This document shows positions 1-37,809 of a DNA stretch of 37,809 bases, piece after piece. The position numbers and the translations under genes were made by a program. The stretch's first letter is position 1, and every line of letters begins with the position of its first letter. A model generated the notes under the pieces. It saw only the letters and a program-made list of their open reading frames with translations. It was not told the DNA's origin and did no database searches. Source of the stretch: Ectothiorhodospiraceae bacterium (GTDB lineage: Bacteria; Pseudomonadota; Gammaproteobacteria; Nitrococcales; Aquisalimonadaceae); contig JAFIFU010000033.1 in NCBI GenBank assembly GCA_020831885.1, forward strand, positions 1-37,809. The letters are read 5' to 3'.

Positions 1-1
1 A

Positions 2-625
2 AATGGCAGGATCGGCGGAAACCGGAATTTACGCTGCGAACTGCGGAACTTGGGGGGGCTGTGTGTTGCGAGCGGAACCGCGCTCCCCCAGCACGATCAT
101 GGCGCACACGGGGAGCGCTCGCCCTATGCCGGCATGGAAACGCGCGAGATCAAGTCGCTGTCCGCCAGTGACATCGAGGAATTGCGCAGCGGAGGGGGCT
201 GGGGGCTGGCCTTGCCCGCCGAGTTGAACGGCGTGCCCGGCCCGCGACACCTGCTGGAACTCAAGGAGGAGATCGCCTTGTCAGCCGAACAGGTGACGCA
301 GGTTGAGGCGCTGTTCGAAGCGATGCGCACCGAGGCCATTCCCGCCGGCGAGCGCCTGATCGAAGCCGAGGCGGCCATCGAGCAGGCATTCGCCGAGAGG
401 AACGTGGACGCGGATTCACTACGACGGCTCCTCCAGGCGGCGGAATCGGCGCGCACGGAGCTGCGCTTCATCCACTTGTCACAGCATTACAAGACCCTGG
501 ACCTACTGCACCCCGAACAGATCGCCCGTTACAAGGTGCTGCGGGGCTACGCGGATGATCCCTGCGACAATGTGCCGGAAGGCCATGATCCGGCCAGATA
601 CCGCCGCCACATGGGCTGCGACTGA
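2..625 (+). CDS. Spy/CpxP-like periplasmic protein, 5' end uncertain or outside window
   Basis: The frame is open from the window edge to the stop at 623-625. The stretch LGGLCVASGTALPQ followed by HDHGAHGE looks like the end of a signal peptide and a His-rich mature start, so the true start is probably upstream; TTG at 50 is the only candidate inside. Then come SPYAGMETREIKSLS, a conserved GLALPAELNGVPGPRH block and long amphipathic helices ending in LLHPEQIARYKVLRGY, which resembles the LTxxQ-type repeat of Spy/CpxP chaperone and metal-resistance proteins. Such proteins are periplasmic and bind unfolded proteins or metals. The family assignment rests on pattern recognition; the exact function is unknown. 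It is convergent with the CoA ligase at 701 and appears unrelated to the catabolic island. Confidence 0.7.
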   Translation, partial: NGRIGGNRNLRCELRNLGGLCVASGTALPQHDHGAHGERSPYAGMETREIKSLSASDIEELRSGGGWGLALPAELNGVPGPRHLLELKEEIALSAEQVTQVEALFEAMRTEAIPAGERLIEAEAAIEQAFAERNVDADSLRRLLQAAESARTELRFIHLSQHYKTLDLLHPEQIARYKVLRGYADDPCDNVPEGHDPARYRRHMGCD

Positions 626-687
626 TAGGGCCTGCGAGCCGCACCTGGCCCCCGAACACGCTGCAAAGCCAGAGCACCATGGGAATA

Positions 688-707
688 GATCAGCGCTTCC
701 TTAACCC
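688..707 (+). repeat. GATCAGCGCTTCC repeat at a gene end, copy A
   Basis: GATCAGCGCTTCCTTAACCC covers the stop codon of the first CoA ligase (701-703, minus strand). It matches 29886-29905 at 18 of 20 positions, at the stop of the BisC-type gene, and shares AGCGCTTCCTTA with 34682-34693. Confidence 0.4.
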
Positions 708-2263
708 ACTTTCCGACCTTGACTCCAGTATTTATCTCTCACTTCCCGTCTCAGAATTTTTCCAACAGGGCTCAACGGCAGCTCATCAACGAACGCGATG
801 GATTTTGGTGATTTGTATTTCCCTATTCTCTGTTTAACGTGGTTCTTCAGTTCGTCCTCCGTAACCTGAAACCCTTTCTTCAATACCACCTCCGCGTGCA
901 CCGCTTCGCCCCATTCTTCATGGGGCACACCGACCACGGCGGCCATCATCACCGCCTCATGGGAACTGACCGCGGCCTCCACCTCGTTGGCATATATGTT
1001 GAACCCGCCGGAAATAATCATATCTTTCTTTCGATCAACAATGTAGACATACCCTTGGCTATCTATGTACCCGATATCCCCGGACTTCCAAAAACCATCA
1101 ACGAACTCCTCTTTGGTTTTTTCCGGGTCATCCAAGTACCCCAAACAGGTTGATCGTGACCTCATCCAAAGTTCGCCCTTTTCCCCGGCGCGCACCTGCC
1201 TTCCGTTGTCATCCATTACCAGCAACTCAACGCCCGGCGTGATCTTCCCGGCCGACGCCAGGCGGGCCGCATCCTCCCCCTCGCCCACGAGGTGGTCTTT
1301 CGTTCCAAGGCTCGTGGCAAATGCGAAATGCTCTGTCGAACCATAGAGCTGGATAAAAATATTCCCGAATCGTTTCTGAAGATCCTGCAGCTTGGATGGA
1401 CTCATTGGTGCGGCGCCGTAAAACATGTATCTCAGTGTGCTGAGATCGGATTCCGACTCAAGCAGCCGATAAAGCAATGTTGGGACGAGCATGCCATGGG
1501 TAACAGCTTCTCTATCAATATTCTCACAGTAGACCCCTAAATCAGGTTGATTCTGAGTAATATTGGTGGCTCCAGAGTAAAAGGCGGGAATCGTGAGCAT
1601 CCCGCTTCCATGACTTATCGGCGCAACATGCAGCAGCCTGGCGTCCGGCGCCCATACCTTGTCATCCAGCGCGAAGGCGGTGTCCCGCACGTTCAACCAG
1701 TTATCGATGCTGTACATGGCCGGCTTTCCCCTGCCGGTCGTTCCACCTGTGAACCGTATAACCGCGCAATGATCACGATCGTCAAGCGCAATGTCCAGGT
1801 TCTCCGTCGAGGCAGCATTCACCAAGTCCCAGAAATACAGCACGCCCTCGTGTTCCGGCAGCGGATCATCCATGCAAACCACCGTCAATCCTCTGTCCCG
1901 AAACATCTCAAGGTGAGTCGCAAGCAGCGTCTTTTCCACGAACACGACTTTTACGTGCGCGCGTTCCATCTGCCATCCATGCTCCTCCAGTGAGTCTCTG
2001 TAGTTGGTCAAAGCACAGGTGGCGGGCGTCTTGAAAATGGTTGGGAAATGCAACAAGGAAAGATTATCGTTCTCCAATATACTCATATAAACATCATCTT
2101 TCCTAAGGCCCAGCTCATGGTATATCGCGTTTGCTATTTTATTAGTTAGAAAATGAAATTCTTTATAGGTATACCGCCTGTTATTATCAATATTGACCAA
2201 AGCTTCGTTGTCGCCAAACCTGGATACCAGCGCCTCAAAATGATTGAAAAAATTGACTTTCAT
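701..2263 (-). CDS. AMP-forming acyl-CoA ligase (ANL superfamily)
   Basis: This 520-residue protein forms an acyl-adenylate and then an acyl-CoA from a carboxylic acid; the substrate is unknown. The ATP-binding motif FTGGTTGRGK lies at about 171-180, followed by LYGSTEHF, the hinge region SGDIGYIDSQG, DRKKDMIISGGFNIYANEVE and a C-terminal PLSPVGKILRREV carrying the catalytic lysine. The start chosen is MKVNFF at 2263 because GGAGGAG lies just upstream; an in-frame ATG at 2278 has no such site. It is the last gene of the minus-strand TRAP/thiolase operon and is followed by a convergent gene. The part encoding the N-terminus is strikingly AT-rich (19 of 60 bases G or C at 2041-2100), unlike neighbouring genes, which hints at a different origin. 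Confidence 0.93.
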   Translation of the reverse strand: MKVNFFNHFEALVSRFGDNEALVNIDNNRRYTYKEFHFLTNKIANAIYHELGLRKDDVYMSILENDNLSLLHFPTIFKTPATCALTNYRDSLEEHGWQMERAHVKVVFVEKTLLATHLEMFRDRGLTVVCMDDPLPEHEGVLYFWDLVNAASTENLDIALDDRDHCAVIRFTGGTTGRGKPAMYSIDNWLNVRDTAFALDDKVWAPDARLLHVAPISHGSGMLTIPAFYSGATNITQNQPDLGVYCENIDREAVTHGMLVPTLLYRLLESESDLSTLRYMFYGAAPMSPSKLQDLQKRFGNIFIQLYGSTEHFAFATSLGTKDHLVGEGEDAARLASAGKITPGVELLVMDDNGRQVRAGEKGELWMRSRSTCLGYLDDPEKTKEEFVDGFWKSGDIGYIDSQGYVYIVDRKKDMIISGGFNIYANEVEAAVSSHEAVMMAAVVGVPHEEWGEAVHAEVVLKKGFQVTEDELKNHVKQRIGKYKSPKSIAFVDELPLSPVGKILRREVRDKYWSQGRKVG

Positions 2264-2343
2264 AGCTCCTCCACACAATTCAAATCAAACCAGGTCTTAG
2301 CTTCATTCTGAGACTCTGCGCAACCCAAGGGAAGCAGTCCAGA

Positions 2344-3924
2344 TCACTTGGAACCCTTCAATTCGTCTTGTGCAGCGGCACGAAGCACCTTCTTGTCAAG
2401 TTTCCCGTATGCCGTCAACGGCAAGTCGTCGACAAATTTCACCATTTTTGGTCGCTTATACGCTGACAATTCGCCACGACAGTGATCCTTGACGTCTTGT
2501 TCCGTCAAAGTCGCCCCGGCCTCCGGAACGATAAACGCTGAAACGGCCTCGCCCCAGTCAGGATGCGGAACGCCAATGACGCACACCTGGCCCACTCCGG
2601 GACAACCCTGAATGGCGTTTTCCACCTCGGTGGTATAGACGTTCATTCCGCCAGAAATGATCATGTCTTTGCTACGGTCCAGCAGGTAGATATAACCATC
2701 CTCGTCCTGCTTGGCGATGTCTCCGGTCATAATCCAACCGTTGACCAATGTCTCGGCCGTCTTCTCCGGCAGGCCGTGATAGCCCAGCATCGCGTACGGT
2801 GCACGCACTGCGAGTTCACCGCTCTCACCGACCGGCACCGGAGCACCTTCACCATCGATGATGCGAACCTCCGCCATGGTGACAGGCTGCCCACAACTCT
2901 TGAGACGGTGAACAACCGATTCGTCGACCCGGTGCTCCTCTCTCCGCAACCGGGTAATCAGATTGGGCACTTCCGTTTGCCCGTATATCTGCATGAACAC
3001 CGGCCCGAATCGGGCCAACCCCTCTCTCAGCCTGTCGACGGTGATCGGTGCGGCACCATACACGACCGTGCGCAGCGAACTCAGATCCGCGTTCCTCTCC
3101 TTCAGCCTGTCCAGAAGCCTGTAGATCATGGTTGGCACAAGGAAAGTGAACGTAACCTTCTCCTTTTCGATCCGGTCAATGACCTTGTCGGTATCGAAAC
3201 GGACATCAACGAAATGCGTAGCACCCTTCAGAAGCGCAGCCAGCATCAAGAATCCGGCGGCGTGGGGCAACGGCGATGACAGAAGAATGCGCTCGTCGTC
3301 CAGGAACCCCAGCTCGGCGATATGGGATAACATGTCCAGCGCTATGGTCCGCTGCGTGTGGAGAACCCCCTTCGGAACACCCGTTGTTCCACCGGTATAA
3401 CCGATCATTGCCAGGTCATTCTCTTCAACCTGAACCTCCGGCGGCCCGGAAACGTTCTCCGCCATAAATTCCTGCCAGGAAACGAACCCGCTTGGGCACT
3501 CCTCCGGCGACGCGATACCAACGATGGTTTCCAACTCCGGCCATGCAGTTCTGTTACTCTTGAATACTTCGAAGAAATTCTTCCCAACAATGGCTACCCG
3601 GGCATTGCTATCCTTGATGATATGCTTGATCTCTTTTTCCCCAAGCATATCGTTCAAAGGCACCTTTGTCGCACCGGCTTGAATAATACCCTGATCCGCA
3701 ATTGCGTACTCAATGCAGTTCGACATTGCCAAGGCGACTCGAACATTTCTTCCCACCCCTTGCCGGGTCAACGCATGCGCGACTTTACATGCGGATTCGA
3801 ACAAGGCTCTATAGGTGATGCGATCATCGGCGCATACCATAGCTAATTTGTCACCGAATCTTGGCAAGGCGTTAGCGTAAATTCTGTTTAATGTCAGGCC
3901 CGCACTGACCTCGTCGTTCAACAT
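2344..3924 (-). CDS. AMP-forming acyl-CoA ligase (FadD/LcfB-like, ANL superfamily)
   Basis: This 526-residue protein is a second CoA ligase of the operon. It shows the ATP-binding motif YTGGTTGVPKG (177-187), the adenine-side motif IYGQTE, TGDIAKQDEDGYIYLLDRSKD, ISGGMNVYTTEVE and a C-terminal LTAYGKLDKKVLR with the adenylation lysine. The start at 3924 has GGAG about 8 bases upstream. It lies 50 bp after the crotonase-like gene and 80 bp before the next ligase, all on the minus strand. It is only moderately similar to its downstream neighbour (YGQTE against YGSTE, different N-termini), so the two are unlikely to be a recent duplication and may activate different acids or pathway intermediates. 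Confidence 0.94.
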   Translation of the reverse strand: MLNDEVSAGLTLNRIYANALPRFGDKLAMVCADDRITYRALFESACKVAHALTRQGVGRNVRVALAMSNCIEYAIADQGIIQAGATKVPLNDMLGEKEIKHIIKDSNARVAIVGKNFFEVFKSNRTAWPELETIVGIASPEECPSGFVSWQEFMAENVSGPPEVQVEENDLAMIGYTGGTTGVPKGVLHTQRTIALDMLSHIAELGFLDDERILLSSPLPHAAGFLMLAALLKGATHFVDVRFDTDKVIDRIEKEKVTFTFLVPTMIYRLLDRLKERNADLSSLRTVVYGAAPITVDRLREGLARFGPVFMQIYGQTEVPNLITRLRREEHRVDESVVHRLKSCGQPVTMAEVRIIDGEGAPVPVGESGELAVRAPYAMLGYHGLPEKTAETLVNGWIMTGDIAKQDEDGYIYLLDRSKDMIISGGMNVYTTEVENAIQGCPGVGQVCVIGVPHPDWGEAVSAFIVPEAGATLTEQDVKDHCRGELSAYKRPKMVKFVDDLPLTAYGKLDKKVLRAAAQDELKGSK

Positions 3925-3974
3925 GTAAATCTCCTCAAACTCTGATTGAAGGCGACCAAAACACGCATCAAATC

Positions 3975-4772
3975 TCAGCGCCCTTTGAAACTGGGCGTCA
4001 CCCGATTTCGGAATGCCTCAACGCCTCGCAGATAGTCCTCACTTCTGAAGCAATCATTTGCCAAAGCAAGCAGGGACTCAAGTTCAGCTTGCTCACCGGA
4101 ACGACCGGAACAAAGGATCGCTTGCTTTACCGCCCTGATGGTAAGCGGTGCGTTACGTGAAATGCCTCGAATCAATCTGCCCGACATTAATTCGAACGCA
4201 TCCGACTTGAATACTTCCGTAGCAAAACCCATGGATTTTGCGTCAAACGCATCATACCGTTCCCCGGTATAAAGCAATCGGGATGCGTTCGCGGCCCCAA
4301 CCAGCTTCACCAGACTGAACACCCATCGTGGATCATATCCAACACCCAGTTTGGCGGCTGGTATTCCGATGACAACATCGTCTCGAAGGAGGCGCATATC
4401 ACAGGAAGCCGCAATAGCCGTTCCGGCACCCAGACAATACCCACGAATTTCTGCTACTGTTGGAATCGGGACAGCTTCCAATACCGCCAACGTTTCCTGA
4501 ATACGATCGTTGACATTGGCGACCCCGCCCTCGTCAACGCTTCGTGGGACGAGATCACTGATGTCCGAACCTGAGGAAAATGCCTTTTCCCCCTCACCTT
4601 GTATACTGATAACCCTAATTTCAGGTGAAGAAGACAATTCAACGAGCGCATCACGTAATGAACCCCACATTTCGAGATTCATTGCGTTCAAGTTCTGCTC
4701 ATTGGAAAGCGTGATCTTGCCAACACCTTCATCCGAGGTGAACCTGACAGTCCCTGAATGTCTATTCCTCAT
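3975..4772 (-). CDS. Crotonase-fold protein lacking both hydratase glutamates
   Basis: This 265-residue protein has the enoyl-CoA hydratase/isomerase fold: an AFSSGSDI oxyanion-hole segment (64-71), GYCLGAGTAIAASCD (111-125) and the terminal SFKGR-type end. Aligned by the conserved CD to rat enoyl-CoA hydratase, the positions of Glu144 and Glu164 are Ala119 and Ala139, so neither classical catalytic acid is present. The family also includes isomerases, hydrolases, dehalogenases and ring-cleaving enzymes that use other residues. It starts at 4772, 5 bp after the stop of the hydrolase gene, with GAGGG upstream, so the two are tightly coupled. The reaction is unknown; ordinary beta-oxidation hydration is unlikely. 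Confidence 0.9.
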   Translation of the reverse strand: MRNRHSGTVRFTSDEGVGKITLSNEQNLNAMNLEMWGSLRDALVELSSSPEIRVISIQGEGEKAFSSGSDISDLVPRSVDEGGVANVNDRIQETLAVLEAVPIPTVAEIRGYCLGAGTAIAASCDMRLLRDDVVIGIPAAKLGVGYDPRWVFSLVKLVGAANASRLLYTGERYDAFDAKSMGFATEVFKSDAFELMSGRLIRGISRNAPLTIRAVKQAILCSGRSGEQAELESLLALANDCFRSEDYLRGVEAFRNRVTPSFKGR

Positions 4773-4777
4773 AGCGA

Positions 4778-5557
4778 TTATCCCTCAAGCTTTTCATGCT
4801 TCTTCAGGAACTCCCCTATCACCTCATTGCAGGCATCAGGCGCATCGATCGTGGCGGCATGTCCGGCGCCGGGAATGACCACCAAAGTGCTATCCGTCAT
4901 GCGCTGGTGCATGAATTCAGCGGCGCGCCGGAGCTGGGTATCATGTTCACCAGCGATAAGAAGGGTCGGCACGGCAACGGAACCCAGCATTCGAACAATG
5001 GTGAAACCTTCCCTGGTCAACGTGTGTCGGGCAACGTTGACCAACCCCCGATGATCCTTGTGGCCGGCGCTTTCAGTTCCGGTCCCTTCCAGCAGCGGTA
5101 TGGAGGTGAGTCCACGGAGACCATGCCGCTCAATCTCGCGCGCGTAGACCTCAGCCATGTCGTTGCCCTCCCGTTGCGAAGCGGGGGTTGCGTATCCGGG
5201 GCCTGCACCGATCAGCACCAGCGCCTTGACCTTCAAGGGGTGTTTCAGGAAATACTCCAGGGAGAGCAACCCGCCCAACGAAAACCCGATCAGCACGGCC
5301 TCGTGGGCACCGGCTTCCGATAGGGTTTCATCCATGTAGCGGACGCAGGATTCCACATGATAGGCCGTGTCCTCGGGCGGCGCCTCGGACTCGCCATGTC
5401 CGATGAGGTCCCAGACAATCGTCTGGTAGTCCTTCTGGAAACGGGTGACTTGCTTTTCCCACATTCTGCCGCTGCCGGCAAAACCGTGGGTGAACAGCAG
5501 CGTCCTGCCTTCCCCACGTATGCTGCAGGCGATCTTCGGCCGGCTTCGTGGTTGCAT
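4778..5557 (-). CDS. Alpha/beta hydrolase
   Basis: This 259-residue alpha/beta-fold hydrolase has the oxyanion segment HGFAG (24-28), the nucleophile elbow GFSLGG with Ser93, the acid in GEHD (Asp206) and the histidine in GAGH (His233), a complete catalytic triad. There is no signal peptide, so it acts in the cytoplasm. Proteins of this shape include enol-lactonases, C-C bond hydrolases and thioesterases; the sequence does not decide between them. It lies 52 bp after the TRAP large permease gene and 5 bp before the crotonase-like gene, on the same strand. GGGGGA precedes the ATG at 5557. In this operon a role in ring opening, ester cleavage or CoA release is plausible but inferred. Confidence 0.92.
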   Translation of the reverse strand: MQPRSRPKIACSIRGEGRTLLFTHGFAGSGRMWEKQVTRFQKDYQTIVWDLIGHGESEAPPEDTAYHVESCVRYMDETLSEAGAHEAVLIGFSLGGLLSLEYFLKHPLKVKALVLIGAGPGYATPASQREGNDMAEVYAREIERHGLRGLTSIPLLEGTGTESAGHKDHRGLVNVARHTLTREGFTIVRMLGSVAVPTLLIAGEHDTQLRRAAEFMHQRMTDSTLVVIPGAGHAATIDAPDACNEVIGEFLKKHEKLEG

Positions 5558-5609
5558 TCATTCCCCCATCCCATTGCAAGCGGCAATCCCCAGACCGCGC
5601 ATCCCACGC

Positions 5610-6974
5610 TCAGCCGTAGATCAACCGAGGCAGCCACCTGGCCAGTTCATCAAACTGGAACACCAGGAACAGCCCTGTAAGCTGTATCAGAACGAATGGC
5701 GCAACCCCGAAATAGATATCTTTTGTTGAGATTTCGGGTGGACAAACGCCCTTGATATAGAACAAGGCTGGACCGACGGGCGGCGTCAAGAAGGAGGTCT
5801 GCAAGCAGATCGCGAACAGTATCGAGAACCACAGAGGGTCCACTCCAAGACTGAAAACAACAGGCGCCACGAGGGGCAAAATGATCAACGTGATCTCGAT
5901 CCAATCAAGAAAGAATCCCAGAATGAATACCAGACCTAAAATTGCCAGCACAATTCCCGCTTCGCCAAACGGAAGTCCTATAATCGCATCCCGAATGACG
6001 TCGTCACCACCAAGCCCTCTCAGCACCGACGCAAAGATGGTTGCACCGATGAAAATGCCGAAGATAAAAGCAGTTGTAAGGCTTGTTCGGCGCACCGAGT
6101 CGGCAAGCACAGAAAAATTGAGCTTGCCATACAGCGCCGCCAGAAGAATTGCCCCAAACGCGCCCACTGCAGATGCTTCGGTCGTTGTCGCTATGCCTGC
6201 AACAATGGATCCAAGGACGGCGACAATCAGGCCGAGGGGAGGCAGCACGGCCCATAACACACCGACAATCTGTCGCCAACCCAGCGGCTCCCGATCTCGC
6301 GGCGCCGGGGCGAAATCCTTCCTCAAATAGGAGGCCGCTATGATATAGATGATGTACATCAGCCCCAGCAATAATCCGGGCACCAATGCCGCCATGAAAA
6401 GCCGGCCCACCGAAGCCTCAGGCGTACTTAACCGATCCGCCAGCAGGACAAGCATGATGCTGGGGGGAATCAGGATACCCAGGGTCCCAACCGCTGAGGC
6501 CGTGCCGGCGGTCAGGCCCTTGTTATATTTGGCCGCCAACATCGGACCTATGGACAGCATTCCTAGTAAAATCACCGATGCGCCCACGATGCCAGTGGAC
6601 GCCGCCAGCAGAACCCCCACAAGCACGACGGTGATGGCGTAGCCGCCGCGTAGGCCGGCGAAGACGCGGACCAGGGAAGTCATCAGACGCTCGGCAACGC
6701 CGGACCTGTCCAGCATCAGCCCCATGAAGATAAACAGCGGAACGGCAACCATGAGCTCGTTTGCCACAATGCCGTAAATCCGCCGGTCCAGAACCCCGAT
6801 GGTCCCCCCCCAGGTGAACCAGATATCCACCAGGAAGTTTTCAACGAGAATATGACCCACAACGGCGAACAGAAACCCGACACCGGCCAGAGCCCAAGCC
6901 ACTGGAAAGCCAAGCATGAGCAAGGTCATGAAGGCCGAGAACATTGCAATCACGAGATAGTGCTCAGCCATCAT
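5610..6974 (-). CDS. TRAP transporter large permease (DctM family)
   Basis: This 454-residue integral membrane protein has about a dozen hydrophobic segments and DctM-family features: LMLGFPVAWALAGV near the N-terminus, PLFIFMGLMLDRSGVAERL, a glycine-rich GTLGILIPPSIMLVLLADRL segment and, near the C-terminus, LTPPVGPALFYIKGV. DctM subunits form the ion-coupled translocation path of tripartite ATP-independent periplasmic transporters in the inner membrane. The ATG overlaps the TGA of the small permease gene (ATGA at 6971-6974), so the two are translationally coupled. A second in-frame ATG follows immediately. With the periplasmic binding protein encoded at 8046-9146 it makes a complete three-part importer. 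Confidence 0.95.
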   Translation of the reverse strand: MMAEHYLVIAMFSAFMTLLMLGFPVAWALAGVGFLFAVVGHILVENFLVDIWFTWGGTIGVLDRRIYGIVANELMVAVPLFIFMGLMLDRSGVAERLMTSLVRVFAGLRGGYAITVVLVGVLLAASTGIVGASVILLGMLSIGPMLAAKYNKGLTAGTASAVGTLGILIPPSIMLVLLADRLSTPEASVGRLFMAALVPGLLLGLMYIIYIIAASYLRKDFAPAPRDREPLGWRQIVGVLWAVLPPLGLIVAVLGSIVAGIATTTEASAVGAFGAILLAALYGKLNFSVLADSVRRTSLTTAFIFGIFIGATIFASVLRGLGGDDVIRDAIIGLPFGEAGIVLAILGLVFILGFFLDWIEITLIILPLVAPVVFSLGVDPLWFSILFAICLQTSFLTPPVGPALFYIKGVCPPEISTKDIYFGVAPFVLIQLTGLFLVFQFDELARWLPRLIYG

Positions 6975-7600
6975 GACACTTCCCCATTGATGTGCTTACC
7001 GGAGGCGCCGTTCCGATTTGGCGTATACGGCCTGGGGAAACCGAATATCAGGGTGCAGCAACGGGTCACACGGGAAATCATGGCCACGATCACCAGGGAA
7101 ATCCCAATCGGAAGCATGCTTTTCACGATGAACCGGTAAGGGAGTCCGCTCGGGGCCTGGGAACGCTCACCTCTAATATATGACCGCCATGCGTACTGAA
7201 TGAGCTCCTCCAGTACGATAAAGAGCAGAGGAAGGACGAGGCAGACAATGGCCAGAATCTCTATCCAGCATTTCACTTTTGGAGAAAACTTCTCTCTGAG
7301 AACATCCACCCGGACATGATCATCGGTGACGACGGCGTAGGCCAGGGTGAGCATCATTGCTGCGCCGAACAGATGCCACGAAAGCTCTTCCAAGGCAATG
7401 GAACCCCGCCCCAGAACAAAACGACCGAAGACATTCGTAAGGACAACAGCTAACGTCACTATCCAAAGCCAGGAAACGGTGCTGCCGAATAAGCTTATTC
7501 CTCCATCCACCCAGAAACTGAACTTATTCTGCGGCAGGTCGTGCTTGGCACCAAAGCTTTTGCTGCTGGGGCTTTGTTTATACATAGGCGAAGTCTTCAT
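6971..7600 (-). CDS. TRAP transporter small permease (DctQ family)
   Basis: This 209-residue membrane protein has four hydrophobic segments, as expected for DctQ subunits, and the family pattern of WIVTLAVVLTNVFGRFVLGRG, then ELSWHLFGAAMMLTLAYAVVTDDHVRVDVL and a late membrane helix (SMLPIGISLVIVAMISRV). DctQ scaffolds the large permease in the inner membrane. The start at 7600 is supported by AAGGA upstream; MYKQ at 7585 is an alternative with a weaker site. The N-terminus is longer and more polar than usual. It is separated from the binding-protein gene by an unusual 445-bp gap and overlaps the large permease gene by 4 bp. Confidence 0.93.
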   Translation of the reverse strand: MKTSPMYKQSPSSKSFGAKHDLPQNKFSFWVDGGISLFGSTVSWLWIVTLAVVLTNVFGRFVLGRGSIALEELSWHLFGAAMMLTLAYAVVTDDHVRVDVLREKFSPKVKCWIEILAIVCLVLPLLFIVLEELIQYAWRSYIRGERSQAPSGLPYRFIVKSMLPIGISLVIVAMISRVTRCCTLIFGFPRPYTPNRNGASGKHINGEVS

Positions 7601-7899
7601 TATTCCTTCGGTTTTTCAGCATCAAACCATGCCGGTTCTCGGGCGTAATCGACGCCTGGTATCGGCCGGCCGGCATCTGGCTTATCGGATAAGTACTGTT
7701 TCCGAGCGCTGTTGCTGCGCCACGGGAATGACACGGTAGACATCGTCGATGGGGGAATCGATTGGGGGACATTCACCTTGGCCCTGCTGAATATCTTGCG
7801 GGTTGCGCATGAGGGGTACTGGGAACAACGCCAGCGCGGTGTGTTTCAGTCAATGCGTAAAGCAGGCACGCATGGACTCCGATTCCATCAACCGTATGG

Positions 7900-7917
7900 A
7901 CCCGTACCGGTACGGGT
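7900..7917. promoter_or_regulatory. 18-bp perfect palindrome
   Basis: ACCCGTACCGGTACGGGT equals its own reverse complement. It lies about 300 bp upstream of the small permease start within the TRAP operon gap. It could be an operator for a dimeric regulator or the stem of a hairpin with loop CCGG. No local regulator can be assigned to it. Confidence 0.45.
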
Positions 7918-7980
7918 TCGCCCATGCATGTGACCAGCGGCACACCCGTCATCCCCCCAGGGGCCATATGCGCGTGTCTT

Positions 7981-8033
7981 CCGCGGGGGGGGGCGGGCCC
8001 GGGGGGGGGGGCACCCTGGCCGCCCCCCCGCCA
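7981..8033. repeat. G/C homopolymer tracts with hairpin and G-quadruplex potential
   Basis: On the plus strand there is a run of 9 G (7985-7993), then GGG, CCC, a run of 11 G (8001-8011) and, after about 11 bases, a run of 7 C (8023-8029). The G11 and C7 runs can pair as a strong stem just after the stop codon of the TRAP binding-protein gene, and the G runs can form a quadruplex on the plus strand. No U tract follows on the minus-strand transcript. Such runs are also prone to slippage and sequencing error, so the exact lengths are uncertain. Confidence 0.5.
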
Positions 8034-8045
8034 CGTGGATGAACC

Positions 8046-9146
8046 TTAGCGAACGCCAGAAGGCAGATAACCGCGTTCCGCCCATTCGCTGTATTCTTCG
8101 GCAAAGGCGCGCTGGCTCTCCAGGACGCGGGCGAAGAACTCATCATCCGCGGCCATTTCATCCAGAACCTCATTGCTGATGTCCCGGATTTTACGCAGGT
8201 CCTCGTCAGGCAGGACCAGGGGGGTAATGCCCAGCTCGTCGAACTCCCGCAGTACTGCGGCCTGCCGTTTCTCCGTGTCGACCAAGGTCAACATGGTCGC
8301 GGCCATGCATGCGGTTTCCAGCATGTGTTTGGTGGTGTCTTCCAAGCCATCCCACACATCCTTGTTGATCATCAAGTGTGTGGTCGTGTTCGGCTGTGCC
8401 CAGTCCGGCAGCATGTAGTACGGGGCGATCTCATGGAAACCGAACGCGCGCCCAACCGCCGGCTGCCCCAGCTTCGCCGCATCCACAACGCCACGCTCCA
8501 GGGCCTGGTAGGTGTCCCCGGCGGGGATCATGGAGATGTTTGCGCCGAGCCTGGAAAGCACATGGGCGCCAATCCCCGGGAACCGGATTGTCAGACCGTC
8601 GAAATCTTCGATGCTCGTTATGGACTGCCGGAACCATCCGACGAGCTGCGGACCGGTGATGCCGCAGAGAAGCGCATGAATATTCCGCTCGTGATACATC
8701 TCGTTGAGCAGTTCCTTCCCGCCGCCCACGTAATGCCACGAAGAGAAGCCGACCGGATCCATGGCGAACGGCACAGTGGAGAAGAGCGGGCTGGCAGGCA
8801 TGGAGCCTTCGTCATACGCGGTGTACGTGAAACCCGCCGGATAACGGCCTTCGCCAACCGCATCACTGACTTCAAACGGGGGAATCAACTCCCCGGGCTC
8901 GTAGATCCGCAGTGTTATCGAACCGCCGGACATTCCGGTCAATGACTTGGACGCGTGGACAATCGCGTCCGCACCCGGCAGCGTCGTCGGCGCCCCCGTC
9001 GGGACCTGCCACCTGACGCGCTCGCTGGCAACGGATTGCGCCAGGGGTACAGCGGACAGGCCCGCGGCAATCAGCAGGGTGCAGAGAAGCCCTTGGGATT
9101 TTCTCACCCCGGTCCGGACTGGCTTCGTACTGTGGCGTGCATTCAT
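8046..9146 (-). CDS. TRAP transporter periplasmic binding protein (DctP family, TakP-like)
   Basis: This 366-residue periplasmic solute receptor delivers a ligand to the small and large permeases. The start is MNARHST at 9146, preceded by GGAGGAG; the longer frame to 9200 has no such site. A signal peptide follows: basic residues, then LLCTLLIAAGLSAVPLAQSVAS, and a mature protein starting near SERVRWQVP. The family arginine is in GWFRQSI, which in DctP proteins binds a ligand carboxylate. The pattern of GELIPPFEVSDAVGEGRY, GITGPQLVGWFR and MINKDVWDGL resembles the alpha-keto-acid receptor TakP rather than the C4-dicarboxylate receptor, but the ligand is not determined. It lies 161 bp after the thiolase gene. 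Confidence 0.93.
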   Translation of the reverse strand: MNARHSTKPVRTGVRKSQGLLCTLLIAAGLSAVPLAQSVASERVRWQVPTGAPTTLPGADAIVHASKSLTGMSGGSITLRIYEPGELIPPFEVSDAVGEGRYPAGFTYTAYDEGSMPASPLFSTVPFAMDPVGFSSWHYVGGGKELLNEMYHERNIHALLCGITGPQLVGWFRQSITSIEDFDGLTIRFPGIGAHVLSRLGANISMIPAGDTYQALERGVVDAAKLGQPAVGRAFGFHEIAPYYMLPDWAQPNTTTHLMINKDVWDGLEDTTKHMLETACMAATMLTLVDTEKRQAAVLREFDELGITPLVLPDEDLRKIRDISNEVLDEMAADDEFFARVLESQRAFAEEYSEWAERGYLPSGVR

Positions 9147-9263
9147 GAATTCTCCTCCACTTTGCTCAAGTTGGTTGTCGTCTGATTGAGGCATTGGCAA
9201 ACGTTCCGGTCAGAGACCGGAACAGCGTGTCGCTTGTGGTCTGTTCCACCTTTCAGGGCTTCA

Positions 9264-9275
9264 GAAGCGCTGATC
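9264..9275 (-). repeat. GATCAGCGCTTC repeat copy
   Basis: The 12-mer GATCAGCGCTTC, read on the minus strand here, lies in the gap between the thiolase and TRAP binding-protein genes. The same 12-mer occurs on the plus strand at 688-699 and 29886-29897, beside the stop codons of two minus-strand genes, and a shorter relative lies at 10699-10709. All copies are in noncoding DNA. Confidence 0.35.
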
Positions 9276-9307
9276 GGTTCCCATGGCCCGAGTGCGCTGA
9301 CTCGGCA

Positions 9308-10501
9308 TCATCCCGCCTGGTAAAGCGTTACCACGCATGCTCCGCCAAGCCCCAGATTATGCTGCAGCGCGGTACGGGCACCGTCCACCTGGCGTTTGTC
9401 CGCGGTACCGCGGAGTTGGCTGGTCAGTTCGTAGCACTGGGCGAGTCCTGTCGCGCCAAGAGGATGCCCCTTGGAGAGCAGCCCACCGGAAGGGTTTGTC
9501 ACGGTCTTTCCGCCGTAGGTGTTGTCACCGTTTGCGATAAACTCCCCGGCGCCACCCTCCGCACACAGCCCGAGGCCTTCGTAGGTGATCAGTTCGTTTT
9601 GCGCGAAACAGTCGTGCAACTCGCAGACGTCGACATCCTCCGGACCGACCCCCGCAGCCTCGTAAACCTGCTTACTCGCGGCAACCGTCATGTCGTAACC
9701 AACCAACGAAATCATGCTCTGGTTATCGAAGGTGCCGGGCCGGTCTGTGACCATGGATTGCGCTTCGATGCGCACATGTCTGCCAAGGCCGTGCTTCCTG
9801 GCGTATGCATCGGAAACCAGCACGGCGGCAGCGGCCCCGCAGGTGGGCGGGCATGCCATCAGCCGGGTTAACACGCCGGGCCAGATATCGGGGGATGCCA
9901 GGACTTCCTCCGGCGTCAACTGGTTCCGGAACACAGCCAAAGGGTTGTTTGCCGCGTGGCGGCTGGCTTTCGCGCGGATCGCCGCGAAATCTTCCAATGT
10001 GGTCCCGTACTTCTCCATGTGATGCAGCCCTGCACCACCGAAGTACCGCAAGGCCAGAGGGATTTCCTCATTCCCCACCAGGGCATCGCACACCTGGTCG
10101 AAGTTTTCGAAAGCACTGGGCCTGTCGTCGAACACGGTTCCAAGCGCACCGGGTCGCATCTGTTCGAAACCCAAAGCAAGGACACAGTCCGCCGCGCCGG
10201 ACTCAATCGCCTGCCTGGCAAGGAATAACGCGGTAGAACCGGTAGAACAGTTGTTGTTCACGTTCACGATGGGCACGCCGGTGAGTCCGACGCGATACAA
10301 CGCCTTCTGGCCGCTTGTGGAATCCCCATAGACGTAGCCCGCATAGACCTGCTGGATCTGTGCGTAATCCACGCCGGCGTCCTTCAGGGCTTCCCGCGTC
10401 GCTGCCGCACCCATCAGGTCATACGGGTCCGAGCCTCCTGGTTTTGCGAACTTGATCATTCCAACGCCCGCAACAAGGGCTTTACCGTTGCCGTGAGTCA
10501 T
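9308..10501 (-). CDS. SCP2-type thiolase (acetyl-CoA C-acyltransferase family)
   Basis: This 397-residue thiolase-fold enzyme would catalyse thiolytic cleavage of a 3-ketoacyl-CoA or a related C-C bond reaction. Visible active-site residues are the nucleophile Cys85 in NNNCSTGS, His296 and Cys298 in ELHDCFAQNE, the HDCF motif of SCP2-type thiolases, and His346 in SKGHPLGATG. It lacks the CxG cysteine at the C-terminal end of classical thiolases, which is normal for the SCP2 type. It is the first gene of the minus-strand operon with the TRAP transporter and two CoA ligases. It is divergent from the ECHDC3-like gene across a 479-bp region. No DUF35 partner, often found with thiolase-like aldolases, is seen. 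Confidence 0.93.
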   Translation of the reverse strand: MTHGNGKALVAGVGMIKFAKPGGSDPYDLMGAAATREALKDAGVDYAQIQQVYAGYVYGDSTSGQKALYRVGLTGVPIVNVNNNCSTGSTALFLARQAIESGAADCVLALGFEQMRPGALGTVFDDRPSAFENFDQVCDALVGNEEIPLALRYFGGAGLHHMEKYGTTLEDFAAIRAKASRHAANNPLAVFRNQLTPEEVLASPDIWPGVLTRLMACPPTCGAAAAVLVSDAYARKHGLGRHVRIEAQSMVTDRPGTFDNQSMISLVGYDMTVAASKQVYEAAGVGPEDVDVCELHDCFAQNELITYEGLGLCAEGGAGEFIANGDNTYGGKTVTNPSGGLLSKGHPLGATGLAQCYELTSQLRGTADKRQVDGARTALQHNLGLGGACVVTLYQAG

Positions 10502-10980
10502 AGTCGAGACACCCTGAGATTAACCGGCTAGTCAGTAACCAATCTACCGCGTTCGTTATTGAAGTCAATCCTGGCCAGGCCTGTCCACCAGCCAGGGGCT
10601 CCGCCATTGCGCCGCGACCGGCGTACTGAAGGATTTCATGTGAAACCGCAGTCGCGGGGAGCTCCGCTGTGGACCGGTTGACGCGTCAGCGGCCCGATGG
10701 AAGCGCTGACATATTCAGGCTGTCGGCCTCGAGACCGGTTTTGGTTCGTGGCCGGGAGCAGTGTGCCGCAGGTCGTGGTTCCACCTGTGCCGGCCTGGGA
10801 CACAGCCAGAGGCGAAAACCACCTGAGCCCCAAGGGGTTACGGACAGATGTCTCGCAAAGAGGCCCATCACGCCGCGGTTGACAGCGCCCGAAGACAAAT
10901 CTACCATCAAGTTAATAAAATATCTTTAAAGTCAGTCTCTATATCGTTGTCTTCATTCTGCCTCTTACAGGATTTCAGTC
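10502..10980. promoter_or_regulatory. Divergent promoter region, thiolase/TRAP operon and ECHDC3-like gene
   Basis: This 479-bp noncoding region separates two divergent genes. It holds an operator-like site at 10523-10536 near the thiolase start, a 10-bp palindrome TGACGCGTCA (10679-10688) and an AT-rich stretch (10910-10945) before the ECHDC3-like gene that could hold its promoter. No gene in it can be supported. Confidence 0.5.
10523..10536. promoter_or_regulatory. TetR-type operator-like site, copy 1
   Basis: ACCGGCTAGTCAGT is an imperfect palindrome centred on CTAG, starting 22 bp upstream of the thiolase start codon. It matches ACTAACTAGTTGGT beside the TetR gene at 9 of 14 positions, including the central CTAGT. 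The position suits repression of the thiolase/TRAP operon. The assignment is inference. Confidence 0.45.
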
Positions 10981-11772
10981 ATGTCGGATACTCAGGAACT
11001 CGTCAGCCGTGAGGATCACGGCGCCGTGTGCCGCCTTAAGCTGAACAGGCCCGAGCAGGGGAACAGCCTTTCACTGGCGACCATCAACGCATTGCACGAG
11101 GCCCTCAGGGCCTTGCGGGACGAGCCCGAGATCGCCGTCATCATCCTGAGCGGCGTTGGGGGAAGGATTTTCTGCGCCGGTCATGACTTGCGCGAATTCG
11201 ACGGTACGGACGATCCGGAGTTCTACCATGAGGTCTCCACACGGTGCTCCGCCATGATGCAGGCGATTCAGGGGCAACCGCAGATCGTGGTGGCTGAAGT
11301 GGAGGGCGTGGCCTCGGCAGCGGGCTGTCAACTTGTAGCGGCCTGCGACCTGGCCGTTGCGTCGGCGGGTGCCCGATTCGCCACGCCGGGGGTCAATATC
11401 GGCCTGTGGTGCCTGACCCCGATGGTGGCCCTCAGCCGGGCGGTGCAAACCAAGCACGCCATGGAGATGCTCTGCACGGGACGATTGGTGGACGCGGAGC
11501 ACGCGTTCAGGATAGGACTGGTAAACCGCGTCGTTCCGGCAGAGGCACTGGCCAGTGAAGTGATGAACCTGGCGACGGAGATCGCTTCTAAGTCGACCTA
11601 CACGCTGGCGCTGGGCAAAGAGGCTTTCTACCGCCAGCAACAGATGCCGGTCGCTGACGCCTACGCGTACGCTGGTGAACTGGTATCCCGGAACATGGCG
11701 CACCATGACGCGCGTGAAGGTATCCGGGCGTTCGTCGAAAAGCGTAGTCCCGCGTGGAAGGGGCGCGGATAG
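10981..11772 (+). CDS. ECHDC3-like crotonase-fold protein
   Basis: This 263-residue protein resembles the ECHDC3 branch of the crotonase superfamily: VEGVASAAGCQLVAACDLAVAS, then FATPGVNIGLWCLTP and late GKEAFYRQ and DAREGIRAFVEKRSPAWKG segments. At the positions of the two hydratase glutamates it has Gln117 and Gly137, as ECHDC3 proteins do, so it is not expected to hydrate enoyl-CoA. The oxyanion-hole segment FCAGHDLRE (64-72) is intact, so it probably still binds acyl-CoA. AGGA precedes the ATG at 10981. It is divergent from the thiolase operon and convergent with the TetR gene. The biochemical role of this branch is poorly defined. Confidence 0.92.
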   Translation: MSDTQELVSREDHGAVCRLKLNRPEQGNSLSLATINALHEALRALRDEPEIAVIILSGVGGRIFCAGHDLREFDGTDDPEFYHEVSTRCSAMMQAIQGQPQIVVAEVEGVASAAGCQLVAACDLAVASAGARFATPGVNIGLWCLTPMVALSRAVQTKHAMEMLCTGRLVDAEHAFRIGLVNRVVPAEALASEVMNLATEIASKSTYTLALGKEAFYRQQQMPVADAYAYAGELVSRNMAHHDAREGIRAFVEKRSPAWKGRG

Positions 11773-11855
11773 CCGGTCCGGAACCGCTGCACCAGATAAC
11801 CAGCCGTCCGGTTTCCGCAGAGAGCACCGTTGGCACACGCTGAACGCCAACTGGT

Positions 11856-11875
11856 GCCGCTTGTTTAGCGGCTTT
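11856..11875 (+). terminator. Small terminator-like hairpin after ECHDC3-like gene
   Basis: GCCGCT (11856-11861), loop TGTTT and AGCGGC (11867-11872) form a 6-bp stem followed by TTT. It lies between the convergent ECHDC3-like and TetR genes and overlaps the TetR stop codon. The stem is short and the T run minimal, so it is a weak candidate. Confidence 0.4.
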
Positions 11876-12500
11876 GGCGAATCCCCTCACTGAACATGGA
11901 TGTAAATTCCGCGGCAATGGTTTCGCCCGGCAGATCACCATCCGGCCGGAACCAGCGCGTCATCCAGTTCACTGCTCCCATGAAGAAGAAACAGGCCAGC
12001 TTCGGGTCCACCTCCCGGATACTTCTTTCCTCAATGCCTTCCCGCACGATGGCCTTGAAAACCTCTTCGAAGTCATCCCGACGACGCAGCACGATTTCAC
12101 GCCGTTTGCTCTCCAGGGCATTGAATTCCGCCAGCACGGCGAAGGATCCCATCTCGCCGGTGATGAGTTCGATATAGCGCTGGCAGAACAGCGTGATCTT
12201 GTCGTGCGCATTCTTGCCGTGGGCGCGGGCGTAATCCAGCGCCTGATCCCCGAGATCCAGTGCGAGCATATGACACTCGAAGAGTATCTCCTGCTTGCTC
12301 TTGACGTAGTAGTAAAGCGCAGCCTTGGTCACCCCCAGCGAAGCGGCAACATCATCGAGAGAGGTGTTGTGATATCCGTTGGCACTGAAGGCTCGCGCCG
12401 CCTCCCGGAGCAAGGCCATGCGCTTGAGCTGGAACTGCTCATCCCTGCTGGGGAACACGGCACTCCAGGGGCCGGTGGCTTTTTTCTTTCTCGTCGCCAT
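11865..12500 (-). CDS. TetR-family transcriptional regulator
   Basis: This 211-residue protein has an N-terminal helix-turn-helix: AARAFSANGYHNTSLDDVAASLGVTKAALYYYVKSKQEILFE, with the recognition helix at about 56-66 (GVTKAALYYYV). The C-terminal part is all-helical and would bind a ligand, probably an acyl-CoA given the neighbours. Many TetR regulators of this look (FadR, PsrA and KstR types) repress acyl-CoA degradation genes and are released by acyl-CoA. ATG at 12500 is chosen; GTG at 12503 directly precedes it in frame. It is convergent with the ECHDC3-like gene and divergent from the next crotonase gene, whose upstream region has a near-perfect palindrome. It is the only dedicated DNA-binding regulator in the catabolic island, so it is the likely controller; its target sites are inferred. 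Confidence 0.93.
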   Translation of the reverse strand: MATRKKKATGPWSAVFPSRDEQFQLKRMALLREAARAFSANGYHNTSLDDVAASLGVTKAALYYYVKSKQEILFECHMLALDLGDQALDYARAHGKNAHDKITLFCQRYIELITGEMGSFAVLAEFNALESKRREIVLRRRDDFEEVFKAIVREGIEERSIREVDPKLACFFFMGAVNWMTRWFRPDGDLPGETIAAEFTSMFSEGIRQSR

Positions 12501-12753
12501 CACCTACATCCTCGCTACTTCGCCATTCCCTGCGTCCGCCCAACCGCCGAACCCGTGCCGGGCGCACAAGCCGTGAGCCACACGCCTGCAGGACCGCGTG
12601 TGCTCGGTAAACCGGGCGCCCCCGACTCAGGCCGCGCATATTAACCTCAAAGTCACATGGTTTCCAGCGCGAGACAGCCAGTGGACCGGAACCTCTCCCT
12701 CCGGGGTTCTGCGGTCGACAAAAATCTCTGTCAGGATCGCCACATACGACAAA

Positions 12754-12769
12754 TACTAACTAGTTGGTA
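12754..12769. promoter_or_regulatory. TetR-type operator-like site, copy 2 (best palindrome)
   Basis: TACTAACTAGTTGGTA is a 16-bp palindrome with a single mismatched pair, centred on ACTAGT. It lies 69-84 bp upstream of the crotonase start, in the intergenic region next to the TetR gene. This is the usual place and shape for an autoregulatory TetR operator. Binding is inferred. Confidence 0.55.
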
Positions 12770-12790
12770 ATTTTATTTACTGATAAAATT
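12769..12790. promoter_or_regulatory. AT-rich inverted repeat AATTTTAT-N6-ATAAAATT
   Basis: A perfect 8-bp inverted repeat with a 6-bp spacer directly abuts the TetR-type operator candidate, 48-69 bp upstream of the crotonase start. It may be a second protein-binding site or may overlap the promoter core; the composition is far more AT-rich than the surroundings. Confidence 0.35.
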
Positions 12791-12837
12791 CAGGATATAC
12801 CCATCACCAACGTTTGACAATTGAATCAGGTGACGCA

Positions 12838-13620
12838 ATGGATTCATCACGCTACCAGATGATTGATGTCGTACGGCATGGCCGTGTTCTCGAACTGGCG
12901 TTCAACCGCCCGGACGCGTTGAACGCCATCAACGAGGAGTTGCACGACGAACTGGGCGACATCTTCTACGATGCCGCTCTGGACCGGGATTCGGACATCC
13001 TGCTGATCACCGGGCGGGGCCGGGCCTTTTCGGCCGGTGGTGATCTGCAATGGGCCCGGGGCATGGCCGAAGACCCGAACCTGTTCGAGCGGACGGCACT
13101 TCGTGGCAAACGGATCGTCTACTCCATGCTGGACTGTGAGAAGCCCATCGTCGCCAAGGTCAACGGTCCGGCCATGGGCCTGGGCGCAACCATCGCGCTG
13201 TTTTCGGACGTGATCTTTGCAGCGCAATCCGCGGTGATCGCGGATCCTCATGTCACTGTCGGCGTCGTCGCCGGCGATGGGGGTGCGGTCATCTGGCCGC
13301 AGCTCATCGGTTATGCCCGTGCCAAGGAGTACTTGCTAACCGGGAAGAGCATCACCGCATCAGACGCCGCCGCCATGGGCCTGATCAACCATGCCGTACC
13401 GGACGCCGAACTGGACGCTGCCGTCAATGCGTTTATCGATGTGCTGCTGGAACGCCCGGTTCGCGCCCTGCGCTGGACCAAGGCGACAGCCAATATCGGA
13501 CTGAAACAACTGGCCCACAGCATGATGGATGCCGGGCTTGCCTATGAGGGCGCCACGGCCCGATCCCATGAGCATCTTCACAGGCTGGACGCATTTTTCA
13601 AAAGCCGGGACAAGAACTAA
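12838..13620 (+). CDS. Crotonase-fold protein with Thr/His at hydratase glutamate positions
   Basis: This 260-residue crotonase-superfamily protein has AFSAGGDL (64-71, oxyanion hole), NGPAMGLGATIALFSD and ADPHVTVGVVAGDGGA. Alignment to rat enoyl-CoA hydratase puts Thr118 and His138 where Glu144 and Glu164 should be. The DPHV and VAGDGG segment marks a distinct subgroup rather than random decay, since the rest is well conserved. The start chosen is MDSSRYQ at 12838 with AGGTGA upstream; the in-frame TTG at 12814 has no good ribosome site. It stands alone on the plus strand, divergent from the TetR gene and convergent with the hydrolase gene at 13717. Its reaction is unknown; a CoA-thioester isomerase or hydratase with different acid-base residues is possible. 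Confidence 0.91.
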   Translation: MDSSRYQMIDVVRHGRVLELAFNRPDALNAINEELHDELGDIFYDAALDRDSDILLITGRGRAFSAGGDLQWARGMAEDPNLFERTALRGKRIVYSMLDCEKPIVAKVNGPAMGLGATIALFSDVIFAAQSAVIADPHVTVGVVAGDGGAVIWPQLIGYARAKEYLLTGKSITASDAAAMGLINHAVPDAELDAAVNAFIDVLLERPVRALRWTKATANIGLKQLAHSMMDAGLAYEGATARSHEHLHRLDAFFKSRDKN

Positions 13621-13692
13621 GGCGGCGTTCGCAGGCAATGGCCCTGGTGGTCCTTGTCAGGAACGCCTACGCAGCTCACCGCGCGCGATGGG

Positions 13693-13710
13693 CCCGCCCT
13701 GCGGGGCTTT
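13693..13710 (+). terminator. Short GC hairpin between convergent genes
   Basis: CCCGC, loop CCT, GCGGG, then GCTTT forms a 5-bp stem with a short T run, just before the stop of the convergent hydrolase gene. A longer inverted repeat, GGCGTTC (13624-13630) and GAACGCC (13661-13667), lies just upstream. Either could end transcription of the crotonase gene; both are weak. Confidence 0.3.
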
Positions 13711-13716
13711 GCGGAG

Positions 13717-14595
13717 TCATTCGACGGGGGCGACTCGCCGGAGGAAATCCAGCACGGCATCCCGGAAGCAGTCGTTGCTGTCTCCGGCCACCATATGACG
13801 GGCGCCGCCGATGACGACATGCTCGGCGCCCGGAGCCAACGCCAGGTACGCTTCGGCGCCCCCATCGTCAACAACCTCCGACTCCGCGCCCTGCACCAGC
13901 AAGGAAGGACAGTTGAGTGCTGCCGCACTGGCTACAAGTCTGGGTTGATCGTCGGTCACATTCTTCATCATGGCCGTGAGAAAGCGCGGATCCCAGTGCC
14001 AGTAATACCGGCCATCCATTCCGAGCCGCACGTTCTTCGCCAACCCTTGAACATTCGGCTTCCGGTCGCGATGGGGTTGATACCGCTGGATCGTTTCCAC
14101 CACTTCATGCAGCGAGGAAAAACCCTCGGGGTTGCCCTGCATGAAACGCGCGATCTCCTGAACGCCACGCATATCAAAATGCGGCGTCACATCCACCAGG
14201 ACAACGGCGGCTGCGCTGACGCCCACCTCACCAACAGCCGCCAGACCGGTAAACCCGCCCATGGAAGCGCCGACGAAAACCGGGGAACGCAACTGTTCGC
14301 TGTGCACCAGGTCATTGAGGTCTCCCACCAAAGCGTCCCAGCTATAGTCCCCATGGGGATCCCATTCCGAATCCCCATGACCCCTGGCATCGTAGGCGAT
14401 GGTGTAATAGCCGGCTTCTCCCAGTCGTTGGCCTACTCTGGACCACGAATGGCGGGTCTGCCCGCTTCCATGCAGGAGTACAACCGCTTGCCGTCCAGGT
14501 TGTCCCCAGGTATCCCCAGCCAGCGTCAAGCCGTTACGCAATTGCCAATACTTCGCTGGAACCGGTGTATCCGGGAGCGGCGATCGTCTGGCCAT
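13717..14595 (-). CDS. Alpha/beta hydrolase
   Basis: This 292-residue alpha/beta hydrolase has the oxyanion segment LHGSGQTRHSW (41-51), YDARGHGDSEW, the nucleophile elbow GASMGG with Ser111, an acid probably in GAESEVVDD and His in GARHMVAGD, a full triad. There is no signal peptide. The pattern is like lactonases, epoxide-hydrolase-like proteins and esterases or thioesterases; the substrate cannot be told. The start MARRS at 14595 follows a G-rich stretch; an in-frame ATG at 14625 would add ten residues. It is the last gene of the minus-strand operon of racemase-like, thiolase, SDR and acyl-CoA dehydrogenase genes, 68 bp after the dehydrogenase stop. Confidence 0.9.
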   Translation of the reverse strand: MARRSPLPDTPVPAKYWQLRNGLTLAGDTWGQPGRQAVVLLHGSGQTRHSWSRVGQRLGEAGYYTIAYDARGHGDSEWDPHGDYSWDALVGDLNDLVHSEQLRSPVFVGASMGGFTGLAAVGEVGVSAAAVVLVDVTPHFDMRGVQEIARFMQGNPEGFSSLHEVVETIQRYQPHRDRKPNVQGLAKNVRLGMDGRYYWHWDPRFLTAMMKNVTDDQPRLVASAAALNCPSLLVQGAESEVVDDGGAEAYLALAPGAEHVVIGGARHMVAGDSNDCFRDAVLDFLRRVAPVE

Positions 14596-14663
14596 GGAGC
14601 CCCCATACGGTATACGCAGGAACACAGCCGTTCCTGCGTATTGTCAGCGTGACAGCGAAATCA

Positions 14664-15833
14664 TTACCTGGTGAGGCTTTTCGCGATGATCAATTTCTGG
14701 ATATCGCTGGTTCCCTCATAAATCTTGCAAACACGCACATCACGGCAATAGCGCTCAATGGGGAAATCCGCCAGGTATCCATAGCCCCCGAGGGTCTGCA
14801 GCGCGTCGGAGCAGACCTTTTCCGCCATCTCGGTCGCGAACAGCTTGGCGATGGACGCCTCCTTGAAGCACGGCAGCCCGGCATCGAGCATCCGCGCTGC
14901 ATGGAGATAGTACTGTCTGGCCACATTGACGCTGGCGGTCATCTCCGCCAACCGGAAAGCAACAGCCTGCAGATCCATGATGGGCCCGCCATACGCCTTG
15001 CGTTCCTGCGCGTAGGAGATCGCAGCGGCCACGGCCGCCTTGGCGACGCCCACGGCCTGCGCCGCAACGGCGATCCGTCCATCTGCCAGCCCGGACATGG
15101 CTATCCTGTACCCACCACCGAGTTCACCCAGAACGTTCTCGGCAGGCACACGGTAGTTGTCCAGTTGGATCTGCGCGGTATGGGCGGTGTGCTGACCAAG
15201 CTTGTCCTCAACCCGCGTCACCACATACCCGGGCTGAGACGGGTCGATAACAAAAGCCGTTACGCCGTTCTTGCCGGCATTCTTGTCAGTGACGGCAAGC
15301 GCAAGACCGACACCGGCCTTACTTCCATTGGATATGAACTGCTTTGTGCCATTGAGAATATAGGCATCGCCATCCTGCTTTGCAGTGGTCTTGATGGCGG
15401 ACGTATCCGAGCCGGCGTGGGGTTCCGTAAGCAACCAGCAACCGATGGTCTCGCCGCTGGCCCCCCGGCGAAGGAATTGGTCCTTCTGGTGTTCCGTACC
15501 GAATGTCGCTATGGGATACAGCGACATATTGTGGACATGGAAAACGGTTCCCACGCCACAATCCACGGCAGAGATTTCCTCCAGGGCGAGGCAATAGGAC
15601 AGAAAATCGGTCCGGCTGCCTCCGTATTCCTCCGCCACCATCATGCCCATGAGGCCGGCTTCCGCCATCTTCTCCAGCTCTCTTCCGGGCCATTCCTTGG
15701 ACTTGTCCCGCGCGGCGGCGGTGGGCTGAACCACGTCCCGGGCCACCCGGGCGGCGGTATCACGCACCATGACCTGTTGCTCGGTCAGGAAGACCGCATC
15801 AGACGCATCGGTATCCGAGGCAGCAATACTCAT
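14664..15833 (-). CDS. Acyl-CoA dehydrogenase, classical Glu position
   Basis: This 389-residue FAD enzyme oxidises an acyl-CoA to a 2-enoyl-CoA, passing electrons to electron-transfer flavoprotein. Visible are LTEPHAGSD (135-143, FAD/substrate), GTKQFISNG, QERKAYGGPI, QTLGGYGYLADFPIERYCRD and the catalytic base Glu373 in IYEGTSDIQ, the position used by short-, medium- and short/branched-chain dehydrogenases. The start MSIAASD at 15833 has AGGAGGAG upstream, better than the ATG at 15869. It lies 80 bp after the SDR gene. In its operon it would supply the first oxidation step. Chain length and branching preference cannot be read here. Confidence 0.95.
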   Translation of the reverse strand: MSIAASDTDASDAVFLTEQQVMVRDTAARVARDVVQPTAAARDKSKEWPGRELEKMAEAGLMGMMVAEEYGGSRTDFLSYCLALEEISAVDCGVGTVFHVHNMSLYPIATFGTEHQKDQFLRRGASGETIGCWLLTEPHAGSDTSAIKTTAKQDGDAYILNGTKQFISNGSKAGVGLALAVTDKNAGKNGVTAFVIDPSQPGYVVTRVEDKLGQHTAHTAQIQLDNYRVPAENVLGELGGGYRIAMSGLADGRIAVAAQAVGVAKAAVAAAISYAQERKAYGGPIMDLQAVAFRLAEMTASVNVARQYYLHAARMLDAGLPCFKEASIAKLFATEMAEKVCSDALQTLGGYGYLADFPIERYCRDVRVCKIYEGTSDIQKLIIAKSLTR

Positions 15834-15913
15834 GATCAACTCCTCCTGCTTATCATTGTGCTCCGCCACGACGGGCGTCCCTGCTCCCTGTCTGACGAGA
15901 AACCAAGGCCCGT

Positions 15914-16687
15914 TTAACGGGACCCCATGCGGGAGCCACCATCCAGGCTGATGGTTGTTGCATTGAAATAGGCGTTTTCGGCAATGTGACGCACGAGCCC
16001 TGCAAACTCCGACGGCTGCCCCATGCGGTGCGGGAACAGGATCATGTTGTCGATGATCGCCCGGGACACTTTGTCCGGCAGGCCGGCCACCATCTGTGTA
16101 TCGAAGAGCCCTGGTGCGATAGCGACCACCCGGATGCCGTAGCTGGCGAGATCCCGCGCAACGGGCAATGTCAGCCCCATGACCCCGGCCTTGCTGGCGC
16201 TGTAGGCGGCTTGCCCCATCTGCCCCTGCCAGGCGGCGCCCGAGGCGGTGTTGACGATCACGCCGCGCTCCCCATCCTGATCCGGTTCGTTTTTCGCCAT
16301 GTGCAGTGCGGCGAACCGGATGACATTGAACGTCCCGGTGAGGTTGATGGAGATCACCTTGTTCCAGGTGTCCAGCGGAAAGGGCTCCCCCTTGGAGACC
16401 GTCTTGGCCGCATCAGCCACACCGGCACAGTTCACAGCCACGTGAACCCCACCATGTTCTGCGGCCGCATCGTTCACGGCGCTCTGCACGCTCTGTTCAT
16501 CCGCCACATCCACCCGGTGGGTACTGACGGGAACACCGCTTATGCCATTCCGAACCCGTTCAAGCCCCTCATCGGCCAGATCAAAGGCTGCAATTCGGGC
16601 ACCGGCGGCTGCCAGTTGCTGACAGGTGGCAAACCCCAGGCCGGACGCCGCGCCCGTCACGATCGCAACTCTTCCATCGAGTTCCAT
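15914..16687 (-). CDS. HSD10-like short-chain dehydrogenase (3-hydroxyacyl-CoA dehydrogenase type 2)
   Basis: This 257-residue SDR has TGAASGLG (11-18) and Asp36 for NAD, NCAGV, Ser149, and Tyr162-x3-Lys166. The segments NLTGTFNVIRFAA, NEPDQDGERGVIVNTAS, GQAAYSASKAGVMGLTLPVARDLA and IRVVAIAPGLF follow human 17beta-HSD10 closely. That enzyme oxidises 3-hydroxyacyl-CoAs, notably 2-methyl-3-hydroxybutyryl-CoA from isoleucine, and some steroids, using NAD. It is the only recognisable 3-hydroxyacyl-CoA dehydrogenase candidate in the island; there is no classical HAD-type enzyme. GGAG precedes the ATG at 16687. It lies 52 bp after the thiolase gene in the same operon. Confidence 0.94.
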   Translation of the reverse strand: MELDGRVAIVTGAASGLGFATCQQLAAAGARIAAFDLADEGLERVRNGISGVPVSTHRVDVADEQSVQSAVNDAAAEHGGVHVAVNCAGVADAAKTVSKGEPFPLDTWNKVISINLTGTFNVIRFAALHMAKNEPDQDGERGVIVNTASGAAWQGQMGQAAYSASKAGVMGLTLPVARDLASYGIRVVAIAPGLFDTQMVAGLPDKVSRAIIDNMILFPHRMGQPSEFAGLVRHIAENAYFNATTISLDGGSRMGSR

Positions 16688-16739
16688 CTTTCACTCCTCT
16701 ATTCATGCCACCTCGCAACAAGGGCGAGATGTGTTGACA

Positions 16740-17978
16740 CTAACGCCCCAGGATGGTGATGCTGGCCACGGCCTCTTCCACGCCGTGCAGGCCGCCGCCG
16801 TTCTCCGCCAGCGCGATCCGCGCCCCTTCAACCTGTCGGCGCTCTGCCGTGCCGCGTAACTGATGAACGAGCTCGTAGATCTGGGCGAGCCCTGTGGCGC
16901 CCACCGGGTGTCCCTTGGACTCAAGACCCCCCGACGGGTTAACCGGGATTCGACCGCCCAATGCCGTCTCGCCCCGCTCACTGATGGGGCCGCCATCACC
17001 GAAGTCGCAGAATCCCAGGTTCTCGATCTGGATGATCTCGCCCATGGCCGTGGCATCGTGCACCTCGGCCACGGATACGTCCTCGGGACCGATGCCCGCC
17101 TGTTCGTAGGCCCGCCTTCCCGCAATCGCGGTCAGATGCTGCTCCACATTCTCCGGATCACGGTCGCTTCCCGTCTGAATCACGGAGGCAAGCACGGTCA
17201 CGGAACGCTTGCTGTCAATCCCCAGCCGCTTCAGTGCCGCCTCGGAGCAAACCACCACGGCTGCGGCGCCGTCGGAAATCGGGGAACACATGGGCAGTGT
17301 CAGCGGATAGGTAATGGGCGGCGCACTCAGGATTTCCTCCACCGTGTATCCGTTCTGGAACTGGGACAACGGGTTATGAACCGAGTGGTTGTGGTTCTTG
17401 GCGGACACGGCCGCGATCTGTCTCTGCGTGGTCCCGAATCGCTTCATGTGGAAACGGCTGAACGCGGCATAGACATCCATGAACGGCGAGTATCCCTTCG
17501 GGGAAGTCGTCCCTTCAGGAACCTCCACGCCCTCGCCCATCCGGGCGATACGCGCGCGCACCTCGTCGCTGGCCGACACGTCCCAGCCGCCATTGAAGGC
17601 GGAGAGCATGAGTTCGCGGTCTTGCGAGTACATTTTTTCCGCGCCGACAGCTAGAGCCACCTCGGCCTGCCCGGCCCGGACATAGGTGATTGCCAGATTC
17701 AGGGCTGAAGCGCCGCTGGCACAGGCGTTCTCCACGTTCATCACCGGGATGCCGCCGATACCCATGCTGCGCAGGGCAATCTGCCCGCGAATCATGTCCT
17801 GCCCTTCCATGTGCCCCTGCGTCGCGTTACCGAAGAAGGCGGCCTCCAGGGCGGACTTGTCGATACCCGCATCGCCCAGAGCCTGCTCGACGGCCTGCCT
17901 GGACATGGTCTTGATATCCACATCCAGCATCTTGCCGAAAGGAGTCATACCGACCCCGACCACATACACCTTATCCAT
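16740..17978 (-). CDS. SCP2-type thiolase-fold protein without the HDCF cysteine
   Basis: This 412-residue thiolase-superfamily protein keeps the nucleophile Cys86 in NACASGAS, His307 in EVHDATAMGE and His357 in SKGHPVGATG. The HDCF cysteine found in the other thiolase of the window is an alanine here (HDAT), and the C-terminal part reads NGGGLHGVEEA without a CxG cysteine, so a second acid/base cysteine is not evident. This is a recognisable subgroup, perhaps with a modified C-C bond reaction. ATG at 17978 has GGAGG upstream; GTG at 17981 directly precedes it. It follows the racemase-like gene by 57 bp and precedes the SDR gene. Confidence 0.92.
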   Translation of the reverse strand: MDKVYVVGVGMTPFGKMLDVDIKTMSRQAVEQALGDAGIDKSALEAAFFGNATQGHMEGQDMIRGQIALRSMGIGGIPVMNVENACASGASALNLAITYVRAGQAEVALAVGAEKMYSQDRELMLSAFNGGWDVSASDEVRARIARMGEGVEVPEGTTSPKGYSPFMDVYAAFSRFHMKRFGTTQRQIAAVSAKNHNHSVHNPLSQFQNGYTVEEILSAPPITYPLTLPMCSPISDGAAAVVVCSEAALKRLGIDSKRSVTVLASVIQTGSDRDPENVEQHLTAIAGRRAYEQAGIGPEDVSVAEVHDATAMGEIIQIENLGFCDFGDGGPISERGETALGGRIPVNPSGGLESKGHPVGATGLAQIYELVHQLRGTAERRQVEGARIALAENGGGLHGVEEAVASITILGR

Positions 17979-18035
17979 CACTTTCCTCCTCGTTGGTGGT
18001 TCGCGCCGCAGTCGGCGGCGAACGCGACCGGAGAG

Positions 18036-19127
18036 TCAACCGTTCAACAACTCATCATTGTGTTCACCCAGGCCCGGAACATCGGACGTGGGCCCCGGCC
18101 GTTTGCCATCAAAGATCAATGGCTGTGCGACATGCCAATGCGCACCCCCATTCGGCCCTGCCAAGGCCTGGAAAACGCCGCGAGCGCGGAAATGCGGATC
18201 AGCAGCCACCTCCTCCAGATCACTGACCGGCGCCCAGGGGATATCCGCCTGGTCAAAAGACCGCCCCCAGGTATCCCGATCCCGCGTCTCAAGAATGCGG
18301 GCAAGCCTGGCCCGCAACATGTCGCCGTCGGCGACGCGCGCGTTGTGATCAAGCTCACCCGCCTCCGGGATCCCCACCACCTCGCAGAGCGCCTTCCAGA
18401 AGACATCTTCATGGGCGATGGAGAGGGTAAGCAGTTTGTTGTCCGCACAACGGAAAATGCCGTACGCGGGCTCCGAGGAGATGATATCCGGTGCCCCGCC
18501 GTTGAGTACCGGCCCCAGCATGACCGTCATGACGGAAGCCAGACAGTCCGTCATGGACACATCCACATACGTACCCTTACCGGTACGGTGACGGTCATTG
18601 AGGGCGGACAGAGCGCCGATGGCGGCAAACATCCCGGAGCAGAGATCCCCGATCGCCACATCCGTGTTCGCGCCGGGATCCCCGGACCGGGCTTGCTGCA
18701 ACCGCAAGCCCGCCATGGCCTGGTAGGAGATGTCATGGGCAGGCCGGTCCCGATAGGGGCCTGTTTGACCAAAGCCGGATATGGAGACATAGATAAGCCG
18801 GGGAAACCGGGCCAGAACCGCCTCATGGCCGAACCCCAGTCGCTCCATCACGCCGGGCCGGAACCCTTCCAGGAGGATATCCGCGTCTTCCAGGAGCCGC
18901 TCCAGCGCCGCTCGACCGTCGGCGTCCTTCAGGTTGATGGCCACCGATTTCTTGTTGCGGTTCAGGGCCCGATGGAAGCCGGGGAATTGCCTCGCCGGAT
19001 CCCCACCGCGGGGGTGCTCCACCAGAATGATCTCCGCACCCATGTCCGCCATAAGCAATGTCGCATAAGGCCCCGGGTACTGGCCGGCGAGACTTACGAC
19101 ACGCAGCCCCTCGAGTGGCAACCCCAT
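18036..19127 (-). CDS. CaiB/BaiF family protein, alpha-methylacyl-CoA racemase-like
   Basis: This 364-residue family III CoA-transferase-fold protein starts MGLPLEGLRVVSLAG at 19127 with GGGGGAG upstream; longer in-frame starts up to 19313 run through sequence without family character. It has the NRNKKSVAINLK motif, ADILLEGFRPGVMERLG and SGFGQTGPYRDRPAHDISY. His131 and Asp161 have the same spacing as the catalytic His126 and Asp156 of mycobacterial alpha-methylacyl-CoA racemase (MCR); transferases keep the Asp but generally lack the His. The length also fits the racemases. It would interconvert 2R and 2S methylacyl-CoAs so that dehydrogenases can act. It is the first gene of the operon that continues with thiolase, SDR, dehydrogenase and hydrolase. 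A CoA-transferase role remains possible. Confidence 0.9.
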   Translation of the reverse strand: MGLPLEGLRVVSLAGQYPGPYATLLMADMGAEIILVEHPRGGDPARQFPGFHRALNRNKKSVAINLKDADGRAALERLLEDADILLEGFRPGVMERLGFGHEAVLARFPRLIYVSISGFGQTGPYRDRPAHDISYQAMAGLRLQQARSGDPGANTDVAIGDLCSGMFAAIGALSALNDRHRTGKGTYVDVSMTDCLASVMTVMLGPVLNGGAPDIISSEPAYGIFRCADNKLLTLSIAHEDVFWKALCEVVGIPEAGELDHNARVADGDMLRARLARILETRDRDTWGRSFDQADIPWAPVSDLEEVAADPHFRARGVFQALAGPNGGAHWHVAQPLIFDGKRPGPTSDVPGLGEHNDELLNG

Positions 19128-19478
19128 CACTCCCCCCATGTGCTTATCCGGACAACCAAAGACATCTGCATTTCGGCATCCCCTGTCCCCGCCATCACAG
19201 CAGAAACGACCGAATAGACATTCATATGACGAACCGTATAATCCTTTAACTAATGAGTCAACTCTTGTATTCTCAATACATGGCACGCATTGCCACGCGT
19301 TTGTGGATGCCACGCGTCACATTAGGAACCGGCATCCTGGATCACCAGAGATTTACTGACCGGATAATCGACCTATTATTCAGTTTTATTCGCATCAGCT
19401 CAGTCGGCCAGGTTGCCTTACCAGGCCATGGCGGCAAGGCGTGAGATCAACGCCGTCGACAGACTCCCAGGAGGAAAA
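19128..19478. promoter_or_regulatory. Divergent promoter region, racemase operon and crotonase/PaaK-like genes
   Basis: This 351-bp noncoding region separates two divergent operons. It contains an operator-like site (19249-19262), a weaker relative ACTGACCGGATAAT (19355-19368) and a direct repeat of TGCCACGCGT at 19291-19300 and 19308-19317. The AT-rich part 19230-19280 is the likely promoter zone. No gene was recognised. Confidence 0.45.
19249..19262. promoter_or_regulatory. TetR-type operator-like site, copy 3 (weak)
   Basis: ACTAATGAGTCAAC fits the ACYRR/TYRR frame shared with the other copies but has TGAG in place of the central CTAG. It lies in the divergent promoter region of the racemase operon. 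It is the weakest of the four. Confidence 0.3.
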
Positions 19479-20273
19479 ATGACGAGAACCGAACCCTGTG
19501 TCATAACGGATGTGCGCGATGGTGCTGTGTGGATGACGCTGAACCGGCCGGCCGCCATGAACTCCATCACACCGGAAGTCGTTAACCTGTTGGGCGAAGC
19601 CCTGGACCGGGCCGAGCAGGACAACACTGTGAGAAGCGTGGTGCTCACCGGGAATGGCCGGGCCTTCTGTGCCGGCGCCGACCTCAAGCATGTCCGTCAA
19701 ACCACATCAGGCGATCCGGACGCGGTGTCAGCGTTTCTTCACTCGGTGCTGGCACTCATGGAGCGGCTGGAAGCGTTCCCCAAGCCCGTGATCGCCGGAG
19801 TCAACGGGCTGGCGTTGGCCGGCGGACTTGAACTGGTGCTGTGTTGCGACCTGGTACTGGCTGCCCGGTCGGCGAAGCTGGGGGATGCGCACGCCAACTA
19901 TGGGCTGTTGCCGGGGGGCGGAAGCAGTGTCCGGCTGCCGAGAAAGATCGGCCCCACGCGCGCCAAGTACCTGCTGTATACCGGGGACTTCATCCCTGCG
20001 GAATCGCTCATGGCCTGGGGTCTGGTAAACGAGGTCTACGACGACGACGCGCTGATGGACGGTATACAGCAACTGGTATCCCGGCTGTCGGACAAGAGCC
20101 CCCTGGTGCTGCGCCGTATGAAAAGGCTGGTGGATGACGGCCTGGAACAACCATCCCCCACGGCGTTGCGTCTCGAGCTCCTGGCCAGTGAAGTGCATGC
20201 CCACAGCCACGACATGAAGGAGGGCCTGGCGGCCTTTGAAGAGAAGCGTAAGCCGGCCTTCCAGGGCCGCTAG
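19479..20273 (+). CDS. Crotonase-fold protein retaining one hydratase glutamate
   Basis: This 264-residue enoyl-CoA hydratase/isomerase-family protein has AFCAGADLK (62-70), NGLALAGGLELVLCCD with Glu118 at the Glu144 position of rat hydratase, and GDAHANYGLLPGGGSS with His138 in place of Glu164. It is the only one of the four paralogs with a glutamate at either site. A one-glutamate site is compatible with isomerase or unusual hydratase chemistry. The start MTRTEP at 19479 has GGAGG at 19470-19474; the longer frame from 19413 is not supported. It is divergent from the racemase operon and is followed by the PaaK-like gene across a 92-bp gap with a GC hairpin. Confidence 0.92.
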   Translation: MTRTEPCVITDVRDGAVWMTLNRPAAMNSITPEVVNLLGEALDRAEQDNTVRSVVLTGNGRAFCAGADLKHVRQTTSGDPDAVSAFLHSVLALMERLEAFPKPVIAGVNGLALAGGLELVLCCDLVLAARSAKLGDAHANYGLLPGGGSSVRLPRKIGPTRAKYLLYTGDFIPAESLMAWGLVNEVYDDDALMDGIQQLVSRLSDKSPLVLRRMKRLVDDGLEQPSPTALRLELLASEVHAHSHDMKEGLAAFEEKRKPAFQGR

Positions 20274-20318
20274 TATCCCCTGACACAAGGGGCCAAGCGT
20301 TCAGAAGCGATTGTCATG

Positions 20319-20342
20319 CCCCGGCGGCTGCCGCCGCCGGGG
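20319..20342 (+). terminator. Perfect 10-bp GC hairpin between crotonase and PaaK-like genes
   Basis: CCCCGGCGGC, loop TGCC, GCCGCCGGGG form a perfect 10-bp stem. No T run follows, so it may be an attenuator, RNA-stability element or pause site rather than a simple terminator. A small CCCC/GGGG repeat (20277-20292) lies just before it. Confidence 0.45.
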
Positions 20343-20365
20343 TGGCGTGCCAGACAGGAGGGGCT

Positions 20366-21583
20366 ATGGATCTGTACGGAGAGCTGAGACGGGTGCAACA
20401 GCATGCTTACGAGCATGCGTCCGCCATTCGCGAAATCTATGACAATGCCGGCATGAAACCGGATGATCTGCGCGGTGCCGACGCGCTGTCGAAACTGCCG
20501 GTGACGAAGAAAGAAGCCCTACTGGACAGGCAACGCGAACACCCGCCGTTCGGCGGCTTTCTTGCGGCCCGCCCCGAGGAGATCGGGCGTATCTTCATTT
20601 CCCCCGGGCCGATACATGAGCCCCAACTGCGCACGGAATCCACCGGCCATGGCTTCGCGGAGGCCTTCAGGGCCTTCGGGATCGGCCCCGGTGATGTGGT
20701 GCTCAACACCTGGGCATACCATATGGTGCCTGCCGGGCTGCTGCTGGACGATGGTCTCCGCGCGGCAGGGGCCACCGTCGTGCCTGCCGGCACCGGGGCC
20801 AGCGAGTTGCAGGCCAAGCTGATTCTGGATCTCCAGGTGACATCCATCTGCGCCTCAACCGGCTACTTTCTCACACTGATCGAGAAACTGGAGGAGATGG
20901 GTGCGTCGGTGCCAGGAGACTGGGCGGTGCGCACGGCACTGCTGGGAGGTGAATTCGGTGACTGGATCGGCAAACGCCGGCGTCTGGAAGAGCGCTACCG
21001 GATCAAAACCTTCGCCGTCTATGCCACCGGAGACCTGGGCGTGGTGGCCTACGAGACACAGGATGGAAACGACGATTACGCCGTTCACCCGGAACGGATC
21101 GTCCAGATCTGCGACCCGGTAACCGGTTCCCCGCTGCCGATCGACAGCCCGGGGGAAATCGTGGTAACGACGCTGGCCCCGGGCTGGCCGCTGATTCGCT
21201 TCGGTACGGGTGACGTGGCCGCTGCCACGGCCGTGCACGCCGATGGCACCGCGGCCCGCATCGGCATGCTGCAGGGGCGGGTCGGCCAGGCCGTGAAGGC
21301 GCGGGAGATCTTTCTCTATCCGCGACAAATCGAGGATATCGCCATTCGTATAGCGGACGTGCGAAACGCCCAGGTCATTGTCTCGCGGCCCGGCACCCGC
21401 GACGAAATCACACTGCGCCTGGAACTGGAGAAGACTGCAACCACCGAGCCCGAGACGCTGAAAACCAGCGTCGGGGACGTGTTCCGGGAGCTGACCCGCC
21501 TTCGCGCCGATCACATCGAGTTCGTGGAGGACGGCGGTTTCGGTGAAGAGTTCCCGCTACTCATCGACAAGAAGGATCCGTAG
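20366..21583 (+). CDS. PaaK-like acyl-CoA ligase family protein with altered P-loop
   Basis: This 405-residue protein is related to phenylacetate-CoA ligase (ANL superfamily): a PaaK-like N-terminus, LSKLPVTKKEALL, ALLGGEFGDWIGKRRRLEERY, VYATGDLGVVAYE, PGEIVVTTL and the C-terminal small domain GRVGQAVKAREIFLYPRQIEDI. Where PaaK has an SSGTTG-type phosphate loop, this protein has FISPGPIHEP (77-86). That replacement occurs in a recognisable set of PaaK homologues, so it is probably not decay, but ATP handling may differ. The start is MDLYGE at 20366 with AGGAGGGG upstream. No other phenylacetate genes are present, so the substrate is not necessarily aromatic. Confidence 0.88.
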   Translation: MDLYGELRRVQQHAYEHASAIREIYDNAGMKPDDLRGADALSKLPVTKKEALLDRQREHPPFGGFLAARPEEIGRIFISPGPIHEPQLRTESTGHGFAEAFRAFGIGPGDVVLNTWAYHMVPAGLLLDDGLRAAGATVVPAGTGASELQAKLILDLQVTSICASTGYFLTLIEKLEEMGASVPGDWAVRTALLGGEFGDWIGKRRRLEERYRIKTFAVYATGDLGVVAYETQDGNDDYAVHPERIVQICDPVTGSPLPIDSPGEIVVTTLAPGWPLIRFGTGDVAAATAVHADGTAARIGMLQGRVGQAVKAREIFLYPRQIEDIAIRIADVRNAQVIVSRPGTRDEITLRLELEKTATTEPETLKTSVGDVFRELTRLRADHIEFVEDGGFGEEFPLLIDKKDP

Positions 21584-21593
21584 CGCAGGAATC

Positions 21594-21640
21594 GCCCGCA
21601 TATCTCACCCAACTCACGCGGATCGGTGAGAAATGCGGGC
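21594..21640. terminator. Bidirectional stem-loop between convergent PaaK-like and LivF-type genes
   Basis: GCCCGCAT-A-TCTCACC (21594-21609) pairs with GGTGAGA-A-ATGCGGGC (21625-21640), a 15-bp stem with one A-A mismatch and a 15-base loop. It reaches the stop codon of the LivF-type gene. It sits between convergent genes and could end transcription from both sides. No long T run is present. Confidence 0.6.
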
Positions 21641-22431
21641 TAGCCGAGCCAGCGCTTTCTCCGTTTGTAATGCTTGATCTCCCGGTAGCTTTTCCGCTCG
21701 CCTTCCACATTCAGACCCAGGTAGAACTCCCGCACGTCCTCATTGTTCCTGAGTTCATCCGACGTCCCCTCCAGCACGATTCTGCCGTTTTCCATCACGT
21801 AGCCGTAGTCGGCGATGCTCAGGGCCGCGCTGCTGTTCTGCTCCACAAGCAACAGGGTAATGCCGTTCTGTTTCAGATGGGAAAGCAGGTTGAACACTTC
21901 CTCGATGGCCAACGGGGCGAGGCCAAGGGAAGGCTCATCAATCATGATCAGTTCCGGATTGGCCATCATCGCCCGGCCGATAACCAGCAACTGCTGTTCA
22001 CCCCCGGACAGATATCCGGCCGTGCGGGTCTTCAACTGCGCCAGCCGCGGGATGAGCTCGTACATGGACTCCAGCCTGCGCCGGACCTCGCGCCCGGAGC
22101 GCTCCATGTGCCCGCCCACCAGCAGGTTCTGGTCAACCGTCAGGTGCCGGAGCACCTTGCGACCTTCCATCACGTGAACGATTCCGGCGGCCACGATCTG
22201 CGAAGGCTCGCGGTTATCGATGCGCCGATCCCCGAACAGTATCGTGCCGGATGTAACGCGCCCGTCCTCGGGACCGATCACGTTGGAAATCGCCTTCAGG
22301 GTTGTGCTTTTCCCGGCACCGTTGCCGCCCACCAGGGTAACGCATTGCCCCTTGTTGACCGTGAGTGTTATCCCCTTGACAGCGAGGATAACGTCGCTGT
22401 ACATGACTTCCACGTTATTAAGCGTCAGCAC
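21640..22431 (-). CDS. ABC transporter ATPase, LivF type
   Basis: This 263-residue ATPase has Walker A GGNGAGKST, the LivF-type HVMEGRKVLRHLTVDQNL segment, signature LSGGEQQ, Walker B LIMIDEP and the H-loop region replaced by LLVEQNS as is typical in LivF. It energises import by the branched-chain amino acid-type permeases encoded upstream in the same operon. The C-terminus ends in a basic tail (KHYKRRKRW), longer than in standard LivF. Translation starts at GTG 22431 with GGAG upstream. It is the last gene of the minus-strand operon and lies 110 bp after the binding-protein gene. Substrate is unknown; the embedded CoA ligase suggests an organic acid rather than an amino acid. Confidence 0.94.
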   Translation of the reverse strand: MLTLNNVEVMYSDVILAVKGITLTVNKGQCVTLVGGNGAGKSTTLKAISNVIGPEDGRVTSGTILFGDRRIDNREPSQIVAAGIVHVMEGRKVLRHLTVDQNLLVGGHMERSGREVRRRLESMYELIPRLAQLKTRTAGYLSGGEQQLLVIGRAMMANPELIMIDEPSLGLAPLAIEEVFNLLSHLKQNGITLLLVEQNSSAALSIADYGYVMENGRIVLEGTSDELRNNEDVREFYLGLNVEGERKSYREIKHYKRRKRWLG

Positions 22432-22541
22432 GACTGGACTCCACCATCAGGTAAGATAACGCGTGGGCCTGATGCGTGTGGCCCGGCTCCTGATCCCGGC
22501 GTTGCCGGAACCGGAAACCGGGTCACACACCTGACTTTTCA

Positions 22542-23777
22542 CTACCACGGATTCAGGATCGGCACGGGATAGCCCAACTCGGCAAGCGTGTACTCCCCAT
22601 CCTTGACGGTGGCGATGTTCACGCTCAGTCCGGCAACCGGGAACGGTGCTTCCCTGGTGAAGTTCAAGGTAGGCAGAATTTCAAAGAGTTCCGCCGTATC
22701 GAACTCCGTGGCGAACATCATCTCCCGAATCGCTTCACCGGTCACATTCCCCGCACCATACTCAGCCACTGCGGCTTCAATCGCACGGACAGCGACAATT
22801 CCCTGATTGAGCCCCATGATGGTCGCGACGTTCCAGCCCGCCGTCAGGTCGTAATCGGCGACCAGCATGTCGTAGAACTCCCTGGCCACCGTCGGGTCGG
22901 CGGTGCCGAGGGCCTGGCCATGGGCCTCATAGTTTCCTTCCAGTTGGTCGATGCCGCCAAGTGCGGATCCGGACATGGGCAAACCATTGTGGGAACTCGT
23001 CATGATGACCACATCCGGGCGGCCGATTGCCTGAAGCGCGCGTTTGGCAGCCACCACCGCGGCGGTATTGGTCTGGATCTGGATCACCTCAGCCCCGCGC
23101 CGGACGATCCGATGCACGTGAGCCGTCAGGTCGTCCGGCTGCACGGCGGTCCAGATCGTTTCAACCAGTTCGACCACGTCCGGATTATCCTCGGCGTACT
23201 TCTGCATGCCTCGCGCTATGTCCACATAGGCGGGAGAGGCCTCGGAGGAAATAATGCCGAGCTTCACCGGGCGGTCCAGAGAACGGTCCTCCTTGTACCA
23301 GTTCAGGAAGGCGGCGGCTTCATGCGCATAGGTAGCCCGCGGGTTGAATATCCAGGGGTCTGACATCCACGCGTAACCATAGCCGGCGGTCGCCATGATC
23401 ATGGGCACTTTGTCATCCGGCAGGCGCTCACGAAGGGCGGCCACGTCGGGGCCTCCGACCCCGAGTATCAGTACCGGGTTCAGATCGCTGCGGATCCCCG
23501 GCCACATACTGGCCACGCGGGCGGCATCATAGCGGTGGTCGTATTCGCGGATACGGATTCGGACACCCAGATCCGCTCCGATCTCCGCGTTCCACCAGTC
23601 AAACACAGCCCTTCGTCCGGCAGCGATAGGCGGAAATATGTCCGCATAGGGACCGGTAAAATCGGCCATTGAGGCCACGCTCAGAACATGTTCGTTGTCA
23701 GCCTTGGCAGCTCCCGCCGCCCCGAAGGCCAACCCGACGGCGGCAATTGCCGCCAGAAAACACTTGGACGTTTTCAT
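22542..23777 (-). CDS. ABC transporter substrate-binding protein, LivK-like
   Basis: This 411-residue periplasmic protein has a signal peptide (MKTSKCFLAAIAAVGLAFG, cleavage probably after AAKA) and a type I periplasmic binding fold with SVASMADFTGPYAD, GVGGPDVAALRERL, KLGIISSEASPAYVDIARG and VVIMTSSHNGLPMSG. It differs from amino-acid receptors of the family and resembles those found with acyl-CoA ligases. It would capture the ligand for the permeases encoded upstream. The start MKTSKC at 23777 has GGAGGGG upstream; the frame to 23813 is longer but unsupported. It follows the LivM-type gene by 58 bp. Confidence 0.93.
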   Translation of the reverse strand: MKTSKCFLAAIAAVGLAFGAAGAAKADNEHVLSVASMADFTGPYADIFPPIAAGRRAVFDWWNAEIGADLGVRIRIREYDHRYDAARVASMWPGIRSDLNPVLILGVGGPDVAALRERLPDDKVPMIMATAGYGYAWMSDPWIFNPRATYAHEAAAFLNWYKEDRSLDRPVKLGIISSEASPAYVDIARGMQKYAEDNPDVVELVETIWTAVQPDDLTAHVHRIVRRGAEVIQIQTNTAAVVAAKRALQAIGRPDVVIMTSSHNGLPMSGSALGGIDQLEGNYEAHGQALGTADPTVAREFYDMLVADYDLTAGWNVATIMGLNQGIVAVRAIEAAVAEYGAGNVTGEAIREMMFATEFDTAELFEILPTLNFTREAPFPVAGLSVNIATVKDGEYTLAELGYPVPILNPW

Positions 23778-23835
23778 GATTTCCCCTCCACAACCGGCCC
23801 TTGGGCCGAACACGCCTTTCCCAATGCCATCCCCG

Positions 23836-24888
23836 TCAATACGGGAATGGCCAGACTCGATAAGAGCGCTTCATGATGATCCATCGATGCATGAGCCCGC
23901 GGGGCTCGAATATAAGAAATGCCGCAATGATCCCACCAAGAAATATATTCATCGCTGCAAAACTGATTTGTCCTCCCAGAAAAGGCATTGCTTCCGCGAC
24001 AATTGGGCCTGCTGTAGAAATTCCTTCTTGCACGAGAACAATCGCGACAACCCCGATCAACGCGCCCGTGACGGAACCCATGCCACCAACGATTATCATG
24101 GCGATAAACCAGACTGAATGTATCAGGGTAAATTGGTCCACAGCCACGTAGCGCACATAATAAGCCCAAAGCGCACCCCCCACTCCCGCATAGAATGCGC
24201 CAACAAGGAATGAAAGCGCCTTTGTTCTGGTTACGTTTATACCCATAATCCCGGAAGCCACATCATCGTCACGCACCGCCACGAAGGCCCGCCCCTGGCG
24301 GCTGCGCGCAATGCCGTAGGCTCCCCAGGTCATCAGCGCAACCACCACCAGGCAGAGGTAATATATGTGTGTATCCGTAGACAGGCGATAACCGAAGAAA
24401 TCAGGGGCAGCGACAATGATTCCGTTGGAGCCGCCCAGCCAGCTCGTAGGCAGGCTGAGAATCAGGAAGTGAAAAATGAACTGAGCCGCGATGGTGGTGA
24501 GCGCGAGATAAAATCCTTTGATCCTCGCGGCCGACAACCCAAAAATAAATCCAAACAAGGCGGCCGAAACACCTGCCAGCGGAATGGCTAGAAAAAACGG
24601 TACCCCGAAAGTCGTTGAAAGAACGCCAGCCGTATAGGCACCCACACCCATGAAAGCGGCCTGCCCCAGGTTGATCTGGCCGGAATAACCGGTATTGAGC
24701 TGCAAGCCCAGAACAACCACGGCGGTTATGAAGATGCCGATTCCAATTGCCACCAGACGAGGCCCGACAAACATTGGAGCGATCAGCAGGGCAACCAGGA
24801 AGGCGGCCAGCGCAAGCCATTGCCAACGTGTCCTTATCAGCGCCTGGTCCCTGACGAAACTGGTGGCAAACGTGCCTGCTGGATCCAT
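23836..24888 (-). CDS. ABC transporter permease, LivM type
   Basis: This 350-residue membrane protein has about ten hydrophobic segments and the LivM hallmarks NTGYSGQINLGQAAFMGVGAYTAG, ARIKGFYLALTTIAAQF, the cytoplasmic EAA-like loop SRQGRAFVAVRDDDVASGIMGI and the late GGMGSVTGALIGV. LivM forms half of the membrane channel with the LivH subunit. GAGGG lies upstream of the ATG at 24888. It is 14 bp after the LivH-type gene. Its base composition is lower in GC than the flanking ATPase genes. Confidence 0.94.
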   Translation of the reverse strand: MDPAGTFATSFVRDQALIRTRWQWLALAAFLVALLIAPMFVGPRLVAIGIGIFITAVVVLGLQLNTGYSGQINLGQAAFMGVGAYTAGVLSTTFGVPFFLAIPLAGVSAALFGFIFGLSAARIKGFYLALTTIAAQFIFHFLILSLPTSWLGGSNGIIVAAPDFFGYRLSTDTHIYYLCLVVVALMTWGAYGIARSRQGRAFVAVRDDDVASGIMGINVTRTKALSFLVGAFYAGVGGALWAYYVRYVAVDQFTLIHSVWFIAMIIVGGMGSVTGALIGVVAIVLVQEGISTAGPIVAEAMPFLGGQISFAAMNIFLGGIIAAFLIFEPRGLMHRWIIMKRSYRVWPFPY

Positions 24889-24902
24889 GACTCAGCCCTC
24901 TG

Positions 24903-25787
24903 TTACACGCGTTCGATGGTTTTCCAACCAAACATTCCGGTCGGCCTGATGAACAGAATCATCAACATGATCACGAAGGGCAGCACCGAACTCACGGATG
25001 CGCCCAGCGCCGGATCCAGATACCCGGCCGCAAGCCCCTGCACAATGCCGATCAGAATCCCGGCCAGGATGAGGCCCGCAATGGATTCCAGGCCGGCCAG
25101 CAAGGCCACGGGCAGAGCCAGCAGACCGATCTCCGAGGTGATGAAACTGATGGACCGGTTGCTCAGAAAGATGATGGCGCCCAGCGTGGCCAGCATGGAG
25201 CCCATGATCCAGGCGATGATCACAGAGCGCCGGACCGAAATCCCCAAGGACATGGCCACCTGGTGATCTTCCGCGACGGCTGTCATACGCAGACCAGCCC
25301 TGGTCCTGTTAAAGAACCATGCCAACCCAAGTGCAACACAGACCGTAATGACTCCGCCGTACAGCATGGCCTGGGGAATCAAAAAATCGCCCCATATCAC
25401 CGGAAAAACCGGAAACACCGCGGGAAATTGACGAACCTGAGCTCCGAATGCTACGAGAACCACACCTCGCAACAGGATCATAAGGCCGATAGTCACCATG
25501 ACCATGGCAAAGACGGATTGCCCTGCCATTCTTGAAAAAAAGATCCGATCAATGAGAAAGCCGAAGATCCCGGCACAAAGGAAGGCAATTGGCAGGCCGA
25601 TAATTAGCGGCAAGTCAAGCTGTATCATCATCAGCCAGACAATGAAACCGCCCAGAACGACGAGTTCACCTTGGGCGAGATTGAACACCTTGGAGGCGCG
25701 ATAGATGACGACAAACCCCATTGCGACCAAGGCGTACGTGAGGCCGATCAACGCCCCATTTACTGTGTAATTGAGAAACTCACCCAT
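24903..25787 (-). CDS. ABC transporter permease, LivH type
   Basis: This 294-residue membrane protein has the LivH pattern: NGALIGLTYALVAMGFVVIYRASKVFNLAQGELVVLGGF at the N-terminus, the loop NRTRAGLRMTAVAEDHQVAMSLGI and GLLALPVALLAGLESIAG. It pairs with the LivM subunit to form the channel. The start at 25787 is 5 bp after the stop of the CoA ligase gene, with AGGAG upstream, so ligase and permease are tightly coupled in one transcript. That placement supports a joint uptake-and-activation unit. Confidence 0.94.
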   Translation of the reverse strand: MGEFLNYTVNGALIGLTYALVAMGFVVIYRASKVFNLAQGELVVLGGFIVWLMMIQLDLPLIIGLPIAFLCAGIFGFLIDRIFFSRMAGQSVFAMVMVTIGLMILLRGVVLVAFGAQVRQFPAVFPVFPVIWGDFLIPQAMLYGGVITVCVALGLAWFFNRTRAGLRMTAVAEDHQVAMSLGISVRRSVIIAWIMGSMLATLGAIIFLSNRSISFITSEIGLLALPVALLAGLESIAGLILAGILIGIVQGLAAGYLDPALGASVSSVLPFVIMLMILFIRPTGMFGWKTIERV

Positions 25788-25792
25788 GGCAA

Positions 25793-27838
25793 TTATTCTC
25801 CTGGAGATGCCGCTTTTCCGGTTTTCAGCGCACGGACACTGGCGCCGCTATCCTTGACGCTCGTCGATTCCTCTACCTGATCCGCAAGCGCTTCCCCGCT
25901 GACAGCGCTTCTCGTAACATCACCATCGACATCATGCAGCTTTACTGTCGCGGTAAGCTTTCCAGACCGGCCGTCCTGATATGTGACAGGAAGCGTTATG
26001 GTCACCTCGGGTTTCCCGGAATAAAGGGCGTCAATCAGGTCGGAATAACGGTCCTCAAGAAACTCTCTTCGGAGTTTTCTTGTCCGCGTCAACTCCCCTT
26101 CGTCTGGATCAAGCTCCTTCGGGAAATTAGCGAATCGCTGCACACGGGAAGAGGCGGGAAGAAAGCTGTTAATACGCTTGATTTCACTCTGAATGAGCTC
26201 AGCGACTTCCCCATTCTGAGATAGATCGGTAAAGGTGGAAAACGCCAGATTTCTATCCTCCGCCCATCGCGACACCACTTCCATATCAATGTTGATCAAC
26301 GCTCCGATGTAATCCCTGTCCTTTCCACCAAGGGTCATGATGTCCTTGACGAAAGGGCTGAACCGCAGTCGGGTCTCTATGAACTGAGGCGGGAATTTTT
26401 CCCCCGTGCGGAGTTCCCGCATATCATCGACACGCTCCAGGAAAACCAACTCGCCGGAATCCGTCTGCGCCACCGCATCACCCGTGCGATACCAGCCATC
26501 CAGCATGCGTTCGGCGGTTTTCTCTTCCCGCCGGTAGTACCCCAGGAAGCCGGAACCGCCGCGGACCAGCAGCTCCCCCTCATCAGAGAGTTTCCACTCC
26601 AGCGGCGGGCAATCCGGGTGGGCCTGCATCCAGTGCCCGACCGTTTCCAGATCGAAACGATCACCCTGATGCATGGTCAGTACACCCATTTCCGTGGAAC
26701 CGTAGATATTGCGTAGCGGGACCCCGATGGCGTGGAACATGCGGAACACGTCGGGCGCCATGGTGGAACCGCCGCACAGCCCCACTTTCAGCCGGGTCAG
26801 CCCCAGCTTGTCTCGCAGGGGACGCAGCACCAGGGCCTCGGCCAGGGGCAGAAGCAGGCGTGAAACCAGGGGCACGGGGCGGCCATCGAGACGCGCCACA
26901 TGGGTCTGGTGGCCGACGCGCATGCCCCACTCGTAGATGCGCCGCCGAACCGGTCCGGCATCAAGCATTCTTGCCTGAATGACCGCAGCCAGGTTCTCCC
27001 ACTGGCGCGGGGCGAACACCATGGCCTCCACCGCCAGCTCCCGGATATTGCTCTGTACCTGCTCCGGTCCTTCCGGAAAGTTCACCACCAGCGGCAGCAC
27101 CAGACCGATGCCGATACCAAGGATCTGTTCGGTCGCCCAGGCCGGCGCGATATAGGTGAGGTACTCCATGCCGGGTTCGAGCTCGGTTGCATTGATGATG
27201 CGGTAAGCACCATCAATGATGCTTTTGTGGGTGAGAACCACCGCCTTTGGCTTGCTGGTGGTACCGGAGGTGTAGGAGAGAACGGCAATGTCGTCCGGTT
27301 TGCCTGCGTTGACGAGGCTGGAGAAGAGCTCTGGCTCGGCGGCGTGTATTTCCCGCCCTTGCTCTTGCACCGATTCAAACCGCCGCAGCTCGGGCCGGTC
27401 ATAGGACCACATGCCCGTGTCATCCCAGTACACGATGCTCCGTAGACCTTCCACGTCCTTGAGAACCGTCAGCCCCTTGTCGACCTGCTCCTGATCCTGG
27501 GCGACCAGCAGGACGGCTTCGCTGTCGCTGAGCAGGTAAGCGACCTCATCCGACGTAAGATCCGGATACAGCGACACCACCTTCGCACCCAGTGACTGGG
27601 CCGCGAACTCGGTCCAGTAGTGCTCGGGCTCGTTCTCGCCGATGACCGCCAGGGTCTCTCCACGTTCCAACCCCAGGGCTCTCAGCCCAAGCGCCAGCGC
27701 GCGCACGTTGTCCAGGACGTCGCCGAACGTGTGCTCCCGCCAGATGCCCCGATACTTGTGGCGTTCACAGAGACGGTCCGGATTCTCCGTTGCACGGGCG
27801 AGAAGAACCTGCGGCAGCGTTCTCATGGGCATCTTCAT
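25793..27838 (-). CDS. Long-chain-type acyl-CoA synthetase embedded in the ABC operon
   Basis: This 681-residue AMP-forming ligase is of the long FAA/COG1022-like type. It has SYTSGTTSKPKAVVLTH (188-204), LCGGSTMAPDVFR, IYGSTEMG, YRTGDAVAQ and a C-terminal FFANFPKE-like region. The hinge reads LERVDDMRELRTGEKFPPQFIE, as in long-chain ligases. A C-terminal extension after about residue 600 (PEVTITLPVTYQDG and onward) is unlike standard members. Its ATG overlaps the TGA of the LivG-type gene (27835-27838) with GGAGGAGGT just upstream, and the LivH-type gene follows by 5 bp. The order LivG, ligase, LivH, LivM, LivK, LivF means activation is built into the transporter operon. The substrate is unknown. 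Confidence 0.93.
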   Translation of the reverse strand: MKMPMRTLPQVLLARATENPDRLCERHKYRGIWREHTFGDVLDNVRALALGLRALGLERGETLAVIGENEPEHYWTEFAAQSLGAKVVSLYPDLTSDEVAYLLSDSEAVLLVAQDQEQVDKGLTVLKDVEGLRSIVYWDDTGMWSYDRPELRRFESVQEQGREIHAAEPELFSSLVNAGKPDDIAVLSYTSGTTSKPKAVVLTHKSIIDGAYRIINATELEPGMEYLTYIAPAWATEQILGIGIGLVLPLVVNFPEGPEQVQSNIRELAVEAMVFAPRQWENLAAVIQARMLDAGPVRRRIYEWGMRVGHQTHVARLDGRPVPLVSRLLLPLAEALVLRPLRDKLGLTRLKVGLCGGSTMAPDVFRMFHAIGVPLRNIYGSTEMGVLTMHQGDRFDLETVGHWMQAHPDCPPLEWKLSDEGELLVRGGSGFLGYYRREEKTAERMLDGWYRTGDAVAQTDSGELVFLERVDDMRELRTGEKFPPQFIETRLRFSPFVKDIMTLGGKDRDYIGALINIDMEVVSRWAEDRNLAFSTFTDLSQNGEVAELIQSEIKRINSFLPASSRVQRFANFPKELDPDEGELTRTRKLRREFLEDRYSDLIDALYSGKPEVTITLPVTYQDGRSGKLTATVKLHDVDGDVTRSAVSGEALADQVEESTSVKDSGASVRALKTGKAASPGE

Positions 27839-28680
27839 ACCGCACCTCCTCCGAGGTATGCCTTCAGAACCGCGGGATCGCGCTGCACCTGCGCGGGTGT
27901 GCCTTCCGCAATCTTCCGGCCGAAATCGAAGACCATCACGCGATCAGCGATGTCCATGACGACGCCCATGTCATGCTCGACCAGAACCACCGGTATTCTC
28001 TTGCCTTCGCGCACATCCAGAATGAACCGGGCCAGGTCTTCCTTCTCCTCGGTGTTCATGCCGGCCATCGGCTCATCCATCAGCAGGAGCTTCGGCTCCT
28101 GAGCCAGGGCACGCCCCAGGTCCACACGCTTCCGAAGACCGTAGCCGAGGCTCCCGACCGGCTGATGCCGGATCGTCTCGATCTCCAGGAACTCGATAAT
28201 TTCCTCGACCAACTCGCGGTTCTGAACCTCTTCTTCCCGGGCCCGGAACGGGTAAAAGAAGGCGTCGAACAACGAAGAGCGCATGTGCTGATGCCGGCCG
28301 ACCATGATGTTGTCGATCACGGTCATCCCGGAGAATATGTGCGTGCCCTGGAAGGTGCGCGTCAGGCCCATCACGGCCACCTCATGCACCGGCTTGCCGG
28401 TGATATCGGCGCCATTGAAGATGATCTGGCCCTGTTGCGGCTTGTAGAAGCCACTGAGGCAATTCAGCAGGGATGTCTTGCCGGCACCATTCGGGCCGAT
28501 AACGGCCACCAGCTCGTCATGCTTGACGGACATGGAGACTTCGTTCAGGGCAGTGACGCCACCGAATGTGAGCGTAATACCGTCGGCCCTTAACGCTTCA
28601 CCGGCATCGGGCCTGTCGGCTTGAGCCGAGGCGGGCGAGCGGGTACCCCCATCCTCGTGCCGAAGAGTCACGTCTCTCAT
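27835..28680 (-). CDS. ABC transporter ATPase, LivG type
   Basis: This 281-residue ATPase has Walker A GPNGAGKTS, a Q-loop in GLTRTFQGTHIFSGMTV, a variant signature LGYGLRKRVDLGRAL, Walker B LLLMDEPMAGM and LVEHDMGVV with the switch histidine. The LSGGQ signature of most ABC ATPases is replaced here by LGYGLRK, as in related LivG proteins found with acyl-CoA ligases. The N-terminus has a polar extension before the ATPase fold begins. The start MRDVTL at 28680 has AGGGGGAG upstream, better than 28722. It is the first gene of the operon, and its stop overlaps the ligase start by 4 bp. Confidence 0.93.
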   Translation of the reverse strand: MRDVTLRHEDGGTRSPASAQADRPDAGEALRADGITLTFGGVTALNEVSMSVKHDELVAVIGPNGAGKTSLLNCLSGFYKPQQGQIIFNGADITGKPVHEVAVMGLTRTFQGTHIFSGMTVIDNIMVGRHQHMRSSLFDAFFYPFRAREEEVQNRELVEEIIEFLEIETIRHQPVGSLGYGLRKRVDLGRALAQEPKLLLMDEPMAGMNTEEKEDLARFILDVREGKRIPVVLVEHDMGVVMDIADRVMVFDFGRKIAEGTPAQVQRDPAVLKAYLGGGAV

Positions 28681-28770
28681 GTTCTCCCCCTCGTCTCCAG
28701 CGCCTCTGGGGCGCCGCATCATTCTCCGAAGCCACTCTAAAGGCGACTTGAGATTATTATTAATTAAGTC

Positions 28771-28788
28771 GTTAGTGAATACACTAAC
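28771..28788. promoter_or_regulatory. Perfect inverted repeat GTTAGTG-AATA-CACTAAC
   Basis: The repeat GTTAGTG (28771-28777), spacer AATA, CACTAAC (28782-28788) is perfect. It lies between the LivG-type operon and the divergent flavoprotein gene. Its ACTAAC half-sites are the same as in the TetR-type operator beside the regulator gene, and it overlaps copy 4 of that motif. It is a strong candidate for a regulator site; the regulator is inferred. Confidence 0.55.
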
Positions 28789-28796
28789 TTCTCAGT
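28783..28796. promoter_or_regulatory. TetR-type operator-like site, copy 4
   Basis: ACTAACTTCTCAGT matches ACTAACTAGTTGGT at 10 of 14 positions. A second related copy, ACTAACGACTTAAT, reads on the opposite strand from the left side of the inverted repeat. It suits control of both the ABC operon and the flavoprotein gene. Confidence 0.4.
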
Positions 28797-28914
28797 AGAA
28801 TTTATGTCAACATGGCATCGTCGGGCAAATAGCCTGGCCGGCGCCTTTTCGTTGCGCATAGCGGGAAACGCTGAAAGGCGACGGAAATTCATTTCAAACC
28901 GGGGGGAGCGAGAG

Positions 28915-29868
28915 ATGGCACGTTATGGCAGCAAGGCCCTGGCTCAGGAACTCAGAGCCAGACTGCGGGTTCCGGTGGTTGTTGGACCCATGTTCCTGGT
29001 ATCGGGACCAGAACTCGTGATCGGGTGCTCCCGGGCAGGCGTCATCGGGTCTTTTCCCACGCTCAACGCCCGGACAACAGGGATACTGGATACCTGGCTC
29101 AGCGAAATCAGGACCGCACTCGCTCAGGCGCCCTCTGCCGCCCCCTATGCAGCCAACCTCATCGTTCATTCCAGTAACGCCCGGCTCATGGACGATGTCG
29201 ATCTTGTGGTACACCACAAGGTGGAAATCGTGATCGCCAGCGTTGGCAACCCGGCATCCGTGATTCCAGCCATCAAGGGATACGGCGGAATCGTCTTTTC
29301 GGACGTGGCATCCATCAAACATGCCCAGCGCGCAGCAGAAGCCGGGGTTGACGGTCTGATCCTGCTCTGCGCGGGTTCGGGGGGAAACACCGGTTGGCTG
29401 AACCCGTTCGGATTCCTTGCCGAGGTGAGGGCATTCTTTGACGGGCCGGTGGTTCTCGCCGGCGCGATCTCCAACGGCCACCTGGTGAATGCAGCCGAAA
29501 AAGCCGGCGCGGACTTTGCTTACATGGGCACATCGTTCATCGCCACCCACGAAAGCATGGCGAGTGCCGAGTACCAGCAGATGCTGCTGGAGAGCAACGC
29601 CGATGACGTCAAGCTAACCACCGAGGTGACCGGCATCCCGTCCAACATGCTGAGGAAAAGCCTGGAACGGGTTGGCTTTAAACCGGACAAGGCGCACGCC
29701 GACGCGGGGTTCAGCATCGAACGGGAACTGCAGGCCTTCAAGGCATGGAAGGATATCTGGAGTGCCGGACACGGCGTTGGCGGCGTACAGAACATCGAGT
29801 CCACCGCCGACCTGGTCGAAAGATTAAGGAAGGAGTACCTGATGGGGCCGCCGTCGGAAATCCGGTAG
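28915..29868 (+). CDS. Nitronate-monooxygenase-like flavoprotein (NMO/2-nitropropane dioxygenase family)
   Basis: This 317-residue protein has a TIM-barrel FMN-binding pattern: VVGPMFLVSGPELVIGCSRAGVIGSFP at the N-terminus, DGLILLCAGSGGNTGWLNPFGFL, VVLAGAISNGH and AYMGTSFIATHES (FMN phosphate region). Family members use FMN to oxidise nitronates or act on other substrates, and some homologues are enoyl reductase-like. The GGH motif that carries the catalytic histidine in nitronate monooxygenases reads GGN (Asn158) here, so that reaction is uncertain. The start MARYGSK at 28915 has GGGGGAG upstream; the frame from 28804 is not supported. It is divergent from the ABC operon, which suggests shared regulation. 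Confidence 0.88.
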   Translation: MARYGSKALAQELRARLRVPVVVGPMFLVSGPELVIGCSRAGVIGSFPTLNARTTGILDTWLSEIRTALAQAPSAAPYAANLIVHSSNARLMDDVDLVVHHKVEIVIASVGNPASVIPAIKGYGGIVFSDVASIKHAQRAAEAGVDGLILLCAGSGGNTGWLNPFGFLAEVRAFFDGPVVLAGAISNGHLVNAAEKAGADFAYMGTSFIATHESMASAEYQQMLLESNADDVKLTTEVTGIPSNMLRKSLERVGFKPDKAHADAGFSIERELQAFKAWKDIWSAGHGVGGVQNIESTADLVERLRKEYLMGPPSEIR

Positions 29869-29885
29869 CCCTCCCTCCAGCCGTG

Positions 29886-29905
29886 GATCAGCGCTTCCCT
29901 AAGCC
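29886..29905 (+). repeat. GATCAGCGCTTCC repeat at a gene end, copy B
   Basis: GATCAGCGCTTCCCTAAGCC covers the stop codon of the BisC-type gene (29899-29901, minus strand) in the same relation as copy A. The meaning is unknown; it may be a 3'-end element of this genome. Confidence 0.4.
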
Positions 29906-32220
29906 TGACGGACCGGCGGCGGCGTGAAGGCGGCCACCGCCGGCGGCTCACCCGGACAGGCTTCCACCTCCACAAGACACGACAGCGCGCTGGGCCCCTG
30001 CGCTAGTCGCGAGGTGCCGTGGTCGGGGGTGAGCACGTTGGGGTTGCCGTGCAGGCAGGAGATGTCCAGGCTGTCGTCCGCGGGCGGATCGTACCAGGCA
30101 CCGGTGCTCACCTGCACGACCCCTGGCCGCACGGCATCGCTGATCACCACGGTGCACAGGCAGCTTCCCCGGTCATTGAACAGGCGCACCAGATCGCCGT
30201 CGCGGAGTTCGCGGGCGGCGGCGTCATCCGGATGGATCCGCACCGGCTCCCGGCCGTTGACCTTCCCGCTGCGGCTGTGGCTCCCATGGTCCAGTTGCGA
30301 GTGGAGCTTCGTGGCGGGCTGATTGGAAATCAGGTGCAACGGGTAAGGCTGATTGTCCGCTCCCAGCCATTCCGCAGGTTCCTTCCAGTAGGCATGGCCG
30401 GGACATTCCCAATAGCCGAAGCCGGCCACGGTCTCGGAGTAAAGCTCGATTCTGCCGCTGGGCGTCTTCAGTGGGTGGGCGTCGGGATCATCGCGAAAGG
30501 CCCGCAACAGGATCCTCGGCTGATCGGGCACCTCGGTCCGGAACCAGCCCCGGGCCCGGAGCTCCTCCAATTCGGGCAGTTGCACGCCGTTGATGGCGGC
30601 CCGGCGTCGCGTTTCCCCGTACAGATGAGCCAGCCAGGCCGACTCGTCCCGCCCCTCGGTAAACGCCTCCCGCACCCCGAGCGCATCCGCCAGGTCCGCG
30701 AAAATCGCGAAATCCGATCTGCTCTCACCCACGGATTCAATGGCCTGTTCCATGTAGATCAGGTACGACTCCCGGCTGGAGGCGGCGAAATCGCTCCGTT
30801 CCAGGAATGTGTTCACCGGCAGCACGATGTCCGCGTGCCGCGCCTGCGGGTTCCAGCACCATTCGTTGACGATGATGGTGTCCGGTCTCTGCCAGGCCCG
30901 GCGCAACCGCACCAGGTCCTGATGATGGTGGAAGGGGTTGCCCCCGACCCAGTAGATCAGCCGGATGTCCGGATAAACCCCGGTCATGCCGTTGTACTGG
31001 AACCGTTCCCCCGGGTGCAGGAGCATGTCGGCGATTCGCGCCACCGGAATGAAGCGGCCCACCGGGTTCCGCCCCTGGGGCAGGGCGGCGCTGGGGATCC
31101 CCCGATAACAGTCGCCGATGGCATTGATGGCGCTGTAGCCGAAGCCGATGCCGCCCCCGGGGGTACCGATCTGTCCCAGCATGGCGGCCACCGTGATCGC
31201 CGCCCAATAAGGCTGTTCACCGTTATCCTGGCGGGTCAGCGACCAGCTCACAGAGATCATGGTGCGCTTCGCCGCCATGTCCCGGGCCAGCGCCCGTATA
31301 CGCTCCGCCGGGAGCTCAGTTTGCTCCGCCGCCCAGGCTGCCGTCTTGGGAACGCCATCCACGGCGCCCGTGAGATAGGGCAGAACGCGATCGAAGCCGA
31401 CCGTGTACCGCTCCAGAAACGCCTGATCCGCCAGCCCTTCCTCGTGCAACGTATGGGCGATGCCGAGCAGCAGCGCGACATCGCTGCCCGGCCGGATGGG
31501 GCACCATTGCGCGCCGGCTTCGTCGGGCATATCCGAACGCAGCGGGCTGACGTTCACGAACTCCACGCCGCACCCGGCCGCCTGCCGTACACCGGCCCGC
31601 TGTACATGCCGACCGACGCCGCCACTGGTCACCTGGCCGTTCTTCACCGGAACGCCACCGAAGGCCACGAACAGCTCGGTGTGCCTGCTGATCACGTCCC
31701 AGCTCGTGGCGCCCGTGATAAACGGCGTGAACCCCCCCAGCACATGGGGCAACGTCACCTCCGCTGCCGCGTAGCTGTAGGTGTTCACCGAGGCGGTACA
31801 ACCGCCAATGAGGTTGAGAAACCGCCTGAGCTGACCCTGCGCATGATGGAAACGGCCGGCGCTGGACCAGCCGTAGGAGCCACCGTAAATGGCTTCGTTG
31901 CCGTACTGCGAACGCACCCGATCCAGCTCACCGGCCACCAGCCCGATGGCTTTATCCCATGAAACCTCCACGAACTCGTCCCGCCCGCGGGCACCATCCG
32001 CGCCCCCCGGCCCCTGCTCCAGCCAGCCCCGCCGCACCATGGGGCGCCGGATCCGCAGCGGACCATCCAGAACATCCACGATCCCCTGGCCGATAGGTGA
32101 CGGGTCACGATCCTCCTCGAAACCCGACAACCGTTTCACACGGCCGGCCTCGGTATGCACCCGGTAAGTACCCCAGTGGGTACTGGTGAGCGTTGCCTTC
32201 TGGGAATCCGTGGTTTTCAT
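29899..32220 (-). CDS. Cytoplasmic molybdopterin S/N-oxide reductase (BisC/TorA/DMSO-reductase family)
   Basis: This 773-residue enzyme of the DMSO reductase family reduces S-oxides or N-oxides using a bis-MGD molybdenum cofactor. GGSYGWSSAGRFHH (113-126) gives Tyr116 and Trp118, equivalent to Tyr114 and Trp116 of Rhodobacter DMSO reductase. Ser149 in NTYSYAAAEV has the spacing of Mo ligand Ser147. Other family segments are WGGNPFHHHQDLVRLRRAW, NEWCWNPQARHADIVLPV, LHLISNQPATKLHSQ and HGNPNVLTPDHGTS. There is no twin-arginine signal and no N-terminal Fe-S cysteine motif, as in the cytoplasmic biotin/methionine sulfoxide reductase BisC. It stands alone: no membrane anchor, cytochrome or chaperone gene adjoins. 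The electron donor is not evident. Substrate is unknown. Confidence 0.9.
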   Translation of the reverse strand: MKTTDSQKATLTSTHWGTYRVHTEAGRVKRLSGFEEDRDPSPIGQGIVDVLDGPLRIRRPMVRRGWLEQGPGGADGARGRDEFVEVSWDKAIGLVAGELDRVRSQYGNEAIYGGSYGWSSAGRFHHAQGQLRRFLNLIGGCTASVNTYSYAAAEVTLPHVLGGFTPFITGATSWDVISRHTELFVAFGGVPVKNGQVTSGGVGRHVQRAGVRQAAGCGVEFVNVSPLRSDMPDEAGAQWCPIRPGSDVALLLGIAHTLHEEGLADQAFLERYTVGFDRVLPYLTGAVDGVPKTAAWAAEQTELPAERIRALARDMAAKRTMISVSWSLTRQDNGEQPYWAAITVAAMLGQIGTPGGGIGFGYSAINAIGDCYRGIPSAALPQGRNPVGRFIPVARIADMLLHPGERFQYNGMTGVYPDIRLIYWVGGNPFHHHQDLVRLRRAWQRPDTIIVNEWCWNPQARHADIVLPVNTFLERSDFAASSRESYLIYMEQAIESVGESRSDFAIFADLADALGVREAFTEGRDESAWLAHLYGETRRRAAINGVQLPELEELRARGWFRTEVPDQPRILLRAFRDDPDAHPLKTPSGRIELYSETVAGFGYWECPGHAYWKEPAEWLGADNQPYPLHLISNQPATKLHSQLDHGSHSRSGKVNGREPVRIHPDDAAARELRDGDLVRLFNDRGSCLCTVVISDAVRPGVVQVSTGAWYDPPADDSLDISCLHGNPNVLTPDHGTSRLAQGPSALSCLVEVEACPGEPPAVAAFTPPPVRQA

Positions 32221-32303
32221 GCCTCTGCATCCTTACCGCGGGTCGCGGCTCTCCCAGCACCAAAGGTTAGTAAACCATACCAGCGATGTCGGCCGTCTGC
32301 CCT

Positions 32304-33428
32304 TCAGAACACCGCGCCCCGTGCGGCGACAGGCCAGAGACACTCCACACGACCGTCCCGGAGGCCCACAAGCCAGTCATGCAGGTTCACCGTCGGGTCG
32401 CAATGCCCGGGGATCAGCTTCAACCGATCCCGAAGTCGCAACGCGTCGTCCGGATCCTCCAGCACCCCGTGCTCGTCCGACGCCTGTATATAACGGATGC
32501 CATGGTGTTCATGAACCGCGGGCAGTCCCGAATCCACGCTATGGGCCTTGAGCCCTGCGTCGCACACGGCCCGGCCGGATCGCGTCTTGCTCATGATGGT
32601 CGTGAGGAGAAACAGGCTGTTATCGAACGCATCCAGCGGGCGCCCGCCTTCAGAGCATACCCGCTGATAATCGGCATCCATGAAAACGTACGAGCCGCAC
32701 TGGAGCTCGGTGTAAACACCGCTGGCGCCCTCCAGGGGGTAAGTGCCGGTGCCGCCACCGGTAATGACCCGGGGTACCAACCCGACCGCGTCAAGCGCCT
32801 CCACGGTCAACCGCACATCCCGGATCGCCTTATCAACCAGCGCCCGGCGACGGGAGAATTCCCGGACATGCTGCGCGCTCCCCTGATATCCCTGGACACC
32901 GGCGAAGCGCAACCCCGGCGCATCGGCAACCCGCTTCGCCAGGGCCACCGCGTCATTCCCTGGCGCCACCCCACAGCGGGCGGCACCCACGTCGATCTCC
33001 ACCAGCACATCGATCACGCTGCGGGCGCGCCGTGCCGCTGCACTGAGGGCATCCACGTTCCCGGCGTCGTCCACGCAAACGCCCACCGCGGCTTCCCCGG
33101 CCAGCCGGGCGAGACGATCGAGCATGCGCGGATGAACCACCTGGTTGGCGATCAGCACATCGCCCACCCCGCCGCGGACCATGGCCTCGGCCTCGCTGAC
33201 CTTCTGACAACAGACGCCCACGGCACCGTGCGCCATCTGCAGCAAGGCGATATCCGGGCTCTTGTGTGTCTTCGCATGGGGCCGCAACCCCACACCCTGG
33301 CCAATGGCGTATGCGGCCATGCGCGCGATGTTCCGCTCCAACGCGTCCAGATCCACGACAAGACAGGGAGTGAGGAGCTCCTCCAGTGACATGCCGATCT
33401 CGCCGGGGATGTTCATGCTGTGCCTCAT
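32304..33428 (-). CDS. PLP-dependent DSD1-fold enzyme (D-threonine/3-hydroxy-D-aspartate aldolase-like)
   Basis: This protein of about 374 residues is a fold-type III PLP enzyme. TPCLVVDLDALERNI starts the barrel, RPHAKTHK (49-56) carries the PLP lysine (Lys53), and IPGHCDPTVNLHDW has His342 and Asp344. In this family an H-x-D metal pair is typical of Mn- or Mg-dependent D-threonine and D-3-hydroxyaspartate aldolases, while zinc D-serine dehydratases have H-x-C, so aldolase action is favoured. Cleavage would yield glycine plus an aldehyde or glyoxylate. Start 33428 has AGGA upstream; 33416 (MNIPGE) and MSLEEL (33392) are alternatives. It is divergent from the response regulator gene. Confidence 0.88.
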   Translation of the reverse strand: MRHSMNIPGEIGMSLEELLTPCLVVDLDALERNIARMAAYAIGQGVGLRPHAKTHKSPDIALLQMAHGAVGVCCQKVSEAEAMVRGGVGDVLIANQVVHPRMLDRLARLAGEAAVGVCVDDAGNVDALSAAARRARSVIDVLVEIDVGAARCGVAPGNDAVALAKRVADAPGLRFAGVQGYQGSAQHVREFSRRRALVDKAIRDVRLTVEALDAVGLVPRVITGGGTGTYPLEGASGVYTELQCGSYVFMDADYQRVCSEGGRPLDAFDNSLFLLTTIMSKTRSGRAVCDAGLKAHSVDSGLPAVHEHHGIRYIQASDEHGVLEDPDDALRLRDRLKLIPGHCDPTVNLHDWLVGLRDGRVECLWPVAARGAVF

Positions 33429-33463
33429 GAATCTGTCCTTGAAGGTGGTGATCTTCCGGAATC

Positions 33464-33475
33464 TTTGTATACAAA
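33464..33475. promoter_or_regulatory. Palindrome TTTGTATACAAA, GntR-type operator candidate
   Basis: This perfect 12-bp palindrome lies between the aldolase-like gene (start 33428) and the response regulator gene (start 33536). The shape TTGTATACAA is like operators of FCD-type GntR regulators. No GntR gene is in the window. The repeat GTAC-N7-GTAC (33480-33494) lies next to it. Confidence 0.45.
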
Positions 33476-33535
33476 ACACGTACTATTCCTGTACATGAGT
33501 ATAATATCAGCTCTCGGAAAGAACCGGAGACCAGG

Positions 33536-34678
33536 ATGCGTGTATTGATCGTCGACGGAGACGACCTGGTGGCGGACCTGCTCGCGCTCATTGTGGAGGG
33601 TTTGCCTGCCCGTCCGACAGCATTCAGGGCGGCGACCCTGGCTGAAGCGTTTGATCTGTGGCGATCCGCCCCGCCGGACCTGGTGCTGTGCGACTGGAAC
33701 CTCCCGGACGGATCCGGCCTGACGTTTATCAAACACATCCGCAAGGCCAGCGTAACGCCACCTGTGGTCATCGTGACCGCCCAATCGGATCGGGACAGCG
33801 TCATTGCTGCCGCCAAGCACGCAGTCTCTGCATACATTACCAAGCCGTTCCAGGTGGACGCAGTCAGGGAACGGCTGAGCGCGCTGATTCCCGGCAGCCA
33901 GACCTCTGCGCCGGTGGCTGAATCGGATAGCAGCACCTTTCCGGCGCAACTGGATCACGCCGTCAGGTACGGTACAACGCTGTTCAACATCACAGAGCTG
34001 ACCGATGTTCTGGCACTCAGGAACCGGATGGACACGCTGTCACTCTCCGAGCTGGGGTCAGCCTGGCGAGGAAACGCGGTGCTTCACGCCCGTTTGATCC
34101 AGTTCGCCAACGCCGGCTACCTTCGGCGCGGCCCGGATCCGGTGGTCTCCCTCCCGGGCGCACTTCGGGTTCTCGGTGCCCGGGTGGCGCTGGACATCGC
34201 GCTGGCATCCGCCCTGGATCCCTCCGCACGGCTGCGCTGCGATGCGCTCAAGGGGCGGGCAAGCAAGTTCCTGGAAACCGGAGATCGTATCGCGCAAACG
34301 GCGGTGGCCCTGGCGAAGGAACTCGGTCTGGACGAAGACGAATGCGTTGCTGCCGGGATGCTGCACCAGACCGGCGAACTTGGCGTGCTCAGCATCGCGC
34401 AACAGCATATCGACAACGGCGGCAGCCTGGATGAGGCGGTGGTGGACACGGCGTTGAAATCCCAATCAGCCCGACTCGGGGCGCGACTGAAAACCCAGTT
34501 CCGCCTGCCGTTATCACTCAAGCAACTGATCGGGGCGACACACCAGTTGCCGGCGGGCGCGGTTCACGTCCGATTACCGCTCATGCGTCTGGCCGCCCTG
34601 GTCGCTCAGGGCGAGGAAACATCTCCGGAATGCGAACGCCTCAAACAGCGCCTGGGTATCACCCGCCAGTTCACTTGA
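33536..34678 (+). CDS. Response regulator with HDOD output domain
   Basis: This 380-residue protein has an N-terminal receiver domain (1-120): acidic pocket VDGDD, phospho-acceptor Asp53 in LCDWNLPDGSG, Thr81 in VTAQ and Lys103 in TKPF. The remainder (about 135-375) is an all-helical HDOD-like domain (ITELTDVLALRNRMDTLSLSELGSAW, then DEDECVAAGMLHQTGELGVL). No DNA-binding domain is seen, and HDOD outputs generally work by protein interaction. No histidine kinase is nearby, so this is an orphan regulator. The ATG at 33536 has GGAG upstream. It is divergent from the aldolase-like gene, and the small periplasmic protein gene follows by 84 bp. Confidence 0.9.
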   Translation: MRVLIVDGDDLVADLLALIVEGLPARPTAFRAATLAEAFDLWRSAPPDLVLCDWNLPDGSGLTFIKHIRKASVTPPVVIVTAQSDRDSVIAAAKHAVSAYITKPFQVDAVRERLSALIPGSQTSAPVAESDSSTFPAQLDHAVRYGTTLFNITELTDVLALRNRMDTLSLSELGSAWRGNAVLHARLIQFANAGYLRRGPDPVVSLPGALRVLGARVALDIALASALDPSARLRCDALKGRASKFLETGDRIAQTAVALAKELGLDEDECVAAGMLHQTGELGVLSIAQQHIDNGGSLDEAVVDTALKSQSARLGARLKTQFRLPLSLKQLIGATHQLPAGAVHVRLPLMRLAALVAQGEETSPECERLKQRLGITRQFT

Positions 34679-34694
34679 GGAAGCGCTTCCTTAT
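34678..34694 (+). terminator. AGGAAGCGCTTCCT palindrome after the response regulator
   Basis: The 14-bp perfect palindrome at 34678-34691 begins at the last base of the stop codon and is followed by TTATTTG. It may act as a weak terminator. It contains AGCGCTTCCTTA (34682-34693), also present at the end of the first CoA ligase gene (692-703). Confidence 0.4.
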
Positions 34695-34699
34695 TTGTT

Positions 34700-34727
34700 A
34701 ATGAGAAGCATTCCGAATATGATTCTC
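34700..34727. promoter_or_regulatory. Weak Fur-box-like array upstream of small periplasmic protein
   Basis: The stretch AATGAGAAGCATT, CCGAATAT, GATTCTC resembles tandem Fur hexamers, with 4 of 7 matches in each possible half-site pair. It lies 36-63 bp before the start at 34763, where a Fur site could overlap a promoter. This is a low-confidence call. Confidence 0.3.
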
Positions 34728-34762
34728 TGCGAAACGCTTCCCGCCTGACAGACGAGGCCCCC

Positions 34763-35137
34763 ATGAAACACACCCTCTTCACCCTTGCCATATGCATCGC
34801 ACTCGCGGGCCCCACCACCGCCCTTGCGGACCAGCGTCCCGATCACTTCCAGGGGCTCCCGGCCAACACCCTGGAGGACGCGCTGACCAATTTCTCCGAG
34901 TACAACGGCCGACTCGCGGCACTTCTGGATACAGACCAGTTCACCGATGAGGACATGGTCCGCATCCACCAACTCACCTACACGCTGGAAAACGCCCTGG
35001 AGAAGATCATCGCGGATCTGGATGCCCTGGCAGACACACTGGAGGAACTGCACCTGGCCTCGGAGACAGCACGCTACGAGGATGCCAGGCGCCATGGCCG
35101 GGCCTATCTGGATGTCGCACGACAGATTGTGCCCTGA
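34763..35137 (+). CDS. Small periplasmic helical protein (DUF6746-like)
   Basis: This 124-residue protein has a clear signal peptide (MKHTLFTLAICIALAGP, cleavage after TALA) and a mature all-helical part: DQRPDHFQGLPANTLEDALTNFSEYN, then LTYTLENALEKIIADLDALADTLEELHLASE and a late GRAYLDVARQIVP. This matches a small family I recall as DUF6746, which has no established function. Coiled-coil character is strong. GAGG lies before the ATG. A weak Fur-like sequence lies upstream, which hints at iron control. It follows the response regulator on the same strand but may have its own promoter. Confidence 0.85.
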   Translation: MKHTLFTLAICIALAGPTTALADQRPDHFQGLPANTLEDALTNFSEYNGRLAALLDTDQFTDEDMVRIHQLTYTLENALEKIIADLDALADTLEELHLASETARYEDARRHGRAYLDVARQIVP

Positions 35138-35415
35138 GCGGGATCACGCCCGGGGTTGAACCGCGCCGCAACGACGCGCACGGGTGCCGGCGGACTGGGC
35201 ATCCGCATATATCGCCATGATGCGGAGATTCAGGGGGATCCTTCAGAAGTTTTATTGCGAATGATTCGCATTTGTGTTTATCATAACCCGGTGAATGCCT
35301 CCCCTCGGCCGGTTGCGGGAGTCATCCACCTGCGGGCCGCCCCGCTTGGGCGTGATCAGCGTTGGCGGAGCCCACGTCGGGGCAGGAGCACAGGCAGCCA
35401 GGGAGAGAGCTCACC
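35138..35415. promoter_or_regulatory. Intergenic region with Fur box
   Basis: This 278-bp gap carries a Fur-type 7-1-7 site at 35256-35270, then TTTGTGTTTATCATAACC. No gene was recognised in the rest. Confidence 0.5.
35256..35270. promoter_or_regulatory. Fur box, perfect 7-1-7 inverted repeat
   Basis: TGCGAAT-G-ATTCGCA is a perfect 7-1-7 inverted repeat, the form of the gammaproteobacterial Fur operator (TGATAAT-N-ATTATCA). It lies about 145 bp before the GTG at 35416. Iron-responsive repression of the downstream membrane/ankyrin-like gene pair is the inference. Confidence 0.6.
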
Positions 35416-35709
35416 GTGAATGTCAGACGTGAACCGAACAATCTCGTGTGGTGGTTACTGGTGGGCGGCCTGCTCCTGGGCGTACTGATCGACAATCCGT
35501 TGCACTGGGATGCCGAGACGCTGCGGGAACGGGAGCAGCGCGGCTCGGAGTGGCACGGCTCTTTGGATTCCCCGAAACCGGCCGGTGATACATCCGGATT
35601 CTCCAGTCTTCAGGAAGGAAACCAGCATGTCGAGACCAGATCCAGACAAGCCCTGTTCCCATGGCTCCAGGAAACAGCACCCCGCCGGGGCGACGCCGGC
35701 AGTGGTTGA
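35416..35709 (+). CDS. Small single-pass membrane protein
   Basis: This 97-residue product begins at GTG 35416, with GGGAGAGAG upstream. It has a short basic N-terminus and one membrane helix (WWLLVGGLLLGVLI), then a polar tail. The last 83 bp overlap the next gene in another frame, which may distort the true C-terminus. No family is recognised. The Fur box is upstream. It may be a membrane partner of the downstream ankyrin-like protein. Support is moderate: start context and helix are convincing, the tail less so. Confidence 0.55.
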   Translation: MNVRREPNNLVWWLLVGGLLLGVLIDNPLHWDAETLREREQRGSEWHGSLDSPKPAGDTSGFSSLQEGNQHVETRSRQALFPWLQETAPRRGDAGSG

Positions 35710-36367
35710 GGGCGCTCGCATCCCGACCCCGCAGGTGATCGAGATGATCCGCCTGGGCAATCTGCGGGGGCACTGGCGCCCGTTCCTGCTGGCGCTGCGC
35801 TCCGGTTACGTGGATACCGGGTATCAGCGGCGGGCCGCGGACGGCAGCCTCCGCCCCACGCTGCTGACCATGATCCTCATCAAGGCCCCCATGCCGGTGA
35901 TCGCGGCCGCCGTGGAAGCCGGCGCCCGCTGCGACCCCGATCATCTGGTCGCCGCCGCAGCCTCCGGGGACACGGCCAAGCTACGGTTCCTGCTGGAACG
36001 CGGCGTACATCCGGAAGGCATGTCCCTGGCCCCGGAATACCTGCTGCTGGCAGCCGCCAACAGCGGTAACCCGGATATGTTGTCCCGGGTCTGGTCACTG
36101 CCCTACCGTTGGAATGCGGCGCGTGCCCGGGAGGAGGTCCGGGTATTCGACTGCGTCGTCCAACGGGAACACGCGGAGCGCGTTGTCCCGTTCCTCCTGG
36201 AACGGGATATCGGGCCCAGCGGCCGCTGGCTGGCGGAAGGCATGCGGCGTCCACGGCTGCCCACCAGCATCGCACGGCAACTCCTGGCCAGGGGCTGGCA
36301 GTTGCCGGCAGGGGAGCAGGCCGGGGGAGGCGGATCCGCCCTGCGGGTCCCGGAAGTCGTGCACTGA
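35627..36367 (+). CDS. Ankyrin-repeat-like hypothetical protein
   Basis: This 246-residue protein starts MSRPDPDK at 35627 with AAGGA upstream. After a polar N-terminus there are helix-turn-helix units of ankyrin type (PMPVIAAAVEAGARCDPDHLVAAAASGDTAKLRFLLERGVHP and LLLAAANSGNPDMLSRVWS). Such repeats bind proteins. It has no signal peptide. Family and function are unknown. It overlaps the preceding small membrane protein gene by 83 bp in another frame, so expression may be coupled. The Fur box lies upstream of the pair. Confidence 0.75.
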   Translation: MSRPDPDKPCSHGSRKQHPAGATPAVVEGARIPTPQVIEMIRLGNLRGHWRPFLLALRSGYVDTGYQRRAADGSLRPTLLTMILIKAPMPVIAAAVEAGARCDPDHLVAAAASGDTAKLRFLLERGVHPEGMSLAPEYLLLAAANSGNPDMLSRVWSLPYRWNAARAREEVRVFDCVVQREHAERVVPFLLERDIGPSGRWLAEGMRRPRLPTSIARQLLARGWQLPAGEQAGGGGSALRVPEVVH

Positions 36368-36529
36368 ACACACGGTGGCCGGGATACCATCCGCCCCGGC
36401 CCCCCCGCCTCCGTTTTCGGCCCCCGCCACCTCAATAATGGGGCGACAGGTCATCCGGCAACGAACTGGCGTATGATCGGTACGCGTGTGCGTTGTCCAT
36501 ACCGCATGACCATCAGGAGGAGTCGCTCC

Positions 36530-37693
36530 ATGCACTTCGCTTCACCCCCGGAGCATGAACAGATTCGCGAGGCCGTCCAACGCCTCTGCAAGCCCTTCGA
36601 CGCGGACTACTGGTTAAAGAAGGACCGGGAAGGGGGCTTTCCGGATGATTTCCACCGGGCCCTGGCGGAATCCGGCTGGTTGGGGATCGCCATGCCGGAA
36701 GCCTACGGTGGCGCCGGCCTCGGCATCAGCGAAGCAGCTCTGATGATGCACACCATTGCCGAAACCGGGGCCGGCCTTTCCGGGGCATCGGCCGTGCATA
36801 TGAACATCTTCGGCCTGCACCCGGTGGTGGTGTTCGGTACCGAGGAACAGAAGCGGCGCTGGCTGCCGCCGCTGATCCAGGGGAAGGACCGCGCCTGCTT
36901 CGGGGTCACCGAGCCCAACACGGGCCTGAACACCCTGAAGCTGAAGACCCGTGCCCTCCGTGACGGGGATGACTACATCGTCCACGGCCAGAAGATCTGG
37001 ATCAGTACCGCCCAAGTGGCCAACAAGATCCTGCTGCTGGCGCGCACGACGCCGGTGGAGGAGAGCCGCGGCACCCAGGGGTTAACCCTGTTCTACACCG
37101 ATCTGGACCGCAGTGCGGTGGAAGTCCGCGAGATCGAGAAGCTGGGCCGGCACTGTGTGGACTCCAACCAGGTCTTCATTGATGGTTTGCGCATTCCGGC
37201 GGAAGACCGGATCGGGGAAGAGGGCAAGGGGTTCGAATACATCCTGCATGGGCTGAACCCGGAGCGTATCCTGATCGCCAGCGAAGCCGTCGGGCTGGGG
37301 CGCGCGGCGCTCCAGCGCGCCACCCGTTATGCCACCGAACGGGAGGTGTTCGGCCGCCCTATCGGCCAGAACCAGGGCATCCAGCACCCCCTGGCCACAT
37401 CCTGGATGGAACTGGAGGCGGCCCACCTCATGGTGCAGAAGGCTGCCTGGCTGTACGATCAGGGCCTGCCCTGCGGCGCCGAGGCGAACAGCGCCAAGTA
37501 CCTGGCGGCGGAAGCCTGTTACCGGGCCTGCGAGAACGCCATCTTCACCCATGGCGGCATGGGATACGCCAAGGAATACCATGTGGAACGCTATCTGCGG
37601 GAGTCCTGGATTCCCCGTCTCGCCCCGGTCAGCCCGCAACTGATTCTGTGCTTTATCGCCGAGAAGGTGCTTGGCTTGCCCAAATCCTACTGA
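36530..37693 (+). CDS. Acyl-CoA dehydrogenase, IVD/LCAD-type catalytic Glu
   Basis: This 387-residue FAD enzyme has VTEPNTGLNTLKLKT (126-140), GQKIWISTAQVANK, GKGFEYILHGLNPERILIA and HGGMGYAKEYHVERYLRESW. At the classical catalytic position (EGTSEI in medium-chain enzymes) it has APVSPQ (365-370), no Glu. Glu245 in GLNPER aligns with the catalytic base of isovaleryl-CoA and long-chain dehydrogenases, so the enzyme is probably active with that arrangement. The start MHFASPP at 36530 has AGGAGG upstream. It stands alone with no adjoining catabolic gene and lies far from the main island. Substrate is unknown; a branched or long acyl-CoA is plausible. Confidence 0.92.
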   Translation: MHFASPPEHEQIREAVQRLCKPFDADYWLKKDREGGFPDDFHRALAESGWLGIAMPEAYGGAGLGISEAALMMHTIAETGAGLSGASAVHMNIFGLHPVVVFGTEEQKRRWLPPLIQGKDRACFGVTEPNTGLNTLKLKTRALRDGDDYIVHGQKIWISTAQVANKILLLARTTPVEESRGTQGLTLFYTDLDRSAVEVREIEKLGRHCVDSNQVFIDGLRIPAEDRIGEEGKGFEYILHGLNPERILIASEAVGLGRAALQRATRYATEREVFGRPIGQNQGIQHPLATSWMELEAAHLMVQKAAWLYDQGLPCGAEANSAKYLAAEACYRACENAIFTHGGMGYAKEYHVERYLRESWIPRLAPVSPQLILCFIAEKVLGLPKSY

Positions 37694-37734
37694 GCGGCAT
37701 CGCCTCGGAACCGTAGGTCGGTAGCCGCCCGTAG

Positions 37735-37760
37735 GGCGGATCACCGACGGCACGTCCGCC
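37735..37760 (+). repeat. REP-like hairpin after the last gene
   Basis: GGCGGA (37735-37740) pairs with TCCGCC (37755-37760) across a 14-base loop. The setting, with CCGTAGGTCGG and CGTAGGGCGGAT in front, looks like intergenic REP/box-type repeats of gammaproteobacteria. It may also end transcription of the dehydrogenase gene. Only one copy is in the window. Confidence 0.4.
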
Positions 37761-37809
37761 GGATCGGGGCACAGCCGAAACGTCCTGCTGGTGTTGTCGG
37801 AGATCCCTG

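Follow-up and report, generated by a model that had tools for sequence, protein, structure and literature searches.

Which acid does a TRAP importer take up when its genes adjoin those of a thiolase, a hydrolase, a crotonase-like protein and two CoA ligases, and where did such an operon come from? We addressed this question at positions 701-10501 of a 37,809-nucleotide stretch of Ectothiorhodospiraceae bacterium DNA (the window). The eight consecutive genes of this locus all lie on the minus strand, and Pfam and NCBIfam confirmed the gene classes that an earlier, sequence-only reading had given them, with domain scores far over the cut-offs. Leading the run is the thiolase gene (9308..10501); 40 nt ahead of it is a promoter-like pair (10568-10541, 9/12), and the same region has three short imperfect palindromes. 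Next come the genes of a TRAP transporter (DctPQM), all three domains scoring above their cut-offs: dctP (8046..9146; PF03480, 126.8 bits), dctQ for the small permease (6971..7600; PF04290, 78 bits) and dctM for the large permease (5610..6974; PF06808). These are followed by an alpha/beta hydrolase (4778..5557), a crotonase-like protein (3975..4772) and the AMP-forming acyl-CoA ligases 2 (2344..3924) and 1 (701..2263). As previously reported, gaps of 161 nt and 445 nt separate thiolase from dctP, whose ATG at 9146 stands behind GGAGGAG, and dctP from dctQ (7601..8045, with a long G/C tract). From dctQ through ligase 1 the gaps are -4, 52, 5, 50 and 65 nt, the last reckoned to TTG 2278; it is 80 nt to the likelier ATG 2263, which stands behind GGAGGAGC. 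Rfam gave no match at the gathering threshold within the window.

The enzymes suggest CoA-dependent breakdown of an acid. The thiolase is of SCP-x (SCP2) type: it scored 682 bits with PRK08256 (cut-off 436) and 458 bits with 6hsj (SCP2-thiolase, type-1), and carries NNNCSTG, HDCF and GHPLGATG, which we take to be thiolase motifs. The crotonase-like protein (ECH_1; PF00378, 133.6 bits) is probably not an ordinary enoyl-CoA hydratase, judged by its sequence, because neither of the two catalytic glutamates is present; both positions are alanine. In the hydrolase (PF00561, 106 bits) we found the Ser-Asp-His motifs GFSLGG, AGEHD and GAGHA; menH headed its best 25 NCBIfam models with 119.5 bits, under the menH cut-off of 208.55. 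Both ligases have AMP-binding and C-terminal domains, and none of the best 25 of 107 and 108 NCBIfam models reached its own cut-off, the nearest being PRK06187 for ligase 2 (466.9 against 476). When 31 ligases of the fetched loci, a set covering part of the roughly 74 in the genome, were placed in a tree, ligase 1 sits on a long branch and groups with ligases of C78, C24, G002:C191, C127, C29 and G001:C62 (99/95), and ligase 2 falls in its own clade with copies from contigs C58 and C59. Having placed the two in different clades, we rejected the idea that they form a conserved pair. None of the eight genes encodes an acyl-CoA dehydrogenase or a 3-hydroxyacyl-CoA dehydrogenase, for which there are candidates 4-6 kb upstream, at 14664-16687.

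The binding protein had been described as being of TakP type with the carboxylate-binding arginine, and both statements held. Among solved structures it matches 2HZK best (198 bits, aligned over nearly the full length), which with 2HZL represents TakP from Rhodobacter sphaeroides; the alignment extends to chain residue 346 of 365, which bears on the swapped C-terminal helix and dimer of TakP, and the binding site maps without gaps. In the available text of the TakP paper, Na+ is the cation, bound by Gln156, Glu214 (bidentate) and Glu240, and Arg177 forms the salt bridge to the ligand carboxylate (PMC1839085). The window DctP, whose residues we number from TTG 9200, keeps Arg177 as R206 (codon 8583..8585; arginine in 79 of 79 rows) and the Tyr100 contact as Y129. 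What the earlier description had missed is that the TakP cation site is gone. Neither the Gln/Glu/Glu arrangement nor its Glu/Glu/Gln variant is present; the window protein has Q185 (8646..8648; TakP Gln156, glutamate in 39 HB-type rows), K243 (8472..8474; TakP Glu214) and Q269 (8394..8396; TakP Glu240, glutamine also in 39 HB-type rows), all on the minus strand like the rest of the gene, and thus no carboxylate side chain at the cation-ligand positions. Trp215 is replaced by leucine, and Tyr99 and Phe40 by alanine. On sequence grounds, we regard the protein as a TakP-clade member and do not file it as a cation-dependent 2-oxo acid receptor.

How unusual is this site? At the Glu214 position, 76 rows excluding the window (two rows) and C58 hold 73 glutamates, one aspartate and two histidines, the latter in distant proteins (24-28% identical); one row added later has glutamate. 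The only other Lys-type DctP that we found is encoded on contig C58 of the same genome, so that the type is known from one genome and two loci. Changes common to these two proteins and found in no more than 5% of rows in either other class include F/Y/W70A, E243K, D250G and G266D. The cavity-wall position 70 (codon 8991..8993; TakP Phe40) holds an aromatic residue in 35 of 39 HB-type rows and in all 34 Tak-type rows. The loss of two cavity aromatics was considered, and holds against TakP only: A128 is no loss relative to the sister proteins because the Tyr99 position is already glycine in 35 of 39 HB-type rows, and we therefore counted F70A alone. A single-sequence AlphaFold2 model of the protein (mean pLDDT 33.5) was discarded.

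The C58 locus also bears on function. There the Lys-type DctP, 67-68% identical to that of the window, adjoins a ligase 67-68% identical to ligase 2, and no DctQM lies beside them. The pN/pS ratios between window and C58 are 0.29 for DctP and 0.26 for the ligase, indicating that both are under constraint. Of the 31 DctP places in the genome, counting that of the window, 16 have an AMP-binding ligase within 5 kb, whereas such ligase neighbourhoods make up 17% of the whole genome (binomial 1e-5, uncorrected for clustering of catabolic genes). Uptake of an acid followed by CoA activation, as proposed from the letters alone, is the most economical reading of the locus, and is strengthened by the second DctP-ligase pair and this genome-wide proximity; that proposal overlooked the ancestry described below. 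The assembly probably lacks further copies of DctQM, because the DctP genes of contigs C79 and C98 are truncated by contig ends at one and the same residue, and contig C85 begins with genes for 3-hydroxybutyrate dehydrogenase (BDH) and acetoacetyl-CoA synthetase (AACS). For the same reasons we do not claim that the window DctQM is the sole permease for several orphan DctP. An exact-short-peptide scan of genome contigs, possibly excluding the window's own genome, confirmed no relatives of the window DctP; since exact short peptides were matched, this rules out close relatives only. Plasmid records gave 469 DctP matches, all below 60% identity, the best among the 15 listed at 37%.

The permease points to the origin of the importer. 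The closest DctM proteins (76-78% identical; G001, G002 and G004) are encoded in operons with BDH and AACS, and the sister arrangement, a sigma54-type activator, DctPQM, BDH and AACS, recurs in seven genomes (these three, G020, G162, G229 and G265). Both enzymes of G001 exceed their NCBIfam cut-offs (TIGR01963, 309 against 307; TIGR01217, 810 against 521). BDH and AACS follow dctM in 7 of 23 loci with a Glu-type clade DctP next to DctM. Restricted to the 10 of these loci whose DctM is at least 60% identical, the count is again 7; no AACS lies near dctP in 16 of the 23. In the window, hydrolase, crotonase-like protein and ligases lie directly 3' of dctM instead. The window proteins are 48-50% (P), 70-73% (Q) and 76-78% (M) identical to those of G001, G002 and G004, which among themselves share 75-84%, 74-80% and 90-93%. 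Since its closest permeases sit in BDH-AACS operons, the window TRAP seems to have arisen within this lineage by copying of an importer predicted to carry 3-hydroxybutyrate, and to have been joined by new enzymes. The link of the parent to 3-hydroxybutyrate is itself predicted from gene context, and our literature search found no paper on a TRAP importer of 3-hydroxybutyrate. The trees are discordant. In the M tree, the window DctM falls inside a supported clade with the family DctM (99/97, 5 rows; tip 0.36); in the P tree, the Lys-type pair has a common stem of 1.05 changes per site and branches off outside every one of the eight sister DctP. Such a conflict could stem from long-branch effects or from P and QM having originated separately. 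Gene content, permease kinship and the site substitutions in two loci can be read directly from the sequences.

We propose, as an explanation falling somewhat short of an even chance, that a TRAP operon was copied from a 3-hydroxybutyrate importer and acquired new enzymes, and that its binding protein was rebuilt with a lysine in place of the cation. The permease would have stayed near its relatives while DctP lost both carboxylates of the sister cation site (E185 to Q, E243 to K) and the large cavity side chain F70 became alanine. We infer cation-free binding, a larger ligand and the following order of steps. In the periplasm, R206 and Y129 would hold the acid carboxylate, with the K243 ammonium standing in for the cation, and DctQM would carry the acid inward, driven by the ion gradient that it normally uses. 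Once in the cytoplasm, the acid would be converted to its CoA thioester by ligase 2, ligase 1 or both; this would be reshaped by the hydrolase and by the crotonase that lacks the glutamates, and a 3-oxoacyl-CoA would then be cleaved by the SCP-x thiolase. The imported acid is perhaps larger than hydroxybutyrate, being branched, cyclic or aromatic; this case rests mainly on F70A, because the Tyr99 position is glycine in most HB-type rows anyway. K243 could also be occupied by an acid, D266, that both Lys-type proteins have gained.

The narrower claim, that a natural TRAP binding protein swapped its bound cation for a lysine next to a permease about 77% identical to those of cation-site sister systems, we rate at close to even. 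If true, receptor-bound cation and permease-driving ions would be separated within one scaffold. The TakP paper, in its available text, raises the idea that coupled transport might begin with the receptor cation (PMC1839085); a receptor lacking the cation site with a permease near cation-site systems makes this testable by comparing or swapping receptors. The ancestry also offers a starting point for other unexplained TRAP-ligase operons, in which one can first identify the importer that was copied and then compare the pocket residues for changes.

Could K243 instead read a second negative charge, the imported acid being a dicarboxylate, medium-chain or cyclic, that the ligases activate? The loss of two sister-site acids and the gain of a lysine amount to a three-charge swing at those positions, and azeTSL, proposed for azelate, adjoins fadD and a thioesterase according to the accessible part of its description (PMC10945470). 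However, K243 lies where the TakP cation meets the arginine-held carboxylate rather than at the opposite end of the cavity, G266D adds an acid, and Pfam and NCBIfam recognised no dicarboxylate-specific enzyme in the operon. We consider this alternative unlikely.

Another rival reading is that the eight genes are not one functional unit. Thiolase-dctP and dctQM-hydrolase-crotonase-ligases might be separate transcripts and pathways that are mere neighbours, as the 445-nt gap with its G/C tract, the gene-to-gene variation in GC content (0.505-0.613) and the C58 pair, with its DctP and ligase but no adjoining DctQM, could suggest; gap and uneven GC also allow a patchwork from different sources. 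Against this, all genes share one strand, the remaining gaps are at most 161 nt, the DctP-ligase pairing recurs in C58 and terminator signals did not exceed chance. Over 600-11000 we counted 10 terminator-like sites (10.4 in shuffles) and 5 promoter-like sites (5.4 in shuffles), and the 445-nt gap contains neither kind on the minus strand. The predicted fold of its GC-rich part (7901-8060) is no stronger than in shuffled sequences (z 1.17), and the gap sequence matches only itself in the genome. Separate units appear improbable, and the locus genes may be co-transcribed across the gap.

There is a slim chance that the importer still serves 3-hydroxybutyrate or a close C4-C5 acid and that the altered site reflects drift or fine adjustment. 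The kinship of DctM to the sister permeases would fit, short acids might also be handled by thiolase and ligases, and cavity positions besides A70 and Y126 are mostly unremarkable. But BDH and AACS are absent from the operon and present on C85 of the same genome, and the ligand-contacting positions that changed are conserved in two diverged copies. That the Lys-type DctP is degenerate or non-binding, kept for sensing or competing for the permease, is very improbable: it has lost both D250 (now glycine), which is invariant in 73 HB-type and Tak-type rows, and E243, which varies there once, to aspartate, but it aligns over its whole length without stops, shows the constraint noted above and keeps the arginine and Tyr129.

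Replacement of a bound cation by a lysine, as we favour for the window DctP, resembles the Glu117/Lys117 swap at the cation site of K+-independent pyruvate kinases, an unrelated enzyme in which, by the part of the source at hand, the lysine charge is said to replace the cation; what is established there is inferred here. The sister operons in seven genomes likewise couple an importer (DctM 60-78%, DctQ 41-73% and DctP 40-51% identical) to CoA activation, but all their operon enzymes differ, and their DctP have Glu/Glu/Gln and Phe70 where the window has Gln/Lys/Gln and alanine. The sequence-only reading could not name this combination of genes; judged by the available text of three papers, TRAP genes with CoA-activating enzymes do have published parallels, in azelate, itaconate and coumarate loci. 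In the AzeTSL azelate locus of Phycobacter, likened here by gene content, TRAP genes adjoin an acyl-CoA ligase feeding fatty acid degradation; unlike the window, it has a PaaI thioesterase and one ligase, and the importer is called C4-TRAP and takes a dicarboxylate (PMC10945470). The TarPQM genes of Rhodopseudomonas palustris, also similar in gene content, cluster with those of the CoA ligase CouB and the enoyl-CoA hydratase CouA, but serve aromatic phenylpropenoates alongside a second, ABC importer (PMC3610893). IctPQM of Pseudomonas aeruginosa differs in its enzymes and in its ancestor, the C4-dicarboxylate transporter DctPQM; as a duplicated and specialised copy in the itaconate operon, it is, like the window TRAP, a lineage-specific duplicate within an operon of CoA-dependent catabolism (PMC12599236).

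The sequence-only reading had placed a TRAP importer and five enzyme genes together on the minus strand at 701-10501, and we found all eight genes. In transcription order these are an SCP-x thiolase (10501-9308), dctP (9146-8046), dctQ (7600-6971), dctM (6974-5610), an alpha/beta hydrolase (5557-4778), a crotonase-like gene (4772-3975), ligase 2 (3924-2344) and ligase 1 (2263-701). The intergenic gaps are 161, 445, -4, 52, 5, 50 and 65 nt, the last measured to a TTG at 2278, and the lengths of 161 (thiolase-dctP) and 445 (dctP-dctQ) agree with that reading. Ribosome-site-like sequences lie ahead of dctP, ligase 2 and ligase 1. The 445-nt gap carries a long G/C tract and matched only itself in the whole genome. 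We detected no minus-strand promoter-like or terminator-like sites within this gap, the number of such sites across 600-11000 was at chance level, and the gap part 7901-8060 folded no better than shuffles. We predict that the eight genes likely form a single transcript. The G and C runs at 7960-8045 are very long and could be a weak spot of sequencing or assembly.

SCP2-type thiolases act on branched and sterol-type 3-oxoacyl-CoA. The thiolase of the operon matches a solved SCP2-thiolase (458 bits), and ligase 2 is about as similar to FadD8 (298.7 bits) as to feruloyl-CoA synthetase (288.5 bits); neither resemblance names a substrate. Both catalytic Glu positions of the crotonase-like protein are Ala, and its gene has the operon's lowest third-codon-position GC (0.485). 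Beyond the operon, a long CoA-catabolic island (10981-28722) contains genes for TetR, an acyl-CoA dehydrogenase, a CaiB-type CoA transferase, an SDR and another SCP-x-like thiolase. Its three further crotonase-family genes each lack at least one of the two catalytic Glu, that at 19413 retaining one. An apparent Liv-type ABC importer is also present, its subunit genes separated by one for a 681-aa AMP-binding ligase. A nitronate-monooxygenase-like protein (28804-29868; PF03060) and an apparent molybdopterin-type oxidoreductase (29899-32220; like the importer, named by reading) lie beside the importer cluster.

In TakP, according to the structural paper (PMC1839085), Arg177 and Tyr100 contact the pyruvate carboxylate, a cation taken as Na+ is bound bidentately by Glu214 and also by Gln156, Glu240 and the carbonyl of Trp215, and Y99, F40, V97, V245, A212, A213, P243, T153 and I47 line the cavity. 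In our HMMER alignment the TakP residue letters agreed with these numbers, except that chain residue 213 is Thr. The window DctP resembles TakP in having Y129, R206 and Q185 but differs at the positions of TakP's cation ligands (K243 for Glu214, L244 for Trp215, Q269 for Glu240) and in the cavity (A128 for Tyr99, A70 for Phe40). R206, at Arg177, was invariant in a 79-row DctP alignment, built from fetched best matches rather than a random sample. The earlier assignment to a TakP type with the carboxylate-binding arginine is right.

At positions 156/214/240, 34 rows were Tak-type, Gln/Glu/Glu (one with Asp), and 39 were HB-type, Glu/Glu/Gln. Glu and Gln are exchanged between 156 and 240, and both classes keep two carboxylates. 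By contrast, the Lys-type, Gln/Lys/Gln, keeps none; its rows are the window, the window's duplicate locus row and a protein on contig C58 of the same genome. The three other rows were two distant proteins with His and one with Gln/Glu/Gln. Relative to eight DctP taken as sisters (including G007:C386, on a contig too short for the operon to show), the window protein carries E185Q, E243K, F244L, D250G, G266D, F70A, W126Y and I182T in site and cavity, and a small change, A for G, at position 128. Both Lys-type proteins have G69, A70, A79, G116, A146, T230, K243, G245, G250, P260 and D266, none of them shared by more than 5% of the Tak-type rows or of the HB-type rows. Overlapping genome samples from the order (54), the phylum (398) and the class (369), with the five best candidates per genome scored in the latter two, yielded no further close relative of the pair. 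The next best matches reached about half the score (420 versus 800 bits), and those with sequence read have Glu at the position of K243.

In pyruvate kinase, a Glu-to-Lys change at the cation site (Glu117/Lys117) is reported to abolish the cation requirement. By analogy, the lysine in the window DctP would end its cation requirement, a concrete and surprising prediction that is cheap to check. The lysine may instead meet a second carboxylate of the ligand, which seems to us less likely than loss of the cation requirement. Because the aromatic at position 70 is lost, the sequence suggests, only weakly, a larger ligand.

The three importer proteins have diverged unequally. Identity between the window and genomes G001, G002 and G004 is 48-50% for DctP, 70-73% for DctQ and 76-78% for DctM, compared to 75-84, 74-80 and 90-93% among those genomes. 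A tree built from 17 DctM groups the window with this family (99/97, 5 rows), whereas one built from 18 DctP pairs it with C58 (100/100) outside all eight sisters, and the trees disagree; the latter position is uncertain because the stem is so long (1.05 changes per site). Between the window and C58, pN/pS is 0.29 for DctP and 0.26 for the ligase, with synonymous sites near saturation, and both genes are under constraint.

The closest DctM outside the window genome, among 30 genomes searched, are those of G001, G002, G004 and G007 (74-78%). In G001, G002, G004, G020, G162, G229 and G265, DctPQM adjoins a sigma54-type activator (named by reading) and is followed by genes like 3-hydroxybutyrate dehydrogenase (BDH) and acetoacetyl-CoA synthetase (AACS), both above NCBIfam cut-offs in G001. 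The predicted 3-hydroxybutyrate operons (L042, L043, L044, L046, L169, L170 and L171) have a Glu/Glu/Gln cation site. The BDH-AACS arrangement occurs in 7 of 23 loci showing the clade's Glu-type DctP along with DctM, and in 7 of 10 whose DctM is at least 60% identical to that of the window. The other 16 of the 23 (including G116, G388, G016 and G014) lack an AACS-like gene up to 7.5 kb from dctP, or over the shorter stretch available at some loci. In G007 (C15), AACS, BDH, DctM and DctQ run up to the contig end. The window genome seems to hold the same operon split over contigs, with the activator and dctP start on C79, while C85 begins with BDH and AACS. Two of its dctP genes (L040 on C79, L041 on C98), one preceded by the sigma54-type activator and the other by a GntR-type regulator (each identified by reading the sequence), stop at the same residue at contig ends, probably a collapsed near-identical repeat. 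Given BDH and AACS beside related DctPQM, our best guess is that the parent system imported 3-hydroxybutyrate (or acetoacetate). Neither a 3-hydroxybutyrate TRAP nor a TRAP receptor whose cation site contains lysine came up in a literature search poor in subscription papers.

The window is the entire contig C70 of a 4.13-Mb genome in 129 contigs. This genome has 29 DctP genes by PF03480 (30 rows, two from C24 merged), plus two cut off at contig ends, and 74 AMP-binding places by PF00501 (75 rows, two from C54 merged). An AMP-binding ligase lies within 5 kb at 16 of 31 DctP places, although such surroundings make up 17% of the genome (binomial 1e-5), within 3 kb at 14 and within 2 kb at 11. Since catabolic genes cluster anyway, this proximity supports a functional link without proving it. 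The proposal of acid uptake followed by CoA activation is partly supported. Ligase-DctP-ligase order recurs in three clusters, on C78 (L071), C24 (L072) and G002:C191 (L091), with DctP of different type; C78 additionally has a thiolase 73% identical to that of the window, and G002:C191 a thiolase fragment (92%) at the contig end. On C58 (L038, 9462-12435), the second Lys-type DctP adjoins a ligase 67% identical to ligase 2, without DctQM genes in the vicinity; just upstream, at 12968-14626, is a gene for a chemotaxis-type receptor (MCP with PAS). On C25 (L039, 8011 onward), a Glu-type DctP, 85% identical to the G002 sister, lies beside a 587-aa ligase with DctQM absent from view, and is possibly another orphan receptor.

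Coupling of a TRAP importer to CoA activation is already known. The sequence-only reading could not name such a combination, but three papers describe it at azelate (PMC10945470), itaconate (PMC12599236) and coumarate (PMC3610893) loci. For the itaconate TRAP, the authors' own account is that the whole transporter was duplicated and then specialised (PMC12599236).
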